Origin: Acanthopleura granulata
Lineage: Eukaryota; Mollusca; Polyplacophora; Chitonida; Chitonidae
Length of the DNA: 64,000 nt
Reading direction: 5' to 3'
Assembly: GCA_016165875.1 (NCBI GenBank)
Contig: JABBOT010000039.1
Coordinates: forward strand, 2,723,292 to 2,787,291
Shown here: positions 1 to 64,000 of the stretch, piece by piece
Layout of the letters: each line of letters begins with the position of its first letter
How positions within the stretch are numbered: position 1 is the first letter of the stretch
Notes under the pieces: model-generated
Seen by the model: only the letters and a program-made list of their open reading frames with translations
Databases searched by the model: none
Told to the model about the DNA's origin: nothing
Position numbers and translations under genes: made by a program

Positions 1-620
1 CGTGTATTCTACTTGTGTGCTGTCGAGGTATAATCTGAATTGGTACTGTAGTTGCATACTCCAGCCATACTCTAGTTTTGTAGAGTGCTTTTGTACCACA
101 GTTGTATACTCAACTTTCATAACCAGACCTCTGGCTCAAGTCCCTGTGCAGTCTTATACTCTGCATGCGTACAGCTGTGTATTCTAGATATGTATTAGGT
201 GACATCCTGTCTGATATGAGGACTTCCGGTCTCTAATAGCATATACTTGAAGCACTTTCAGTTACTCACTTGTGAAAAATTCAGTGCTTGTATTCACGTT
301 ATAACATTATTATGATGTAGGTTAAAAAGATCCGGTAAAAAATGAAACCAAAAAAGTGCAGTTATAGTCTTATTGGTATCATTACTTTATGTGTGTTATA
401 AATGTTTTATTTTTTACAAATGATTTTAATGGTCGATATTTGGTAAACTTTTATTGCTACTGTGGGCGAATCTTATATTTGAGTGTAGTAAAATTGATAA
501 AGGTACAATTGTGGATTAATTGTTTGTCTTCGTCTGTATATAGATATAAATATAAATATGAAATGAATTTTAAAAATATATAAATCACATTTTATATTAT
601 TTTGGTATAGAAGCACACTA
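1..620. repeat. Direct repeat, copy 1 of 2 (partner near 4141-4660)
   Basis: This block matches 4141-4660 over most of its length; both contain the phrases gtgctgtcgaggt and agttgcatactccagcca. The two copies lie about 4.14 kb apart in the same orientation, with point changes and a few indels. No coding potential is convincing. It looks like a local duplication or dispersed repeat in host DNA. Confidence 0.75.
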
Positions 621-1069
621 ATCGCATGTGTACAAAATCACCAGAGTGAAAATCAGATGAATGCTTATTTAAGTTGTTTGCATATATTTGTCAACGTGCT
701 ACTCGGTGTACTGGGATTATACTACTCGAATGAAATCAGACTTTTTCATCATTAAACATAGACAAATGTCACTTAAAAGAAAAGGCAACAGGTAATTTAA
801 CCTTACTGACTTCGGAAGAGGCAGCTGTAGCCATTTTTGTGTGACTTGCTTGTTATAGCTTTACAGATCTTTTAATCTGCAATTCTTACGACATAACAGT
901 TGCCCGTTAACACTAAGTATGTAGATGTATTGTCAAAATTCTTTGTTTCCTTCGGATTAAGTTAGCTTTTAGTGCCTATGTGGTCATTTTACGCTACCGT
1001 TTCCATTCCTGAATATTTTCATGCTCAGAAATCTAACCAAAACTGATGTGTGCACATTCTCAATTGCAG
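621..1069. other. Intronic/upstream AT-rich DNA
   Basis: No open frame or repeat stands out here. The last bases form a pyrimidine-containing acceptor (ctcaattgcag, AG at 1068-1069) that opens the exon beginning at 1070, so the stretch is most likely intron. Confidence 0.5.
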
Positions 1070-1790
1070 GGCAAGAAATCGTTCTAGAGCAGATGCTAGA
1101 GAACATATAGGACTAAACACACAAGGGAAACGTTCTAACGTCACAGCACACGTCTACGAAAATGTCGCTGATCAACAACGCGGAGTCAACAATCCAACGT
1201 ACCCAGCGTCCTCAGTACTACCGGATGTGTTAAGTGCCACCTCACACCTCCCGTTCAGCACGGCCGACGGATATGAGGAAGTTGACTTGCCACCGCAGGC
1301 AAAACAGGAAAATGATCCAGACACTTTGTATAGCTTGGCCGGGAATATTGAAGAGCGGATACCTGGAGAAAGTAGTAAATACAAGAATCTTTATTCGAAT
1401 AACAAGGTTGCGGATAATAAAAGAAAACAACTGGCTGCGAAGAAAACTCACGTTTCAGACACTTTCTCGAGCGATTCCACATACAACGTTTTATCCAAAC
1501 CTCACCTGAAACCTTCCGCTGCTGCTGACAACACCCCAGACAATTACAACACTCTTTATGACATGGACTTAAAACCGACCAATGAACGTTCAAGTGTCTT
1601 TCAGCCCGGACAGATCAGACACGGAAGTCCACATTTGAAGCTTGACGTCGAATACGATACAACATATAGTGCTGCGAGGCGAAGTGAAGACAAAGGCGTA
1701 CCACAGAGAGGCAATGGTCAGCAGAATGGCGGTGACTATGATGAATTAAAATTGCAGAGTTTGAAAGCAGCTGTTGACAATCATGTATAA
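1070..1790 (+). CDS. Terminal exon: cytoplasmic tail of a tyrosine-rich receptor (partial gene)
   Basis: The reading frame is open from a splice acceptor (gcag at 1066-1069) to a TAA at 1790 and gives about 240 residues. The only upstream start in the frame is GTG inside the polypyrimidine tract, so this is a 3' exon and not a whole gene. The segment is hydrophilic, has no membrane span or folded domain that I recognise, and carries many tyrosines in YxxL/V or related settings: YENV, YEEV, LYSLAG, YKNLY, YNVL, YNTLY, YDELKL. This arrangement is typical of cytoplasmic tails of phagocytic or scavenger receptors (Draper/MEGF10 style) that recruit SH2 proteins. The ligand-binding part would lie upstream of this window. 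Receptor family is inference; exon structure is seen directly. Confidence 0.6.
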
Positions 1791-2696
1791 TCGGGTGTAA
1801 AACATGGGAACAGTGAAGAAGTGTCAAATATTCTATCGACACTCTGGTGTTGAAAACAATGACGTTAGTAAATTTTGACTGCTTTAGTACTTATAGATGT
1901 ATTCCTTGTTGTGGAAAGCCAGTCAGAGATGACTGGAGCCATGTGTAACATATACATATTGTGTTGTGTGGCGAACATTATGTTCTGTTACAGGACTGAT
2001 TATACGTATCGGGTTGTCTCGAAATATTATTGGTTTAAACATATTTTACTTAGATATGGAACAAAGTTAAGGGTTACAGGCTGATATTATTCATCCGTTT
2101 TCATATAGGAATAACATAGGACGATGGTGGTTAAAATGATTCGAGATAGCAAGTGAGGAACGATCCCAAACAAAAGAATAACAGTGTGACAGACACGAAA
2201 ACTGAAAGGCGTTTGCTCAAAGATACAAAGACATTGTACAAAGTGTAAAGATACCACTATCGCAGAGGAAAAATGATAAACAAATGGCTTGTACAAGTCT
2301 CAGAGAGCGATATTCTTTACTCAAGATCAAGCGTGAAGACGCTTGAATAAATTCAATACATATATTTAAAAAATATAAACAAACAGTGCGACTTACAATA
2401 TTATACAAGAACAAGACATAAAATTACAAAATATATAGTTTCTAAAGGATTACAGTCCAAATCCTGGTGGAACATCTTCCAAAGGCGAATCAAGCCACGT
2501 AAAATGAATTTCACAGTTCATGTGAACTCTTGAATCGGAGGATGACAATGGCCTCCAAGTGATGAACGGTATAGTGGGTACCGCACTCTAAATTTATAAA
2601 AACAAAAGCCCCGAGAATTGAATTCTAGTACAGGCTCTAACGTGTACAGCTGTAAAAACCTAGGCCAGACACTGACCCAGTTAGCGCATAAACAGA
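1791..2696. other. 3' UTR and intergenic DNA, no gene seen
   Basis: After the TAA at 1790 there is about 0.9 kb of AT-rich sequence without coding signal in either strand. The first part is probably the 3' UTR of the receptor exon. Confidence 0.4.
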
Positions 2697-3790
2697 TAAA
2701 ACAAATATAATACAATATTTTGAGGACAGGGTATATTTTTGAAATGTATTTTGTATCCCAATATTTTTCTTCAATGCGTACCCATTGTTTATTCACGCGC
2801 ATTGGCGCATTTGTCGATCTCTTGTGTAAACTGAAAACGTTGAAGAATGTGCACATTGCACAAAGTATATACATGTATTTATTTCTTTACTGAATTGGTG
2901 TTTTACGTCATACTCGACGGGTGTTACATCAATGTCGGTCTCCACGCCTAGATTCAAGAATACTTCACATATACGACGGCGGTCAGCGTGGTGGAAGGAA
3001 AGCGAAAATAGCCCAGAGTAAATTCACGACCATCCATAGGTTGCTAGCACATCTTCCCACCTAGGGTCGGATTTTATTTATTTATTTGATTGGTGTTTTA
3101 CGCCTTACTCAAGAATATTTCACTGATACCACGGCGGTCAGCATTATGGTGGGAGGAAACCGAGCAGAGCCCGGTCGAAACCTACGAGCCTCCACAGGCC
3201 GCTGGCAGATCTTCCCACTTACAGCCGGATAGGAAGCCAGTATCGGCCGGACTTGAATTCAGAGCGATCTCACTGGCGGGAGTCTCATGGGTCATTGCTA
3301 TGGGCGAGTATGCTAACCATTTGGCGATGGCGGCCCCCTAGGACAAAGAACAATGACGTATTTTTTGTTTCCTTTTTTTCATTTTTGTCATCACCTTACT
3401 AATATATATACATATATTACAATGTTATTTATAAGTGTTTGGTACCAGATATTTTGTGCGCTTGTTATTCTCAAATATTTCTGGAGTCTGACATTTTAGA
3501 CCTGAATGCAACAGAAAGTAAACCGTACTGTACCATTATTTAGAAGTACCAGTATGAATTTGGGCTGTGTTGTCTTTCAAAACGTGTTTGTTTTGTTACG
3601 TAATCGCTAAGTAAGCACAGTTTGCGTTTCTGTGGTGGAAAGAAGGCGGAAATAGTTCGCGAGAATCCCACAACCATCCATTGGCTGCTGGGAAATCTTC
3701 CCACGTAGGGGCGGACAGGAGGGCAGCATACGATGGACTTGAATTCAGAGCGACCTCACTGGTTGGAGGCTCCTGGGTCATTGTTCTGGG
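2697..3790. repeat. 1.1-kb duplicated block, copy 1 (partner 12652-13745)
   Basis: The block begins at acaaatataatacaatattt and is repeated almost base for base at 12652-13745, including the internal SINE-like unit at 3068-3341 and part of a second one. The partner abuts the broken end of Polinton copy 1, so the two copies bracket that element. It is host DNA with no gene. Confidence 0.8.
3068..3341 (+). repeat. SINE-like dispersed repeat
   Basis: A unit starting tttatttatttgattggtg, followed by gttttacgcc, a tcaagaatatttcact box, gtgggaggaaaccg, and ending in a ctaaccatttgg segment. Related copies occur at 13037-13310, 59487-59612 and 63075-63240. The sequence is reminiscent of very abundant molluscan short repeats; family name not assigned. 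Confidence 0.7.
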
Positions 3791-3835
3791 ATCGTGCGTC
3801 AACCATTTGGCCAAGGAGGCCCGGCGGACGAAGAA
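3640..3835 (+). repeat. Partial SINE-like repeat
   Basis: Shares the 3' two-thirds of the unit at 3068-3341 (cttgaattcagagcgacctcactggt, then ggctcctgggtcattg) but lacks its tttatttattt start. It is diverged and non-coding. Confidence 0.6.
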
Positions 3836-4140
3836 CATGCAATGCTGTGTTTTTATCATTTTTTTTTTGTCATCACCTTGCTAATATATATATACATGCA
3901 ATGCAATTGTATTTGCGAATGTTTAATACCAGATATATTCTACGTTTCTTATTATAAATTATTCCTTGAGTCTAACATTTTAAATACAAATGTAACTGTT
4001 AGTACACGGTGGTGAACATGTATTCCGCAATACCTGTATGAATCTGGGCTATTGTATTTAACAGGTAGCCTTTCGGAGCGTATTTTTAAGTAATTGGTAT
4101 GTAAGTATTTGGAAACTGTCTTGCTGTACTTCAGTTACGT

Positions 4141-4660
4141 ACTCTAGTCGTATATTCTGCTTATGTGCTGTCGAGGTGTAATCTGAATTGGTGCTGTAGT
4201 TGCATACTCCAGCCACACTCTAGTTTTGTAGAGTGCTTTTGTACCACAGTTGTATACTCAACTTTCATAACCAGGCCTCTCGCTCAAGTCCATGTGCAGT
4301 CTTATACTCTACATGCGTACAGCTGTGTATTTTAGATATCTACTACGTGACATCCTGTCTGATATGAGCACTTCCGGTCTTTAATGACATATACTTGAAA
4401 CTCTTTTAGTTACACACTAAAAAAAAATTCAGTGCTTGCATTCACGTTATAACATTATTATGATGTAGGCAAAAACTGATGCGATAAAAAATGAAACATC
4501 AAAGGGTGCAGTTGTGGGTGTTATAAATGTTTTATTTCTTATAAATGCTTTTAATGGTCGACATTTGGTGAACTTTTATTGCTACTGTGGGCGGACCTAA
4601 TATTTGAGTGCAGTAAAATCGATAAAGGTACCATTGTGGCTTAATTGTGTGTCTTAAATG
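4141..4660. repeat. Direct repeat, copy 2 of 2 (partner 1-620)
   Basis: Second copy of the block at the window start, ending shortly before Polinton copy 1. The remaining bases to 4883 are AT-rich with no gene seen. Confidence 0.75.
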
Positions 4661-4883
4661 TGTAACTAATTTTAAAATGTACATATGTAACTCTGTAACA
4701 ATTATTATTATAGTCTTAATTATGATTCGTACAGATCATACATATTTAGCGTTACATTTATGAATGCGTGCGTTGTTTAAAATTATATTTTTATCGCAAC
4801 TTTTTCCTTTAAAGTTCTTATTATTTAACCATGCGTTTTGATTCGTACAAAAGTAATATACAATATGGATGACACCGCTCATT

Positions 4884-4990
4884 CCTATCTTTTAACCTGG
4901 GAGGTACCGTGGTGACGGCATATGACGTCATATGTTTCGGTAAGATTTGGTGTGTTTTTTTCTATCAGGCGGTGTGCACGTGATCGGGGT
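4884..4990 (+). repeat. Left TIR fragment of Polinton copy 1
   Basis: Matches the interior of the TIR of copy 3: tatcttttaacctgggaggt, then a TGACGTCA-type palindrome in atatgacgtcatatg, then cggtaag. The outermost AGTAGTACATTATGTG segment of copy 3 is not present, so the true end is lost or replaced. Confidence 0.75.
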
Positions 4991-5069
4991 CATAGAGTGT
5001 ACAGGATTATGCCTGCATATAGAGAGATAGGGCTTATCAATGGGTTGTGTGTAGAGAAATATAGTATAC

Positions 5070-5300
5070 AATACAGTGTGAAATATTACCGTTTAGCTGA
5101 GATATAGATTTAAATAATTAGAAAAAAATATATAGACATTCGTAATATATTGAATTGTCTTTCAGCAAGGGTGTAAATACCGGTGTTACATGTGGATGGG
5201 AGCAGATACAATTTGCTGTATGTACATGTATGTAAAATTGCTAGCAAACCGGTTAAGGGCGGTTGAGTGTTGGGAGGGCTGATTTTTTTTTTGTTTTACC
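5070..5300. repeat. Inter-cassette spacer repeat, copy 1a
   Basis: About 230 nt running from tgtgaaatatta to gttgggagggctgatttttt. It recurs at 6560-6800 in the same element and at 33598-33810 in copy 3, and a diverged inverted relative lies near 50690-50830. In copy 1 the two spacers bracket the two small-gene cassettes. Confidence 0.75.
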
Positions 5301-5395
5301 ATAAAACGGACAAATCACAAACATTAAACGAGACAAAACATGAACCATATATATTTTGCTAAGATGTGAAAGTTCTTTCTTTCCGGGGAAATGGT

Positions 5396-5411
5396 CGCCT
5401 TCAAGAAGGCG
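5396..5411 (-). terminator. Histone-type 3' stem-loop (cassette A, copy 1)
   Basis: On the minus strand CGCCTTCTTGAAGGCG folds as a perfect 6-bp stem with a 4-nt loop, the size of the histone mRNA stem-loop. It lies about 35 nt after the stop codon of the gene at 5447-5668. A purine-rich CCGGAAAGAAAG box follows at the position expected for a U7-binding downstream element. Loop bases differ from the usual TTTC. Confidence 0.65.
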
Positions 5412-5446
5412 TTTGGAGGCGGTTTGTACGCCAGGGCCTGAGTGGC

Positions 5447-5668
5447 TTACCGTGGTCTGATGTGTAGGCATGTTGGATGATGAACCCCTGCTCTCTTCCT
5501 CATCCCCCAGCAGGCGATGTTCAGTGTCATCCAGGCGGACTTCATCGCACCTTGGGTGATGACCACTTCTGCCCGGTGGACTGGGTCCCCCGTACAGTTG
5601 GACATCGCCATGTGGTAATCCACACAGGCCTTAGCGTACTTCTTCTCCAGAATTGGAAAGCACTCCAT
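5447..5668 (-). CDS. Small helical cassette protein A (copy 1), 73 aa
   Basis: An intact short frame starting at the ATG at 5668, about 60 nt downstream of a TATA box (TATAAAA at 5725-5731) and an E2F-like palindrome (GCGCCAAAAAGCGC at 5782-5795). The product is predicted helical, with a YAKACVDYHMAM helix and a second Ala/Met-rich helix. It occupies the same place, promoter and 3' signal as the 115-126 aa proteins of copies 2 and 3, but the protein is strongly diverged from them. No known domain is recognised. The gene points outward, toward the left TIR. It may still be functional, although the rest of copy 1 is broken. Confidence 0.6.
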   Translation of the reverse strand: MECFPILEKKYAKACVDYHMAMSNCTGDPVHRAEVVITQGAMKSAWMTLNIACWGMRKRAGVHHPTCLHIRPR

Positions 5669-5724
5669 CTCTCAGCCTTGAAAGGTACAGAGTGGAAAAG
5701 TAAAAAGCCCTAACGCCGGCTGGC

Positions 5725-5795
5725 TTTTATACAAATCATGCGACTTGTAAAGTCCGGTGAAGTCCGGTAAAGTTCGGTATTGCGCCAAAAAGCGC
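5725..5795 (-). promoter_or_regulatory. Promoter of cassette A, copy 1: TATA plus E2F-like palindrome
   Basis: TATAAAA at 5725-5731 on the minus strand. Upstream come repeated (A)AGT(C/T)CGGT units and the palindrome GCGCCAAAAAGCGC at 5782-5795, whose halves fit the E2F core TTTSGCGC. The same module is present in copies 2 and 3. Confidence 0.65.
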
Positions 5796-5886
5796 GGCGG
5801 TCACAGAGAACAATTTCAGAAACGATACATACATAACTCACATATCATGCTCAGATTTTGAACGTTTCCTTCGGGAAGGCTTGGTT

Positions 5887-5902
5887 GGTCCTGAAAAGGA
5901 CC
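5887..5902 (-). terminator. Histone-type 3' stem-loop (cassette B, copy 1)
   Basis: Minus strand GGTCCTTTTCAGGACC: a 6-bp stem with the canonical TTTC loop of replication-dependent histone mRNAs, preceded by AACAAC and followed by CAACC and CCCGAAGGAAAC. It terminates the broken gene at 5903-6349. Confidence 0.8.
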
Positions 5903-6349
5903 GTTGTTCTGCCCAGCTAACCTCCCTCCCGTAAGCTCCTCCTCAGCGTGAGGGTGATTCCGCTGCTGGGGAGGCTGGTTCTGCTGCTGGGGAGGCTGGT
6001 TCTGCTGCTGGGGAGGCTGGTTCCGCTGCTGGGGAGGCTGGTTCCGCTGCTGGGGAGGCTGGTTCCGTTCCGCTGCTGGGGAGGCTGGTTCCGTTGCTGG
6101 GGAGGCATGCCTCCTATAGGCCTCCTCCATCCCTGCCATCCAATTAGCCAAATATAGTGGGGGTGGCTCGCTATTTCCGTCGCACACAGCTTGCACAGTG
6201 CACCACTGCTGCCACAAACCCTACTTACACCTTTCCACATGCCGTTTGGCCATGGCGATCAGTTCCGCATGGATACGGAGCGAGGTCTCATATCTTTCGT
6301 ACGCTACGGCGTACTCTATCATTACCGTTATGACGAAATCGTCGCTCAT
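5903..6349 (-). pseudogene. Cassette B gene, copy 1, with in-frame stop and Gln/Pro repeats
   Basis: The frame starts at the ATG at 6349 and its first 40 residues align with the intact 95-aa product at 24214-24501 (an EYA.AY.RYE helix followed by a LIAMA helix). A TAG at about 6221-6223 interrupts it. Downstream the same frame stays open through a minisatellite coding NQPPQQ-type repeats (5940-6110) into the stem-loop, so the native stop has also been lost. A TATA box (TTATAAAAG) lies about 60 nt upstream. It is probably inactive unless the stop is read through. Confidence 0.7.
5955..6110. repeat. 15-nt minisatellite (ctgctggggaggctggttc)
   Basis: About nine near-identical units of the pattern cgctgctggggaggctggtt lie within the broken cassette B gene. 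They expand the Gln/Pro part of its product and also create spurious Leu-rich frames on the other strand. Confidence 0.85.
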
Positions 6350-6419
6350 TTTTGTTTTCCCACGGTCGAGTGAATGGATCGGTTCCACTTTAAGGGTGGG
6401 GCTTTTATAAGATTTGTGT

Positions 6420-7109
6420 GGATTCAGTTATTTTTAAAAACCGCGCCAGATAACCAGCGCAGATCGAGGGAAAACCGTTACAAGCGTCGCAGCGCAATCT
6501 GTCGTTGGGGGTTTTCAATCCTCGCTGGTTTTCTTGTGTGCACAGAAATATAAAAAATGCGGTGTGAAATATTAGCTTTTAGTTGACATATAAATTAAAA
6601 AATAATAGAAAAAATATACTAGTTTACAGAAACATGTAATGTTCGTAATTTTATTTCCAGCATGGATGTAAATGCAAGCGTTATATGTGGATGAGACCAG
6701 ATGTAATTTGCTCTATGTTTACGTACATATATGTAAAATTGCTAGCAAAAACCAGTTAACGGAGGCTGCATGTTGGGAGGGCTGATTTTTTTTTTTTTTT
6801 ACATGAAACGAGCAAATCACACACATTCATATATCGATAAAAACATCTTTACTTTAGTGTATATATATGTATATACATTCTTATCATATAAAAGTTAAGG
6901 GAGATGAATATGCTGGGGCTTGATTTTGTTACATAAAAGGACAAATCACAGACATTAAAACGATACATACATAACCCATATATATCAAAAAGAATAAAAG
7001 AATTTGTCAGTATTATGAAAACAATTTGCTCCAATTTTTGGCATTATACTAAAAAATTGTTTTATATAAAGCCGCTCATTTCCACACTTCAGCCAGCAGT
7101 CTACCTCAG
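6420..7109. promoter_or_regulatory. Cassette B and PC4-like gene upstream region (copy 1)
   Basis: Holds the promoter-proximal block ccgttacaagcgtcgcagcgc (shared with copies 2 and 3), the second spacer repeat (6560-6800), a cassette 3'-flank remnant (aaatcacagacattaaaacgatac), and the PC4-gene core promoter with TATATAAAG near 7063. There is no gene. Confidence 0.6.
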
Positions 7110-7131
7110 GACTTCACACCGTCAACTACCA

Positions 7132-7586
7132 TAGCCGGCCTGCCTACCTGCCAGCCTAACTGCCTGCCTAACTGCCTAACTGCCTGCCTGCCTACCTGCC
7201 AGCCTAACTGCCTGCCTAACTGCCTAACTGCCTGCCTGCCTGCCTACCTGCCAGCCTAACTGCCTGCCTAACTGCCTAACTGCCTGCCTAACTGCCTACC
7301 TGCCAGCCTAACTGCCTGCCTAACTAACTGCCTGCCTGTCTACCTGCCTGTCTACCTGCCTGCCTGCCTAACTGCCTGCCTGCCTGCCTACCTGCCTGCC
7401 TAACTGCCTGCCTAACTGCCTGCCTGCCTGCCTACCTGCCTGCCTAACTGCCTAACTGCCTACCTGCCTGCCTAACTGCCTGCCTAACTGCCTAACTGCC
7501 TAACTGCCTACCTGCCTGCCTGCCTGCCTGCCTACCTGCCTGCCTAACTGCCTACCTGCCTGCCTAACTGCCTGCCTGCCTGAGTA

Positions 7587-7618
<32 letters not shown>

Positions 7619-8699
7619 AGTACCTGCCTGCCTGCCTACCTGCCTGCCTACCTGCCTGCCTACCTGCCTGCCTGCCTGCCTGCCTGCCTACCTGCCTGCC
7701 TAACTGCCTGCCTAACTGCCTGCCTGCCTGCCTGCCTAACTGCCTGCCTGCCTGCCTACCTGCCTGCCTAACTGCCTAACTGCCTACCTGCCTGCCTAAC
7801 TGCCTAACTGCCTACCTGCCTGCCTGCCTGCCTGCCTAACTGCCTGCCTAACTGCCTACCTGCCTGCCTAACTGCCTGCCTGCCTGAGTACCTGCCTGCC
7901 TGCCTGCCTGAGTACCTGCCTGCCTGCCTGCCTGAGTACCTGCCTGCCTGCCTACCTGCCTGCCTACCTGCGTGCCTGCCTGCCTGCCTGCCTGCCTGCC
8001 TACCTGCCTGCCTACCTGCCTGCCTGCCTGAGTACCTGCCTGCCTAACTGCCTGCCTGCCTGCCTGCCTGCCTGCATGCCTGCCTGCATGCCTACCTGCC
8101 TGCCTGCCTGCCTGCCTGCCTGAGTACCTGCCTGCCTAACTGCCCGCCCGCCCGCCCGCCCGCTGAGCACCTGCCTCGCCTCGAGTACCCGCCGCCTCGC
8201 CCGCCCGCCTGCCCGCCCTGCCTGCCTGAGTACCCCGCCTACCTGCCTGCCTGCCTGCCTGCCTGAGTACCTCGCTCAAGGCGCCCGCAGCCATCACCTG
8301 CCTGCCTCGCCTGCCTGCCTGAGTACCTGCCTGCCCAACTGCCTTCGCCTACCTGCCCCGGCCTCGTGGCCCGCCTACCCGCCCGCCTCGCCTGCCTGCC
8401 TGAGCGGCACCCGCCAGCCCAACTGCCCGCCTGCTAACCGCTTCGCCCGCTGGGCTCGCCCGCCCGCCCGCTCCGCCCGCCCGCCTGAGTACCCGCCTCG
8501 CCCGCCCGCCCGAGTACCCGCCTGCCCGAGTACCTCGCCTGCCCGCCCGCCTCGCCTGGAGTACCTGCCTGCCTACCTGCCTGCCTACCTGCCTGCCTGC
8601 CTGCCTACCTGCCTGCCTACCTGCCTGCCTGCCTTCCTGCCTGAGTACCTGCCTGCCTAACTGCCTGCCTGCCTGCCTGCCTGCCTACCTGCCTGCCTA

Positions 8700-8731
<32 letters not shown>

Positions 8732-8767
8732 AGTACCTGCCAGCCTAACTGCCTGCCTAACTGCTTG

Positions 8768-8799
<32 letters not shown>

Positions 8800-8840
8800 A
8801 GTACCTGCCTGCCTAACTGCCTGAGTACCTGCCTGACTTT
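7132..8840. repeat. 1.7-kb CCTG/CCTA tetranucleotide expansion
   Basis: Imperfect (CCTG)n with frequent CCTAACTG and TGAGTACC interruptions fills the 5' leader of the PC4-like gene. The same site holds only about 100 bp of the repeat in copy 3 (35170-35270) and about 45 bp in copy 2. From 8140 to 8540 the repeat is corrupted (cgcccgcccgc, ctcgcctcgag), which may be real decay or low consensus quality. Confidence 0.9.
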
Positions 8841-8854
8841 TTTCCCTCATTGTG

Positions 8855-9935
8855 CCGAGAGGTAAACAGCAGCCATCAACAACAACAACAGTAACTGGCG
8901 CAATGAATACTGTTTTAGCTGACAAAGAAGAAGTGGATGTACAGCCCACGTCTAAGAAGCGAATTAAATTAGCTCGGGCGGAGAAGAAGATTTCGCTAAA
9001 ACCCGTTGTATCGATATTTATAATGGCTATCGTATTCGCGTTGGTGAAGGTGAAATCACCTTTGCTCAACATGTTAACCAGCCTTACGAGCGCAGTATAG
9101 CCATTCCAGTTGGCGCCTGAGACCAGTTTGAAAGCCTCCTACAATCACAAACCTGCCGAAGAGTAATCGGGCCTATACCAGCGATGAAGGTGTAATTCGC
9201 GTACCGTCAGAACAGCTGTTTCGCTTGAATGATGATGTTTTCTTCAGTTTGTCAACATATAAGAATCCACAAACAGGGGAGCGCTATTGGTATTTGAATA
9301 TTAAACAATGGATGCAATACAGCAGGCAGGTGAAATATTATCCTAAGAAAGGTGGTATCACTTTGCCAGCTGAGATGTGGAAACACTTGATCGAGGTCTG
9401 CCAGGGTATACGAGGGATACTTGGTAAAACAGATGAGGCGGTGTCCCATACAGCTAATTCCCCCAAATGTTCTTGCAGCGCTTGACATGGCGAAAGTGTG
9501 AAGGTGACGCAAAGGCCTCAGTAAGTAATTTTTTTTTAAAAATGAAAGTCATTCTTTATACACTGAGCTATATATATATGTGTGTGTGTGTGTGGGTGTG
9601 TGTTAGTTTAATCAATTTTACACACTAGTGTTTCCAGGTATACTATATAAACTGTGGTGCAAAGTCATGTGACCTTATATTGAATTATGGACATGTAAAC
9701 TTATTTATTTCTTTATTTACAGACCACCTACTCCTTCCCGCAGTCGATATCAATTTAATTCGGATCATGGTGGAAAAATCACAGTGCTCAATTTCGACAA
9801 TTGTAAGGGTTTTCATTTGGGCAATACATCGATATTAACGGTGAATACGTATCAGGGGAATGGATGTGTGCAGACGAAGAGTACAACAAAACTAAGCCAC
9901 TACATGGACAATTTATTGAAATTTGGTGACAAAAT
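8855..9935 (+). pseudogene. PC4-like/RHIM-like gene, copy 1, broken
   Basis: Aligns with the intact gene at 35294-36760. The start codon has become GTG (gtgccgagaggtaaacagc), the first PC4-like domain is frameshifted, and the middle of exon 1 (Zn motif and following helices) is deleted after about 9475. The second PC4-like domain (MNDDVFFSLSTY onward) and exon 2, which begins after acag at about 9717-9720, remain. Exon 2 still encodes the NCKGFHLGNTS motif, although the end of its frame differs from the other copies. Confidence 0.85.
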
Positions 9936-10560
9936 GTTGTTGTTGTAAACTAATAGTGATAGTTTTCGCAAGTGCTCGATATTATTTTTCTGTACATACT
10001 CCACCATTTGAATTTTGCCATTTGGTGAGAAAAATGTTATTATTGTTAACTCATAGTTCCAGTTTACGAGTTCTCCATTTATTCTTTCTGTACATATCTT
10101 GAAGGTATATCGTTATATTGTTCAGTGCCTTTGTAATGTTCGAGTAGAAAATATAAAAGAGAAAAAAATTATGGAAAAATATGTGTTTGCTTTATGATGT
10201 AGAAAGTTATATTGATAATCGGTCTTGATCTGATTGATGTTTAGTGTTATTTATCGTGCGCTAAAAAAAAGATTGGAGTTGATTTGGATTTATTCATAGT
10301 CTACAGCCCTCGGGCTTACAGCCTGATTATGGTGCGAAGAGAATCTCGACTCAAAACGAGAAAAGTTCTGACTGACGGTCAATGGGAGGTAAGTCATGCC
10401 AAACCTCACTTTAGCAGTTTTGTACATGTACGTACAAATATCGCTATATATTGAGGCTCTGTATATACGTATACGTCGGTAGAGGGTAGTATAAAACGTA
10501 TGGTGCTCTACAATGTTTCATTATTATTTCACTGGCTACACAGGTGATAAGACACCTGAG
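9936..10560. other. Spacer between PC4-like and tail-anchored genes (copy 1)
   Basis: AT-rich 3' flank and promoter DNA closely matching 36761-37436 of copy 3, with no open frame. Confidence 0.6.
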
Positions 10561-10920
10561 ATGAAATCGCAAGTTTTAGGATGGAGAGAACTTGTTGATT
10601 CAGTAACCAGCCTGCAAGCATAGAAGGCCGTAGTGGACTCTATGTTTGAAGATCAGCTGGTGAATGAGAGATGCTGTACTGTTCTCCGAATATTCACCAA
10701 AGACGTTTGTCAGCGGCTAGAGAATTCTAATCCGATTCGTAAATACTATCACCAGCAAGTTATACCGACACTCATGAACTTACAGCGCAAGTCACCCACT
10801 ACAACCCCTATAAAAGCTGAATCAATATCTCTCACACCCTCGATGCTTTACACATCTCTAGCTGTCTGTATCACTTGCGCTGCTACTTGTTGGTTTTTAG
10901 TGAAAATGGGTATAAAATAA
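10561..10920 (+). pseudogene. Tail-anchored small protein gene, copy 1, one stop
   Basis: Matches the 119-aa gene at 37437-37796 from the ATG to the stop. A TAG replaces a codon near 10621 (tgcaagcatagaaggcc), so only the downstream 95-residue part from MDSMFEDQ is open. The C-terminal hydrophobic anchor is preserved. Confidence 0.85.
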
Positions 10921-10936
10921 AACGTACCTCTCCATT

Positions 10937-12262
10937 ATGACTTACCGCCGAGGACTGAAGGAGAGAGTTCGATCCCATGCGAGGGCAAAGAAGAAGAAGA
11001 AATCAGGCATAACCAAATCTGAGGATACCCATGCTAAAGTCTTACAACAGTTATATTATCACCCCCAAAGTCCAGATGCTTACAGCGGAGTAGGCGCTTT
11101 ATTACGGGCAGCACGTCAACGTGATTTACCTGTGTCACGTGACGATATAAAGACTTGGTTGGCTGAACAGGAGGCGTATACACTTCATCGGCCGGTTCGG
11201 CGACACTACGCTCGTAATAGAGTTATTGTGGGCGGAATAGACAGTCAGTGGCAAGCTGATTTGTTTGACATGACTAAACTAGCCAGGTATAATTCGGGCA
11301 ACCGTTACCTGCTCACATGGATAGATATTCTTTCTAAATATGGTTGAGTAGTCCCCGTATCTACCAAGACAGGTGCTAATCTTATTGAGGCGTATAAAAG
11401 GATATTCAAGTTTGAACGAAAACCGTTGGCTTTACAAACTGATGATAAGAGGAACAACAGGAAATATCCACGATTTTTAGCATGACGCAAACAAGAATTT
11501 GTCGGTATTATGAAAATAATCTGCACCAATTTTTGGCATTATACCAAAAAATTGTTCTATATAAAGCCGCTCATTTTCACACTTCAACCAGCAGTCTACC
11601 TCAGGACCGGGTTTGTCAACAAGCCATTTCAAACATTTTTCAAGAATCATGGGATTTTTTATTTTCATACATTTAATGAAACGAAAGCCTCCTTAATTGA
11701 GCGGTTTAATAGCACCTTTAAAGGTCGCATGTATAAATATTTCACCACGAATAACACTCGACGTTACCTGGGTGTTTTTCCTGGCTTAACACAGGGTTAC
11801 AACCGTGCGTATCACCGCAGCTTTCAGCGGGCCCCGATTACAGTTACAGCTGACTATGAACATGAAGTTCGGGGTATATTATAGAGCTCTATGAAATCCT
11901 GGTGCAGTCGGGGAATTTATCGGTATAAAATAGGAGATCTCCTTCGCATTATTAACTTCAAGAGAACTTTTGAGAAGTCTTACCTATCTAACTGGAGTCA
12001 AGAAATTTTCCGCGTTGTAGCACGGCATCCTCGGGAACCTGTGGTGTACACATTAGCTGATTTGAATGCAGAACGACTCTGGGGGACGTTTTAAGAGACA
12101 GAACTCCAACCCGTTAGAATAACCCTTGATATGTACTATCAAGTGGAGAGAGTATTAGATAGCAAAAAACAACGCGGCAAAACATATTACTTGGTGAAAT
12201 GGCGAGACTGACCAGCTGGTTTTAATTCGTGGGTGCCAGCGAGAGATGTAAAACGTATTTAA
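10937..12262 (+). pseudogene. Polinton integrase, copy 1, disrupted
   Basis: Homologous to the 389-aa integrase at 37813-38982. A TGA interrupts the frame at about 11345, a foreign segment replaces the region around the second catalytic Asp (11455-11612), and further stops and frameshifts follow at about 11884, 12093 and 12210. The chromodomain end is still recognisable before the stop at 12260-12262. Confidence 0.9.
11455..11612 (+). other. PC4-gene promoter fragment inserted in the integrase gene
   Basis: The stretch ccaatttttggcattatacc, aaaattgttctatataaag and ccagcagtctacctcagga matches 7030-7110, the core promoter of the PC4-like gene in the same element. It sits where the integrase should encode its second catalytic region. 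This is a recombination or conversion scar. Confidence 0.8.
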
Positions 12263-12302
12263 AAACAGTTTTCATTCTACCTGTGCTCAGTCTCCCCTCA
12301 CG

Positions 12303-12650
12303 ATGCCTAAGTGTGTGGATGACTGCGTGCCAAGTCTGCGTGAGAATAAAGGCACCACTATAATTGCAGGTGTCGTCCGGTTGTATATTGGATTGTTAAT
12401 CGGTGGACTGCGAATTGATTTAGCATCCCAATTGACTGAAGACAAATATTTTTTACCCATTCTGCAAGAGCGATTGAAGAAGATATTTGATAAGTTATTG
12501 AGGAATAAGTTGGAGCAGTTTCCCTCGGTATTTACCAGGCGTCATAGATTACTCGGGAGGACGGACATTACCGCGATTCCTTCTTCTACTCCGGTGCCTA
12601 CTCAACCTCCAGCTTACCAAACCCTGAACACAGCGCCCAGTATTCGAGAT
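12303..12650 (+). pseudogene. N-terminal single-pass membrane protein gene, copy 1, truncated
   Basis: Matches the first half of the gene at 39023-39757: MPKC start, then a hydrophobic segment at residues 18-37. Homology ends at about 12650 where the host duplicate begins, so the Pro/Ser-rich tail is missing and the last few residues are read from foreign DNA. Confidence 0.85.
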
Positions 12651-12651
12651 A

Positions 12652-13745
12652 TAAAACAAATATAATACAATATTTTAAGGACAGAGTTGGTAACAACAGA
12701 ATGTATTTTTTGAAATGTATTTTGTATCACAATATTTTTCTTCAATGCATACCCATTGTTTATTCACGCGCATTGGCGCATTTGTCGATCCGTTGTGTAA
12801 ACTGAAAACGTTGAAGAATATGGACAATGCACAAAGTATGTACATGTATTTATTTCTTTACTGAATTGGTTGTTTCACGTCATACTCGATGGCTGTTATA
12901 TCAACCCCCTGCCTAGATTCAAGAATATTTCACATATACGACGGCGGTCGGCGTGGTGGAAGGAAAGCGAAAATAGCCCAGAGTAAATTCACGAGCATCC
13001 ATAGGTTGCTAGCACATCTTCCCACCTAGGGTCGGATTTTATTTATTTATTTGATTAGTGTTTTACGCCGTACTCAAGAATATTTCACTTATACGACGGT
13101 GGTCAGCATTGGTGGGAGGAAACCGAGCAGAGGCCGGGGGAAACCTACGAGCCTGCACAGGTTGCGGGCAGGCCTTTCCACGTACAGCCAGATAGGATGC
13201 CAGTATCAGCTGGACTTGAATTCAGAGCGATCTACCTGGCGGGAGGCTCCTGGGTCATTGCTATGGGCTAGTATGCTAACCATTTTGCCACGGCTGCCCC
13301 TTGGGACAAAGAACAATGACGTATTTTTCGTTTCCTTTTTTTTCATTCTTGTCATCACCTTACTAATGTATATATATATATATTACAATGTTATTTATAA
13401 GTGTTTGGTACCAGATATTTTGTGTGTTTCTTATTCTCAATTATTTCTGGAGTCTGACATTTTAGACATGAATGCAACAGAAAGTAAACCGTACTCAACC
13501 ATTATTTAGAAGTACCAGTATGAATCTGGGCTATGTTGTCTTTCGGAACGTGTTTGTTTTGTTAAGTATTCGCTAAGTAAGCACAGTTTGCGTTTCTGTG
13601 GTGGAAAGAAGGCGGAAATAGTCCGGGAGAATAACACAAACATCCATAGGCTGCTCATAGGCAGATCTTCCCACGTAGTTACGGAGAGGAAGGCAGCATA
13701 CGCTGGACTTGAATTCAGAGCGACCTCACTGGTTAGAGGCTCTAT
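12652..13745. repeat. 1.1-kb duplicated block, copy 2 (partner 2697-3790)
   Basis: Near-identical to 2697-3790, including a SINE-like unit at 13037-13310. It forms the right border of Polinton copy 1 and contains no gene. From 13746 to 13959 there is AT-rich DNA with a short TA microsatellite. Confidence 0.8.
13037..13310 (+). repeat. SINE-like dispersed repeat
   Basis: Same unit as 3068-3341 (tttatttatttgattagtg, gggaggaaaccgagcagagg, gctcctgggtcattgctatg), carried inside the duplicated block. Confidence 0.7.
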
Positions 13746-13959
13746 ATATATATATATGTATGTATATATTTTTCATTGTATAAGTAATAGAATATAGTTT
13801 ATATATATGCATATATCATTGTATAAAATAACAAACAATTGTCGTTTTCGACTTTTAACTAACATTTATTTTTTAACTGGTTTTAAAAAAAAAGTTCGTC
13901 TTTTTTCTTTAACTTTTAAATGTTCATGCATTATGTCGAATACTATTCAAGGCTTCTTG

Positions 13960-14036
13960 ACTTGAACATAATCTCACCACGATATGGCTGAGATATTGCC
14001 AATGTGGCGCTAAGCCAAAACCATTCATTCATTGAT
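13960..14036 (+). mobile_element. LINE 3' end remnant (+ orientation)
   Basis: About 75 bp containing ccacgatatggctgagatat and ending in cattcattcattg. The same terminus closes LINE copy A in the opposite orientation, so this is a severely 5'-truncated insertion of the same or a related LINE family. Confidence 0.7.
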
Positions 14037-14290
14037 TCAAATATCGCCGGACATTCAGGGAAAGTTGATACTAATTCTTTGGGGACATGAATGTCACATT
14101 CCACAAACCCATACAGTTGCTGGTCTATAACTGATTTTAATAATTGACCTTCAGTAAGAGAGCTAGTGGAGGAGTATAGTAATGTCGGAGAAATGCTTGA
14201 AGGGTAGGGTCAGTCCGCTTTTGCTGAAGAAAAAAACATTTCCAAGTTGAGATGCTCGAAATATGCTCGGTGCTCATTCGTCTCGTTCTG
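14037..14290 (-). pseudogene. Orphan fragment of Polinton polB
   Basis: About 250 bp matching 46126-46400 of Polinton copy 3 (cccatacagttgctggt, ataactgattttaataattg, gaaatatgctcggtgctcat), which is part of the second polB exon on the minus strand. It carries indels and is flanked on both sides by LINE 3' ends pointing inward. Its orientation agrees with copy 1 and not with copy 2. Confidence 0.85.
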
Positions 14291-14512
14291 AATGAATGAT
14301 TCTGGCTTAACGCCACTTCGGCAATATCTCAGCCATATCGTGGCGAGAACAAGGTGGAAACACGAGACAGTAAAGGTTTTCGATAGTCACTGGAGAACAT
14401 TAAAAAGAAAACAAAAAAGTTCGGACATGGGTTAAAATCAGGTAAGAAAAACAAAACAGTTAATACTCGAAAACCAGGATATTAAGGAAATTTTATAACA
14501 AATACTTATTTT

Positions 14513-17500
14513 TCAGAATAAAATTTGTATTTTATGATAAAGGCCAATGGCCTTCATATATTTTATGACAGCGTCTCCAGCGATGCTGTCAAACAAATCA
14601 TACATGGAGTTTACTGTGTAGAATCTTTGCAGCACATGGGCAAAGTCCACACAGTCAACCAGAATATGTTTGATGCCATACTGCGCATCACATCCAACAT
14701 ACTTGGGAGCACTGCCCCCATCCAGGATAAAATTCTGTGTTAGACGAGAATGCCCAACGCGGCATCTTGTTAAAACCACTTGGTCTCTACGAGACATACC
14801 AAACGTGTAAGAGTCATAGCCTATGACAGGGTGAATGGCGTGCAGTTTGTTATCGACCTGCAGGTCCCATTCATCCTGCCAAAGGCGACAAATGTATTTA
14901 AGAATATTAGATTTAAAATCAGTATAAGGAATTTTAATTTTAGATATGGGTTTACTAAGAGCAGCTTTCGCTTCCCTGTCTGCGACTGTGTTTCCGTGAA
15001 TACCACTATGACTTGGTATCCAACAGAATACAATATCTTTCCCTCTTTTAATTAACTTTCTATGGGTGGCTAATATTTCTAGTATTAAGGGGTTTTGAAA
15101 TTTATTTTGCTCTATTGCCAAAAGGAAGGACAACGAGTCACTGCATATGACTGCTCTGTGGGCAGCGCCGGATGAAACGTATGATAAAGCCAGAAGTATA
15201 GCTCTGGCCTCGGCAGAAAATATTGAAGACGAGGATGGAAGGCGAAGAGAGGTGACTCACTGTTCCAAGACAGCCGCAGCCGCCACCCTGTCCCCATCCT
15301 TCGACACGTCAGTATACATAAATTTATAATCCGGATAATTAGCTTTTACTTCAGCGAAACTTTGCTGAATTATAAGAGGGTTTGTATCGGATTTCTTATG
15401 TTGACGTAGATCAAATTTATCTGCGTATGATGGATTAAAAACACAGTCGTAGGCAGGGTTTGTTGGGTGAGCTTTAAGCTTAGCGACGTATTGAAGGCTG
15501 AGTTTTATACGCCTGTGATATAAAGAAGACTCATTAGCCCCTACGTATAAACTCTCTACTGGTGAGGTCCTATAGGCACCCATTCTGAGCCTCAGACCTT
15601 GTTGATGGACCGGATCCAACATTGTAAGATATGATTTCGTAGCGGAACCATAAATGATGGACCCGTACTCCAATTTAGACCTCACCAGAGAACGATACAA
15701 ATTAAGTAAAACTGATCGGTCAGCATCCCACTCGTGCTAGACACGACATTGATTATATCGAGAGCCTTTGTACATTTAGCCTTAAGCATTTTTATGTGAG
15801 CTATAAAGGATAATTTACTGTCGAATATAACCCCTAAAAATTTATTTTCTCCAACAATTTTCACTGGTTCACCACAAAATTTAAGCTCAGGGTCTTGATG
15901 AAGTTTGCGTTTATTACAGAAATGCATACCCACGGTTTTAGACGTAGAAAATCTAAAACCATTGGCAACTGCCCATTTCTCGATCTTACTGAGACAAAGC
16001 TGCAGTTGCCGCTCGATGTTATTCATGTTTTTAGCGCGGTAGCATATCAGGAAATCATCTACATATAAACAACCCTCAATACCACATGTTAATGTCTGAG
16101 CCATACTGTTAATTTTTATGCTGAACAGTGTTGGTGAAAGGATACTGCCCTGGGGCACACCCATCTCTTGTTCGTAAGAGTCCGAAAGAGTGGACCCCAC
16201 TCGTACTTTAAACTGAAGATCAGATAAAAACTGAGATATAAATAAAGGTAAGCGACCTTTTAAACCCATATCAGCAAGGTCTTTTAAAATAACATATTTC
16301 CATGTGGTGTCGTAAGCCTTTTCCAAGTCGAAAAATATCGATACCACATGTTCATTATTAATAAAACCATCACGGATGAAGGCTTCAAATCGAACAAGGT
16401 GGTCCATAGTGGATCGAGCTTGACGAAAACCACATTGAATGTTTGATAAAAGCATGTTGGCTTCAAGAAACCAAACAAGTCTATCATTCACCATCCGTTC
16501 CATAGTCTTACAGATGCAACTGGTAAGAGCTATGGGACGGTAATTTCTCGGATCACTATGATCCTTACCCGGTTTAGGGACCGGGATAACAAACGCCTCT
16601 CTCCATGACGGGGGAAATTTACCGGTCTTCCAAATATCATTAATTAAGTCCAAGAGTGTCTCCAATGGCTCAGATGGTAAGTGGTACACAAGCTTGTAAT
16701 ATATATATTTACCGCACGCAGTATCGTGTGCCTTTTTTAGAGAAGTTTTAAGCTCTTCAATTGAAAATGGACGATTATAGTCTTCTAAATTCTTAGAAGA
16801 GAAGGACAATTTAATTTTCTCCTTCTGGTTTTTAATATGCTGGAATTCAGGAGAATAATTCCCAGATGAAGATTTGTGGGATATTGTTTCACCTATTTTA
16901 CTGACTATATCATGCGGTGAAGTTAATAGGGTATCACCATCCTTTAAGTGCTGAACTCTGGCTTTACTGTTCTTGCCCTTAAATTTCTGAACCATGTTCC
17001 AGACCTTACGCATGGGTGTTTTGGACGTAATGCCTGAAACAAAGTTCCGCCAACAAGATCGTCTCTTGGACTTAATTAATCGACGAGCCTTGGCTCCAAG
17101 TATACGAACCTGGTTTAAATTATTATCATCAGGATAATGATTAAATCTGCGCTCGGCCTTTTTGCGGTCTCTTATAGCCTTACGACAGTCATTATCAAAC
17201 CAGGGTTTACTTTTGGATTTGGGATTTGTCGAGGTCTTAGGGATGGTTCTATCGGCTGCTCTTAATATGAGTTCATTAAATGTAAGCAAAGGATCATCTG
17301 CAGCATTAAGATTCTCTAGAGTGATGTCAGCTTCACAGAACATCTCGAATGCCATCCAATCTGCTTTATCGAACTTCCACCTAGCTACACGTTCTAAAAA
17401 ATTAGAAGTGAGATGCTCTAGGACAAGAGGAAAATGATCACTACCACAAAGATCGTCATGCACCTTCCAAGAAAAATCCGGGAGAAGTGATGGATCGGTG

Positions 17501-18073
17501 ATAGTGAGATCGATAGCAGAATATGAACCATTACCTGGATGTAAGTAGGTATTAGAACCATTATTGAAATAACATAGTTCATCTTTACATAAGAAATCTT
17601 CTACTATTTTGCCCTTATCGTTTATATTATTACTACCCCATAGGGGGTTATGCGCATTAAAATCTCCCATAATTATGAAAGGAGTTGACAGTTGGTCTTT
17701 TAAATTATGCAACTGGCAAAATGACAAAGAAAGAATGAGGAGGGACATAAACTGAACACAAAGTGATTGTTTCCGATAAGGAAACACGGACGGCTACAGC
17801 CTGAAGCTCTGTGTCGAGAGCAACAGGGCTGTGAATTATATTATTATTCACTAAAATAGAGGAGCCACCACAAGCTCGCTCTTCCTCATTAGAGTAAGTG
17901 CTATATAGTGTATAATTTTTTAGCGATATTTTACCTTTCTCAGATGTCTTCAGGTGAGTTTCCTGAAGACAGAGGGCAATTGGATTTAAAGATTGAACCA
18001 ACTGTGTTATTTCAATGAAATTTATTTTAAGACCTCGACAATTCCACTGTATAATTTTGTCTAAGGAAGTCAT
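14513..18073 (-). pseudogene. LINE ORF2 (endonuclease, RT, RNase H), copy A
   Basis: Starts at the ATG at 18073 with an APE-type endonuclease (QWNCRG near the start, LQETHLK, GDFNAHN, then SDHFPL). The RT follows with an RPIALTSC block, GFRQARS and the catalytic YVDD. RNase H follows with TDVSKDG in place of the usual TDGS and a WIPSHSGIHGN block. The frame breaks at about 17750, 15690 and 15250. A CCHC-type or HC-rich C terminus ends at 14513. Confidence 0.85.
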
Positions 18074-18097
18074 TGTGGAGGGAGGCCTATGGGGGAT

Positions 18098-19417
18098 TTA
18101 TGTCTGGACACGTGCACGACCCTTTTTGTGAGACCTACTAGTAGATCTCCCCGATGCAGATGATGTATCCATCATGTCCGCATCGAACGTTGAAGGACCG
18201 ACGTCCTGCAACGACCCAAACTTATTAAAAGTTCGGATAGGGTCCCTAGTAGCCTTGGAGGGACGCTCTGTGGGGCCACTCGGTTTACCTTTCTTGTGAT
18301 GTTTATCACCCGCTGCATTTAGTGAAGATTCAACGGGTTTAGAGGATTTGGATTTATTTGCACAAGGTTTGTGGTGAGATGGAGAATCAGGTGAAGTAGC
18401 GGCTTTTTCAGTAAGATTGATATCGGTTTGTGATGAAGAACTGGTCGTGTTTTCCAAGGGATTTACGACCAGTTTCTGTGGCTTCTCTATACCAATGGGC
18501 CAAGTGAATGATGTTTGAACTCCTACCGAAACGGAGGGTTTCTTGACAACATTGGCATATGTAGATTTAGTCAGGCCATTGGTGATAGAGACAAGACGTT
18601 TGGCTTCTTGATACGATAAGTTATTTTTGCATTTAAGGGTTATGATTTCCTTTTCCTTTTTGAAGACAGGGCAATCCTTGGAAGAGGCCATGTGGGCTCC
18701 GCTGCAATTCCAGCATTTTATCGTGTTTGTGCAGTCGAGGCCCTCGTGACCAGCTTCCGCACATCTGAAACAGACCAGTTGATTTCGGCATTGACCCCTG
18801 CCATGGCCAAACCTCTGGCAGGAGAAACACCTGATCGGGTTCGGTATGAATTCTACCCGCACACTCTACGGCCCGATGAACATTGATGTTGGGAGAGACG
18901 GGTTATTAAACGTTACGCGATACGTATTTGTTTTAATAAGATTCCCATCCCTCTTGATGGTAAAACGTTTGACGTTGAGTACGCCCTGGTCCTTCAGTTG
19001 CTCTGTTATTTCTTGCTCTGTCATGTCGTAGAGGTCTTGGTCTCTGTCACGAATGATGCCGTGAGAGCAGTTTAAGGTTTTATGTGGGGTAACAGCAACA
19101 GCTTGCTCCCCAATATTTTCAATTCTGAGTAAGTTAATGTACTGTTGTTTTCGAAAACATTCCACAAGAATTTTGCCAGAGTTTAACTTTTTCACTTGTT
19201 TCAAAGTGCCTGCGTAGCTCTTCAAAGTTTTATTCAATACGAAAGGATTGATTTTCATCTTTGCCTGATTCTCATTTTTACTAGATATCACCAGAAAGGA
19301 TGGGAAGTGAGAACTTCCCGATTCCACATCCAGTGGTATCTCGTTTTTCCTTTTTTTCCCAACTGGGGAAGGCTGTGACATAGAAACATTTGGAGTAGGG
19401 GAATTAGAGGTAGACAT
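18098..19417 (-). pseudogene. LINE ORF1 nucleic-acid-binding protein, copy A
   Basis: Two frames, 18866-19417 and 18098-18862, joined by a frameshift near 18864. The first covers an RNA-binding-like region. The second has three consecutive zinc knuckles (CFSCQRFGHGRGQC, CFRCAEAGHEGLDC, CWNCSGAHMASSKDC), then a Ser/Lys-rich tail. It closely matches ORF1 of copy B. Confidence 0.85.
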
Positions 19418-20056
19418 AGCGAGACGGTTGGATGATTCATAGCGCCGTGTCTCTCACCCGCCTCGGAGTGTCGATACATGTACGACGAAACCCCTCCTGC
19501 GAGTGACCAGCAGAAGGAGAGACGAGAGTTCCACGCCATCCTCGATAAGATGGATTTTTCGCTCATACTCGAGCAGGCCGAATCTAATAAATTAGAAACG
19601 GCCTACTCGATTGACCCTAAAGCCACCGCCCAGACATCCGAACATCTTACTAAAAACTTCCAAGACGGAAAGCAATGACTCTATACCAAATGAAGATATC
19701 TGAAGGTTGATATACGGACGTCTGGACTGGCGTGACCAGCCGATTGATCGGAGCGGGCCATCCGACCGCCCGTCTTTGGAGAAGTAAGGGCCGAAGTGGA
19801 CTGTTGGGCGTGAGGATCTCGCAAGATCAAGCCGCCCTCAGCCACCAGGATCCCGTCCTCCCCCATCACGGGTCGCAACCCACGGCAAACAGGTTGCCCC
19901 TTTTAGTCGCCTTGTACGACCAGGCCGGGGAGGCTGTGGAACTATTCTATTCACCGGAACCACACGGGAGAGCCCTAGGTTAGTCGCCTCGTACGACAAG
20001 CTTGCCTAGAGAACTGGGGCCCTATTCTTTTCACTCCCGGGAACCCCACGGGGGCT

Positions 20057-20143
20057 AATATACAACAGGACGACACCTGCAATTATAGAGGGCCCTTTAT
20101 TCTCATGCACACTTCGCACGTAGTGATCCACACACTTAGGCAT
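20057..20143 (-). pseudogene. Membrane-protein gene stub cut by LINE A
   Basis: The minus-strand ATG at 20143 opens the same MPKC frame as 39023-39757, but after about 29 codons the sequence runs into the LINE 5' end (ggggctaatatacaacagga junction). Confidence 0.8.
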
Positions 20144-20183
20144 CGTGAGAGGGGACTGAGCACAAGTAGAATGAAAACTGTTT

Positions 20184-21352
20184 TTAAATACGTTTCACAT
20201 CTCTCGCTGGCACCCACGAATTAAAACTAGCTGGCCAGTCTCGCCATTTCACCAAGTAATATGTTTTGCCACTTTGTTTTTTGCTATCTAATACTCTCTC
20301 CACTTGATAATACGTACCAGGTGTTGTTTTAACGGATTGGAGTTCTGCCTCATAAAATGTCCCCGAGAGTTTTTCTCCTTTCAAATCAGCTAATGTATAG
20401 ACCACAGGTTCGCGAGGATGCCGTGCTACAACGCGAAAAATTTCTTGACTCCAGTTAGATAAGTAAGACTTCTCAAAAGTTCTCTTTGACTTTACTAATG
20501 CGAAGGAGATCTCCTATTTTATACCGATAAATTCGCCGACTGCACCGTGACTTCATAGAGCTGTATAATATAGCTCGAACTTCATGTTCATTATCAGTTG
20601 TAGCGCTAATCGGGGTTCGCTGAATGCTGCGGAGATTCGCACGATTGTAACCCTGTGTTAAGCCAGGTAAAATATCCAGGTAACGTGGAGTGTTATTTGT
20701 GGTGAAATATTCATACATGCCACCTTTAAAGGTGCAATTAAACCGCTCAATTACGGAAGCTTTCATTTCATTAAATGTATAAAAATAAAAAAATTCCATG
20801 CTTCTTTTAAAATGTCTGAAATGGCTTGTTGAGAAACTCTGTTCCCTCGTCAGTTTGTAAAAATAATGGTTTTCGTCCAGACTTGAATATCCTTTTAAAT
20901 GCCTCAATAAGATTAGCACCTGTCTTAGTAGGTACGGGGACTACCCAAGCATATTTAGAAACAATATCGATGCATGTGAGCAAGTACCGGTTGCCTAAAT
21001 TTTACCTGGCTAGTTTACTCATGTCAACCAAATCAGCTTGCCACTGACCGTCTATTCCACCCACAGTAACTCTATTACGAGCGTAGTGTTGCCGAGCCGG
21101 CCGATGAAGTGTATAAGCCTCCTGTTGCGCCAACCAAGTCTCTATATCGTCACGTGACACAGGTAAATCATGCTGACGTGCTGCCCGTAATAAAGCACCT
21201 ACTCCACTATAAGCAACTGGACTTTGTTGGTCATAATATAGCTGTTGTAAGACTTTAGCAAGGGTATCCTGAGATTTGGTTATGCCTGATTTCTTCTTCT
21301 TCGCCCTCGTATGGAATCGAACTCTCTTCTTCCCTCCTCGGCGGTAAGTCAT
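20184..21352 (-). pseudogene. Polinton integrase, copy 2, frameshifted
   Basis: Full-length match to the 389-aa integrase. The basic N terminus and first catalytic Asp are in one frame (21002-21352), the central catalytic part needs frameshifts near 20995 and 20850, and the SH3-like and chromodomain parts follow at 20184-20520. A minimum of three frame breaks makes it inactive. Confidence 0.9.
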
Positions 21353-21368
21353 ATTGGCCAGGTTCGTT

Positions 21369-21728
21369 TTATTTTACACCTATTTTCACTAAAAACCAAC
21401 AAGTTGCGGCGCAAGTGATACAGGCAGCTAGAGATGTGCAAAGCATCCATGGCGTGAGAGATATTGATTCAGGTGTTATAGGGGTTGTAGTGGGTGACTT
21501 GCGCTGTAAGTCCATGAGTTTCGGTATAACTTCCTGGTGATAGTGTTTACGAATCGGATTAGAATTCTCTACTCGGTCACAAACGCCTTTGGTGAATAGT
21601 CGGAGAATAGTGCAGCGTGATTCATTCACCAGTTGATCTTCAAACAGAGATTCAACTACGCCCTTATATGCTTGGATGTCGGTTACGGAATCAACAAGTT
21701 CTCTCCATCCTAAAACCCGCGATTTCAT
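21369..21728 (-). CDS. Tail-anchored small protein, copy 2, 119 aa, intact
   Basis: An uninterrupted frame from the ATG at 21728, equal in length to the copy 3 gene at 37437-37796 and nearly identical to it. It is mostly helical, with one hydrophobic segment at residues 96-113 and a two- to six-residue basic tail, as in proteins anchored by their C terminus. No family is recognised. It lies 16 nt upstream of the integrase start. It could be a scaffold or membrane effector; function unknown. Confidence 0.75.
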   Translation of the reverse strand: MKSRVLGWRELVDSVTDIQAYKGVVESLFEDQLVNESRCTILRLFTKGVCDRVENSNPIRKHYHQEVIPKLMDLQRKSPTTTPITPESISLTPWMLCTSLAACITCAATCWFLVKIGVK

Positions 21729-22377
21729 CTTAGGCGTCTTGTCACCTGGGTAGCTAGTGAAATAATAATGAAATATTGTAGAGCACCATACGTCTTATAC
21801 TACCCTCGACCGACGTATACCTATATACAGAGCCTCAATATTTACTGATATTTATACATACATGTACGAAAACTGCTAAAGTGAGGTTTGGTATGAGTTA
21901 CCTCCCATTGGCCGTCAGCCAAAAATTTTCTCGTTTTAAGGGGAGATACTCTTCGCACCATAATCACGCGATAAGCCTGGGAGTCGTAGACTAGGAATAA
22001 ATAGAAATCAACATCAATCTTTTTTTTTTTTTTAGCGCACGATAAATAATACTAAACATCAATCAGATCAAGACCGGTTATCAAGACAAACTGCTACATC
22101 GTAAAACAAACACATATTTTTCCACAATTTTTTTTCTCTTTTATTTTTTTTCTCGAACATTACAAACGCACTGAACAAGATAACGATGTTTCACAGTATT
22201 CAACCTTCAAGATATGTACAGAAAGAATAAATCGAGAACTCGAAAACTGGAACTAGGAGTTAACAACGATAACATTTTTTCTCACCAAATCGCAAAATTC
22301 AAATCGTAGAGTATGTTGATAATATCAAGAACTTGCAAAAACTAGCACTATTAGTTAACAACAACTTCAACAACATG
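21729..22377. other. Spacer, 3' flank of PC4-like gene and promoter of tail-anchored gene (copy 2)
   Basis: No open frame. Matches 36761-37436 in reverse complement. Confidence 0.6.
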
Positions 22378-23778
22378 TCACCAAATTTCAAAATTCGACA
22401 AATTGTCCATGTAATGACGCCCAGTCCCTTGATACGTATTCACTGTTGATATCGATGTATTGCCCAAATGAAAACCTTTACAATTGTCGAAATTAAGCCC
22501 TCTAATATTTCCTCCATGGTCCGAGTTAAATTGAAATCGTTTGCGGAAAGATGTAGGTGGTCTCTAAGTAAGTAAAAAAATAACTATACATGTCTATAAT
22601 TCAGTATAAGCTCACATGACTTTGCACCATAGTTTATATAGTATACCTGGAAAGCAGTAGTCTATAAAATTAATTAAACATTATATATAGCTCAGTGTAA
22701 AAAGAATGACTTCTCATATTTTTAATCAAAAAAAAGGAATACTTACTTACGCTTCTGCGTCACCTTCACACTTTCCTCCTGTCAAGCGCTGCAGGAACGT
22801 TTCGGAGCAATCTGGATGAAGCTTCTGCATGTCACACCTGTTCATATACCGGTGGATTTGATCATCGCTCCATTGATCCTCTTTAGCCGCATCTGGAAAA
22901 TCGTCGAGCACCTTAGGCTCATCCAAACGCAATGCCGCTTGCTCAACTACAATTTCACTCTCCATATCCATGTATTGTAATGCCTCGAGACACTGATGGC
23001 GATTTTGATTAGGATGCTGCACGCGGCAATCTTCACACTGTTCTTCTTTGACTTGATTGACTAGAGGGGTCTCATGCTGCATCATCATACGCCACATTAA
23101 ATTATCAAGTAAGCTGTTCTCCTCATCAGTGAGAGACATTGGTGGCTGTGGGCAGATAGGCGACGCATTGGCTGTATGGGACACTCCCTCATCTGTTTTT
23201 CCAAGTATCCCTCGAATACGCTGGCAGGCCTTCCTCAAGTGTTTCCTCATATTAGCTGTGAAAGTGATACCACCTTTCTTAGGATAATATTTCCCCTGCT
23301 TGCTGTATTGCATCCATCGTTTAATATTCAAATACCACCACCGCTCTTCAGTTTTTGAAATCTTATATGTTGACAAACTGAAGAAAACGTCACCATTCAA
23401 GCGAAACAGCTGTTCTGACGGTACGCTGATTTCAGTCCCACCTTCATTCGCTGGTATAGGCCCGATTACTCTTCTAGCGGTTTGTGATTGTAGGAGGCTT
23501 TCAAACTCGTCCCAGGCACTCACCGGGATGGCTATATTCCGTTCGTAAGGTTGGTTAACATGTTGAGCAAAGGTGATTTTATCTTCTCCAACCCGAATGC
23601 GATACCCATTAGGAATATCGATATCACAGGTTTTCGCCGAAATCTTCTTCCCACGCGGACCGAGTTTAATTCGCTTCTTAGGCGGGGGCTGTGCATCCAC
23701 TTCTTCTTCTTTGTCAGATAAAAAAGTATTCATTGCCCCAGTCGGTGTTGTTGATGGCTGCTGTTTACTTCTTGGCAT
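22378..23778 (-). CDS. PC4-like protein with RHIM-like tail, copy 2 (two exons)
   Basis: Exon 1 runs from the ATG at 23778 to 22751 and ends at GC|GTAAGTAAG. Exon 2 runs from 22561, after AGAG, to the stop at 22378. The lengths (1028 and 184 nt) keep frame and give about 403 residues. Domains match copy 3: a PKKRIKL-type basic patch, two PC4-like segments (about 45-95 and 125-185), a CxxC...H...H-C zinc-like motif near 265, and exon 2 with NCKGFHLGNTS. The exon 2 end is about ten codons shorter than in copy 3. That this gene stays open beside a shattered integrase is notable. Confidence 0.8.
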
Positions 23779-23804
23779 AATGAGGAGGAAAACAAAAGTA
23801 AGTC

Positions 23805-23850
23805 AAGCAGGCAGGCAGGCAGGCAGGTAGGCAGGGAGGCAGCCAAGCTA
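23805..23850. repeat. Short CAGG (CCTG) tract in the PC4-gene leader, copy 2
   Basis: About eleven imperfect aggc units just upstream of the gene start. It is the short allele of the repeat that reaches 1.7 kb in copy 1. Confidence 0.85.
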
Positions 23851-23929
23851 TGCTAGTTGACGGGTGTGAAGTCCCGAGGCAGACTGCTGGGTGAAGTGTG
23901 GGAATGAGCAGCTTTATATAGGACAATTT

Positions 23930-24130
23930 TTTTGGTATGACGCAAAAAAACTTGTGGAAATTCCTCGCTGTACCAGCTAAGTGCAATAGCACCGGGTAGG
24001 TGCAAATTTGACATAATGACAAAAAAAACTGTCACAAAATGGGGATTCCCCACAGACGGTGAATCCAGATAGATGGCGCTGCGATGCTTGTAACGGCTTT
24101 CCCTTCGGTCCGCGCTGCCTAACTGGCGCA
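23930..24130. promoter_or_regulatory. PC4-gene upstream module (copy 2)
   Basis: Contains the TATATAA core near 23915-23925 and the conserved block also found at 34980-35095 and, inverted, at 53278-53397 (aagtgcaatagcaccgggta; aaaatggggattcccca). Next comes the gatggcgctgcgatgcttgt block that precedes cassette genes. Confidence 0.65.
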
Positions 24131-24213
24131 CGTTCTAAAAATAGCAGAATCCACCCGATTCATATAAAAGCAACAGCATTTGAGCGGGGCTGAACCATTC
24201 ACTCAAGAATAAC

Positions 24214-24501
24214 ATGGATGACGCAGTGCTAGCGACAGCCATTGCAGAGTATGCTAAGGCATACGACCGCTATGAAGCGAGTGTCAACATCAACGCCAGA
24301 TTGCTAGCGATGGCTGCAGTAGAAATAGAGAATAATCGAGCCGAGGTGGACAGCTGGTGGGAAGTAATGAAAGCGGCGTGTGTGGCGCAGGGGAAGCCAT
24401 TTCCCCCGTGGACACCTCCACCCACACCAACACCAAACACTGTGCCGGGGGAGGAGGACAAGCAGAAAGGGAAGGAGGACGAGCAGAAGAGGGAACAGTA
24501 G
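24214..24501 (+). CDS. Small helical cassette protein B, copy 2, 95 aa
   Basis: ATG at 24214, about 50 nt after a TATA box (catataaaagc at about 24164). The N-terminal 70 residues form a predicted helical hairpin (AIAEYAKAYDRYEASV, then a LLAMAAVEIENNRAEVDSWW helix). The tail is Pro-rich, then Lys/Glu-rich. The stop lies 55 nt before a perfect histone-type stem-loop. It is transcribed outward, toward the lost TIR. Copy 1 has a broken version and copy 3 a truncated one, so this is the only intact copy. No database family is recognised; the name B is positional. Confidence 0.7.
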   Translation: MDDAVLATAIAEYAKAYDRYEASVNINARLLAMAAVEIENNRAEVDSWWEVMKAACVAQGKPFPPWTPPPTPTPNTVPGEEDKQKGKEDEQKREQ

Positions 24502-24555
24502 GGTGGAGTGGGAAATTAAAAACCAACCACTCTCCCCACTTCCCACATTTCCAAA

Positions 24556-24571
24556 GGTCCTTTTCAGGACC
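24556..24571 (+). terminator. Histone-type 3' stem-loop (cassette B, copy 2)
   Basis: GGTCCTTTTCAGGACC: a 6-bp perfect stem with TTTC loop, ACC(A) 3' flank, then CCCGAAAGGAAC at the position of a histone downstream element. It matches the metazoan histone mRNA pattern closely. Confidence 0.85.
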
Positions 24572-24659
24572 AACCATGTCTTCCCGAAAGGAACTTCCAA
24601 AATATCTAAGCATGATATATATATGTGAGTTATGTATGTATGGTTTTAATGTCTGTGAT

Positions 24660-24830
24660 TTGTCCGATAGATGGCGCTGCGACGCTTGTAACGGTTCTCT
24701 CTTCGGTCCGCGCTGGTTGGCTGACTAGCAAGGCTTCTAAAAATAACAGAATCCACACAAATGAAATAAAACGAGAGGTTAGCTGGGTGAAACAACGGTT
24801 CTTTTCAGGACCAACCAACCCTTCCCGAAG
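24660..24830 (+). pseudogene. Deleted cassette: promoter joined to stem-loop (copy 2)
   Basis: The promoter block (gcgctgcgacgcttgtaacg; acagaatccacacaaatgaaataaaa) runs directly into the cassette B-type 3' end (agctgggtgaaacaacgg) with no gene between. The TATA has decayed to AAATAAAA. An equivalent remnant is in copy 3 at 34529-34680, so the deletion predates their separation. Confidence 0.7.
24797..24812 (+). terminator. Histone-type stem-loop of the deleted cassette (copy 2)
   Basis: GGTTCTTTTCAGGACC: 6-bp stem with one T-G (U-G) pair and the canonical TTTC loop, then CCCGAAGGAAAC. Confidence 0.75.
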
Positions 24831-24905
24831 GAAACTTTCATTATCTAAGCATGATATCTGAGTTATGCATGTATCGTTTCTAAAAATTTGCTCTCTGTAA
24901 CCGCC

Positions 24906-24976
24906 GCGCTTTTTGGCGCAATACCGAAGTTTACCGAAGTTTACCGGACTTTACAAGCCCCCTGATTTGTATAAAA
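24906..24976 (+). promoter_or_regulatory. Promoter of cassette A, copy 2
   Basis: Palindrome GCGCTTTTTGGCGC at 24906-24919 (E2F-like), then tandem gaagtttaccg units, ACTTTACAAGCC and the TATA box TATAAAA at 24970-24976, 40 nt before the ATG. Confidence 0.7.
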
Positions 24977-25015
24977 GCCAGCCCCGCGCTAAACATTTCA
25001 TATCCAGCGGTTACA

Positions 25016-25396
25016 ATGGAAATGACTATCGTATTACGAGCGGGAGCGGAATACGGCGTGGCCTGTGTAAAGCACGAACGTGTGTGCTGGGCCTATCTCC
25101 GGGAGGGGGCGGCAATTTTCCCCCAACTACTGAGCGCTAGGAGGGCGAAGCAGGCGGCCTGGGAACGCTTCGTACAGGCCCTCCTAAGACTGGATGCGCA
25201 ACGGATGCCGCAGATCATAGTGTACCCCCAGCGAGGCAGTGGCAGGAGAGAGCCAGAGAGTAGGCAGGAGGGGGCGAGCAGGGAAGAGGGGGAGAGCACC
25301 CAGCGAGGCAGTGGCAGGAGAGAGCCAGAGAGTAGGCAGGAGGGGCGAGCAGGGAAGAGGGGGAGAGCACAACGGACCAGGATGAGGCAGAAGTAA
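25016..25396 (+). CDS. Small helical cassette protein A, copy 2, 126 aa
   Basis: ATG at 25016, shortly after a TATA box. About 75 N-terminal residues are Ala/Arg/Leu-rich and helical (AEYGVACVKHERVCW; ARRAKQAAWERFVQALLRL). The rest is a low-complexity tail built from a tandem repeat (GSGRREPESRQEG units). The homologue in copy 3 (33976-34323) has a related but different tail. It ends 40 nt before a stem-loop. No known domain is recognised. Confidence 0.7.
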   Translation: MEMTIVLRAGAEYGVACVKHERVCWAYLREGAAIFPQLLSARRAKQAAWERFVQALLRLDAQRMPQIIVYPQRGSGRREPESRQEGASREEGESTQRGSGRREPESRQEGRAGKRGRAQRTRMRQK

Positions 25397-25435
25397 ACGA
25401 CCCATACACAGCCTCTCCACCCCCAAATTCCCAAC

Positions 25436-25451
25436 GGTCCTTTTAAGGACC
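25436..25451 (+). terminator. Histone-type 3' stem-loop (cassette A, copy 2)
   Basis: GGTCCTTTTAAGGACC: 6-bp perfect stem, loop TTTA, CAACC flank, then CCCGAAAGGAAC. Confidence 0.8.
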
Positions 25452-25632
25452 AACCACGTCTTCCCGAAAGGAACTTTCAAAAAATCTAAGCATGACATAT
25501 ATAGGTGAGTTATGTATGTATGGTTTTAATCAACTAAAAGCTAATATTTCACAATGTATTGTATACTATATTTCTGTCAAAACAATCCATTGATAAGGCC
25601 TATCTCTCTATATGCAGGCATAATCCAATGGG

Positions 25633-27490
25633 CTTAGGGGTATCCTTGTAACCGCCATGTTCATACAATCATCGTTGTATTCTCTCTCGCACCACTCTTG
25701 GTTGTCTTGGAGTGAAGTTATCTCATTCTGATTAGCAATAAACTGTCATCAATGTCACTGTATTTTTCTTACATAACACAGCCTAAGCGATAATGCGAGT
25801 GTATGTGTTGGTAATATTTAGGCATTGCCATTTAAATTAAAAGTTACAACAAACCTATGGCAACTTGACCTGAGGTCGAATGGAACAGTCCATTTACAGG
25901 CCTGATGTCTCCATTACATTTTAATATTATGTATTCTGAGTTTTCTAAAACCACACATAAATTGATATTTTAATCTGATTGCGAGGAAATATGTGGATTT
26001 ACCATGCAATCCAAGGTGTTAATGGCATCAGGTGGGACGGATTCCACAAATTAATTGTGTTAAGCGTTATCAATTTTTCAAAAATAACGAACCAAATGAG
26101 ACAGTAGCTCTACTATCTGGGACATATTATCACGGACCCAATTACAAAATTTAAGCTTTTATCAACAACGTTTCCGAGGGAAATATGTAAAATGGGGTGT
26201 GGGGGTTCTTGGGACACAAAAAATCAAATCTTCTAACCTATTAATCCGGCAACACTGGGAATGACGTTGAAGTAAATGCCGACGACGGTGACTGAAATTT
26301 GCGATCAATGATTCATACTGAAGTTACATAGAAATTTACATCATGCAAACTCAGTTAAGTTAACCGATGAACCATCGCGAAACATTTTAAAACCCTTGCA
26401 TGCCCCATGCATTCATCTCTCTTCATTGTATACATGCTGTCATTCAGCCGTCACCCTGCTGTCTCCTGAAATTGGTTCGATATCAGTTACTTTGAAGGGC
26501 CACGAACTGTAAACAGCTCCATCTACAATGCCTATCCAGGTAACAGCTCCATCTACAATGCTTATCCAGCTGCTAAAATATTTGCTTAGTATAAAACAGA
26601 TAGGAATTTCAATTGTTTTTCGATATACTTTTGAGCTACATGATTCACTAAGCCATTTTCTATCAAATAATAATTACAAATACGCTTAGAAAACTCACAA
26701 CCATTTGAGATAATGGTCATGAACTGATTGATTCACATCACGAATATTGGACTACAAATGGTGTAAATGTCCAAGCCCCTGTCTATTCGCCATAGTTTAT
26801 GTAGGGATCTTACCCAGTAGGTACCTAGACAAATGTAAAAATGATTTGGAATATGTGCAGGGTTAGTCCAAGCCTCACTTTCCAAGTTACTGATCTCCAT
26901 GTTAGGCCGTCTTTAGACTTGTGTTTCTTTCACGTACCCTTATATTTTGGACTTAAGGTCATTTCAAAACACCTTTCAGAATGAAAATCGGTTCAGCAAT
27001 TCTCGATAAATACAATTTGAAGACCAGGGTTGCAATCGATTTTCAACTGTCCTCTCTTGGGCACAAAACGTTATACAGCCACAAAGAGCATAACGTGCGA
27101 TTCCTAAATCACTCCTAAAACTAAAATCCGTTCAGTGGTTTTGTTCAAACCAGAGTTTGAATGTCGCCGAAATGATGTCATTTTTAGATGGCCGCACACT
27201 AATCAGTTAGATGGTGACTGCTGACGTCGTCGACTGCGCCACGTTGGCAAAACCCGTCGCGACCAGCGTAGTCTCCTTCGGTCAGTAATCCACAGGTTTG
27301 AAATTTCGTGTCCCGCAGCTGTGATAAATGGCGATTTAGGCGATGTTTTTTTTTATATTTTTTCTACGCGGGATGCATTTTTAATTCGCCTGTACCGGCG
27401 CACAGGCGTCGCTATGTCGTACCCTGGGGATCTGCGTTCAATAACAGGGAAACCAGTGTTCCACAAAATGGTACGGGTGGGATCTTAACA
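25633..27490. other. Non-coding DNA without recognised features
   Basis: AT-rich with no convincing frame. A short tandem duplication (aacagctccatctacaatgc) occurs near 26512-26570. Confidence 0.5.
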
Positions 27491-28440
27491 AGTATTGCAT
27501 ATATTGACCTCAGGGTTTGCACGTATGTACAGCACAATAACACTTAGTGTATTGTGTATTACAATTTGTGTTAAACAAAATGTTATGGGTGGTATCTTAC
27601 AAAACACTGCATGTACTGCGTTCAGGATTTGCACACATAAAGAGCACTAAATCACAAGGAGGGATATTTCATCGTTGATTCTGTCTGCATATCAAATACC
27701 GTAGATTACAGAATTCCTCAGTTGATAAATGTAAAGGAATTTGTGTTAAACTGTTTGAGCTGGTACCCTAAAACATACTGCATTATTGAACCCAGGGTTT
27801 GGACACATGTAGAGCAAGGTAACACGCTGGGGATATTCCATCGTTAATTTCGTGAGTGAAAAATAAATACCGTAAATTATCGAATTCAGGACTTCGTGCA
27901 GTGTGTAGTAGAATCTGTCTTAAACGAAATGGTTGGGGTGGTACCTTAAAAAGTATGGCATTTATTGAATGAATGCTTGTTGTTAAACGCCCTACTCGAG
28001 AATATTTCACTTATACGAAGGCGGTGTCTCCTTGGTGAAGGACGGATTTCCACCGTATCTTTTATCTGGTGCTGCCTCACCGAAACCACTTGCCGAAGAC
28101 AACCAACAAGCCCCCTCACCCAGTCACATTATACTGACACCGCTCGGACCAGTCCACAATCTATCCTCTTATTGCTGAGCGGCTAGCGAAGAAGCAGGAT
28201 GTACCATTTGGTATGACGCGACCCAGGTTTGAACCCACATCACCCCGTCCGAAAGCGTACGCTCTACCAACTGCGCTATCCGGGCAGGTCGGCATTTATT
28301 GAACTCGGGGTTTGCACACATGTAGAGCACTGTAACACGAGGAGAGAATTCCATCGTTGATTCTGTGTGTTGATATTAAATACCGTAAATCAACGAATTC
28401 CTCACTTAGTGTACTGAGTACTAGAATCTATCTCCTACAA
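27490..28440. repeat. Tandem array of about 190-bp units, interrupted by a SINE
   Basis: Three to four diverged units share cagggtttgcacac, catcgttgattctgt, aaataccgtaaat and the aaatggttggggtggtacc region. The last unit is split by the SINE at 27970-28290. Confidence 0.75.
27970..28290 (-). mobile_element. tRNA-derived SINE with target-site duplication
   Basis: Flanked by the direct repeat GGCATTTATTGAA at 27957-27969 and 28291-28303. On the minus strand the head reads CCCGGATAGCGCAGTTGG (A box) and GGGTTCAAACC (B box), followed by a core shared with 53853-54190 (acccagtcacattata) and a tail with cgagaatatttcactta. It is a complete, fairly recent insertion. Confidence 0.85.
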
Positions 28441-28527
28441 GCGAGGTCTGTGGAAGTTACCACATCTAAGTGGTTTATTTGTTTGTGTTCAGGCAGTAGT
28501 AGCATACTAAGTAACCTACGACCCCCC

Positions 28528-28612
28528 TTCCTATCTTTTAACCTCGGAGGTGCCGTGGTGACATCATAAGACGTCATAGGTTTTGGCAAGGTGAAAGGTG
28601 AGGAGTACTCTA
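28528..28612 (+). repeat. Lone Polinton TIR fragment
   Basis: cctatcttttaacctcggag followed by an AGACGTCAT palindrome and a ggttttggcaaggt segment. It is a fourth Polinton terminus in + orientation, immediately cut by the 5' end of LINE copy B. Confidence 0.75.
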
Positions 28613-29257
28613 TGTGGCTTCCCCCGTGGGGTTCCCGGGAGTGAAAAGAATAGGGACCCAGGTTCTCTAGGCAAGCTTGTCGTACAAGGCGACTAACCTA
28701 GGGCTCTCCCGTGTGGTTCCGGTGAATAGAATAGTTCCACAGCCTCCCAGGGCTTGTCGTACAAGGCGACTAAAAGGGGCAACCTGTTTGCCGTGGGTTG
28801 CGACCCGTGATGGGGGGAGGACGGGATCCTGGTGGCTGAGGGCGGGTTCATCTTGCGAGATCCCCAACACTCCACTTCGGCCCTTACTTCTCCAAAGACG
28901 GGCGGCCGGATGGCCCGCTCCGATCAATCGACTGGTCACGCCAGTCCAGACGTCCGTATATCAACCTTCATATATCTTCATTTGGTATAGAGTCATTGCT
29001 TTCCGTGTTGGAAGTTTTTTAGTAAGATGTTAGGATGTTTGGGCGGTGGCTTTAGGGTCAATCGAGTAGGCCGTTTCTAATTTATTAGATTCGGCCTGCT
29101 CGAGTATGAGCGAAAAATCCATCTTATCGAGGATGGCGTGGAACTCTCGTCTCTCCTTCTGCTGGTCACTCGCAGGAGGGGTTTCGTCGTACATGTATCG
29201 ACACTCCGAGGCGGGTGAGAGACACGGCGCTATGAATCATCCAACCGTCTGGCTATG

Positions 29258-30604
29258 TCTACCTCTAATTCCGCTATTCCAAATGTTTCTATGTCACAGC
29301 CTTCCCCAGTTGTGGGGAAATAAAGGAAAAACGAGATACCACTGGATATGGAATCGGGAAGTTCTCACTTCCCATCCTTTCTAGTGATATCTAGTAAAAA
29401 TGAGAATCAGGCAAAGATGAAAATCAATCATTTCGTATTGAATAAAACTTTGCAGAGCTACGCAGGCACTTTGAAACAAGTGAAAAAGTTAAACTCTGGC
29501 AAAATTCTTGTAGAATGTTTTCGAAAACAACAGTACATTAACTTACTCAGAATTGAAAATATTGAGGAGCAAGCTGTTTCTGTTTCCCGACATAAACCCT
29601 TAAACTGCTCTCACGGCATCATTCGTGACAGAGACCAAGACCTCTACGACATGACAGAGCAAGAAATAACAGAGCAACTGAAGGACCAGGGCGTACTCAA
29701 CGTCAAACGTTTTACCATCAAGAGGGATGGGAATCTTATTAAAACAAATACGTATCTCGTAACGTTTAATAACCCGTCTCTCCCAACGTCAATGTCCCTT
29801 GGGCCGTACAGTGTGCGGGTAGAATTGTTCATACCTAACCCGACCAGGTGTTTCTCCTTCCAGAGGTTTGGCCATGGCAGGGGTCAACGCCGAAATCAAC
29901 TGGTCTGTTTCAGATGTGCGGAAGCTGGTCACGAGGGCTTCGACTGCACAAACACCATAAAATGCTGGAATTGCAGCGGAGCCCACATGGCCTCTTCCAA
30001 GGATTGCCCTGTCTTCAAAAAAGAAAAAGAAATCATAACCCTTAAATGCAAAAATAACATATTGTATCAAGAAGCCAAACGTCTTGTCTCTGTCACCAAT
30101 GGCCTGACTAAATCTACATATGCCAATGTTGTCAAGAAACCATCCGTTTCGGTAGGAGTTCAAACATCATTCACTTGGCCCATTGGTATAGAGAAGCCAC
30201 AGAAACTGGTCGTAAATCCCTTGGAAAACACGGCCAGTTCTTCATCACAAACCGATATCAATCTTACTGAAAAAGCCGCTACTTCACCTGATTCTCCATC
30301 TCACCACAAACCTTGTGCAAATAAATCCAAATCCTCTAAACCCGTTGAATCTTCACAAAATGCAGCGCGTGATAAACATCAGAAGAAAGGTAAACCTAGT
30401 GGCCCCACAGAGCGTCCCTCCAAGGCTACTAGGGACCCTATCCGAACTTTCAATAAGTTTGGGTCGTTGCAGGACGTCGGTCCTTCAACGTTCTATGCAG
30501 ACATGATGGATACATCGTCTGCATCGGGGAGATCTACTAGTAGGTCTCCCAAAAAGGGTCGTGCACGGTTCAGACTCAAATCCCCCATACGCCTCCCTCC
30601 ATAA
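29258..30604 (+). pseudogene. LINE ORF1, copy B
   Basis: Homologous to ORF1 of copy A. The native ATG at 29258 is followed after 22 codons by a TAA from a frameshift (gttgtggggaaataaagg). From about 29348 the frame is open for some 418 codons, with three zinc-knuckle-like motifs (the first changed to CFSFQRF...) and the Ser/Lys-rich tail. The stop overlaps the ORF2 start as TAATG. Confidence 0.85.
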
Positions 30605-33228
30605 TGACTTTCTTAGACAAAATTATACAGTGGAATTGTCGAGGTCTTAAAAGAAATTTCATTGAAATAACACAGTTAGTTCAATCTTTAAATCCAATTG
30701 CCCTTTGTCTTCAGGAAACTCAGCTGAAGACATCTGACAAAGATAAAATATCATTACTCTAATGAGGAAGAGCGAGCTCGTGGCGGCTCCTCTATTTTAG
30801 TGAATAATAATATAATTCACAGCCCTGTTGCTCTCGACACAGAGCTTCAGGCTGTAGCCGTCCGTGTTTCCTTATCGGAAACAATCACTTTATGTTCAGT
30901 TTATGTTCCTCCTCATTCTTCTTTGTCATTTTGCCAGTTGCATAATTTAAAAGACCAACTGCCAACTCCCTTCATAATTATGGGAGATTTTAATGCGCAT
31001 AACCACCTATGGGGTAGTAATAATATAAAAGATAAGGGCAAAATAGTAGAAGATTTCTTATGTAAAGATGAACTGTGTTATTTTAATAATGGTTCTAATA
31101 CCTACTTACATCCAGGTAATGGTTCATATTCTGCTATCGATCTCACTATCACCGATCCATCACTTCTCCCGGATTTTCCTTGGAAGATGCATGACGATCT
31201 TTGTGGTAGTGATCATTTTCCTCTTGTCCTAGAGCATCTCACTTGTAATTCTTTAGAACGTGTAGATAGGTGGAAGTTCGATAAAGCAGATTGGATGGCA
31301 TTCGAGATGTTCTGTGAGGCTGACATCACTGCAGAGAATCTCAATGCTGCAGATGATCCTTTGCTTACATTTAATGAACTCCTATTAACAGCAGACGATA
31401 GAACCATCCCTAAGACCTCGACAAATCCCAAATGCAAAAGTAAACCCTGGTTTGATAATGACTGTCGTAAGGCTATAAAAGACCGCAAAAAGGCCGAGCG
31501 CAGATTTAATCATCGTCCTGATGATAATAATTTAAACCAGGTTCGTATACTTGCAGCCAAGGCTCGTCGATTAATTAAGTCCAAGAGACGATCTTGTTGA
31601 CGGAACTTTGTTTCAGGCATTACGTCCAAAACACCCATGCATAAGGTCTGGAACATGGTTCAGAAACTTAAGGGCAAGAAGAGTAAAGCCAAAGTTCAGC
31701 ACTTAAAGGATGGTGATACCTTATTAACTTCACCGCATGATATAGCCAATAAAATAGCTGAAACAATATCCCACAAATCTTCATCTGGAAATTATTCTCC
31801 TGAATTCCAGCATATTAAAAACCAAAAAGAGAAAATTAAATTGCCCTTCTCTTCTAAGAATTTAGAAGATTATAATCGTCTATTTTCAACTGAAAAGCTT
31901 AAAACTTCTCTAAAAAAGGCACACGATACTGCGTGCGGCCCGGATAATATATATTACAAGCTTCTGAACCACTTATCATCTGAGCCATTGGAGACACCCT
32001 TGGACTTACTTAATGATATTTGGAAGGCCGGTAAATTTCCCCCATCATGGAGAGAGGCGTATGTTATCCATAAACCGGGTAAGGATCATAGTGATCCGAG
32101 AAATTACCGTCCCATAGCTCTTACCAGTTGCGTCTGTAAGACTATGGAACGGATGATAAATGATAGACTTGTTTGGTTTCTTGAAGCCAACATGCTTTTA
32201 TCAAACATTCAGTGTGGTTTTCGTCAAGGTCGATCCACTATGGATCACCTTGTTCGATTTGAAACCTTCATTCGTGACGGTTTTATTAATAATGAAGATG
32301 TGGTATCGATATTTTTCGACTTGGAAAAGGCCTATGACACCACATGGAAATATGGTATTTTAAAAGACCTTGCTGATATGGGTTTAAAAGGTCGCTTACT
32401 TTGATTTATATCTCAGTTTTTATCTGATCGTCAGTTTAAGGTACGAGTGGGGTCCACTCTTTCGAACTCTTACGAACAAGAGGTGGGTGTGCCCCAAGGC
32501 AGTATCCTCTCACCAACACTGTTCAGCATAAAAATTAACAGCTTGGCTCAAACATTAACATCCGGTATTGAGGGTTTTTTATATGTAGATGATTTCCTGA
32601 TATGCTACCGCGCTAAAAATATGAATAACATCGAGCGGCAACTGCAGCTTTGTCTCAATAAGATCGAGAAATGGGCAGTTGCCAATGGTTTTAGATTCTC
32701 TGCGTCTAAAACCGTGAGTATGCATTTCTGTAATAAACGCAAATTTCAGCACAGAGTGGGGTGCTGAGCGATCAGTGTTACTTAATTTGTATCGTTCTCT
32801 GGTGAGGTCTAAATTGGACTATGGATCTGTCATTTATGGTTTTGCTAGGAAATCATGTCTTAAAATGTTGGATCCGGTCCATCACCAAGGTCTGAGGCTC
32901 AGCCTTGGTGCCTATAGGACTTCACCAGTAGAGAGTTTATACGTAGAAGCTAATGAGCCTTCTTTATATCACAGGCGTATAAAATTCAGCCTTCAATACG
33001 TCGCTAAGCTTAAAGCTCACCCAACAAACCCTGCCTACGACTGTGTTTTTAATCCATCATACGCAGATAAATATAAGAAATGTCCCAACAAAATTTCTTC
33101 CTTTGGTCTTCGTGTTCGGGACCATATTGTGGAAGCTAAAATGAAGCTGCAGGACATAGCTCCGGTTTCCTTTCCGGAGTCTCCTCCCTGGCTTCTCCCA
33201 CAAGCTAAATTAATATTTGATCTACGTC
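30604..33228 (+). pseudogene. LINE ORF2, copy B, broken and truncated
   Basis: Starts at the ATG at 30604 in a TAATG overlap with ORF1. Endonuclease and RT motifs are present (GDFNAHN, SDHFPL, GFRQGRS, YVDD), but a deletion near 30745, TGA codons near 31600 and 32402, and a deletion near 32755 break the frame. Confidence 0.85.
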
Positions 33229-33487
33229 AGTAGTACATTATGTGACTTACAGGTCTCATTCGTATCTTTTAACCTGGGAGGTATGGGGGTAAGGAGGTAT
33301 GGTGATGACGTCATATGACGTCATATCTTGTGACCCAGTTGCTGCATCACATGTGGGAGTTATTGCGTCATCGGTTGTTACGTAATATGTTTTGATAAGG
33401 TAGAGTTCGGTTGTTACGTAATATGTTTGCGTCATCAGTTGTTACGTAATATGTTTTGATAAGGTAGAGTGTGTTTTTTTTTCCTAT
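33229..33487 (+). repeat. Left terminal inverted repeat, copy 3
   Basis: Begins AGTAGTACATTATGTG and ends in a T-tract plus cctat. It contains tandem TGACGTCA palindromes (atgacgtcatatgacgtcat) and three GTTACGTAAT boxes within a repeated gataaggtagagt unit. It matches 53397-53656 in reverse complement with few differences. Confidence 0.93.
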
Positions 33488-33597
33488 CAGGCGGTGTCAC
33501 GTGATCTGGGTCATTCCGTGAGGGGGATTATGCCTGCGTATAGAGGGATAGGGTTTTATCAATGGGTTGTGTGTATGGAAAATATAGTATACAATAC

Positions 33598-33810
33598 ATT
33601 GTGAAATATCATCTTTTAGTTGAGATATAAATTTAAATAATTAGAAAAAGAATATATAGACATTCGTAATATATTGAATTGTTTTTCAGTAAGGATGTAA
33701 ATACGGGCGTTATATGGGGATGGGGGCAGATATAATTTGCTGTTTGTACATGTATGTAAAATCGCTAGCAAATTGGTTAAGGGTCGTTGAATGTTGGGAG
33801 GGCTGATTTT
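33598..33810. repeat. Inter-cassette spacer repeat, copy 3
   Basis: Same spacer as 5070-5300 and 6560-6800. A second partial copy starts at about 33815 (cattgtgaaatattagcttt) and a cassette 3' flank follows to 33900. No gene. Confidence 0.75.
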
Positions 33811-33919
33811 TGTACATTGTGAAATATTAGCTTTTAGTTGATTAAAACCGTACATACATAACTCACCTATATATATCATGCTTAGATATTTTGAAAGTTC
33901 CTTTTCGGAAGACATGGTT

Positions 33920-33935
33920 GGTCCTGAAAAGGACC
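33920..33935 (-). terminator. Histone-type 3' stem-loop (cassette A, copy 3)
   Basis: Minus strand GGTCCTTTTCAGGACC with CCAAA upstream and CAACC then TCCGAAAAGGAAC downstream. It lies about 40 nt after the gene's stop. Confidence 0.85.
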
Positions 33936-33975
33936 TTTGGAAAATTTGGGGGGAGTGGAGAGGCTGGGTGTTTAT

Positions 33976-34323
33976 CTACTCTCCTCGGTGCTCTCCCCCC
34001 TCTTCTCCGCTCGACCCCTCCGCCCTACTCTCTCGCTGGGTGCTCTCTCCCGCCTGGCTACTCTCTCCCTCCGCCCTACTTGCTGGGGCTCCTCCGCCAC
34101 TCCCTTGCTGCGGGTACACTATTATTTGTGGCATTCGCTGCCTGTCCAGCCTTAGGACCGCTTGCACCAAACGCTCCCAGGCCGCCTGCTTTGCCCGCCT
34201 GGCACCCAGTAGACGTGGGAAAACCGCCGCCCCCTCCCGCAGGTACACCCAGCACGCACGCTCGTGCTTTATACAAGCGACCCCGTATTCAGCTCCTAGG
34301 CGTAGTACATTTGTCATCTCCAT
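33976..34323 (-). CDS. Small helical cassette protein A, copy 3, 115 aa
   Basis: ATG at 34323, some 50 nt downstream of TATAAAA (34374-34380). The N-terminal 75 residues closely match the copy 2 protein (AEYGVAC.KHER.CW.YLREGAA, then ARRAKQAAWERLVQA.LRL). The tail is a different Gly/Ser/Glu-rich repeat. Base composition of the tail is much more GC-rich than its surroundings. Function unknown; the shared 5' and 3' signals define it as part of the cassette family. Confidence 0.7.
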   Translation of the reverse strand: MEMTNVLRLGAEYGVACIKHERACWVYLREGAAVFPRLLGARRAKQAAWERLVQAVLRLDRQRMPQIIVYPQQGSGGGAPASRAEGESSQAGESTQRESRAEGSSGEEGGEHRGE

Positions 34324-34373
34324 TGTAACCGCTGGATATGAAATGTTTAGCGCGGGGGCTGGCTTTTATACAA

Positions 34374-34434
34374 ATCAGGGGGCTTGTAAAGTCCGGTAAA
34401 CTTCGGTAAACTTCGGTATTGCGCCAAAAAGCGC
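34374..34434 (-). promoter_or_regulatory. Promoter of cassette A, copy 3
   Basis: TATAAAA at 34374-34380, then GGCTTGTAAAGT and tandem cttcggtaaa units, and the palindrome GCGCCAAAAAGCGC at 34421-34434. Confidence 0.7.
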
Positions 34435-34528
34435 AGGGGTTACAGAGAGCAAATTTTTAGAAACGATACATGCATAACTCAGATATCATGCTTAGATAAT
34501 GAAAGTTTCCTTCGGGAAAGGGTTGGTT

Positions 34529-34680
34529 GGTCCTGAAAAGAACCGTTGTTTCACCCAGCTAACCTCTCGTTTTATTTCATTTGTGTGGATTCTGTTATTT
34601 TTAGAAGCCTCGCTAGTCAGCCAACCAGCGCGGACCGAAGAGAGAACCGTTACAAGCGTCGCAGCGCCATTTATCGGACA
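34529..34680 (-). pseudogene. Deleted cassette: promoter joined to stem-loop (copy 3)
   Basis: Includes a stem-loop at 34529-34544 (minus strand GGTTCTTTTCAGGACC) and, without a gene between, the promoter block (gattctgttatttttagaag; cgttacaagcgtcgcagcgc). Same structure as 24660-24830. Confidence 0.7.
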
Positions 34681-34744
34681 AATCACAGACATTAAAACCA
34701 TACATACATAAATCACATATATATATATCATGCTTAGATATTTT

Positions 34745-34813
34745 GCTCGCTTCATAGTGGTCGTATGCCTTAGTATACTCTGCAATGGCTGTCGCTAGCA
34801 CTGCGTCATCCAT
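34745..34813 (-). pseudogene. Cassette B gene, copy 3, truncated after 23 codons
   Basis: The ATG at 34813 and first 23 codons (MDDAVLATAIAEY...) match copy 2. Then, within the codons for EAS, the sequence jumps to the 3' flank beyond the stem-loop (aaaatatctaagcatgatat). About 280 bp including the stem-loop are gone. A TATA box is retained near 34853. The frame runs on into flank DNA. Confidence 0.8.
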
Positions 34814-34974
34814 GTTATTCTTGAGTGAATGGTTCAGTCCCGCTCAAATGCTTTTATATGAATCGGGTGGATTCTGCTATTTTTAGAACGTGCGCCAGTT
34901 AGGCAGCGCGGACCGCAGGGAAAACCGTTACAAGCATCGCAGCGCCATCTATCGGGACTCACCGTCTGTGGGGA

Positions 34975-35108
34975 ATCCCCATTTTGTGACAGTTGTTTTT
35001 GTCATTATGTCAAATTTGCACCTACCCGGTGCTATTGCACTTAGCTGGTACAACGAGGAATTTCCACAAGTTTTTTGCGTCATACCAAAAAAATTGTCCT
35101 ATATAAAG
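34975..35108 (+). promoter_or_regulatory. PC4-gene promoter module, left copy of an internal inverted repeat
   Basis: About 115 bp (tggggaatccccattttgtg through cgtcataccaaaaaaattg) followed by TATATAAAG at 35100-35108. The 115 bp recur inverted at 53278-53397, upstream of the zinc-finger gene. Contains the palindromic ggggaatcccc, an NF-kB/Rel-like site. Confidence 0.75.
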
Positions 35109-35172
35109 CTGCTCATTCCCACACTTCACCCAGCAGTCTGCCTCGGGACTTCACACCCGTCAACTAGCATAG

Positions 35173-35268
35173 CCTGCCTGCCTGCCCGCCTGCCTGCCTC
35201 CCTGCCTGCCGGCCCGCCTGCCTCCCTGCCTGCCTGCCTGCCTCCCTGCCTGCCTGCCTGCTTGACTT
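35173..35268. repeat. CCTG repeat tract in the PC4-gene leader, copy 3
   Basis: About 95 bp of cctgcctgcc-type repeats with ccctgcc and ccgcctg interruptions, in the transcribed leader. Confidence 0.85.
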
Positions 35269-35293
35269 ACTTTTTTTTTTTTCCCTCCTCATT

Positions 35294-36760
35294 ATGCCGA
35301 GAAGTAAACAGCAGCCATCAACAACACCGACTGGGGCAATGAATACTTTTTTATCTGACAAAGAAGAAGAAGTGGATGTACAGCCCCCGCCTAAGAAGCG
35401 AATTAAACTCGGTCGGCCTGGGAAGAAGATTTCGGCGAAAACCTGTGATATCGATATTCCTAATGGGTATCGCATTCGGGTTGGTGAAGATAAAATCACC
35501 TTTGCTCAACATGTTAACCAACCTTACGAACGGAATATAGCCATCCCGGTGAGTGCCTGGGACGAGTTTGAAAGCCTCCTACAATCACAAACCGCTAGAA
35601 GAGTAATCGGGCCTATACCAGCGAATGAAGATGGGACTGACATTAGCGTACCGTCAGAACAACTGTTTCGGTTGAATGATGACGTTTTCTTCAGTTTGTC
35701 AACATATAAGAACCCACAAACTGGGGAGCGGTGGTGGTATTTGAATATCAAACAATGGATGCAATACAGCAAGGAGGGGAAATATTATCCTAGGAAAGGT
35801 GGTATCACTTTCCGAGCTGATAAGTGGAAACACTTGAGTGAGGCCTGCCAGCGTATTCGGGGGATACTTGGAAAAACAGATGAGGGAGTGTCCCATACAA
35901 CTAATGCGTCGCCTATCTCCCCACACCCACCAATGCCTCTCACTGATGAGGAGACCAGCTTACTTGATAATTTAATGTGGCGTATGATGATCCAGCATAT
36001 GACCCCGCTACTCAATCAAGTCAAAGAGGAACAGTGTGAGGGTTGCCGTGTGCTGCATCCTAGTCAAAATCGCCATTCGTGTCTCCAGGCATTACAACAC
36101 CTGGATATGGAGAGTGAAATTGTAGTTGAGCAAGCGGCATTGCGTTTGGATGAGACTAAGGTGCTCGATGCTTTTCGAAATGCAGCTAAAGAGGATCAAT
36201 GGAGCGATGATAAAATCCGCCGGTATCTGGACAGGTGTGACATCCAGAAGCGTAATCCAGATTTCTTCGATATGTTCCTGCAGCGGTTGACAAGCGGAAA
36301 GTGTGAAGGTGACGGAGAAGCGTAAGTAAGTATTCCTTTGTTTTATTTTTCAAAAAAATATGAAAAGTCATTCTTTTTACACTGAGCTATATATCTAATG
36401 TTTAATTAATTTTATACACTAGTGTTTTCCAGGTATACTATATAAACTATGGTGCAAAGTCATGTGAGCTTATACTGAATTATAGACATGTATATTTATT
36501 TATTTATTTATTTATTTATTTATTTCTTTTTTTTATTTATTTACAGACCATCTACATCTTCCCGCAAACGATTTCAATTTAACTCGGACCATGGAGGAAA
36601 TATTAGAGTGCTTAATTTCGACAATTGTAAGGGTTTTCATTTGGGGAATACATCGATATCAACAGTGAATACGTATCAGGGGACTGGACGTGTGGAGACG
36701 AAGAGTACAACAAAACTAAGCCATTACATGGACAATTTATTGAATTTTGAAATTTGGTGA
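35294..36760 (+). CDS. PC4-like DNA-binding protein with RHIM-like C-terminal exon (two exons)
   Basis: Exon 1 35294-36321 ends GC|GTAAGTAAG; exon 2 36547-36760 follows tttatttacag. The intron is 225 nt and the product about 413 residues. Order: acidic/basic N terminus with PKKRIKL (residues 33-39, likely nuclear signal); a first PC4-like segment (45-97); a second, clearer one (127-185, FFSLSTY ... WWYLNIKQW ... KGGITF ... KW); a CEGC...H...H-C zinc-like motif near 257-272; helices; then exon 2 with FDNCKGFHLGNTSIS. PC4/Sub1 proteins bind single-stranded DNA and aid transcription or replication. The exon 2 motif resembles the RHIM core N-x-x-G-(I/V)-Q-(I/V)-G, with FHLG in place of IQIG. Domain calls are by eye. 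AATAAA follows near 37014. Confidence 0.75.
36322..36546 (+). other. Intron of the PC4-like gene
   Basis: GTAAGTAAG donor, T-rich 3' half with an ATTT microsatellite, TTTACAG acceptor. It is conserved in position in all three Polinton copies, and the ends of exon 1 and start of exon 2 keep frame in copies 2 and 3. Confidence 0.85.
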
Positions 36761-36762
36761 CG

Positions 36763-36793
<31 letters not shown>

Positions 36794-37436
36794 GCTGTTA
36801 ACTAATAGCGCTAGTTTTTGCGAGTTCTTGATATTATCGACCTACTCTACGATGTTTGAATTTTGCGATTTGGTGAGAAAAAAAAATGTTATTGTTGTTA
36901 ACTCTTAGTTCCAGTTTACGAGTTCTCGATTTATTCTTTCTGGACATATCTTGAAGGTTGAATACTGTAAAACATCGTTATCTTGTTCAGTGCGTTTGTA
37001 ATGTTCGAGTAAACAAATAAAAGAGAAAAAAAAATTGTGGAAAAATGTGTGTTTGTTTGTTTTATGATGTAGCAGTTTATCTTGATAACCGCTCTTGATC
37101 TGATTGATGTTTAGTGTTATTTATCGTGGGCTAAAAAAAAAAAAGATTGGTGTTGATTTGGATTTATTCCTAGTCTACGACTCCCAGGCTTACTGCATGA
37201 TTTATGGTGCGAAGAGTATCTCCCCTTGAAACGGGAAAAGGTTTGGCTGACGGTCAATGGGAGGTAACTCACGCCAAACCTCACTTTAGCAGTTTTCGTA
37301 CATGTACGTATAAATATCACTAAATATTGAGGCTCCGTATACATGTATACGTCGGTCAAGGGTAGTATAAGACGTGTGGTGCTCTACAATATTTCATTAT
37401 TATTTCACTAGCTACACAGGTGACAAGACGTCTAAG
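36761..37436. other. 3' flank and promoter spacer (copy 3)
   Basis: Starts with a (TTG)n microsatellite (36765-36795), then AT-rich DNA with a polyadenylation-like AATAAA (37014-37019). No gene seen; the end is the leader of the tail-anchored gene. Confidence 0.6.
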
Positions 37437-37796
37437 ATGAAATCGCGGGTTTTAGGATGGAGAGAACTTGTTGATTCAGTAAACAATCTCCAAGCATATA
37501 AGGGGGTAGTGGAATCTATGTTTGAAGATCAACTGGTGAATGAAGGACGCTGCACTATTCTCCGACTATTCACCAAAGACGTTTGTGACCGGCTAGAGAA
37601 TTCTAATCCGATTCGTAAATACTATCACCAGGAAGTTATACCGAAACTCATGGACTTACAGCGCAAGTCACCCACTACAACCCCTATAAAACCTGAATCA
37701 ATATCTCTCACGCCCCGGGTGCTTTACACATCTCTAGCTGTCTGTATCACTTGCGCCGCTACTTGTTGGTTTTTAGTGAAAATGGGTATAGAATAA
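37437..37796 (+). CDS. Tail-anchored small protein, 119 aa
   Basis: The ATG at 37437 is chosen because copy 2 starts at the same codon; the frame is open 63 nt upstream without conservation. The helical body (residues 1-75) is followed by a Thr/Pro linker and one hydrophobic stretch at 96-113 with a VKMGIE end, the layout of a C-terminally anchored membrane protein. No signal peptide. It lies between the PC4-like gene and integrase, 16 nt from the latter, in all three copies. No BH motifs or other family signature recognised. Confidence 0.75.
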   Translation: MKSRVLGWRELVDSVNNLQAYKGVVESMFEDQLVNEGRCTILRLFTKDVCDRLENSNPIRKYYHQEVIPKLMDLQRKSPTTTPIKPESISLTPRVLYTSLAVCITCAATCWFLVKMGIE

Positions 37797-37812
37797 AACG
37801 AACCTGACCAAT

Positions 37813-38982
37813 ATGACTTACCGCCGAGGAAGGAAGAAGAGAGTTCGATTCCATACGAGGACAAAGAAGAAGAAGAAAATGGGCATAACAAAATCTCAGG
37901 ATACCCTTGCTAAAGTCTTACAACAGCTGTATTATGACCCCCAAAGTCCAGCTGCTTATAGTGGAGTGGGTGCTTTATTACGGGCAGCACGTCAGCATGA
38001 TTTACCTGTGTCACGTGACGATATAAAGACTTGGTTGGCCGAACAGGAGGCGTATACACTTCATCGGCCGGCTCGGCGACACTATGCTCGTAATAGAGTT
38101 ATTGTGGGTGGAATAGACAGTCAGTGGCAAGCTGATTTGGTTGACATGAGTAAACTAGCCAGGTATAATTCAGGTAACCGGTACTTGCTCACATGCATCG
38201 ATATTCTTTCTAAATACGCTTGGGTAGTCCCCGTACCTACTAAGACAGGTGCTAATCTCATTGAGGCATTTAAAAGGATATTCAAGTCTGGACGAAAGCC
38301 ATTATTTTTACAAACTGACGAGGGAACAGAGTTTCTCAACAAGCCATTTCAGACATTTTTAAAGAAGCATGGGATTTTTTATTTTCATACATTTAATGAA
38401 ACGAAAGCTTCTGTAATTGAGCGGTTTAATCGCACCTTTAAAGGTCGGATGTATAAATATTTCACCACTAATAACACTCGACGTTACCTGGATGTTTTAC
38501 CTGGCTTAACGGAGGGTTACAATCGTGCGTATCACCGCAGCATTCAGCGAGCCCCGATTACCGTTACAACTGACAATGAACATGAAGTTCGGGCTATATT
38601 ATATAGCTCTATGAAGTCCTGGTGCAGTCGGCGAATTTATCGGTATAAAATAGGAGATCTCGTTCGCATTAGTAAAGTCAAGAGAACTTTTGAGAAGTCT
38701 TACCTATCTAACTGGAGTCAAGAAATTTTCCGCGTTGTAGCACGACATCCTCGCGAACCTGTGGTGTATACATTAGCTGATTTGAATGGAGAAAAACTCT
38801 CGGGGACATTTTATGAGGCAGAACTCCAACCCGTTAAAACAACACTGGATACGTACTATCAAGTGGAGAGAGTATTAGATAGCAAAAAAGAACGTGGCAA
38901 AACATATTACTTGGTGAAATGGCGAGACTGGCCAGCTAGTTTTAATTCGTGGGTGCCAGCAAGAGATGTGAAACGTATTTAA
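37813..38982 (+). CDS. Polinton integrase (rve fold) with C-terminal chromodomain, 389 aa
   Basis: Catalyses insertion of the linear element into host DNA. The basic N terminus (residues 1-23) is followed by a helical region. The DDE core has D108 (QADLVDM), D169 (QTDEGTEF) and E203 (ASVIERFN), spacing typical of retroviral-type integrases. After an SH3-like basic segment (RISKVKRTFEKSYL) comes a chromodomain at about 348-389 (YQVERVL ... YLVKWRDWP ... SWVP), which in relatives steers insertion by binding modified histones. The frame is intact here but broken in copies 1 and 2. It starts 16 nt after the tail-anchored gene. Confidence 0.95.
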   Translation: MTYRRGRKKRVRFHTRTKKKKKMGITKSQDTLAKVLQQLYYDPQSPAAYSGVGALLRAARQHDLPVSRDDIKTWLAEQEAYTLHRPARRHYARNRVIVGGIDSQWQADLVDMSKLARYNSGNRYLLTCIDILSKYAWVVPVPTKTGANLIEAFKRIFKSGRKPLFLQTDEGTEFLNKPFQTFLKKHGIFYFHTFNETKASVIERFNRTFKGRMYKYFTTNNTRRYLDVLPGLTEGYNRAYHRSIQRAPITVTTDNEHEVRAILYSSMKSWCSRRIYRYKIGDLVRISKVKRTFEKSYLSNWSQEIFRVVARHPREPVVYTLADLNGEKLSGTFYEAELQPVKTTLDTYYQVERVLDSKKERGKTYYLVKWRDWPASFNSWVPARDVKRI

Positions 38983-39022
38983 AAACAGTTTTCATTCTAC
39001 CGGTGCTCAGTCTCCTCTCACG

Positions 39023-39757
39023 ATGCCTAAGTGTGTGGATGACTGTGTGCAAAGTGTGCGTGAGAATAAAGGCCCCGCTATAATTGCGGGTATCGTCCTG
39101 TTGTATATTGGATTGTTAATCGGTGGAGTGGGAATTGATTTAACATCCCAACTGACTGAAGACAAATATTTTCTACGCATCCTGCAAGAGCGATTGAACA
39201 GGACGCTATTTGATAAGTTATTGAGGAATAAGACGGAGCGCTTGCCCTCGGTATTTACCAGGCGTCATAGATTACTCGGGAGGACGGACATTACCGCGAT
39301 TCCTTCTTCTTCTCCAGTCCCTACTCAACCCCGAACTTACCAAAGCCCGAACACAGTACCTAGTATTCGAGATATTACTAGCCCAATTTGGTCTAGGGAT
39401 ATTACTGAGCAAACTAAGCGCAAGACTGAACTTACTACAGCACCTGCACAGGTGAATTCATCTCAGCGCAGTACCGTAAACACTGAACCTACCAGCCCAC
39501 CTGCTCCAGCACCTGTACAGGTGAATTCATCTCAACACAGTTCCGTAAAGACTGCCCCTACGAGCCCCCCTGCCCAGGAGAATTCATCTCACCACACCTC
39601 CGTATCTTACCAGCCGCAACCTCGTCAATCCCAACCAATTTCCTTCAACTTGACTTTACCACCGAGCCTATGGATGTACGATGGAGCCACCCATTTACCT
39701 GCCTTGTCAGCGGACCGACCGGAAGTGGTAAATCGGTCTTCGTCAAACGTGTTATAG
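39023..39757 (+). CDS. Single-pass membrane protein with Pro/Ser/Thr-rich tail, 244 aa
   Basis: A short N terminus (17 residues) precedes one hydrophobic segment (about 18-37, IIAGIVLLYIGLLIGG). Then comes a charged helical part with FTRRHRLLGR, and a low-complexity tail with three repeats of the form Q/EVNSSQ(H)SSVKT.PTSPP (about 140-200). The topology suggests a virion or infected-cell membrane protein with a mucin-like part, but no family is recognised. The last 88 bp overlap the ATPase gene in another frame. Copies 1 and 2 keep only its beginning. Confidence 0.7.
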   Translation: MPKCVDDCVQSVRENKGPAIIAGIVLLYIGLLIGGVGIDLTSQLTEDKYFLRILQERLNRTLFDKLLRNKTERLPSVFTRRHRLLGRTDITAIPSSSPVPTQPRTYQSPNTVPSIRDITSPIWSRDITEQTKRKTELTTAPAQVNSSQRSTVNTEPTSPPAPAPVQVNSSQHSSVKTAPTSPPAQENSSHHTSVSYQPQPRQSQPISFNLTLPPSLWMYDGATHLPALSADRPEVVNRSSSNVL

Positions 39758-40290
39758 AGCATGCTAGCCAACTTATTCACCCATCTCCCCACCGTGTGGT
39801 ATGGTGTTATGGCGAATGGCAACCCATGTATGCTACCTTACCAAATGTCGAATTTCAAGAAGGTGTACCTAGTCCGACAGCGTTTAATCCAGAGGAACGG
39901 ACTTTAGTAATTGTTGATGATTTAATGGCTGAAGCAGACGAGCGTGTAACAGCGCTATTTACAAAGGGAAGTCATCATCGTAATATCAGTGTGATCTACA
40001 TTGTGCAGAATCTGTTTAACAAAAGCAAAGACCATAGAACGATTAGCTTAAACGCTCATTATTTAGTCGTATTTAAAAACCCTCGAGACTCTTCTCAAAT
40101 TACTACCATCGCTAAACAAATGGCCCCAGGTAAAACTCAGTACGTGCAAGAAGCCTTTAAAGACGCTACGTCCGAACCTTACGGATATTTGCTTGTTGAT
40201 TTCAAACAAACTACACCCGATCATCTCCGTTTGCGCACGCATATTTTTCCTGATGATTCCATGCAGTTTGTTTACCTCCCCAAATCATAA
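39670..40290 (+). CDS. FtsK/HerA-type packaging ATPase (A32-like), 206 aa
   Basis: Drives DNA into the capsid in adenovirus/PRD1-lineage elements. Walker A GPTGSGKS is at residues 15-22, Walker B TLVIVDDLM at about 77-85, followed by a NIS.IYIVQNLF sensor-type segment near 115. Length matches Polinton ATPases, which start just before the Walker A strand, so the ATG at 39670 is reasonable. It overlaps the preceding gene by 88 bp in a different frame, so it needs its own mRNA start, splicing or leaky scanning. An AATAAA follows at about 40331. Confidence 0.92.
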   Translation: MDVRWSHPFTCLVSGPTGSGKSVFVKRVIEHASQLIHPSPHRVVWCYGEWQPMYATLPNVEFQEGVPSPTAFNPEERTLVIVDDLMAEADERVTALFTKGSHHRNISVIYIVQNLFNKSKDHRTISLNAHYLVVFKNPRDSSQITTIAKQMAPGKTQYVQEAFKDATSEPYGYLLVDFKQTTPDHLRLRTHIFPDDSMQFVYLPKS

Positions 40291-40387
40291 AAATATGAAC
40301 TTTCAGGGGGAATAACTCTCACAGGCATATGCAATAAAACCTCCCGACATATCCCTTACTGCGTCATTATATAATTAGACACTGACC

Positions 40388-40750
40388 ATGTCAGCACGAT
40401 TACGTCGCTTTGCACCTTTGATAAAACTTCTGGTCAAGGGTGACCGCCAAGTGAAGGACGCAATTCTTCATGGACCTAATGGTGAATTTATTCGCTGTAT
40501 ATGCGAGGTTTGTAAGAACATTTTAAATGGGAATATCCCATTGACACCAGCTCAGAAGGCTCGGTTACGTCCGCACAAGACACATCTACGTGCACTAGTA
40601 AACAAGCGCACTCCGCTTCACCGCAAAAGGACCATTATACAGAAAGGTGGAATAGCACCCCTCCTTCTGGGGGCTCTGTCCGCAGGCCTTCGGGCCCTTC
40701 CGCTTGCCACCTCTTTTCTGGGTAATTTGTTTAGCGGGGGCCGTCGTTAA
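40388..40750 (+). CDS. Basic Polinton protein with hydrophobic Gly-rich C terminus, 120 aa
   Basis: Residues 1-85 are helical and basic with a CxxCxxI segment (CICEVCKNIL). Residues 85-118 are IIQKGGIAPLLLGALSAGL-type, amphipathic and glycine-rich. Small ORFs of this type recur between ATPase and capsid genes in animal Polintons; the C-terminal segment resembles the membrane-active or precursor peptides of adenovirus core proteins. Role in the virion is inference. It is followed 14 nt later by the next gene. Confidence 0.65.
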   Translation: MSARLRRFAPLIKLLVKGDRQVKDAILHGPNGEFIRCICEVCKNILNGNIPLTPAQKARLRPHKTHLRALVNKRTPLHRKRTIIQKGGIAPLLLGALSAGLRALPLATSFLGNLFSGGRR

Positions 40751-40764
40751 GAAAGAAAAAAAAA

Positions 40765-41322
40765 ATGTCTCATATGAAGAAAATGGCCCTAGTTGAACCT
40801 CGTTTGTTGGACGGATTGCTTCGCCCCACTTCACCTTACCCTGTGCCGTCTACTATCAAACTCCTCAACACATTAGATGGAGATATGGAAAGAATTTTAA
40901 AGAATGGGACATTGTCAAATGAAGATAAAATTTACCAGTACCAACAAGCCCTTCAACGCTACTTGACATTTCACAACCAGTACCAGCAAAGTCTCAATCC
41001 TCCGCCACCACCGCGCCCGCCGTTGCCGCCGGCTACGGCATCTGTACCCACTCAAGCACCCTGGGACGTGGGAGAAAAAGAGAAGGAAGCAACAGACTTA
41101 GGATATCGGGCAGAAGGCATGTTGACGCCTCATAAACCAAAGGGGTCATCTCCAATTTCCCGGTACAAGAAGCGTAAATCCAAGCCTAAAAAATCAAAAG
41201 CTGAATGGGAACGACTACAGGAGGCGTGGGGGCATACCGCCACCCCAACCAAGACCCCATCTCGTGGTGATTCAAAAACCAAACGTAAAATTACCAAACC
41301 TCTGCAGTGGTCTCCTTATTAA
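40765..41322 (+). CDS. Polinton virion-region protein with helical N part and Pro-rich middle, 185 aa
   Basis: Residues 10-75 include LLDGLLRP and a helical LLNTLDGDMERIL ... KIYQYQQALQRYL segment. Residues 75-100 are a polyproline run (PPPPPRPPLPP). The C-terminal third is Lys-rich with KKRKSKPKKSKAEWERLQEAW. The KIYQYQQALQRY-type block recurs in animal Polinton proteins of unknown function. It lies in the capsid gene cluster. Start supported by spacing from the previous stop. Confidence 0.65.
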   Translation: MSHMKKMALVEPRLLDGLLRPTSPYPVPSTIKLLNTLDGDMERILKNGTLSNEDKIYQYQQALQRYLTFHNQYQQSLNPPPPPRPPLPPATASVPTQAPWDVGEKEKEATDLGYRAEGMLTPHKPKGSSPISRYKKRKSKPKKSKAEWERLQEAWGHTATPTKTPSRGDSKTKRKITKPLQWSPY

Positions 41323-41378
41323 AAACGGGTTCCTCATGCTGTAGAATTAGTCGGACTCTGAGACGTGGGATAAACAGC

Positions 41379-42227
41379 ATGTTTTATATGACGTTACCGA
41401 GCAACAGCTCGATGGACTATTTCCCAAATAATACATTAGCTAATTACACAACTCAACTGCCTAGGCCAATTCATCTCTCAGGTGACTGGGAGTGTGGTTT
41501 AGTGGAAATACAGTATCCACGATTGTGGTCTAATGTCGCAGTTGGTGAGATTTGGTTTACGGTGCACAAGGACGATCTCACTCGTAACGAGCGAGTTGTA
41601 TTACCCAAAGGCTATTACCCAACACCGGAAGCTATCACCTCTGCCCTCAACGCTCAACTGATGAATAGCAATAGTGCTTTTCTTAGACCTAAATCAGGTG
41701 AAATTGTGTTTGGGTATGATAGGGTTTCTGAAAAATATACACTGGAATTTAAATCACGCCAAACTGTAAGTTTTAGTCCACGCTTACGTGAAACGTTTGG
41801 TCTCACCCCTGGGGATGCACAGATAACGGGAGAAGGAGAAAACAGATCACGCCAAACTGTAAGTTCTAGCCCACACTTACTGGGTGGGAATAGGATGATA
41901 ACAGGAGAGCAAGAAAAGATCCGCTTTGGTTCGACTCAGGCGACACGGACGGTCCCTACCCTTTACATATATTCAGATGTGCTCGAACCCCGTGTAGTAG
42001 GGGATGTATTAGCCCCACTACTCCGTGCAGTAGCTGTTCGTGGGACGTCTGGAGATCATGTTAGCAGATCCTTTTCACATATTAAGTATGTTCCTGTACT
42101 CAAGAAGAATTTTTCGACCATTGAAATAGATATTAGGGATGACACAGGTAAACCCGTCCCATTTGTGCATGGGAAAGTGTTGGTAACACTTCATTTTCGA
42201 GAGCAGCGGAGTCTACCTCTTCTCTAA
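41379..42227 (+). CDS. Minor capsid protein, penton-like single jelly roll, 282 aa
   Basis: The ATG at 41379 (MFYMTLPSNSS) fits the usual start of Polinton penton proteins; the frame is open 72 nt further up without similarity. Key blocks are YFPNNTLANYTTQLP, a WECGLVEIQYP strand and the C-terminal HGKVLVTLHFR strand, as in single-jelly-roll vertex proteins. A short internal duplication (SRQTVS.SP.L at two places, about residues 127-135 and 161-169) is a local insertion. It forms pentameric vertices with the major capsid protein by family analogy. Confidence 0.85.
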   Translation: MFYMTLPSNSSMDYFPNNTLANYTTQLPRPIHLSGDWECGLVEIQYPRLWSNVAVGEIWFTVHKDDLTRNERVVLPKGYYPTPEAITSALNAQLMNSNSAFLRPKSGEIVFGYDRVSEKYTLEFKSRQTVSFSPRLRETFGLTPGDAQITGEGENRSRQTVSSSPHLLGGNRMITGEQEKIRFGSTQATRTVPTLYIYSDVLEPRVVGDVLAPLLRAVAVRGTSGDHVSRSFSHIKYVPVLKKNFSTIEIDIRDDTGKPVPFVHGKVLVTLHFREQRSLPLL

Positions 42228-42254
42228 CACGTGACCAAAAAAAATTCAAAAAAA

Positions 42255-42300
42255 CTTGACGCTGACCGTACGAGGATTCGAACCTGTGATCTCCCACTCG
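42255..42300 (-). other. tRNA-like T-arm sequence between capsid genes
   Basis: Minus strand GTTCGAATCCTCG with an ACGGTCAGC acceptor-like end and a gtgggagatcacag variable-arm-like part. It has a perfect B box (GGTTCGAATCC) but no anticodon arm or 5' half. A similar piece is at 44164-44200. Confidence 0.5.
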
Positions 42301-42310
42301 CTCATATAGG

Positions 42311-42799
42311 ATGTCAGATACCCATCAACCTTACATCACGTATTACTGCAACCAAGCTGGGGGCGGTAATTTTCCTGTCTTTCATGGTGCTCCGATACAA
42401 CGAGGTCACGGATTAGGGAATGTCTTAGGTGCTCTTATCAAGGGGCCTCTGGTGCCCATTGCCAAAACCGTGGGAAAAACGATGCTACGGACGGCTCTGG
42501 GGGTTGCCGGTGATACGCTGTTTCGGGGTAAGTCACCGAAGGAAGCCCTGAAACAACGTAGTAAAGCTGCCGGTAAACGGCTGCTAGGGAGTGCTAAACG
42601 TGCGCTGGCGAGGGAAGTCCCTCGTATTCTCGGTGTATCTACACCTGGGTCAGGTCGACGTCCGCCAGGTAAACCAGCTCACCGGCGCCGTATAAAACGC
42701 CCGGCTGCACATCACCTGGTCAGTCAGCGTAGAAGGCGTGTTGGAGCACACACGGGGCGAAAGGGATCAGGTAGACTCCCCAGAGATATTTTCGCATAA
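42311..42799 (+). CDS. Gly-rich minor virion protein, 162 aa
   Basis: N-terminal block YYCNQAGGGNFPVFHGAPIQRGHGLGNVLGALIKGP is the hallmark of a conserved Polinton virion protein adjacent to the major capsid gene. It is followed by an Ala/Gly/Lys helical region and an Arg/His-rich, strongly basic C terminus. Adenovirus pVI/pX-like roles (membrane activity, DNA condensation) are a plausible analogy only. It ends 19 nt before the major capsid start. Confidence 0.75.
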   Translation: MSDTHQPYITYYCNQAGGGNFPVFHGAPIQRGHGLGNVLGALIKGPLVPIAKTVGKTMLRTALGVAGDTLFRGKSPKEALKQRSKAAGKRLLGSAKRALAREVPRILGVSTPGSGRRPPGKPAHRRRIKRPAAHHLVSQRRRRVGAHTGRKGSGRLPRDIFA

Positions 42800-42818
42800 C
42801 ACCCATATCCATCCTACC

Positions 42819-44153
42819 ATGGCTTTACAGCACCCAAATTCAGCCCCATCAGTGAACAGTGAATTTGATTTGTGGACTTTACCCCCAACTCAAAGAAGTG
42901 TACAGGAAGGACGATGGGATACCTACAACCCTATAGCTAGCATTGTGGACGGTGGGCCTGTAGAATTTTTTATTAGCAACGGGGATCCAGACACTTACTT
43001 GGACTTGGCTAACTCGTATTTGTATGTGAAAGCCAAAATAGTGAAAGGTAATGGGGATGATTTGCCGGAGAATGCTGCCGTGGCACCTGTTAATTTATGG
43101 CTACATTCCCTGTGGCAGCAAGTAGACGTCGCTATCAACGATAAATTGATTACTCCGTCAACGAATATGTACCCTTACCGGGCGTACATAGAAACCTTAC
43201 TTAGCTATGGGCAGGAAGCTAAAAGAACTTGGTTGAAAGGAAGTGGGTGGTATAAGGATACTTCTGGACAAATGGAGACTAAAACTAATCAAAACGATGG
43301 ATTTCACAAACGAAGGGCCTTGGCTGCTGGAAGTCGATCGATTAATATGATGGGGAGATTACATTGTGACTTGTTTCAACAAGATCGCTATTTGTTAAAC
43401 AATGTCACGGTTCGAGTGCGTTTGACCAGGAGCGGAAACAGCTTTGCAATTATATCAACTCTGCGACATGGAGAAGGAGACGCTGCAGAGGAGGCTGATT
43501 ACAAGACAGTCCTTGAGGAAGTGACAATGTTTATACGGAAAATCAAAGTCAACCCGGGTGTTCTGTTGGGGCATTTGAAAGCCTTGGAGAAAGCCCCAGC
43601 CAAGTACCCGATTCGGCGTGTATTGACCAAGTATTTCAACGTGGGTATAGGGCATACCACAGTGAATGAGCAAAACCTATTTTTAGGCACTCTTCCCCAG
43701 CGTCTCGTCATAGGGTGTGTACAAAACTCGACATTTAACGGACGATATGATGAAAATCCCTTCGCATTCAACCCGCTTAACATAAACTACGTGGCCTTAC
43801 ACGTGAACGGACGTCAGATACCAGCCAAGCCACTCACCCCAAATTTTCCAGCTCATAATTACATCCGTTCGTATATGAACTTATTCGCTGCCGCGGGTAA
43901 AGTTGGAACAGATGGGGGAAACGATATCACATATAGTGATTTCCGCGCGGGGTACACCCTGTTCGCCTTTGATTTGACCGCTGACCAGCACGATGAGCAA
44001 CAGTTGAACGTCAGTCAGAAGGGTGATCTCCGCTTGGAAATGCGATTTTCCGCACCTTTACTTCAATCTACTACCATCATTTGCTACGCTGAATTCCAGA
44101 ATATCATTGAGATTGATAAGACTCGTACAGTCTTGTGTGATTTCACCAATTAA
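42819..44153 (+). CDS. Major capsid protein, double jelly roll (hexon-type), 444 aa
   Basis: The ATG at 42819 has a good context (accATGg); the frame is open for 27 codons upstream, overlapping the preceding gene, but without conserved sequence. Diagnostic Polinton blocks are a FDLWTLPPTQ start, a GGPVEFFISNGDPDTYLDL strand, and LWLHSLWQQVDVAINDKLI. The C terminus has LEMRFSAPLLQSTTIICYAEF, as in other capsid proteins of the group. It forms the trimeric hexon-like capsomer. Intact. Confidence 0.93.
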   Translation: MALQHPNSAPSVNSEFDLWTLPPTQRSVQEGRWDTYNPIASIVDGGPVEFFISNGDPDTYLDLANSYLYVKAKIVKGNGDDLPENAAVAPVNLWLHSLWQQVDVAINDKLITPSTNMYPYRAYIETLLSYGQEAKRTWLKGSGWYKDTSGQMETKTNQNDGFHKRRALAAGSRSINMMGRLHCDLFQQDRYLLNNVTVRVRLTRSGNSFAIISTLRHGEGDAAEEADYKTVLEEVTMFIRKIKVNPGVLLGHLKALEKAPAKYPIRRVLTKYFNVGIGHTTVNEQNLFLGTLPQRLVIGCVQNSTFNGRYDENPFAFNPLNINYVALHVNGRQIPAKPLTPNFPAHNYIRSYMNLFAAAGKVGTDGGNDITYSDFRAGYTLFAFDLTADQHDEQQLNVSQKGDLRLEMRFSAPLLQSTTIICYAEFQNIIEIDKTRTVLCDFTN

Positions 44154-44163
44154 ACAAAATCGA

Positions 44164-44205
44164 CATTGACCGCTCCAGGATTTGAACTCCCACCCTCGAC
44201 CAGGA
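44164..44205 (-). other. Second tRNA-like T-arm sequence
   Basis: Minus strand gagggtgggagttcaaatcc followed by TGGAGCGGTCAATG. It shares the GTTCAAATCC B-box and the CGGTCA end with 42255-42300, again antisense and in a capsid-region gap. A TGACGTCA palindrome lies just before the protease start. Confidence 0.45.
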
Positions 44206-44230
44206 TCTCATAATTCTAACAGATGACGTC

Positions 44231-44737
44231 ATGAACAGCAAACAATTATTACAATGTCTTCAAACGGATCCTTATACACGTGACTTGGTGCAAGGTGTGC
44301 TCCCTTGGAATGATTTACCTGCACGAATGCCGCATCGACCTGCTATATATATTTTAAACACCGATCCTTGTACGAAACCTGGTACACATTGGATTGCATT
44401 ATATATAGATTATGAGGAAACCACACATCACTTATCTGGAGATTATTTTGATTCTTATGCGCTTCCACCCTGGCGTAAGGAGGTAGAAACGTGGCTAAAT
44501 CGGGGTACGGACCATTGGCAAGCGAATCACCGCCCCATACAACGCTTAAATACCGCTGTGTGCGGTCAATATTGTTTGTATTTCGCGCTCCATCGAGCGA
44601 GAGGACGAACAATGAACTGTATTACGCAAACATTTAATTCCCCACCCACAGATTATACGAATGATCTATTGGTTTATGATTGGGTCGAAAGAATGTTCGG
44701 TATCCACCCTCCTTTCTTTGGTGATTACAAAACATAG
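44231..44737 (+). CDS. Adenain-type cysteine protease, 168 aa
   Basis: Processes virion precursors in the adenovirus/Polinton lineage. The catalytic pattern is present: H53 in GTHWIALYID, D74 in YFDSYALPP, Q104, and C111 in AVCGQYCLYF, with Q seven residues before C as in adenain. Length is normal for Polintons. A polyadenylation signal AATAAA lies at 44761-44766, and the polB gene converges from the other side. Confidence 0.93.
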   Translation: MNSKQLLQCLQTDPYTRDLVQGVLPWNDLPARMPHRPAIYILNTDPCTKPGTHWIALYIDYEETTHHLSGDYFDSYALPPWRKEVETWLNRGTDHWQANHRPIQRLNTAVCGQYCLYFALHRARGRTMNCITQTFNSPPTDYTNDLLVYDWVERMFGIHPPFFGDYKT

Positions 44738-44766
44738 ATGTCCATTGTTGCGAAGATTGTAATAAA

Positions 44767-45075
44767 TCATAATCGAATGAAATCACCAGTTAATCAGACA
44801 TTTTTTTTTTATCTATTCTCCCATGTTTATTGTTGTTGTACAAACATATACTGATAACAAGGAATATGCTAGTACAGTGTTGCACAGAGGCTGTATTTTT
44901 GCTGATTAGAACAATGCATATATACAATGATGAGTGACATGTTTAATTCCAGTTGTTTGTTCTTGTTTATTGAACCAAAAAATTAATAAAAATTGAGATC
45001 TCACCAAAATAACATGTTTTTTTTTTGTTTTATTTACAAAATATTCAGAATCTTAAAATATATTTACATATGTAT
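44767..45075. other. Convergent 3' flanks of protease and polB
   Basis: AT-rich. Contains the protease poly(A) signal and a minus-strand AATAAA (45029-45034) for polB. No gene. Confidence 0.6.
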
Positions 45076-48000
45076 CTAAATATCCAGGTAAGTCGTGCTT
45101 ACCCCATCAGGCAAAATCTTACGTTTAGCATAAAAATACGTGAAAGCGTCCTTATGCTGTGTATAGGAACACATTTGATGTCCACGTACACGCATGCCAC
45201 GATTGACTCCCGCTGCACTTCGTCCCTCCTGGAGCACCGAGAGATACAAATCCTTTTGAGCACTGTGACGGTTTACTCCTTTGCATGAAAATTTATCACC
45301 ATCTCCACTGTCCCCAGCGTAGCAGTAATATGTTTTGGAACATAAAGCGATAATACCATCTCCACTCCATTCTACTTTAAACAGACCAGGCGTACGTTTG
45401 TCATGTTGATAATAATCTCGACGAGGTAACCAGCGGTCACGCTCAGCTTCGTAAGCTTCTCGCAGCTCAGGTTTAACCAAGGATTCCCAATTAGGCTCCG
45501 ACCATGCAATGTATGCTGAATCTGTATCTGTTTCCACGAGTTGATAATCACTGGAATGAAAATATTTTGCCAGGAAATCGTAATAGAATTCCAGCATGCG
45601 GAGTTTGGCATACTGATATACCATACACCCTATCTGTAAGGGTAAATTATAAGAGATCCGTTTCTTAGAGTACGTGACCTCATACGTAGCATCATCAATT
45701 TCCTCCACGTTAATACATGCATCTGAATTAACTAATTTCCGAGCTTTCTCTAGCGTACACACTTTCACATTCACATGGCGATCTTGATTAGTAATTGTCT
45801 TTCCATATCCCGAATTTCCTAATAGCTTCATCGTTTCACCTATTAACACCTTGCTGGGATCTACATCCCCTTGACGTCGGGCTTGAGTCACGTGATCGGC
45901 AAAGGTGCGAAAGCAGGTTTCAGGTGTGTATTGCACAGCTTGATACACACGAGTTACAACCAGTCCATGAGCCAAATACCATCTTAGCAGAGGGGTGCCC
46001 AAGAGAATTTTCGTTCCACACATACTTCCTATTAATGTACGGCGGGGCTGAGTCATAATATTATTGGCCTTGGCATATTCTTTCATAGTCGGACCGATAT
46101 CTTCTACGGTGACATTCGCATTTTTAAATATCGGGGGGCATTCAGCAAAAGTTGATAATAATTGTTGAGGGACATGAATGTCACATTCCACAAACCCATA
46201 CAGTCGCTGATCCATAACTGATTTTAATAATTGATCTTCAGTAAGATGAGGTGGGGGAGGAGTGTAGTAATGTCGGAGAAATGATTGAAGGGTGGGGTCA
46301 GTCTGCTTTTGCTGAAGAAAGAAACATTCCCAGGTTTCCACAACCTGGAAGTTGAGATGCTCGAAATATGCTCGGTGCTCATTCGTCTCGTTCTGAAGTT
46401 CTTCCGGTGAAAGACCACGCCTAGTGTTATAGCGGAGCTCACCTGTTGAAGTATAGTTGAGATGACACCCATGGAAATGCCAGTAACATCCGTGGAACTG
46501 CAATGATACAAGCATACGTATATAAGTATAAAGCGTGTACATTGTTTTATATATGTATATATATAAGTATATATATATATATGTATATGTATATACATAT
46601 ATATATAAGTATATATATATGTATATACATGCATATATTCGACATGTTATAAATTATAGCGCTACATTTACCCAATCTTTTTTTTTTTCATACATACATA
46701 ATTATTTTATATATATTACATATACAAGAGATAATACATTACCTGGAAAATAGTGCGTCGACCGTTCACCACAGCAAAGCCGTCAACAGGGAGCCGACGA
46801 TCACCAACTCTCCGTTCCACATCGTTCAGCCGATGCCGAATAGGCACACCCAGCTGAGCCGCTTGCCAGTCTAGCCACTGTTCAGCCAGTCGAGGTTTTT
46901 TGGACTCTTTCGGATAAAAATTGATAGTGTCTTGTCTCTCTTCTTCTATGGGTAGCCAGCGGATATAATGTCCAGCCGGCATAGGTGATGCTAAGCAAGC
47001 TAGGTATAACGCATTAGCGTCAAAACCGACAATTCCCTGGCATAATTTTCCTCCCCTAATACGAGTCACCCCCTTCTCATGATAGCGATGAAATACAATA
47101 CTTGGTCCCCCGACAATATTCGATCTCAGACATTGATAAAGATCTTTATCCCCTTCTCCTATTAAGGAAAAGTAAGTTGGGAGATTTTGAAACAAGTAAC
47201 GTAAAGTGACCCCAGGAATACTAATACAGTCTTTAAATAGATCTACACGCATGGTTTGATAAAACGCTGACATCTTTCCCAAAGCTTCAAGAAATGGAAT
47301 GACGTCGAGATTATTGTACCAAATCAGAAAATCACGCAGGGTCTTCATTCCCTGTGATTGCCACACATTCTCCAAAGCCTGGTAATCTTCTTCAGAGCAA
47401 AAAGTCCCTTTTAACTTGTTATGGAAAGCTTCACGCGGCGGGAGATTTGTCTCATCTAAGCGTGCTAAACTATCCACGTATTCGTAACAAAACTGTCCTT
47501 TGGTCACCTGACATTCATAAGCTTTGACCCATTTATCATAACTATAATTCGGGGCTAAATAATTTCGAACGTCTAAAAATCTCAGCTGACCTGTAGACAC
47601 ACTCATGTGATTGTTATTCCGCTTGATAAGGTATTTTAACCCATCGGTTTTCACTAAATACGGATACAGCTGCCGCTTTATTAAATTAAAATCATATTTC
47701 CCAGAATTAAAACCCAAAACAGGGAGTTCGGTTAGGTATGTTAAAAATCGCTCCTTGAGTTTTTCTGTGTAAGATGTCTTTTTGGTTTCGCAGGTAAAGT
47801 CACATAGTGCGGCTATACCTATACACTCATCCAAGCTGTCTAACACGTGGTGGTAATGTTGACATAACAGCTTAAAACTAGCTTCACTGATCTCAGTGAG
47901 ATATGCCATCATAGTTTCAATCAAAGCGTGCGGATCACCCGTTGATACAAAACACATCGGTTTGTCATATCCAGGAACGTTACTGTTAACAGACACGCTC

Positions 48001-49430
48001 ATGGGAATATGGAGGGCAGTCCATTCTGTGTTTTCACCACTGTTAGCTGCAGAAGGGTCTAATTTTTGGAGATAGGCCTCAAAATCAAAACAAGCTCTAT
48101 ATGGGAAATACCTGTCCTCTTCAGCGACATCAATAATTCCTTCGTCAGCTAACTCCTCGAAAACAGTGGCTTTGTTTTTAAACACACCGCCTGGATACAC
48201 TCGTTTGATAACCCCATCACAAGTCCGTGCATGCCGTTTTAATTTCCAGGCCTTGGGAAATGATTTATGACAAACCCTGCACAGATAAGAACGAGCGTAT
48301 AAATTCATATCTTTCACCACGCTAAAATGCTTCTCGTGTAAATTAAGAGTCAAAGTAGTAGCGTATCGCTTGGCGGACCTATAAAGAATCTCAGCGCACA
48401 CATCTGTATCAACTACTAATAGTTCATACACAAATATGTTTACGTTAAATAAATCCTCCAAAAAAGACAGTTCGCTGAGCGGGACACCTCGGAAATACCT
48501 GGCTTCCATACCTTTAGCTTTCAAGTAAATTTTTAAATAACCCTTAGCTTTAACAGTGCAGTATTTGGGGTTAGCGTTGTCTAGGTGAAAGGCTAAGCAA
48601 CGGAAGAAACATAAATGATCATCGTAAGCACCATGTCCACCACTCACCATGCTGTGCAAGCCTTTATTATTCTGCACGTGGGCAGGTAAATCTACCGGTG
48701 CACCGATGGGTGTGGTATGTGGTTTATGCACATAAAACGCAACATTAGTCACACTGTCTACCATCCATTTGGTATTTGGCCGCTGTTGTCGGGCTGATTC
48801 GATCGGATCGATAGCTGACAAATCAGCCGTAAGTGTTTGTATATCCCCATAGGTGTGAATATATCGACATTCTGAAAGTATTCTTGTATTTGTACTCGGA
48901 TAGAAATAACGCAATTGGTCCGTATCTCGGTGACGTAAAATGAAACCGTAAGCTAGGTTGATACGGAAAGCTGAAGGCTGGTCAAGAAACACCTGTTCCA
49001 GGTGTGTAGCTAAAGGATAGAGTCCCTTGATTCGGAAATTATACACATCCTGCAAAGGTCGATGGCGATGAAATTGCTGGCGGATAGCGCCCCAGTGACG
49101 TTGATATATGTCACGTAATGCTGGGTCTGTAGGTAACTCATCATATGAAGGTGTGATGGGGTCCAAGGGAAATGAATTAGGGCCGTTATTGAGGTTAACC
49201 TGACCCTTTACATTACCGACCGAGGCAGTATGAAGTTCACCCTGTTCATCCACATCGCTTTCTGGCCCCAGCGGGCTAAACACAGCCTCAGGTGAGGGCG
49301 CTTGATTGACAGGTGAGAGTAATGAGGAGCCCTTGGAGCGTTCGGATCTACCAGCAGACTGGCCCCGGCGCTTTGATGTTGAAGCGGTTACACGACTTCC
49401 AGTCTGTGAAATGGGCTGCACCTGTATAAC
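45076..49430 (-). CDS. polB: Protein-primed family B DNA polymerase, spliced, about 1370 aa
   Basis: Replicates the linear element. Exon a (46743-49430) ends at CAG|GTAATG; exon b runs from 46497 to the stop at 45076, after ttgtatcattgcag. The junction is in phase 0 and restores the FHGCYWH block. N-terminal residues 1-100 are low complexity. Residues 260-385 hold DDHLCFFRCLAFH and HEKHFSVVKDM (OTU-like Cys/His pair), then a C2H2-like CRVCHKSF...HARTC. 3'-5' exonuclease: FDFEAY (D450, E452), GFNSGKYDFN, YNNLDV. Polymerase: FDANALYLACL (motif A), KLLGNSGYG (motif B), TDTDSAYI (motif C). No ATG opens exon a; an upstream exon joined at ggttatacag is likely. Start therefore unresolved. Confidence 0.92.
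46498..46742 (-). other. Intron of polB (245 nt)
   Basis: Minus-strand donor GTAATG at 46742 and acceptor CATTGCAG ending at 46498. The interior is a TA/TATG microsatellite with a poly-T run. Removing it restores the polymerase frame exactly, so it is a spliceosomal intron and not a disruption. Confidence 0.88.
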
Positions 49431-49557
49431 CAAAAAAAAAATAAATAAAATACCGGCATAGTCCTACTATTTAATAGCTTATTTAATGTGCATAAATATA
49501 ACACACAAAGTGTATACCTTATCAGTTTAACCTAGAACACAGGTGAGAACGGACGTC
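49431..49557. promoter_or_regulatory. Divergent promoter between polB and the basic protein gene
   Basis: About 127 bp separate the two divergent genes. It includes a T-tract acceptor for polB and an AT-rich centre. On the + strand gtataccttatcag and aacacaggtgag lie upstream of the small gene. Confidence 0.45.
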
Positions 49558-49746
49558 ATGCCTCTCAAGAAGAAACGAAATCGACCCAGGAAATACAATA
49601 CATACAAACGCCGGAGTCGGAGGAAGAAGAAGAAAACTCGAGGAAATAATTTACAGCTAGCTATGCGGCGAAAATTCCGACATCCGAGACTTAGAAATAA
49701 CTATGAATCGCCTGGAGATTTCTACCGCCGTGTAACCCATATCTAG
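49558..49746 (+). CDS. Arg/Lys-rich core-type protein, 62 aa
   Basis: The ATG at 49558 (MPLKKKRNRP) is preferred over the GTG/ATG codons just upstream because it starts the basic run. More than 40% of residues are Lys or Arg (KRRSRRKKKKTRG), ending YRRVTHI. It resembles protamine-like or adenovirus VII/mu-type DNA-condensing peptides in composition only. It could package the genome in the virion. Confidence 0.6.
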   Translation: MPLKKKRNRPRKYNTYKRRSRRKKKKTRGNNLQLAMRRKFRHPRLRNNYESPGDFYRRVTHI

Positions 49747-50192
49747 TGATTTTTGACTACCCAACGAAAACAAAACGGACGAACCAACCAGCCCAACCCG
49801 ACCTGACCATAGACCTTTTAAATAAAAGGTCGCCCTATTCTGTCGAAAGAGTCTTTCTAATAGAAAAGCACATCATTATTTTCACAGTTACTTATTTGTC
49901 TTTTATATGTGTCAAATAATAAATATATGTTTTGTGTTGTGTACATCGTAATTATACTCTATTATATATATATAAACAAATCGTATTATGTCTGTATTAT
50001 TAAGTTTGATATGTGTGCTGGAATATATGTGCGTGTGTGTATTTAAAATACGCAGTTCATATCGCTATGTTAGTAAAACACAGGGATTGAAAATCCACAG
50101 CGGCTGGTACGGTATAGTCCCTATCATCCAATCAGATGCATGGGATTTTGCTCTCTATTTGGTCCGCAGCGCTGTCAAACTTTACAAGCCGA
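49747..50192. promoter_or_regulatory. 3' flank and upstream region of right cassette 1
   Basis: Contains aataaa near 49918, and from about 50080 a module with CCAATCAGATGCAT (CCAAT box and octamer-like), CGGTATAG and GACCAATCC just before the TATA box. The module acaCAGGGATTGAAAATcca recurs at 50960-51040. Confidence 0.55.
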
Positions 50193-50200
50193 CCAATCCA

Positions 50201-50208
50201 TATAAAAG
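50201..50208 (+). promoter_or_regulatory. TATA box of right cassette 1
   Basis: TATAAAAG preceded by ACTTTACAAGCC and CCAAT. The ACTTTACAAGCC-TATAAAAG pair also occurs before cassette A in copy 2, so cassettes at opposite ends share promoter parts. Confidence 0.7.
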
Positions 50209-50233
50209 GGAAACTCAGTTACATGTACTCATT

Positions 50234-50506
50234 ATGCAGAATTTTATCGGAGCGATTATGGAAAAGGAGCAAAAAGGGAGAAGACAAGGTGAATCACCAT
50301 TCCATTTCACATTGCGGAAATGGGTGGAAAGACTGGAAGTTCGGTGCAAAGAAGCGGATGAAATCTACAAGCGAGCCTTAGCCGGTGACGGCGGGTTGTT
50401 CGGAGAGAACCAGATGATAGAAATTCAAGAGGCCCGCTCCGCATTGGAATACGCACGGGAAAAGCTTCATAAAGCTGAACGTGCGTTACGGGAGTATACC
50501 CGCTAG
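50234..50506 (+). CDS. Right cassette protein 1, coiled-coil hairpin, 90 aa
   Basis: The ATG at 50234 lies 26 nt after the TATA box; an upstream in-frame extension to 49988 runs through the promoter and is unlikely to be used. Two charged helices (VERLEVRCKEADEIYKRAL; IEIQEARSALEYAREKLHKAERAL) are separated by a Gly-rich loop. A similar helix-loop-helix pattern is seen in the left-end cassette proteins. It points toward the right TIR and ends before a 6-bp stem-loop. No known family. Confidence 0.7.
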   Translation: MQNFIGAIMEKEQKGRRQGESPFHFTLRKWVERLEVRCKEADEIYKRALAGDGGLFGENQMIEIQEARSALEYAREKLHKAERALREYTR

Positions 50507-50566
50507 AACGAAGCTGCTCTTCGGAATGAAAACTGAGCCAAGCTAAGCTACCCCATCACCCCCAAC

Positions 50567-50582
50567 AGCCCTTGTAAGGGCT
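50567..50582 (+). terminator. Histone-type stem-loop, right cassette 1 (variant loop)
   Basis: AGCCCTTGTAAGGGCT: perfect 6-bp stem, loop TGTA, AACC flank, then CCCCGAAAGG. The 3' flank (gcacgatatatttatatata, gggttatgtatgt) matches the flanks of the left cassettes. Confidence 0.7.
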
Positions 50583-50689
50583 AACCAATTTCCCCGAAAG
50601 GTTTGCTTTCGAAATTTAAGCACGATATATTTATATATATGGGTTATGTATGTTTCATTTTATGTCTCTGATTTTGTCCGCTTTTTATG

Positions 50690-51480
50690 TAAAACAAAAC
50701 CAAAATTAGCCCCTCACATTCAACATCTTTATGATAGGGCTGTATACGACTGTGTATATACCCTTTCTAATTATTAAATTTATATGTCAAAACTAAATGC
50801 TGATATTTTCACACTGCATTTGTTTTTTTTTAATATTTCTGTACATACAAGTAAGCTATTGATATCTCTATATGCGCGCATAGTCCTGTGTGCTGTATGA
50901 ACCTACGAGAACGAAACATCGTTATTAATATACTATGAGGCAAACCGCTATGCTATAGTGAAACACAAGGATTGAAAATTTTCTAGCACTGCTCAGACAT
51001 CACCCACTATCGACCAATCAGAACAGCAGAATTTGCCCTGCCTTCAGCTCGTACCGATAGAGCGTACATCTACTGTTGTGCTTCTCCAGGGGTGTAAAAC
51101 ACCAATTATCTCTTTACCGCTTTCATATTTTATACACACGCTGACGAATTATGTATATTAAGGACTTTTATTTTTTAATTATTAAGATTATATCCCAATA
51201 AAAGTTGATATTTAAACCTATATTCTTATATTTCCATCCAAAAAAGAGACACGGTAAAAACACAATGCTTGTAAATGCAGAAAGCCCACGTGACTGCTAT
51301 AAACCAATGCGAAATGGTGAAATTGCTCTCTATGACCGTCGCGCTTTTTGGGCATGCCGCTGCGGGAGTTTACGAGCACCAGTATATTTATTTCATAAAA
51401 ACAACTCCCGGAGTACACCTGTCCGTGCATTTTTTTTTTTTTCTCTCCTCACCAATCACTGCTTTCGTTTAGATCCGCGC
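50690..51480. promoter_or_regulatory. Spacer and promoter region of right cassette 2
   Basis: Contains an inverted, diverged spacer repeat (50690-50830), a duplicated cassette-1 promoter without its gene (50945-51040, with GACCAATCAG), and CCAAT boxes near 51303 and 51451. A GCGCTTTTTGGGC box (51342-51354) resembles the left-end palindrome. Possible frames here lack support. Confidence 0.5.
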
Positions 51481-51580
51481 TGCTGCTATATAGTCTGCGA
51501 GCATTGGTGACAGACTCACAGTCACTCTACTGCATTTCTGCCGGAGCTGATTTCACGACAAAAACCCAGAGAGGAAGATT

Positions 51581-51937
51581 ATGGATTCACTCACGGAGAT
51601 GATTATTCGATTACGAGACTGCCCCAGCATCGTAGTACGTACAGGGGACCCTGAAACGGATAGACTACCGTTATGGCGATTCCTCCTGAAGAAACGACTG
51701 GAATACTTTTACAAGGAGTATGAAACAGCCTATTTAAAATACATGGAAGCCTTGGATCGAGAAGTTATGGTGGGCCCAGGACCAGAGTTTGCAAGACTCC
51801 TCCACTTACACGCAGCAGAGGTGAATGAACTGGAGCACATCATGGAACGGAATCGTGTGAGACTTTTACGTGCGGAGGTGGAATATAGACATTTGGGAGA
51901 ACCGCCCAACAACGATAACAACAACAACAACAACTAA
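51581..51937 (+). CDS. Right cassette protein 2, helical hairpin with Asn tail, 118 aa
   Basis: The ATG at 51581 is about 90 nt after a TATATAG box (51487-51493). Residues 28-60 form a YFYKEYETAYLKYMEAL helix and 70-108 a second helix (HAAEVNELEHIMERNRVRLLRAEVEY). The C terminus is an (AAC)n-encoded Asn run. Same helix-loop-helix scheme as the other cassettes. No known family is recognised. Confidence 0.7.
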   Translation: MDSLTEMIIRLRDCPSIVVRTGDPETDRLPLWRFLLKKRLEYFYKEYETAYLKYMEALDREVMVGPGPEFARLLHLHAAEVNELEHIMERNRVRLLRAEVEYRHLGEPPNNDNNNNNN

Positions 51938-52054
51938 GTTTCATAATCAGACGTATCTGCGACCAGATCCATCTTCCAGATACGGCTTCTCTCCATTACG
52001 GACTCTCGTTATAATCACGGCTTCTCTTCATCACGGACTCTCCCTATATCCAAA

Positions 52055-52070
52055 GGCTCTTTTCAGAGCC
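52055..52070 (+). terminator. Consensus histone mRNA 3' stem-loop, right cassette 2
   Basis: GGCTCTTTTCAGAGCC is identical to the metazoan replication-dependent histone stem-loop, preceded by CCAAA and followed by ACCCA and, 10 nt on, GTCGAAAGGAC, a U7-type downstream element. It lies 118 nt after the stop codon. Confidence 0.9.
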
Positions 52071-52370
52071 ACCCACCCTGTCGAAAGGACTTTTTCCAAA
52101 ATATGAGCACTATGGTTTTCGCATGTTTTCTTGCATGATTTTTTTTTTTTTTGCATGTTTTGGCTATTTTTTGGCTATTTTTTGGTTATTTTATTTATCT
52201 ATTAGTTATTTTTTTCATTTCATTTTCATTTCATTTTATGTGCGACGACCAACTCCACCTACCAGAAAAACCTACCCGGACGGGGCGGCAGCTATATGGG
52301 AGGGACACTAAACTCTGGCCAATACGTGAACATTATAATTATAACTGTTCATGTATTTGGACTAGAGTAT

Positions 52371-52660
52371 AGTGTTCCATCTCCTCAACACCACCTACCT
52401 GGAAAATCTACGCCAATGGATCAATGGGGATATGCCTGCTACACTTTACAGAGGCTATGATCGTTCACATTATTTTAACTGTTTCGGTCATAGCAACTGT
52501 AGATTGTGCCACGCCCTCAACACCGACGGATATATGGCTGGTACACTTTACAGGGCCTATGTACGTTCACATTATTTTAATTGTGATGTTCATAGGAGCT
52601 GTAGATTGTGCCACGCCCTCAACACCGACTACCCCTGAAAACCCTACACCGATGGATAAA
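52371..52660 (+). repeat. 102-nt in-frame tandem duplication
   Basis: Two full units (each ending ctgtagattgtgccacgccc) with period 102 nt, plus a partial unit on each side. Two frames stay open through it: one Cys/His-rich (SHYFNC...CRLCHALNTD), one hydrophobic then Thr/Pro-rich (VHIILxV...DCATPSTPT). Neither has a clear start context. Coding status undecided. Confidence 0.6.
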
Positions 52661-52911
52661 TGCTTGTTTTGTTTGGTTTTTTTTTTTCATGTACTCTCTG
52701 TTATGTATTGTGGTTTCTTTGTTATTTATATGTCTGTCTGTGATTTGTCGTGACATCACACACCGTGATGTCACATAATCAAACAAAGATTAGCCCCTAA
52801 CATTCACTCCCCCTTAACTTATCATATATATATATAAATATAAATACGACACACTATGCTCTGAAAATGTATACTCACAACAGTATAATATATATATATA
52901 TGTGTACTCAC

Positions 52912-53118
52912 CAGTCTTTCTCCACTCATATCACTTTTCTCTCCATGTCCAGTTCGATGATAATGCCGTTTCAGGTTTGACATACGGGTAAACCGCTGAG
53001 CACAATCCTTACAACTATACGTACAGCTCCCCGATCCATGAACTTCCTGCTTGTGACGATTTAGCGTAAAACGTGCCTTAAAAACACGCGAACACAAATC
53101 ACAGGTAAATCCCATCAT
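52912..53118 (-). CDS. C2H2 zinc-finger protein, first exon
   Basis: ATG at 53118 (or 53115), downstream of TATAAAAA (53197-53204). Two classical fingers, CDLCSRVFKARFTLNRHKQEVH and CKDCAQRFTRMSNLKRHYHRTGH (residues 6-28 and 35-58), span nearly the whole exon. After GERL the frame meets CTG|GTGAGTACAC, a strong donor, and the following TA-rich translation is implausible, so a downstream exon probably exists. The promoter contains the inverted copy of the PC4-gene module, suggesting common control. Likely a DNA-binding regulator. Confidence 0.75.
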
Positions 53119-53277
53119 TTAACAATCTCCACCACTCATCCACGCCTACGTGCTTATACACTGCCAAACACAGTGAAAAATGACAACCACCCCCACTTTT
53201 TATACCTTTTAATAAACCTATGACGTCATAAAGGTAATCCTGATCACGCCCACACCACCCCTCCGTTGTAATTTTTT

Positions 53278-53397
53278 GGTATGACGCAAAAAAAACTTGT
53301 GGAAATTCCTCGTTGTACCACCTAAGTGCAATAGCACCGGGTAGGTGCAAATTTGACATAATGACAAAAACAACTGTCACAAAATGGGGATTCCCCA
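53278..53397 (-). promoter_or_regulatory. Promoter module, right copy of internal inverted repeat
   Basis: Near-identical reverse complement of 34978-35093, including ggggattcccca and the aagtgcaatagcaccgggta block. Here it drives the zinc-finger gene and abuts the right TIR. Confidence 0.75.
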
Positions 53398-53656
53398 TAG
53401 GAAAAAAAAAACACACTCTACCTTATCAAAACATATTACGTAACAACTGATGACGCAAACATATTACGTAACAACCGAACTCTACCTTATCAAAACATAT
53501 TACGTAACAACCGATGACGCAATAACTCCCACATGTGATGCAGCAACTGGGTCACAAGATATGACGTCATATGACGTCATCACCATACCTCCATACCTCC
53601 ATACCTCCCAGGTTAAAAGATACAAATGAGACCTGTAAGTCACATAGTGTACTACT
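53397..53656 (-). repeat. Right terminal inverted repeat, copy 3
   Basis: Mirror of 33229-33487. Ends ...CATAGTGTACTACT. The ccatacctcc unit is present three times here but arranged differently at the left (tatgggggtaaggaggtat), a small length difference. Confidence 0.93.
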
Positions 53657-53705
53657 CCTGGGTCACTACTCTGCGCTAGCACGCTAATCAACTGAGCCAC
53701 GAGCC
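53657..53705 (+). repeat. SINE 3' fragment at the Polinton right border
   Basis: cctgggtcactactctgcgc then gctaatcaactgagccacg matches the end of the common SINE-like unit. It is unrelated to the LINE found at the left border. Confidence 0.6.
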
Positions 53706-53852
53706 ACGTATCTGTCTCCGTGACATTCTTGGGTAAAAAATCGAAGACACTGGGTGAATATGGTCCAATCCTAAACGAGACAATATGGCGGATTTTAGTT
53801 GGACGAAGGTACTTAGTGTGTGTAGTTTAAAGATTAGCAAAATATGGAGTGA

Positions 53853-54190
53853 GTGAGTGAGTGCTTGGGGTTTAACGTCGAACTTAACAATTTTTCAGTC
53901 ATTTGACGACAAGGAATCCCTCCAGTGTGTGCATATATAGTGTGTCTTCTTGTGACAGGGCGATTCCATTGTAACGTTATGCCGAAGACAACAGACATGA
54001 CCCAGTCACATTATAGTGACACCGTGCCCACCAGTCATGTTTCTTTGCTGCAACCTCTCAGTGTTGAGCGCCAAGCGAGGCAGCAACAAATACGATTTTT
54101 AAAGTCTTTGGAGTGACCCGACCCGGTCTTGAACCCGGATCTCCGGACCTCGAGGCGGACGCCTCCTATAGTGTAGACCGCCAGAGTCTA
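53853..54190 (-). mobile_element. tRNA-derived SINE
   Basis: On the minus strand: a tRNA-like head with CGGGTTCAAGACC B box near 54125-54140, a core shared with 27970-28290 (acccagtcacattatagtga), and a tail ending in cactcactcactc repeats. Possible intact element; flanking duplication not resolved. Confidence 0.75.
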
Positions 54191-54229
54191 CCATTACAGA
54201 CAAATGTATATCACTGCCAGCATATTTCA

Positions 54230-54730
54230 GTTTATTGCTGTTAAGCTTGTTGATGTGGAATTTCTATGCACGGAAACTACAGGAGAAGATAAAATCAGTT
54301 CTCTTGGACATTGTCAGTAAAGTTGGAATTTTTCTGTACAAAAACGATAGAAAAAGTTAAAAACAATTCTGGCGGACATCGCCAGTAGGCCTACATGTGG
54401 ATTTTTTCGGTACAGAAAACTACAGAAAAGATAAAAACAATTCTGCTGAACATCGTCAGTATATGTGTAATTTCTTTGAACAGACAATACAGAAAAAAAA
54501 ACAATTCTGTCGGACAGTCTCACGATATGTGTAATTTCTTTGTACAGAAACTACAGGAAAAGATAAAAACAATTCTGTTGGACATCGTCAGTATATGTGT
54601 AATTTCTTTGAACAGACAATACAGAAAAAGTTAAAAGCAATTCTGCCGGATATCATCAGTATATGTGTAATTTCTTTGTATAGAAACTACAAGAAAAGAT
54701 AGTAACAATTCTGTTTAACATTGTGCTGCC
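54230..54730. repeat. Minisatellite, about 70-110-bp units
   Basis: Five to six diverged units of acagaaactacaggaaaaga, taaaaacaattctg and gacatcgtcagtatatgtg. Two more units lie at 55455-55575, beyond about 0.7 kb of unmarked DNA. Confidence 0.8.
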
Positions 54731-55663
54731 GAATTATGAATATCCATGATTTATGACACCTCTCCACCGAAGGACAGTTGTGATGTTCCAGTTTCTGTAG
54801 CCGATCACGAGAGATTTCTGTTCTCATCGATCCCTGGGCTAACCACAGTGTAGGTCACTGGTACAAATCATGAAAAACATTTCCCCAGTGAATAACTAAA
54901 CTGTATTTTGAAGCCTTTATTGACCCATTATGACTCTAAGTTTATTGACAGTTATCCTTTTGCGTTGAAAACAATAACAACACGTGTTGAACATTCCACA
55001 CGGACATTGACCTAGGAGCTTTTCTTCCAACAGGCCTTATATACCATTTCTCAGCCATGAAACCATATACGCAATCTTCTCCCTAAGTTTTATTGCGAGC
55101 AATATGTTTGTCTTTAAGGTAATTTAATTAGCAAATCATATTAGATGGTTGTTAAACAGAAATGCACCTCAAAAATCTGATTCCAGGGAAACAACTCGAC
55201 AAGTAACTTTCAAAGAGGTTTGAAAGCCTATGTAGCCTCCCTTGGCCTGTTTGGTTTTTGTATCTTTCTTAAAGATTCTTCGTGTATATGTCATTGATTT
55301 GTATGTCACTTTTCCCTTTTTTCAGCCTTTGCCGCAAGTAAGCCAGTAGTAAAGGCAATCACAAGGTCACCTCAGGGTTGTTACTGAATCCTTGAAACTG
55401 CGTTACGGTTAGCTGGCTGTAATCTGTGTCGCAAAACACGCGAAATAGCAGAGACATCGTCAGTACATGTGCAATTTCTTTTACAGAAACTACAGGAAAA
55501 AATACAAGCATTTCTGCCGGGCATTGTCAGTATATGTGGAATTTCTTTACAGAAAAACATACAAACTATTGTGTTCGAAGAATTCTTGGAACTATCAACG
55601 CGCCGCCTACAATTATTGGATATTTGTCTAAAGTAGTGCTCAATAGTGTACAGGTTTAACCAC

Positions 55664-56301
55664 TCAGCCAGAATTGGGCAGCGAGGCGTTGTCCAGCATG
55701 TCACGAAGAACCCGAGGCAGGTTCAGGGAGTCACCGGTTATCAGACGCACAGACGCGGATTTTAAGAGCCCACATCGAAAATACGGCACCAAAGGTTCAT
55801 CGACATTGACTCCACTGATCAAGAAAATGAACTGATTGTGATCGGGATCCAGGACCGCCAGTGACCGGTCTTCGCAGTTAAGGTACAGACCGAGGTGATG
55901 AGGTCCAATGTGAGGTTTCCACTGTTGATAGACAGGCTTGACGTCACCACCACAGTAACTGTCGTACCTGACCGTATCATCGCAGAGCTGCATCGTAATG
56001 TACCAGGTATCTCTACCAGGGTTCTTCTTCCGTCCTTTCCTGTTCTTCTTCCGCCCTTTCCTGCATTTACTCACCCCTTGTTTCTCCTGCACAACACCTA
56101 CAATACAGTAAGAGTAGGTGTCTGGTGATGGCGTCTGCAGACAGATCTCCTCCTCCCAGTAGTATCGGCCAGTTTGGAAACGACCGTCCGTCAGAGCTGT
56201 GCACCAACCATCAGCGGGCAAGTCCCCGTAAGTTGTTAGGGTGCTACCGCCTGTGATCCTCAGCACGTCGGTGTCTGTCGTTGTGAAACGAAGCTTCGGC
56301 T
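55664..56301 (-). CDS. TRIM gene, last coding exon with B30.2/SPRY domain
   Basis: Minus-strand exon after the acceptor gcatatttcag, beginning at 56301 with two bases of a split codon and ending at a TAG at 55664. It encodes about 210 residues with a PRY-like start (VLRITGGSTLTTYGD), GRYYWEEEI, a Lys/Arg insertion (KCRKGRKKNRKGRKKN), LGLYLNCEDRSLAVLD and a VPYFRCGLL end. B30.2 domains recognise protein or viral ligands in TRIM proteins. The small linking exons between this and the 231-bp exon were not located. Confidence 0.82.
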
Positions 56302-56533
56302 CTGAAATATGCCAGTATTTATTTATTTGACTGGTGTTTTACGGCGTCACACCAGTATCAGGCAAAAACATGAGCCGCGGATCCGTAACATACCAGTTAC
56401 AAATATAAATAGGCATAACAGCAGTTCAGCCCCGGTCTGTAACAAACCAGTAACCAATATAAAGATAAGTCCCTGATCTGTAACAAAGAAAAAGTTGAGT
56501 TTCAGATCTGTAACAAACTGGTAACAAACATAA

Positions 56534-57229
56534 AGCTACGTTCACACTAGGCACAGAAAACGATCCCGGGGCTGTAATGAATTCCGTTCCGATTTCTTGG
56601 CAAATGGGTATAGTAGTAAAAGGTAGAACGGTTGACATACACCGGAACTGAATACGTGTCAGGCCACGGATTCGGACAGATGGCTTGCGGACCCATTTCT
56701 TGACGGATTTTCATTACTGACCTATCAGCATCGTTCAACATTTAAACATGGCGACAAGTTCAGATAGCACTGAATTGATGATTCATGAAGTGGAAAGGAA
56801 TAACTTTTTGTTTGATCTTACAGACTGCAATTACAAAGATGTAAGAAAAAAGATGGATGTTTGAAATGAGATCGCCTAGCGAGTCGGACACGACAACGGT
56901 AAATCGTTTACATATATTGCGTTTTAGGGGTTGAGCTACTTTCATCGAAACCTGGCCACTGTATAACCTAGTCAGTGTGCTAATTCAGGTCAACACCAAA
57001 ACAAAAACAACGCGCGATGTAATTTCTTCCTAAAGTTTCCAATTACATGTTGATTACTAATGGTATTCTCTCATGATTCGTTGCTAAATTAAAAATCGAT
57101 CAATTTATTCACGAAATAAATTTACTTCGGAAACCGACCCCGTCCTCTTAATTTCCGGTGTGTGAAGTTATCGCTCACGCATTCGGTACCGGGCCCGGGC
57201 CGATTTTCGTGTATAGTGTTGAACGTAGC
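56534..57229 (+). mobile_element. Small Harbinger-like DNA transposon with dead MADF gene
   Basis: Imperfect inverted ends (agctacgttcacactaggca against the reverse of ttgaacgtagct) with TAA on both sides (56531-56533 and 57230-57232), the 3-bp target choice of PIF/Harbinger. Inside, the frame from 56748 reads MIHEVERNNFLFD...YKDVRKKMDV, a MADF domain, with in-frame stops where conserved Trp and a Lys should be. Non-autonomous remnant, in a TRIM intron. Confidence 0.7.
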
Positions 57230-57230
57230 T

Positions 57231-58567
57231 AATGGCGAGCTCTAGAACTGTAACATACCGACAACAGATATGGAGATGAGTCCCTGATCTGTAGCATATA
57301 TGTACCGGTAACATGCAAAGCGCCACAAGCATCAGAACACATACACGGATTGTAACATATAATTATCAGAAGTAAAGAGAACAACATATATGTGGAACAT
57401 TCCGGGCTTAATCAGTGGAACTAATGAAGTTTGCACATCGTAAAAAACGTCACCACAGATTTTTGAAAACTACGTACGTAATAAGTAAAAATAGGCAATT
57501 TTTAAATTTTAAAAATTCCCCAACATTGGGAAAATCTTTGCTTGTACCAGTGGACTAACTTACTCTGAATTGTGACCTATAAATACACTTATCCTGCCCC
57601 ATCTTCACCTCGCACACCTATGTCTGAAAGCGCGACAAACCGTGTTTATAAGAGAACGCCTATTGACATCAGAAAAACCCCATACTACGGGAAAAGCAGA
57701 TGTCTTTTTCCCACCAGTGTAGGAATTAGTAATATACAGTTTGGGCAACATACTTGCGCACGTAAGGTTTTCCTTTACAGTCAGAAGCCTGGGAACAACA
57801 AGACTGCCCTTTACGGACCTCTCCAACTTCTGTTTAATTTCTCCATGTTGCATTAAACAACTTCTGCTCTGTGCTAATTGCTCATCAATTCTACATCAAA
57901 TACAAAGAATTAGAATCGTCAGTCATTTGTTCATATTTATTTAAGCTTTCTGTTAAATTACACGAAAATATCTCTTGAAATTCCGACATACCTTCACTTC
58001 GTCTTTTACGTTACGATCAGAAACAGAGCTCTCACTTTCGCACCAAAAAAACGAATTTATATATGATTAAGGCACCACAGAAGAAAATTTGTTCGTGAAT
58101 GAAGACAACTCTGTCAGTTTTTACATACCTTTTGCTCAGCTCTCTGGGATGCTGTGGAATAATAATTCAACAGAAACATAATTATTTTGCAGCAGTGCCA
58201 ATAGGCAATAAAGCCAAGTATTAGGGGTGGTTGTCACGAAAAAAGCAATTAACAAGAACACATGAAAACACGAAATGGATCGAAAAAATGTGTGATATAT
58301 TAAGTCACAGAGATACTGTCGTGGTGGCATAAACACTTCAGACCTCAGTAATTAAATTTTGAACCTTGTCTGGGCAAGAGTACACTGAATCATGGAACCA
58401 CATCATGGGCAACATGGATTTGTGAACATCAAGCATAATAATTTGGAAAATTCAAGTACATTTCTTGAACTTTATTCTCTTTTTATTATAAAAGCAGAAA
58501 CCTTTCTAAGTTGCAACACTCGCGTCAAACTAACAACTGTTGCAGAAAACTAAAACATTTACATTAC
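57231..58567. other. TRIM intron, no feature seen
   Basis: Apart from a short (gatctgtaacata)-type minisatellite near 57240-57320, which continues the one at 56370-56530 across the transposon, nothing is recognised. Confidence 0.5.
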
Positions 58568-58798
58568 CTGTAAAATCTCCAGTCCCCCCGACGAAAGTAC
58601 AATCTCATACGAGGTCATGTTTTCTTCCGCTTCTTCTAAGTTTGCCTCAAGATCTTTCACGTTACCAGCACATTTCTTCCTCCACTTTGCGTGTCGTTTT
58701 CTAACAGCTTGGAGGGAATCTTTTTTCCATTTGTCCAACACCCTTAGCGCTGAGGTGTAAGCATTTTCAATATCCCTTGTGTGAAGGTCTTGATTCCG
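58568..58798 (-). CDS. TRIM gene, 231-bp coiled-coil exon
   Basis: Acceptor ttttaatag at 58799-58800 and donor CAG|GTAATG after 58568 give exactly 231 bp, the canonical length of the second coiled-coil exon in TRIM genes. It encodes a charged helix (LDKWKKDSLQAVRKRHAKWRK; DLEANLEEAEENMTSYE). Confidence 0.85.
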
Positions 58799-59869
58799 CT
58801 ATTAAAAGGAATAAATTTTTACTTCCCTCACTTCCATTGGATAAAAAGTTTAGTGAGACCAAGGCTTTGACCAACCCACTAACTGCTTCCAGTGTCGCTC
58901 TGTGTGGTAATTTTCAACCTATCCCATATGTCCATCATAGGCACATATAATTGATATGTTTTTAGGCCGGCTTGACGCAGAAGTCAAATGATTAATTAAG
59001 GAAAGAAGCAAATAACAGTATTTCCTTCATTGTGCATAAAAGTTTTGGCTATGACCAAGTGAATCTGGCTAAATGTAACGGAACTCTGGTGAAACTCATG
59101 GCAAAGAAACTTCGTGAATGATGGACTGACGATGTTTCGAAGGATGCGAGTCAGTTTTACCCACGCTCCCCTTCCCAGCCATTCAGCAGCGCAATACCAT
59201 GTGTACAACACCGATTTGTGATAAAAAAAACAAAGAACTTGCATATGAAGAAGAAAGAATTTGGCTATATTATATTAGCTGCTAGAAGATGTAAACTGAT
59301 GTCAAGACTGATTTACCCATCATGATGGCAGAAAAGACTGGCGGGGATCGATTCCTTCGCTATTTCGCTATTTTACATCAACACCGAATTTATGATGGTT
59401 TGGACAATGCTCTGCTGCTGTTGAGAGGTAGGAACATTTCGAACAGCTATGGAAGCCTTAGCGACGTGACTCCAAGTCAGACATATTAATTTATTTATTT
59501 ATTTGATTTGTGTCTTGCGCCAGCAATATGGTGGGAGGAAAACGGGTACAGCCCGGGGGAAACCCAAGACCAGCGGCAGGTTGCTGGCAGACCTTCCCAT
59601 GTAAAACCGAAGAGGGACATATGAAATAGGAGCATATTGCATAGGACTATAACACAGCTAGTGCATAATTACGGATAAAAACATCTGTGCGATGTTTCAC
59701 AAAATTGGGCCATAATGTCCAAATCACACGTTAATCATATAAAGTCGTCAATCCATATGTATAATTCAAGGTTTATATTTCTACAGAAGAAAAAAAACAG
59801 AGGTAAAGAATATTACTCGCAATGACTGAAGCCTGAGTAAATGGACCATGCTTTGAGAAAATCACCAAC
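58799..59869. other. TRIM intron with SINE fragment
   Basis: Contains a SINE-like fragment at 59487-59612 (tttatttatttgatttgtg; gtgggaggaaaacgg) and otherwise no feature. Confidence 0.55.
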
Positions 59870-59965
59870 CTTGACATCATTCTGCAGCTCTCCATATGCT
59901 GTCAGAGCATCTTTCATTTCTGATATGAAAATTTTCAGATTTTCAGTTTTCTCCACAAATGGAGC
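59870..59965 (-). CDS. TRIM gene, 96-bp coiled-coil exon
   Basis: Acceptor gatcttgcag and donor AAG|GTTGGT delimit 96 bp, the canonical first coiled-coil exon length of TRIM genes, in phase 0 on both sides. Encodes a helical segment (VEKTENLKIFISEMKDALTA). Confidence 0.85.
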
Positions 59966-60109
59966 CTGCAAGATAACAAATTCACATCATATGCAAATGC
60001 GTGTAATGTAAGGAACATTTTTGAGAAATATTTGAACTTTAGGTGTCTTCTTTTTGCTCTCATATGCAATGGGCGTTTAAGTATTATGAAACACAAGTAA
60101 ATGACATTT

Positions 60110-61015
60110 TGTAAATGTATGCTCCGGCCATGGTAGATGACACTTTGTACATGTATGTACAAGTCAAAGTAGAGGGCACTTTGTACATGTATGTATCGGT
60201 CTAGGCAGAAGATATTTGGCACATGTGTGTATCGGTCTAGGCAGAAGATATTTGGTACATGTGTGTATCGGTCAAGGTAGAAGACACTTTGTACATGTAC
60301 GCATCGATAAGGGTCGAAAACATTTTGTACGTGTACGTGTATGTATCGGTCAGCGTAGCGGACACTTTGTGCGAGTATGTACCGGTCAAGGTAGAGGGCA
60401 CTTTATACATGTATGTATCGATCTAGATAGAAGACACTTTGTACATGTGTGTGTAGGACAAGGTAGAAGTCACTTTGTGCATGTGTGGACCAGTCAAGGT
60501 AAAGGTCACTTTGTACATGTGTGTAATCGTCAAGGTGGAAGATGCTTTGTACGTGTATGTATCGATCAAGGTAGAAGACACTTTGTACATGTGTGTACCG
60601 GCCAAGATAAAAGACACTTTGCATATGAGCGTATCCGTCAAAGAAGACACTTTGTACATGTATCTACCGACCAAGGAAGAAAACACCTAGAAGATGTATG
60701 TGTGGGTCATGGTAGAAGAACTTTGTACATGTATGTACCGGCCAAGGTAGAAGACACTTTGTATGTGTATATACCGGCCAAGGTAGTAGACACTTTGTGT
60801 ATGTGTGCATGGGAGAACCTGTACATGTATAAATGTATGGGTGAGATTATAAGACACTTTGTACATGTCTGTATCGGTCAGGGTAGAAGACACTTTGTAT
60901 GTGTATTTATCGGCCAAGGTAGTAGGCACTTTGTGTATGTGTGCATCGGTGAACCTGTACATGTATGAACGTATAGGTGAGATTATAAGACACTTTGTAC
61001 ATGTATATAATGGTC
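60110..61015. repeat. Minisatellite of about 50-60-bp units in TRIM intron 1
   Basis: Some fifteen units of gacactttgtacatgtatgt and atcggtcaaggtagaa with variant spacing. It creates long spurious frames on both strands. Confidence 0.9.
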
Positions 61016-61339
61016 ATCACTATGTCAATGATGTGCATCACTCGTTTTGCTTCTCCACATAAATTTGTACGAATTGGGGTCTTTGGCAATCTCGGTTTTA
61101 ATCTCTGTACATTTGTTTGGACATTGCTTCATCGATCCATATTTTGTCGACCTTTAATTGCATTATCGAGCAAATACACTTTATTTCTCAATAGCTTTTC
61201 ATTACGTCTTGTCAGATATTATCGACGTTTTGCAGAGAAACGCCAAACTTGACAATTTCAAAGTAAGTGGGGGCCTGCACATGTAACAGATGAACATCGA
61301 TTGTCATCGATTTAAATTATGCAGGAAAACTAATCTTAC

Positions 61340-62017
61340 CTTGTTTTTTTCCACAGCTGTCTTTACGCCGAGGCTATTGTGTTTAGGATGTTCTTCCAGA
61401 CAATCCGGACAGACCACAGCCTTACACGTCACACAGTAAATGCATAACGGCTGACAGTGTTTATCACACTCACGCTTGGGATCGGACCGAATAGCTGGGT
61501 CTGGCATTTGGGAAGATTCTCCTTCTCTGTGGGTTAAGTGTCCACCTACAGACATCATGATGTGTTGCTTGTATGGCCCTCTCATCGGGTGCAATGATAG
61601 ACACTCTTGACAAAAAAACACGTCACATGTGGAACAAAACTTCGTCGCCGCTGCCTTGTCTTCACACATTGAGCACATAGGCGTGACCGTCTTGGATTGG
61701 TCATGTGACAAGACTTTTGCCTTCGAATCTGCCGTTTCTGCGTCGACAGACCACACCCTCACATCCTCAAATGTTACGACGGTAGGTGATCGACACATGG
61801 GACACTTGATCTTCCGTCGATGGGGCGCACTGATGTCCTCGCTGGATTCGGAAAGGCCAACAAAGCATCTTAAACATTCCCGGCAAAAATTGTGTTTGCA
61901 AGGTAGAAAGATCGGATCCCGGAAAATGTCCTTACAGATGGAACAATAAAACTCTTTCGTGGATCCGGCGTTTGAAACAAAAAGTTCTGGAAAACCTTTG
62001 AAATCCATGGTCAACAT
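61340..62017 (-). CDS. TRIM gene, first coding exon: RING and two B-boxes
   Basis: ATG at 62017 (or 62008); donor AACAAG|GTAAGA after 61340; 226 codons, phase 0. RING at residues 24-75 (CSICKDIF ... CKHNFCRECL ... CPMC), a B-box 1-type C/H cluster at about 113-150 (CSMCEDKAAATKFCSTCDVFFCQECL), and B-box 2 at about 183-220 (CDKHCQPLCIYCVTCKAVVCPDC...H). RING domains confer ubiquitin ligase activity. With the two coiled-coil exons and B30.2 exon it makes a class IV TRIM-type protein. Exact family member not assigned. Confidence 0.88.
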
Positions 62018-64000
62018 ATGGCTAAAATATCACCAGTGTGATATAAATCATTTGTTCTCAAAAACGCATAATTATGTCCTCATGATGGAGAGTCGAATAC
62101 AAGAGACATTAGACACCAAATGATCGATTACACTATGACAAAAGACAGTTTACGGACGATGAGTAGAAGTTGAGACAAATTGTTTTGTTTGAATACTGAC
62201 ACTATCTTCCACTCATTGAAAAAATCAAGGCAACCATTAAATCTAAACAATCGCGTCTCGAATAACGTTGCTGATTTGGATAAGCAAATCTTAAATCAAC
62301 CTGATGGTGGGCAGTATTAGCTCAACAGCACCAGGGCTACCTAGACATTCAAGTCACGCCGTAAGACTTTGACAAGCATGTAACAAATACGCGTTAACAA
62401 ACCCCATGTTCGGCAGCAATGGCTCGTCAGCACGAGAGGCAATCTGAACATAAGCATCGAGCCTTACCTCACTAATATGAAGCCGACTAGAGTGAGACAC
62501 GTACATATGTTGAGTCGTTATAACCAGGACGTACTAGTATATAGGTCAGATATAGATTACCTCATCCTGCGCGAGGCGATATAATATACATGTACAGACA
62601 CATACAAGTTTCACCACTCAACTTATCGTAGCCTAATAAATTAGACGTTGTATTCTACCGACACAGCGTCTAATAGATGTCCATTCCCAAAACCAAGGTA
62701 TTTTCCTATTTGTATCTAGACAATGCCTAGCCTTTGAAATCTGTATGTTCCTCAGTCAGTAATGATGAGCCGAGGAGCTCGCATAGTGCTGGAGTATTAA
62801 AACCCATCTGTTAAGTTTACATCGCTTGTTTCAGGCACCGGCCCCACTATTTACTTCTTGCTGATCGCTGAACATTTTTATTTATCGTAAATTCTCCGCA
62901 CTGTGAAAGTTTTCGGGTTTTGAGCAACCCTATGTAAATAGGTGAATCCTGCATCGAAAAACTCCACATCACGGAGATTACCGAATTCTCTCGACGGCTT
63001 ACTAAACATGGCGGGCTGCAGGAATTTTTGACCGAAGCAATAGTCTAAAACAGCCGATATAGTTCACTTATACGATTGAGGCCAGCATTATATGGCGGGC
63101 GTGTACCAGACAGTACACCCGGGGGAAACCCACGACCATCCGCAGTTGCTGGCAGGCCTTCCCACGTACAGCCAAGATGAAGTCTGCATGAGCTGTACTT
63201 AACCTTAAGCGACCATATTGGTGAGAGGATCCTGTGTCATGGTGAACCCGTCCTCAATGTCAGAACAGGCGCTAAATTTGTATTGGGAAGAAAAATAAGT
63301 CACACTAAGCAATAACAGGACAATAACCATAGCGGTAAGTAAATTGCATTCATTTGGTTGTTGTTTACCGTTTTACTCAGGGATTTTGCAATGTCACATA
63401 TGCAGCATGCCTGCCTTTCAATGTCCGACAGCTGTCAGTTTTGTCCACAGAGGACTAAATCTTTAAAGAGAGCACTCTATCATTTAAAATTTTAATTAAA
63501 ATGTAGTGTTGTATTTTATAGTGTACGACTCTCTACATAATGGTCTATACGATAAGAAATAGTGTAGATCTACGCGGAAATATAGTGTAAGCCAACACCG
63601 GAAATTAGTGCAGGTTACAGCAAGAAGTACATGTACCACATGGAGAGCTAGACCGATTCGTCCACTTATTGTTCACTAGTGGTAGGCCCCTTAACCGTAA
63701 CTGCTCGGATGTTTATTGAACTAACGTACGTAACCATCGTTGGCTGACGAACAAACATCATGCCAAAAATTAAATCGATGGGCTACATATGTAGAAAGTG
63801 CAATTACTATGTAATATAATGGCTACCGGCCTCTAGTGTAAAATTTGAGGAAGTGAGGAAATGAAATGAAATGAAGGAGGCTGTTGTCTCTGCATTGGGT
63901 CAAGGCCCTTACGCCAAGCTTTGTCTGAAAATTCGTAACGTGGACGAACCTTCGTGCCAAACACCCCTGTCTCAAAATAAACACCCTACCCGTCTGCTGA
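62018..64000. other. Upstream of TRIM gene; one SINE fragment
   Basis: About 2 kb without recognised genes. A SINE-like unit lies at 63075-63240 (gggggaaacccacgaccatc; gctggcaggccttcccacgt). Confidence 0.5.

Follow-up and report, generated by a model that had tools for sequence, protein, structure and literature searches.

The window analysed here – the whole 64,000-nucleotide stretch of contig JABBOT010000039.1 from Acanthopleura granulata – contains one complete Polinton and parts of two further copies (Table 1). The complete element has long inverted ends and the gene set of a Polinton/Maverick (integrase, protein-primed DNA polymerase B, packaging ATPase and capsid), with matches to an rve-type integrase bearing a chromodomain, to family B DNA polymerase and to the packaging ATPase; its protease has no Pfam match and was assigned by eye. 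The DNA polymerase of this copy is divided between two ORFs (45076-48764, minus strand) with a TA-rich simple repeat in between. The nearest named relatives of the capsid protein come from a chiton (62% over 90% of the length) and from periwinkles (49-50%), and searches of IMG/VR with the capsid protein and with a capsid alignment confirmed no relatives there. Polinton/Maverick integration produces a 6-bp target site duplication; none is found at the complete element, whose flanks read tacgtc (33223-33228) and cctggg (53657-53662), and a later rearrangement could have caused its loss. At least 110 capsid matches are present in the 606.5 Mb genome; nine of them, the window's own included, span the full length, have no stop codons and reach at least 98% identity.

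Short accessory genes occupy both ends of the complete element and point outward. They are named LA, LB and LC when they belong to the left end and RA and RB when they belong to the right, a prime denoting the left-end genes of the complete element. Other features of the window include a 119-aa ORF (37437-37796, plus strand), present in both partial copies as well, with a weak match to the Bcl-2 family (E 0.078, below the cut-off) and a hydrophobic C-terminal stretch resembling a tail anchor, and a 98-aa ORF with C2H2 zinc fingers (Pfam) between RB and the right inverted end (52822-53118, minus strand). Beside the Polintons stands a pair of LINE-type retrotransposons (15415-20054, minus strand; 28621-33072, plus strand), inverted and about 95% identical, with reverse transcriptase and endonuclease, and at 61304-62017 on the minus strand there is an ORF with RING and B-box zinc fingers, a TRIM-like host gene.

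Table 1. Polinton copies and accessory units in the window, in order of position; the host model and RF00032 are covariance models described in the text.
Feature	Position	Strand	Remarks
Second partial Polinton copy, decayed	~5000-12400		Carries LC and a broken LA-like unit
Variant stem-loop CGCCTTCTTGAAGGCG after LC, decayed copy	5396..5411	-	Host model 31.4 bits
ORF LC, 73 aa	5447..5668	-	Promoter with GCGCTTTTTGGCGCAA and TATAAAAG upstream, 5724-5795
Stem-loop GGTCCTTTTCAGGACC after broken LA-like ORF (start 6349)	5887..5902	-	Host model 51.1 bits; RF00032 match
Inverted partial Polinton copy	~20057-25558		Carries the LA and LB units
LA promoter: GGTCCGCGCT, TAAAAATAGCAGAATCC, TATAAAAG	24107..24170	+	
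Accessory ORF LA, 95 aa	24214..24501	+	In inverted partial copy
Stem-loop GGTCCTTTTCAGGACC, 3′ end of LA	24556..24571	+	Host model 45.6 bits; RF00032 match
Stem-loop GGTTCTTTTCAGGACC, orphan unit	24797..24812	+	Host model 48.6 bits; promoter relic 24705-24754, coding part lost
LB promoter: GCGCTTTTTGGCGCAA, TTTACAAGCC, TATAAAAG	24904..24977	+	
Accessory ORF LB, 126 aa	25016..25396	+	
Stem-loop GGTCCTTTTAAGGACC, 3′ end of LB	25436..25451	+	Host model 44.7 bits; RF00032 match
Complete Polinton, 20.4 kb	33229-53656	.	Inverted ends 33229-33487 and 53397-53656, 98% identical
Stem-loop GGTCCTTTTCAGGACC, 3′ end of LB′	33920..33935	-	RF00032 32.2 bits; host model 53.3 bits
Accessory ORF LB′, 115 aa	33976..34323	-	
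LB′ promoter: GCGCTTTTTGGCGCAA, TTTACAAGCC, TATAAAAG	34363..34434	-	
Stem-loop GGTTCTTTTCAGGACC, orphan unit	34529..34544	-	Host model 45.2 bits; RF00032 match
Truncated ORF LA′, 66 aa	34613..34813	-	Start like LA, remainder lost
LA′ promoter: GGTCCGCGCT, TAAAAATAGCAGAATCC, TATAAAAG	34851..34914	-	
RA promoter, near host H2B: GGTCCGC, TTTACAAGCC, TATAAAAG	50161..50208	+	Alignment starts ~15 nt further upstream
Accessory ORF RA, 82 aa	50258..50506	+	ATG after TATA box; 172-aa frame from 49988 crosses promoter
Variant stem-loop AGCCCTTGTAAGGGCT	50567..50582	+	First pair A-U, loop UGUA; host model 45.2 bits
RB promoter, near host H1: TGCTTTCGTTTAGATCCGCGCTGCTGCTATATAG	51460..51493	+	
Accessory ORF RB, 118 aa	51581..51937	+	Predicted long helical hairpin
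Stem-loop GGCTCTTTTCAGAGCC and downstream box GTCGAAAGGACTTT, 3′ of RB	52055..52070	+	RF00032 38.7 bits; host model 35.6 bits

The original prediction described nine 16-nt hairpins in this window, each with a 6-bp stem and a 4-nt loop, as histone-type mRNA 3′ ends on Polinton accessory genes. All nine were found, those at 5396, 5887, 33920 and 34529 on the minus strand, and all have that geometry, with standard pairs at 54 of 54 stem positions. The TTTC loop is present in six, as had been claimed, the remaining loops being TTTA, TGTA and CTTG, and the purine box expected downstream follows every hairpin at a spacing of 12-15 nt, as GAAAG, GAAGG or, at 33920, GAAAAGG. The further statement that each hairpin comes just after a small ORF or a remnant of one holds for intact ORFs at six sites; 24797 and 34529 are preceded by a promoter relic and no intact ORF, and the ORF before 5887 has an in-frame stop. 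Where the ORF is intact, the stop codon lies 117 nt from the stem-loop at 52055 (RB) and 35-60 nt from it in the other five cases.

Histone stem-loops follow the consensus GGYYYUHHUNARRRCC, with a 6-bp stem and a 4-nt loop. A strict pattern, GGYYYTHHTHARRRCC, fits seven of the nine hairpins, and the two exceptions, at 50567 and 5396, keep all their pairs; in 30 Markov-1 simulations of random sequence, the pattern occurred on average 0.03 times and at most once. The Rfam model RF00032, which was built from neither the window sites nor the host histone genes used below, passes its gathering score at 52055 alone (38.7 bits against 34; E 8e-8), matches 33920, 24556, 25436, 5887, 24797 and 34529 with E values from 2e-5 to 0.12, and has no match at 50567 and 5396 and none elsewhere in the window up to E 3. 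Stem pairs 1, 3, 4 and 5 are represented by two or more pair types among the nine hairpins and pairs 2 and 6 are invariant; the covariation score was reached by 2 of 500 shuffles, in an automatic alignment with one sequence off by one base. As the hairpins are partly copies of one another – 24556, 25436 and 33920 form one group of near-copies and 24797, 34529 and 5887 a second, with diverged classes remaining – their count alone overstates the case, and the two orphan units and the broken ORF show that some of the units are in decay.

The host's own histone genes offer a standard of comparison. A covariance model, referred to here as the host model, was built from nine of them only: five H1 and three H3 genes, all over the Pfam cut-offs, and one H4 gene, recognised by sequence, its core-histone match being below the cut-off. 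Host H2A and H2B genes, which were recognised by sequence at places of PF00125 matches, lie outside this model. Applied to the window, the host model ranks the nine sites at the top, with 31-53 bits and E values of at most 5e-5, and the next match has E=1.9; the 126 kb surrounding 30 Polinton capsid genes yield no match to it at E≤1. Conversely, a Polinton model made from the nine window sites recovers all three H1/H3 ends of the host locus L062 at 48-51 bits, and across nine capsid loci it has no match. Host histone 3′ ends read CAAC-GGCCCTTTTCAGGGCC-A(A/C)CC and continue into a GARAG..CTTT..TCTRAGCA-type box, which varies somewhat, and their stem-loops lie 30-50 nt after the stop codon. The stem-loop, its flanks and this type of box are common to the Polinton sites and to host H1, H2A, H2B, H3 and H4. 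At the level of sequence, it is as good as shown that the stem-loops are histone-type 3′ ends on Polinton accessory genes.

The usual histone purine box is shorter than the element downstream of the host histone genes (L033-L062, L071 and L072), in which a dyad, GAAAG..CTTTC, is followed by TCTRAGCA. A candidate tenth end, at 49777-49870, was left uncounted: the Polinton model scores it weakly, at 17.2 bits (window-wide E 0.35), and the host model does not match it. The surrounding region (49558-49870, plus strand) comprises a 62-aa, very basic ORF, then the hairpin GACCTTTTAAATAAAAGGTC with AATAAA in its middle, then GTCGAAAGAGTCTTTC; perhaps this is a histone-type end converted to a poly(A) signal, or perhaps it is due to chance.

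Likeness to host histone genes extends to the other end of the units, a feature absent from the original prediction: one promoter resembles that of H2B (RA), one that of H1 (RB), and the rest resemble H2A or a mosaic of H2A and H2B. The RA promoter aligns to one host H2B promoter over 73 positions with a score of 29 (shuffle maximum 20), and the RB promoter to host H1 with a score of 28 (shuffle maximum 24). The LA promoter and host H2A have TCTAAAAATAGCAGAATCC....TATAAAAG in common; CCGCGCTTTTTGGCGCAA is found in the LB and LC promoters, and almost unchanged in that of LB′, as well as in host H2A (reverse strand); and the LB promoter also shares TTTACAAGCC..TATAAAA with host H2B, two promoters of which hold GGTCCGCGCT, TTTACAAGCCGG and TATAAAAGG. 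The host H3 promoter examined is without these motifs. When aligned to host histone promoters, seven of the eight unit promoters beat at least 198 of 200 shuffles, some of the units being copies and not independent; the score of the eighth, upstream of the broken LA-like ORF, was reached by 69 of 200. Of 13 control regions upstream of core genes, 11 fall short of the mark of 198 shuffles and two score high (343-aa gene, 0/200; basic ORF, 2/200), through gapped or AT-rich alignments. Motifs derived from these alignments are present at 16 places in the window, all of them in unit promoters or promoter relics; as they were picked after the alignments had been viewed, the test with 200 shuffles is fairer than this count.

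An E2F site had been considered in TTTGGCGC, which occurs only in three homologous promoters; the motif falls within a stretch common to the host H2A promoter, so E2F itself is not claimed. The core of the HiNF-P element is GGTCCG. One study describes the binding of HiNF-P to an element of the mammalian H4 promoter (PMC5706932). Judged by their likeness to host promoters, putative histone-type promoters on Polinton accessory genes are well supported.

Two of the accessory families, LA and LB, are clearly under purifying selection. Over 72 codons, LB and LB′ are separated by a dS of 1.41 and a dN of 0.088; for LB and the copy in locus L036 the values are 2.30 and 0.149, for LB′ and the L036 copy dS is saturated and dN is 0.265, and for LA and locus L038 they are 1.77 and 0.294, so that in both families dN/dS is about 0.06-0.17 with dS above 1. 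With dN so far below dS, LA and LB are real genes. RB and its counterpart in L041 are too alike for an estimate of selection. A neighbouring gene of 343 aa, compared between the same two element copies as LB and LB′, has a dS of 0.089 and a dN of 0.069; since dS for LB is above 1 (24598-25558 against 33813-34745) while that of the 343-aa gene is 0.09, the units seem to have been exchanged between element lineages, perhaps as cassettes.

Pfam searches at E≤1 returned no match for LA, LB, LB′, LA′, RB or LC and no histone match in any accessory ORF, the RA frame has a weak DUF match (E 0.13), and no relatives of RB were found in the protein database. RB is predicted to fold into a long helical hairpin (single-sequence prediction; of five models, the best has a mean pLDDT of 80.3 and the others 43.6-71.1), and LB′ is modelled as one long helix, unreliably so at a pTM of 0.32. 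LA is clearly related to its counterpart in the decayed element; for other pairs of accessory proteins common ancestry is unconvincing, with the score reached by 5 of 500 shuffles for LA-RB, 14 of 500 for LA-LC, 15 of 500 for RA-RB and more for the rest.

Across the 606 Mb genome, the pattern GGYYCTTTTCAGRRCCAMC occurs 243 times and its backward control not once. Among the 100 of these matches that were listed, 78 are outside the main histone cluster, and 25 of these 78 lie within 15 kb of a capsid match (57 of the at least 110 capsid places having been compared); 23 of the 25 point outward, that is, opposite to the capsid gene on its left and along it on its right. Among the remaining 53 are histone genes, Polintons that are partial or diverged, and unassigned places. 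L045 represents a diverged Polinton lineage, its relative of the 343-aa gene being only 46% identical; GGTCCGCGCT and TATAAAA are retained there, an LB-like ORF is weakly matched (E 0.008) and the 3′ end scores 75.7 bits. At L049 there is an AGAATCC..TATAAAA promoter, a 3′ end of 62.2 bits and an ORF that is RB-like by eye only. In six end regions of other copies, at positions estimated from the capsid gene, the strict stem-loop is absent from five, and model matches were obtained in two (L063 and L064) and not in the other four. A repeat family of about 1 kb, seen in L039, L040 and L048 (around position 1501) as pieces 68-81% identical, ends in a histone-type stem-loop and matches neither H1, H3 or H4 nor the Polinton proteins compared. 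In IMG/VR, the stem-loop and GAAAG pattern was met on a single contig, of a tailed phage; as the match lies inside a coding region and has no RF00032 match, it was put down to chance.

Of the factors that process histone mRNAs, SLBP is encoded by the host: its RNA-binding domain (PF15247) is found at C1:6020119-6020610, in two pieces above the cut-off. A search of the host genome for U7 RNA with RF00066 gave no match, and the search control likewise matched nowhere, so this negative carries no weight. A pattern composed of known U7 features had 7 matches, compared with 14 for its backward version; the best two candidates have no 3′ hairpin and were dropped.

The match to host ends, the small Polinton ORFs upstream and the encoded SLBP support the histone-type reading of the original prediction. 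That the accessory genes at both ends of the Polinton are expressed as histone-type genes has, in our estimate, a probability of roughly 0.9, and S-phase, poly(A)-free expression would be the most likely mechanism. Each intact unit carries a TATA promoter like those of host histone genes, a short ORF and a 3′ end of the replication-dependent histone type (stem-loop and box). Going by the similarity of the promoters, transcription factors of histone genes would activate the units at the onset of S phase; if the ends behave as their host counterparts, SLBP would bind the stem-loop, U7 snRNP would pair with the downstream box and the transcript would be cleaved shortly 3′ of the stem-loop, without polyadenylation. 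The element would in this way couple its accessory proteins to DNA replication, when copying itself is possible. Against such expression stand the U7 RNA that was searched for and not found, the two hairpins of nine that are off consensus, the orphan units and the broken ORF, the two high-scoring core-gene regions and the one unit promoter that scores low, the end regions of other copies in which neither stem-loop nor model match was found, and an ATTAAA between the LA stop codon, 13 nt upstream of it, and the stem-loop. A more far-reaching proposal, which we consider likely but hold with less confidence, is that the element took over the complete host histone programme: H1/H2A/H2B-type promoters and 3′ ends would have been captured, perhaps repeatedly, and swapped as cassettes around fast-changing ORFs. 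The proteins would then be made in S phase from poly(A)-free mRNAs, with the histone locus body as the probable site, and such genes would be invisible to poly(A) RNA-seq and to annotation.

The ends could instead be dead relics of captured histone genes, with the accessory genes using poly(A) signals or being dead themselves. The orphan units and the broken ORF would fit, as would the recent copying of several units from each other, and candidate poly(A) signals follow the stop codons of LA (ATTAAA at 13 nt, AATAAA at 263 nt), LB (AATAAA at 340 nt) and RA (ATTAAA at 266 nt). Yet neither AATAAA nor ATTAAA occurs within 400 nt after LB′, RB or LC; pairing has stayed intact despite changes in four of the six stem pairs, and the host model still awards 31-53 bits; LB has retained its 3′ end at a dS of 1.41 and a dN of 0.088; and the same layout persists in a diverged Polinton lineage, all of which makes the relic explanation improbable. 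Less probable again is a role as a DNA-level end element, in RNA packaging or in recruitment to the histone locus body, with 3′ processing secondary or absent. The outward-pointing units near the element ends would suit such a role, but the distances from the stop codon (35-60 nt; RB 117) are near those of host histone genes (30-50 nt), the host's downstream processing box is present, and an SLBP-type loop with its flanks is unneeded for a function at the DNA level. Chance hairpins amplified through repeat copies would account for the several sites that are copies of others; the diverged classes, the 0.03 sites expected and the genome-wide 243 against 0 argue otherwise, and the recovery of all nine sites by a model made only from host genes refutes this explanation, to which we give a negligible probability. 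Histone-type expression of the accessory genes remains the preferred reading. If it is true, these units would be a natural test of what suffices for S-phase, poly(A)-free expression, they would point to a way in which Polintons synchronise their activity with host replication, and Polinton accessory genes may escape transcriptomics based on poly(A).

To our knowledge, histone-type ends have hardly been described outside histone genes, and no literature on such ends or promoters in Polintons was apparent by title or abstract among the matches listed, in a coverage with subscription journals mostly outside it. For bivalve histone genes, a stem-loop and a purine-rich element are described in one report (PMC6210712). 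Compared with the histone genes of their host, the Polinton units are alike in the type of 16-nt stem-loop, with CAAC or CAAA before it and an AC(A/C)CA-like sequence after it, in the type of downstream box, in the TATA boxes (host H2A, H2B and H4) and in promoter elements; they differ in lying within a mobile element, in having ORFs without a histone match and in their stems, which, against GGCCCT in the host, include GGTCCT, GGTTCT, GGCTCT, AGCCCT and CGCCTT. With Polintons/Mavericks and adintoviruses, the element shares the integrase with chromodomain, polymerase B, packaging ATPase, capsid and long inverted ends, and it differs from them by the putative histone-type expression units on its accessory genes; a term search found no histone-type ends in two papers on this group (PMC11071296, PMC11071308). 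The viral 'Histoid' genes described in the former (PMC11071296) also link animal viruses with histones, but there the link consists of histone-like proteins, whereas here it consists of control signals.
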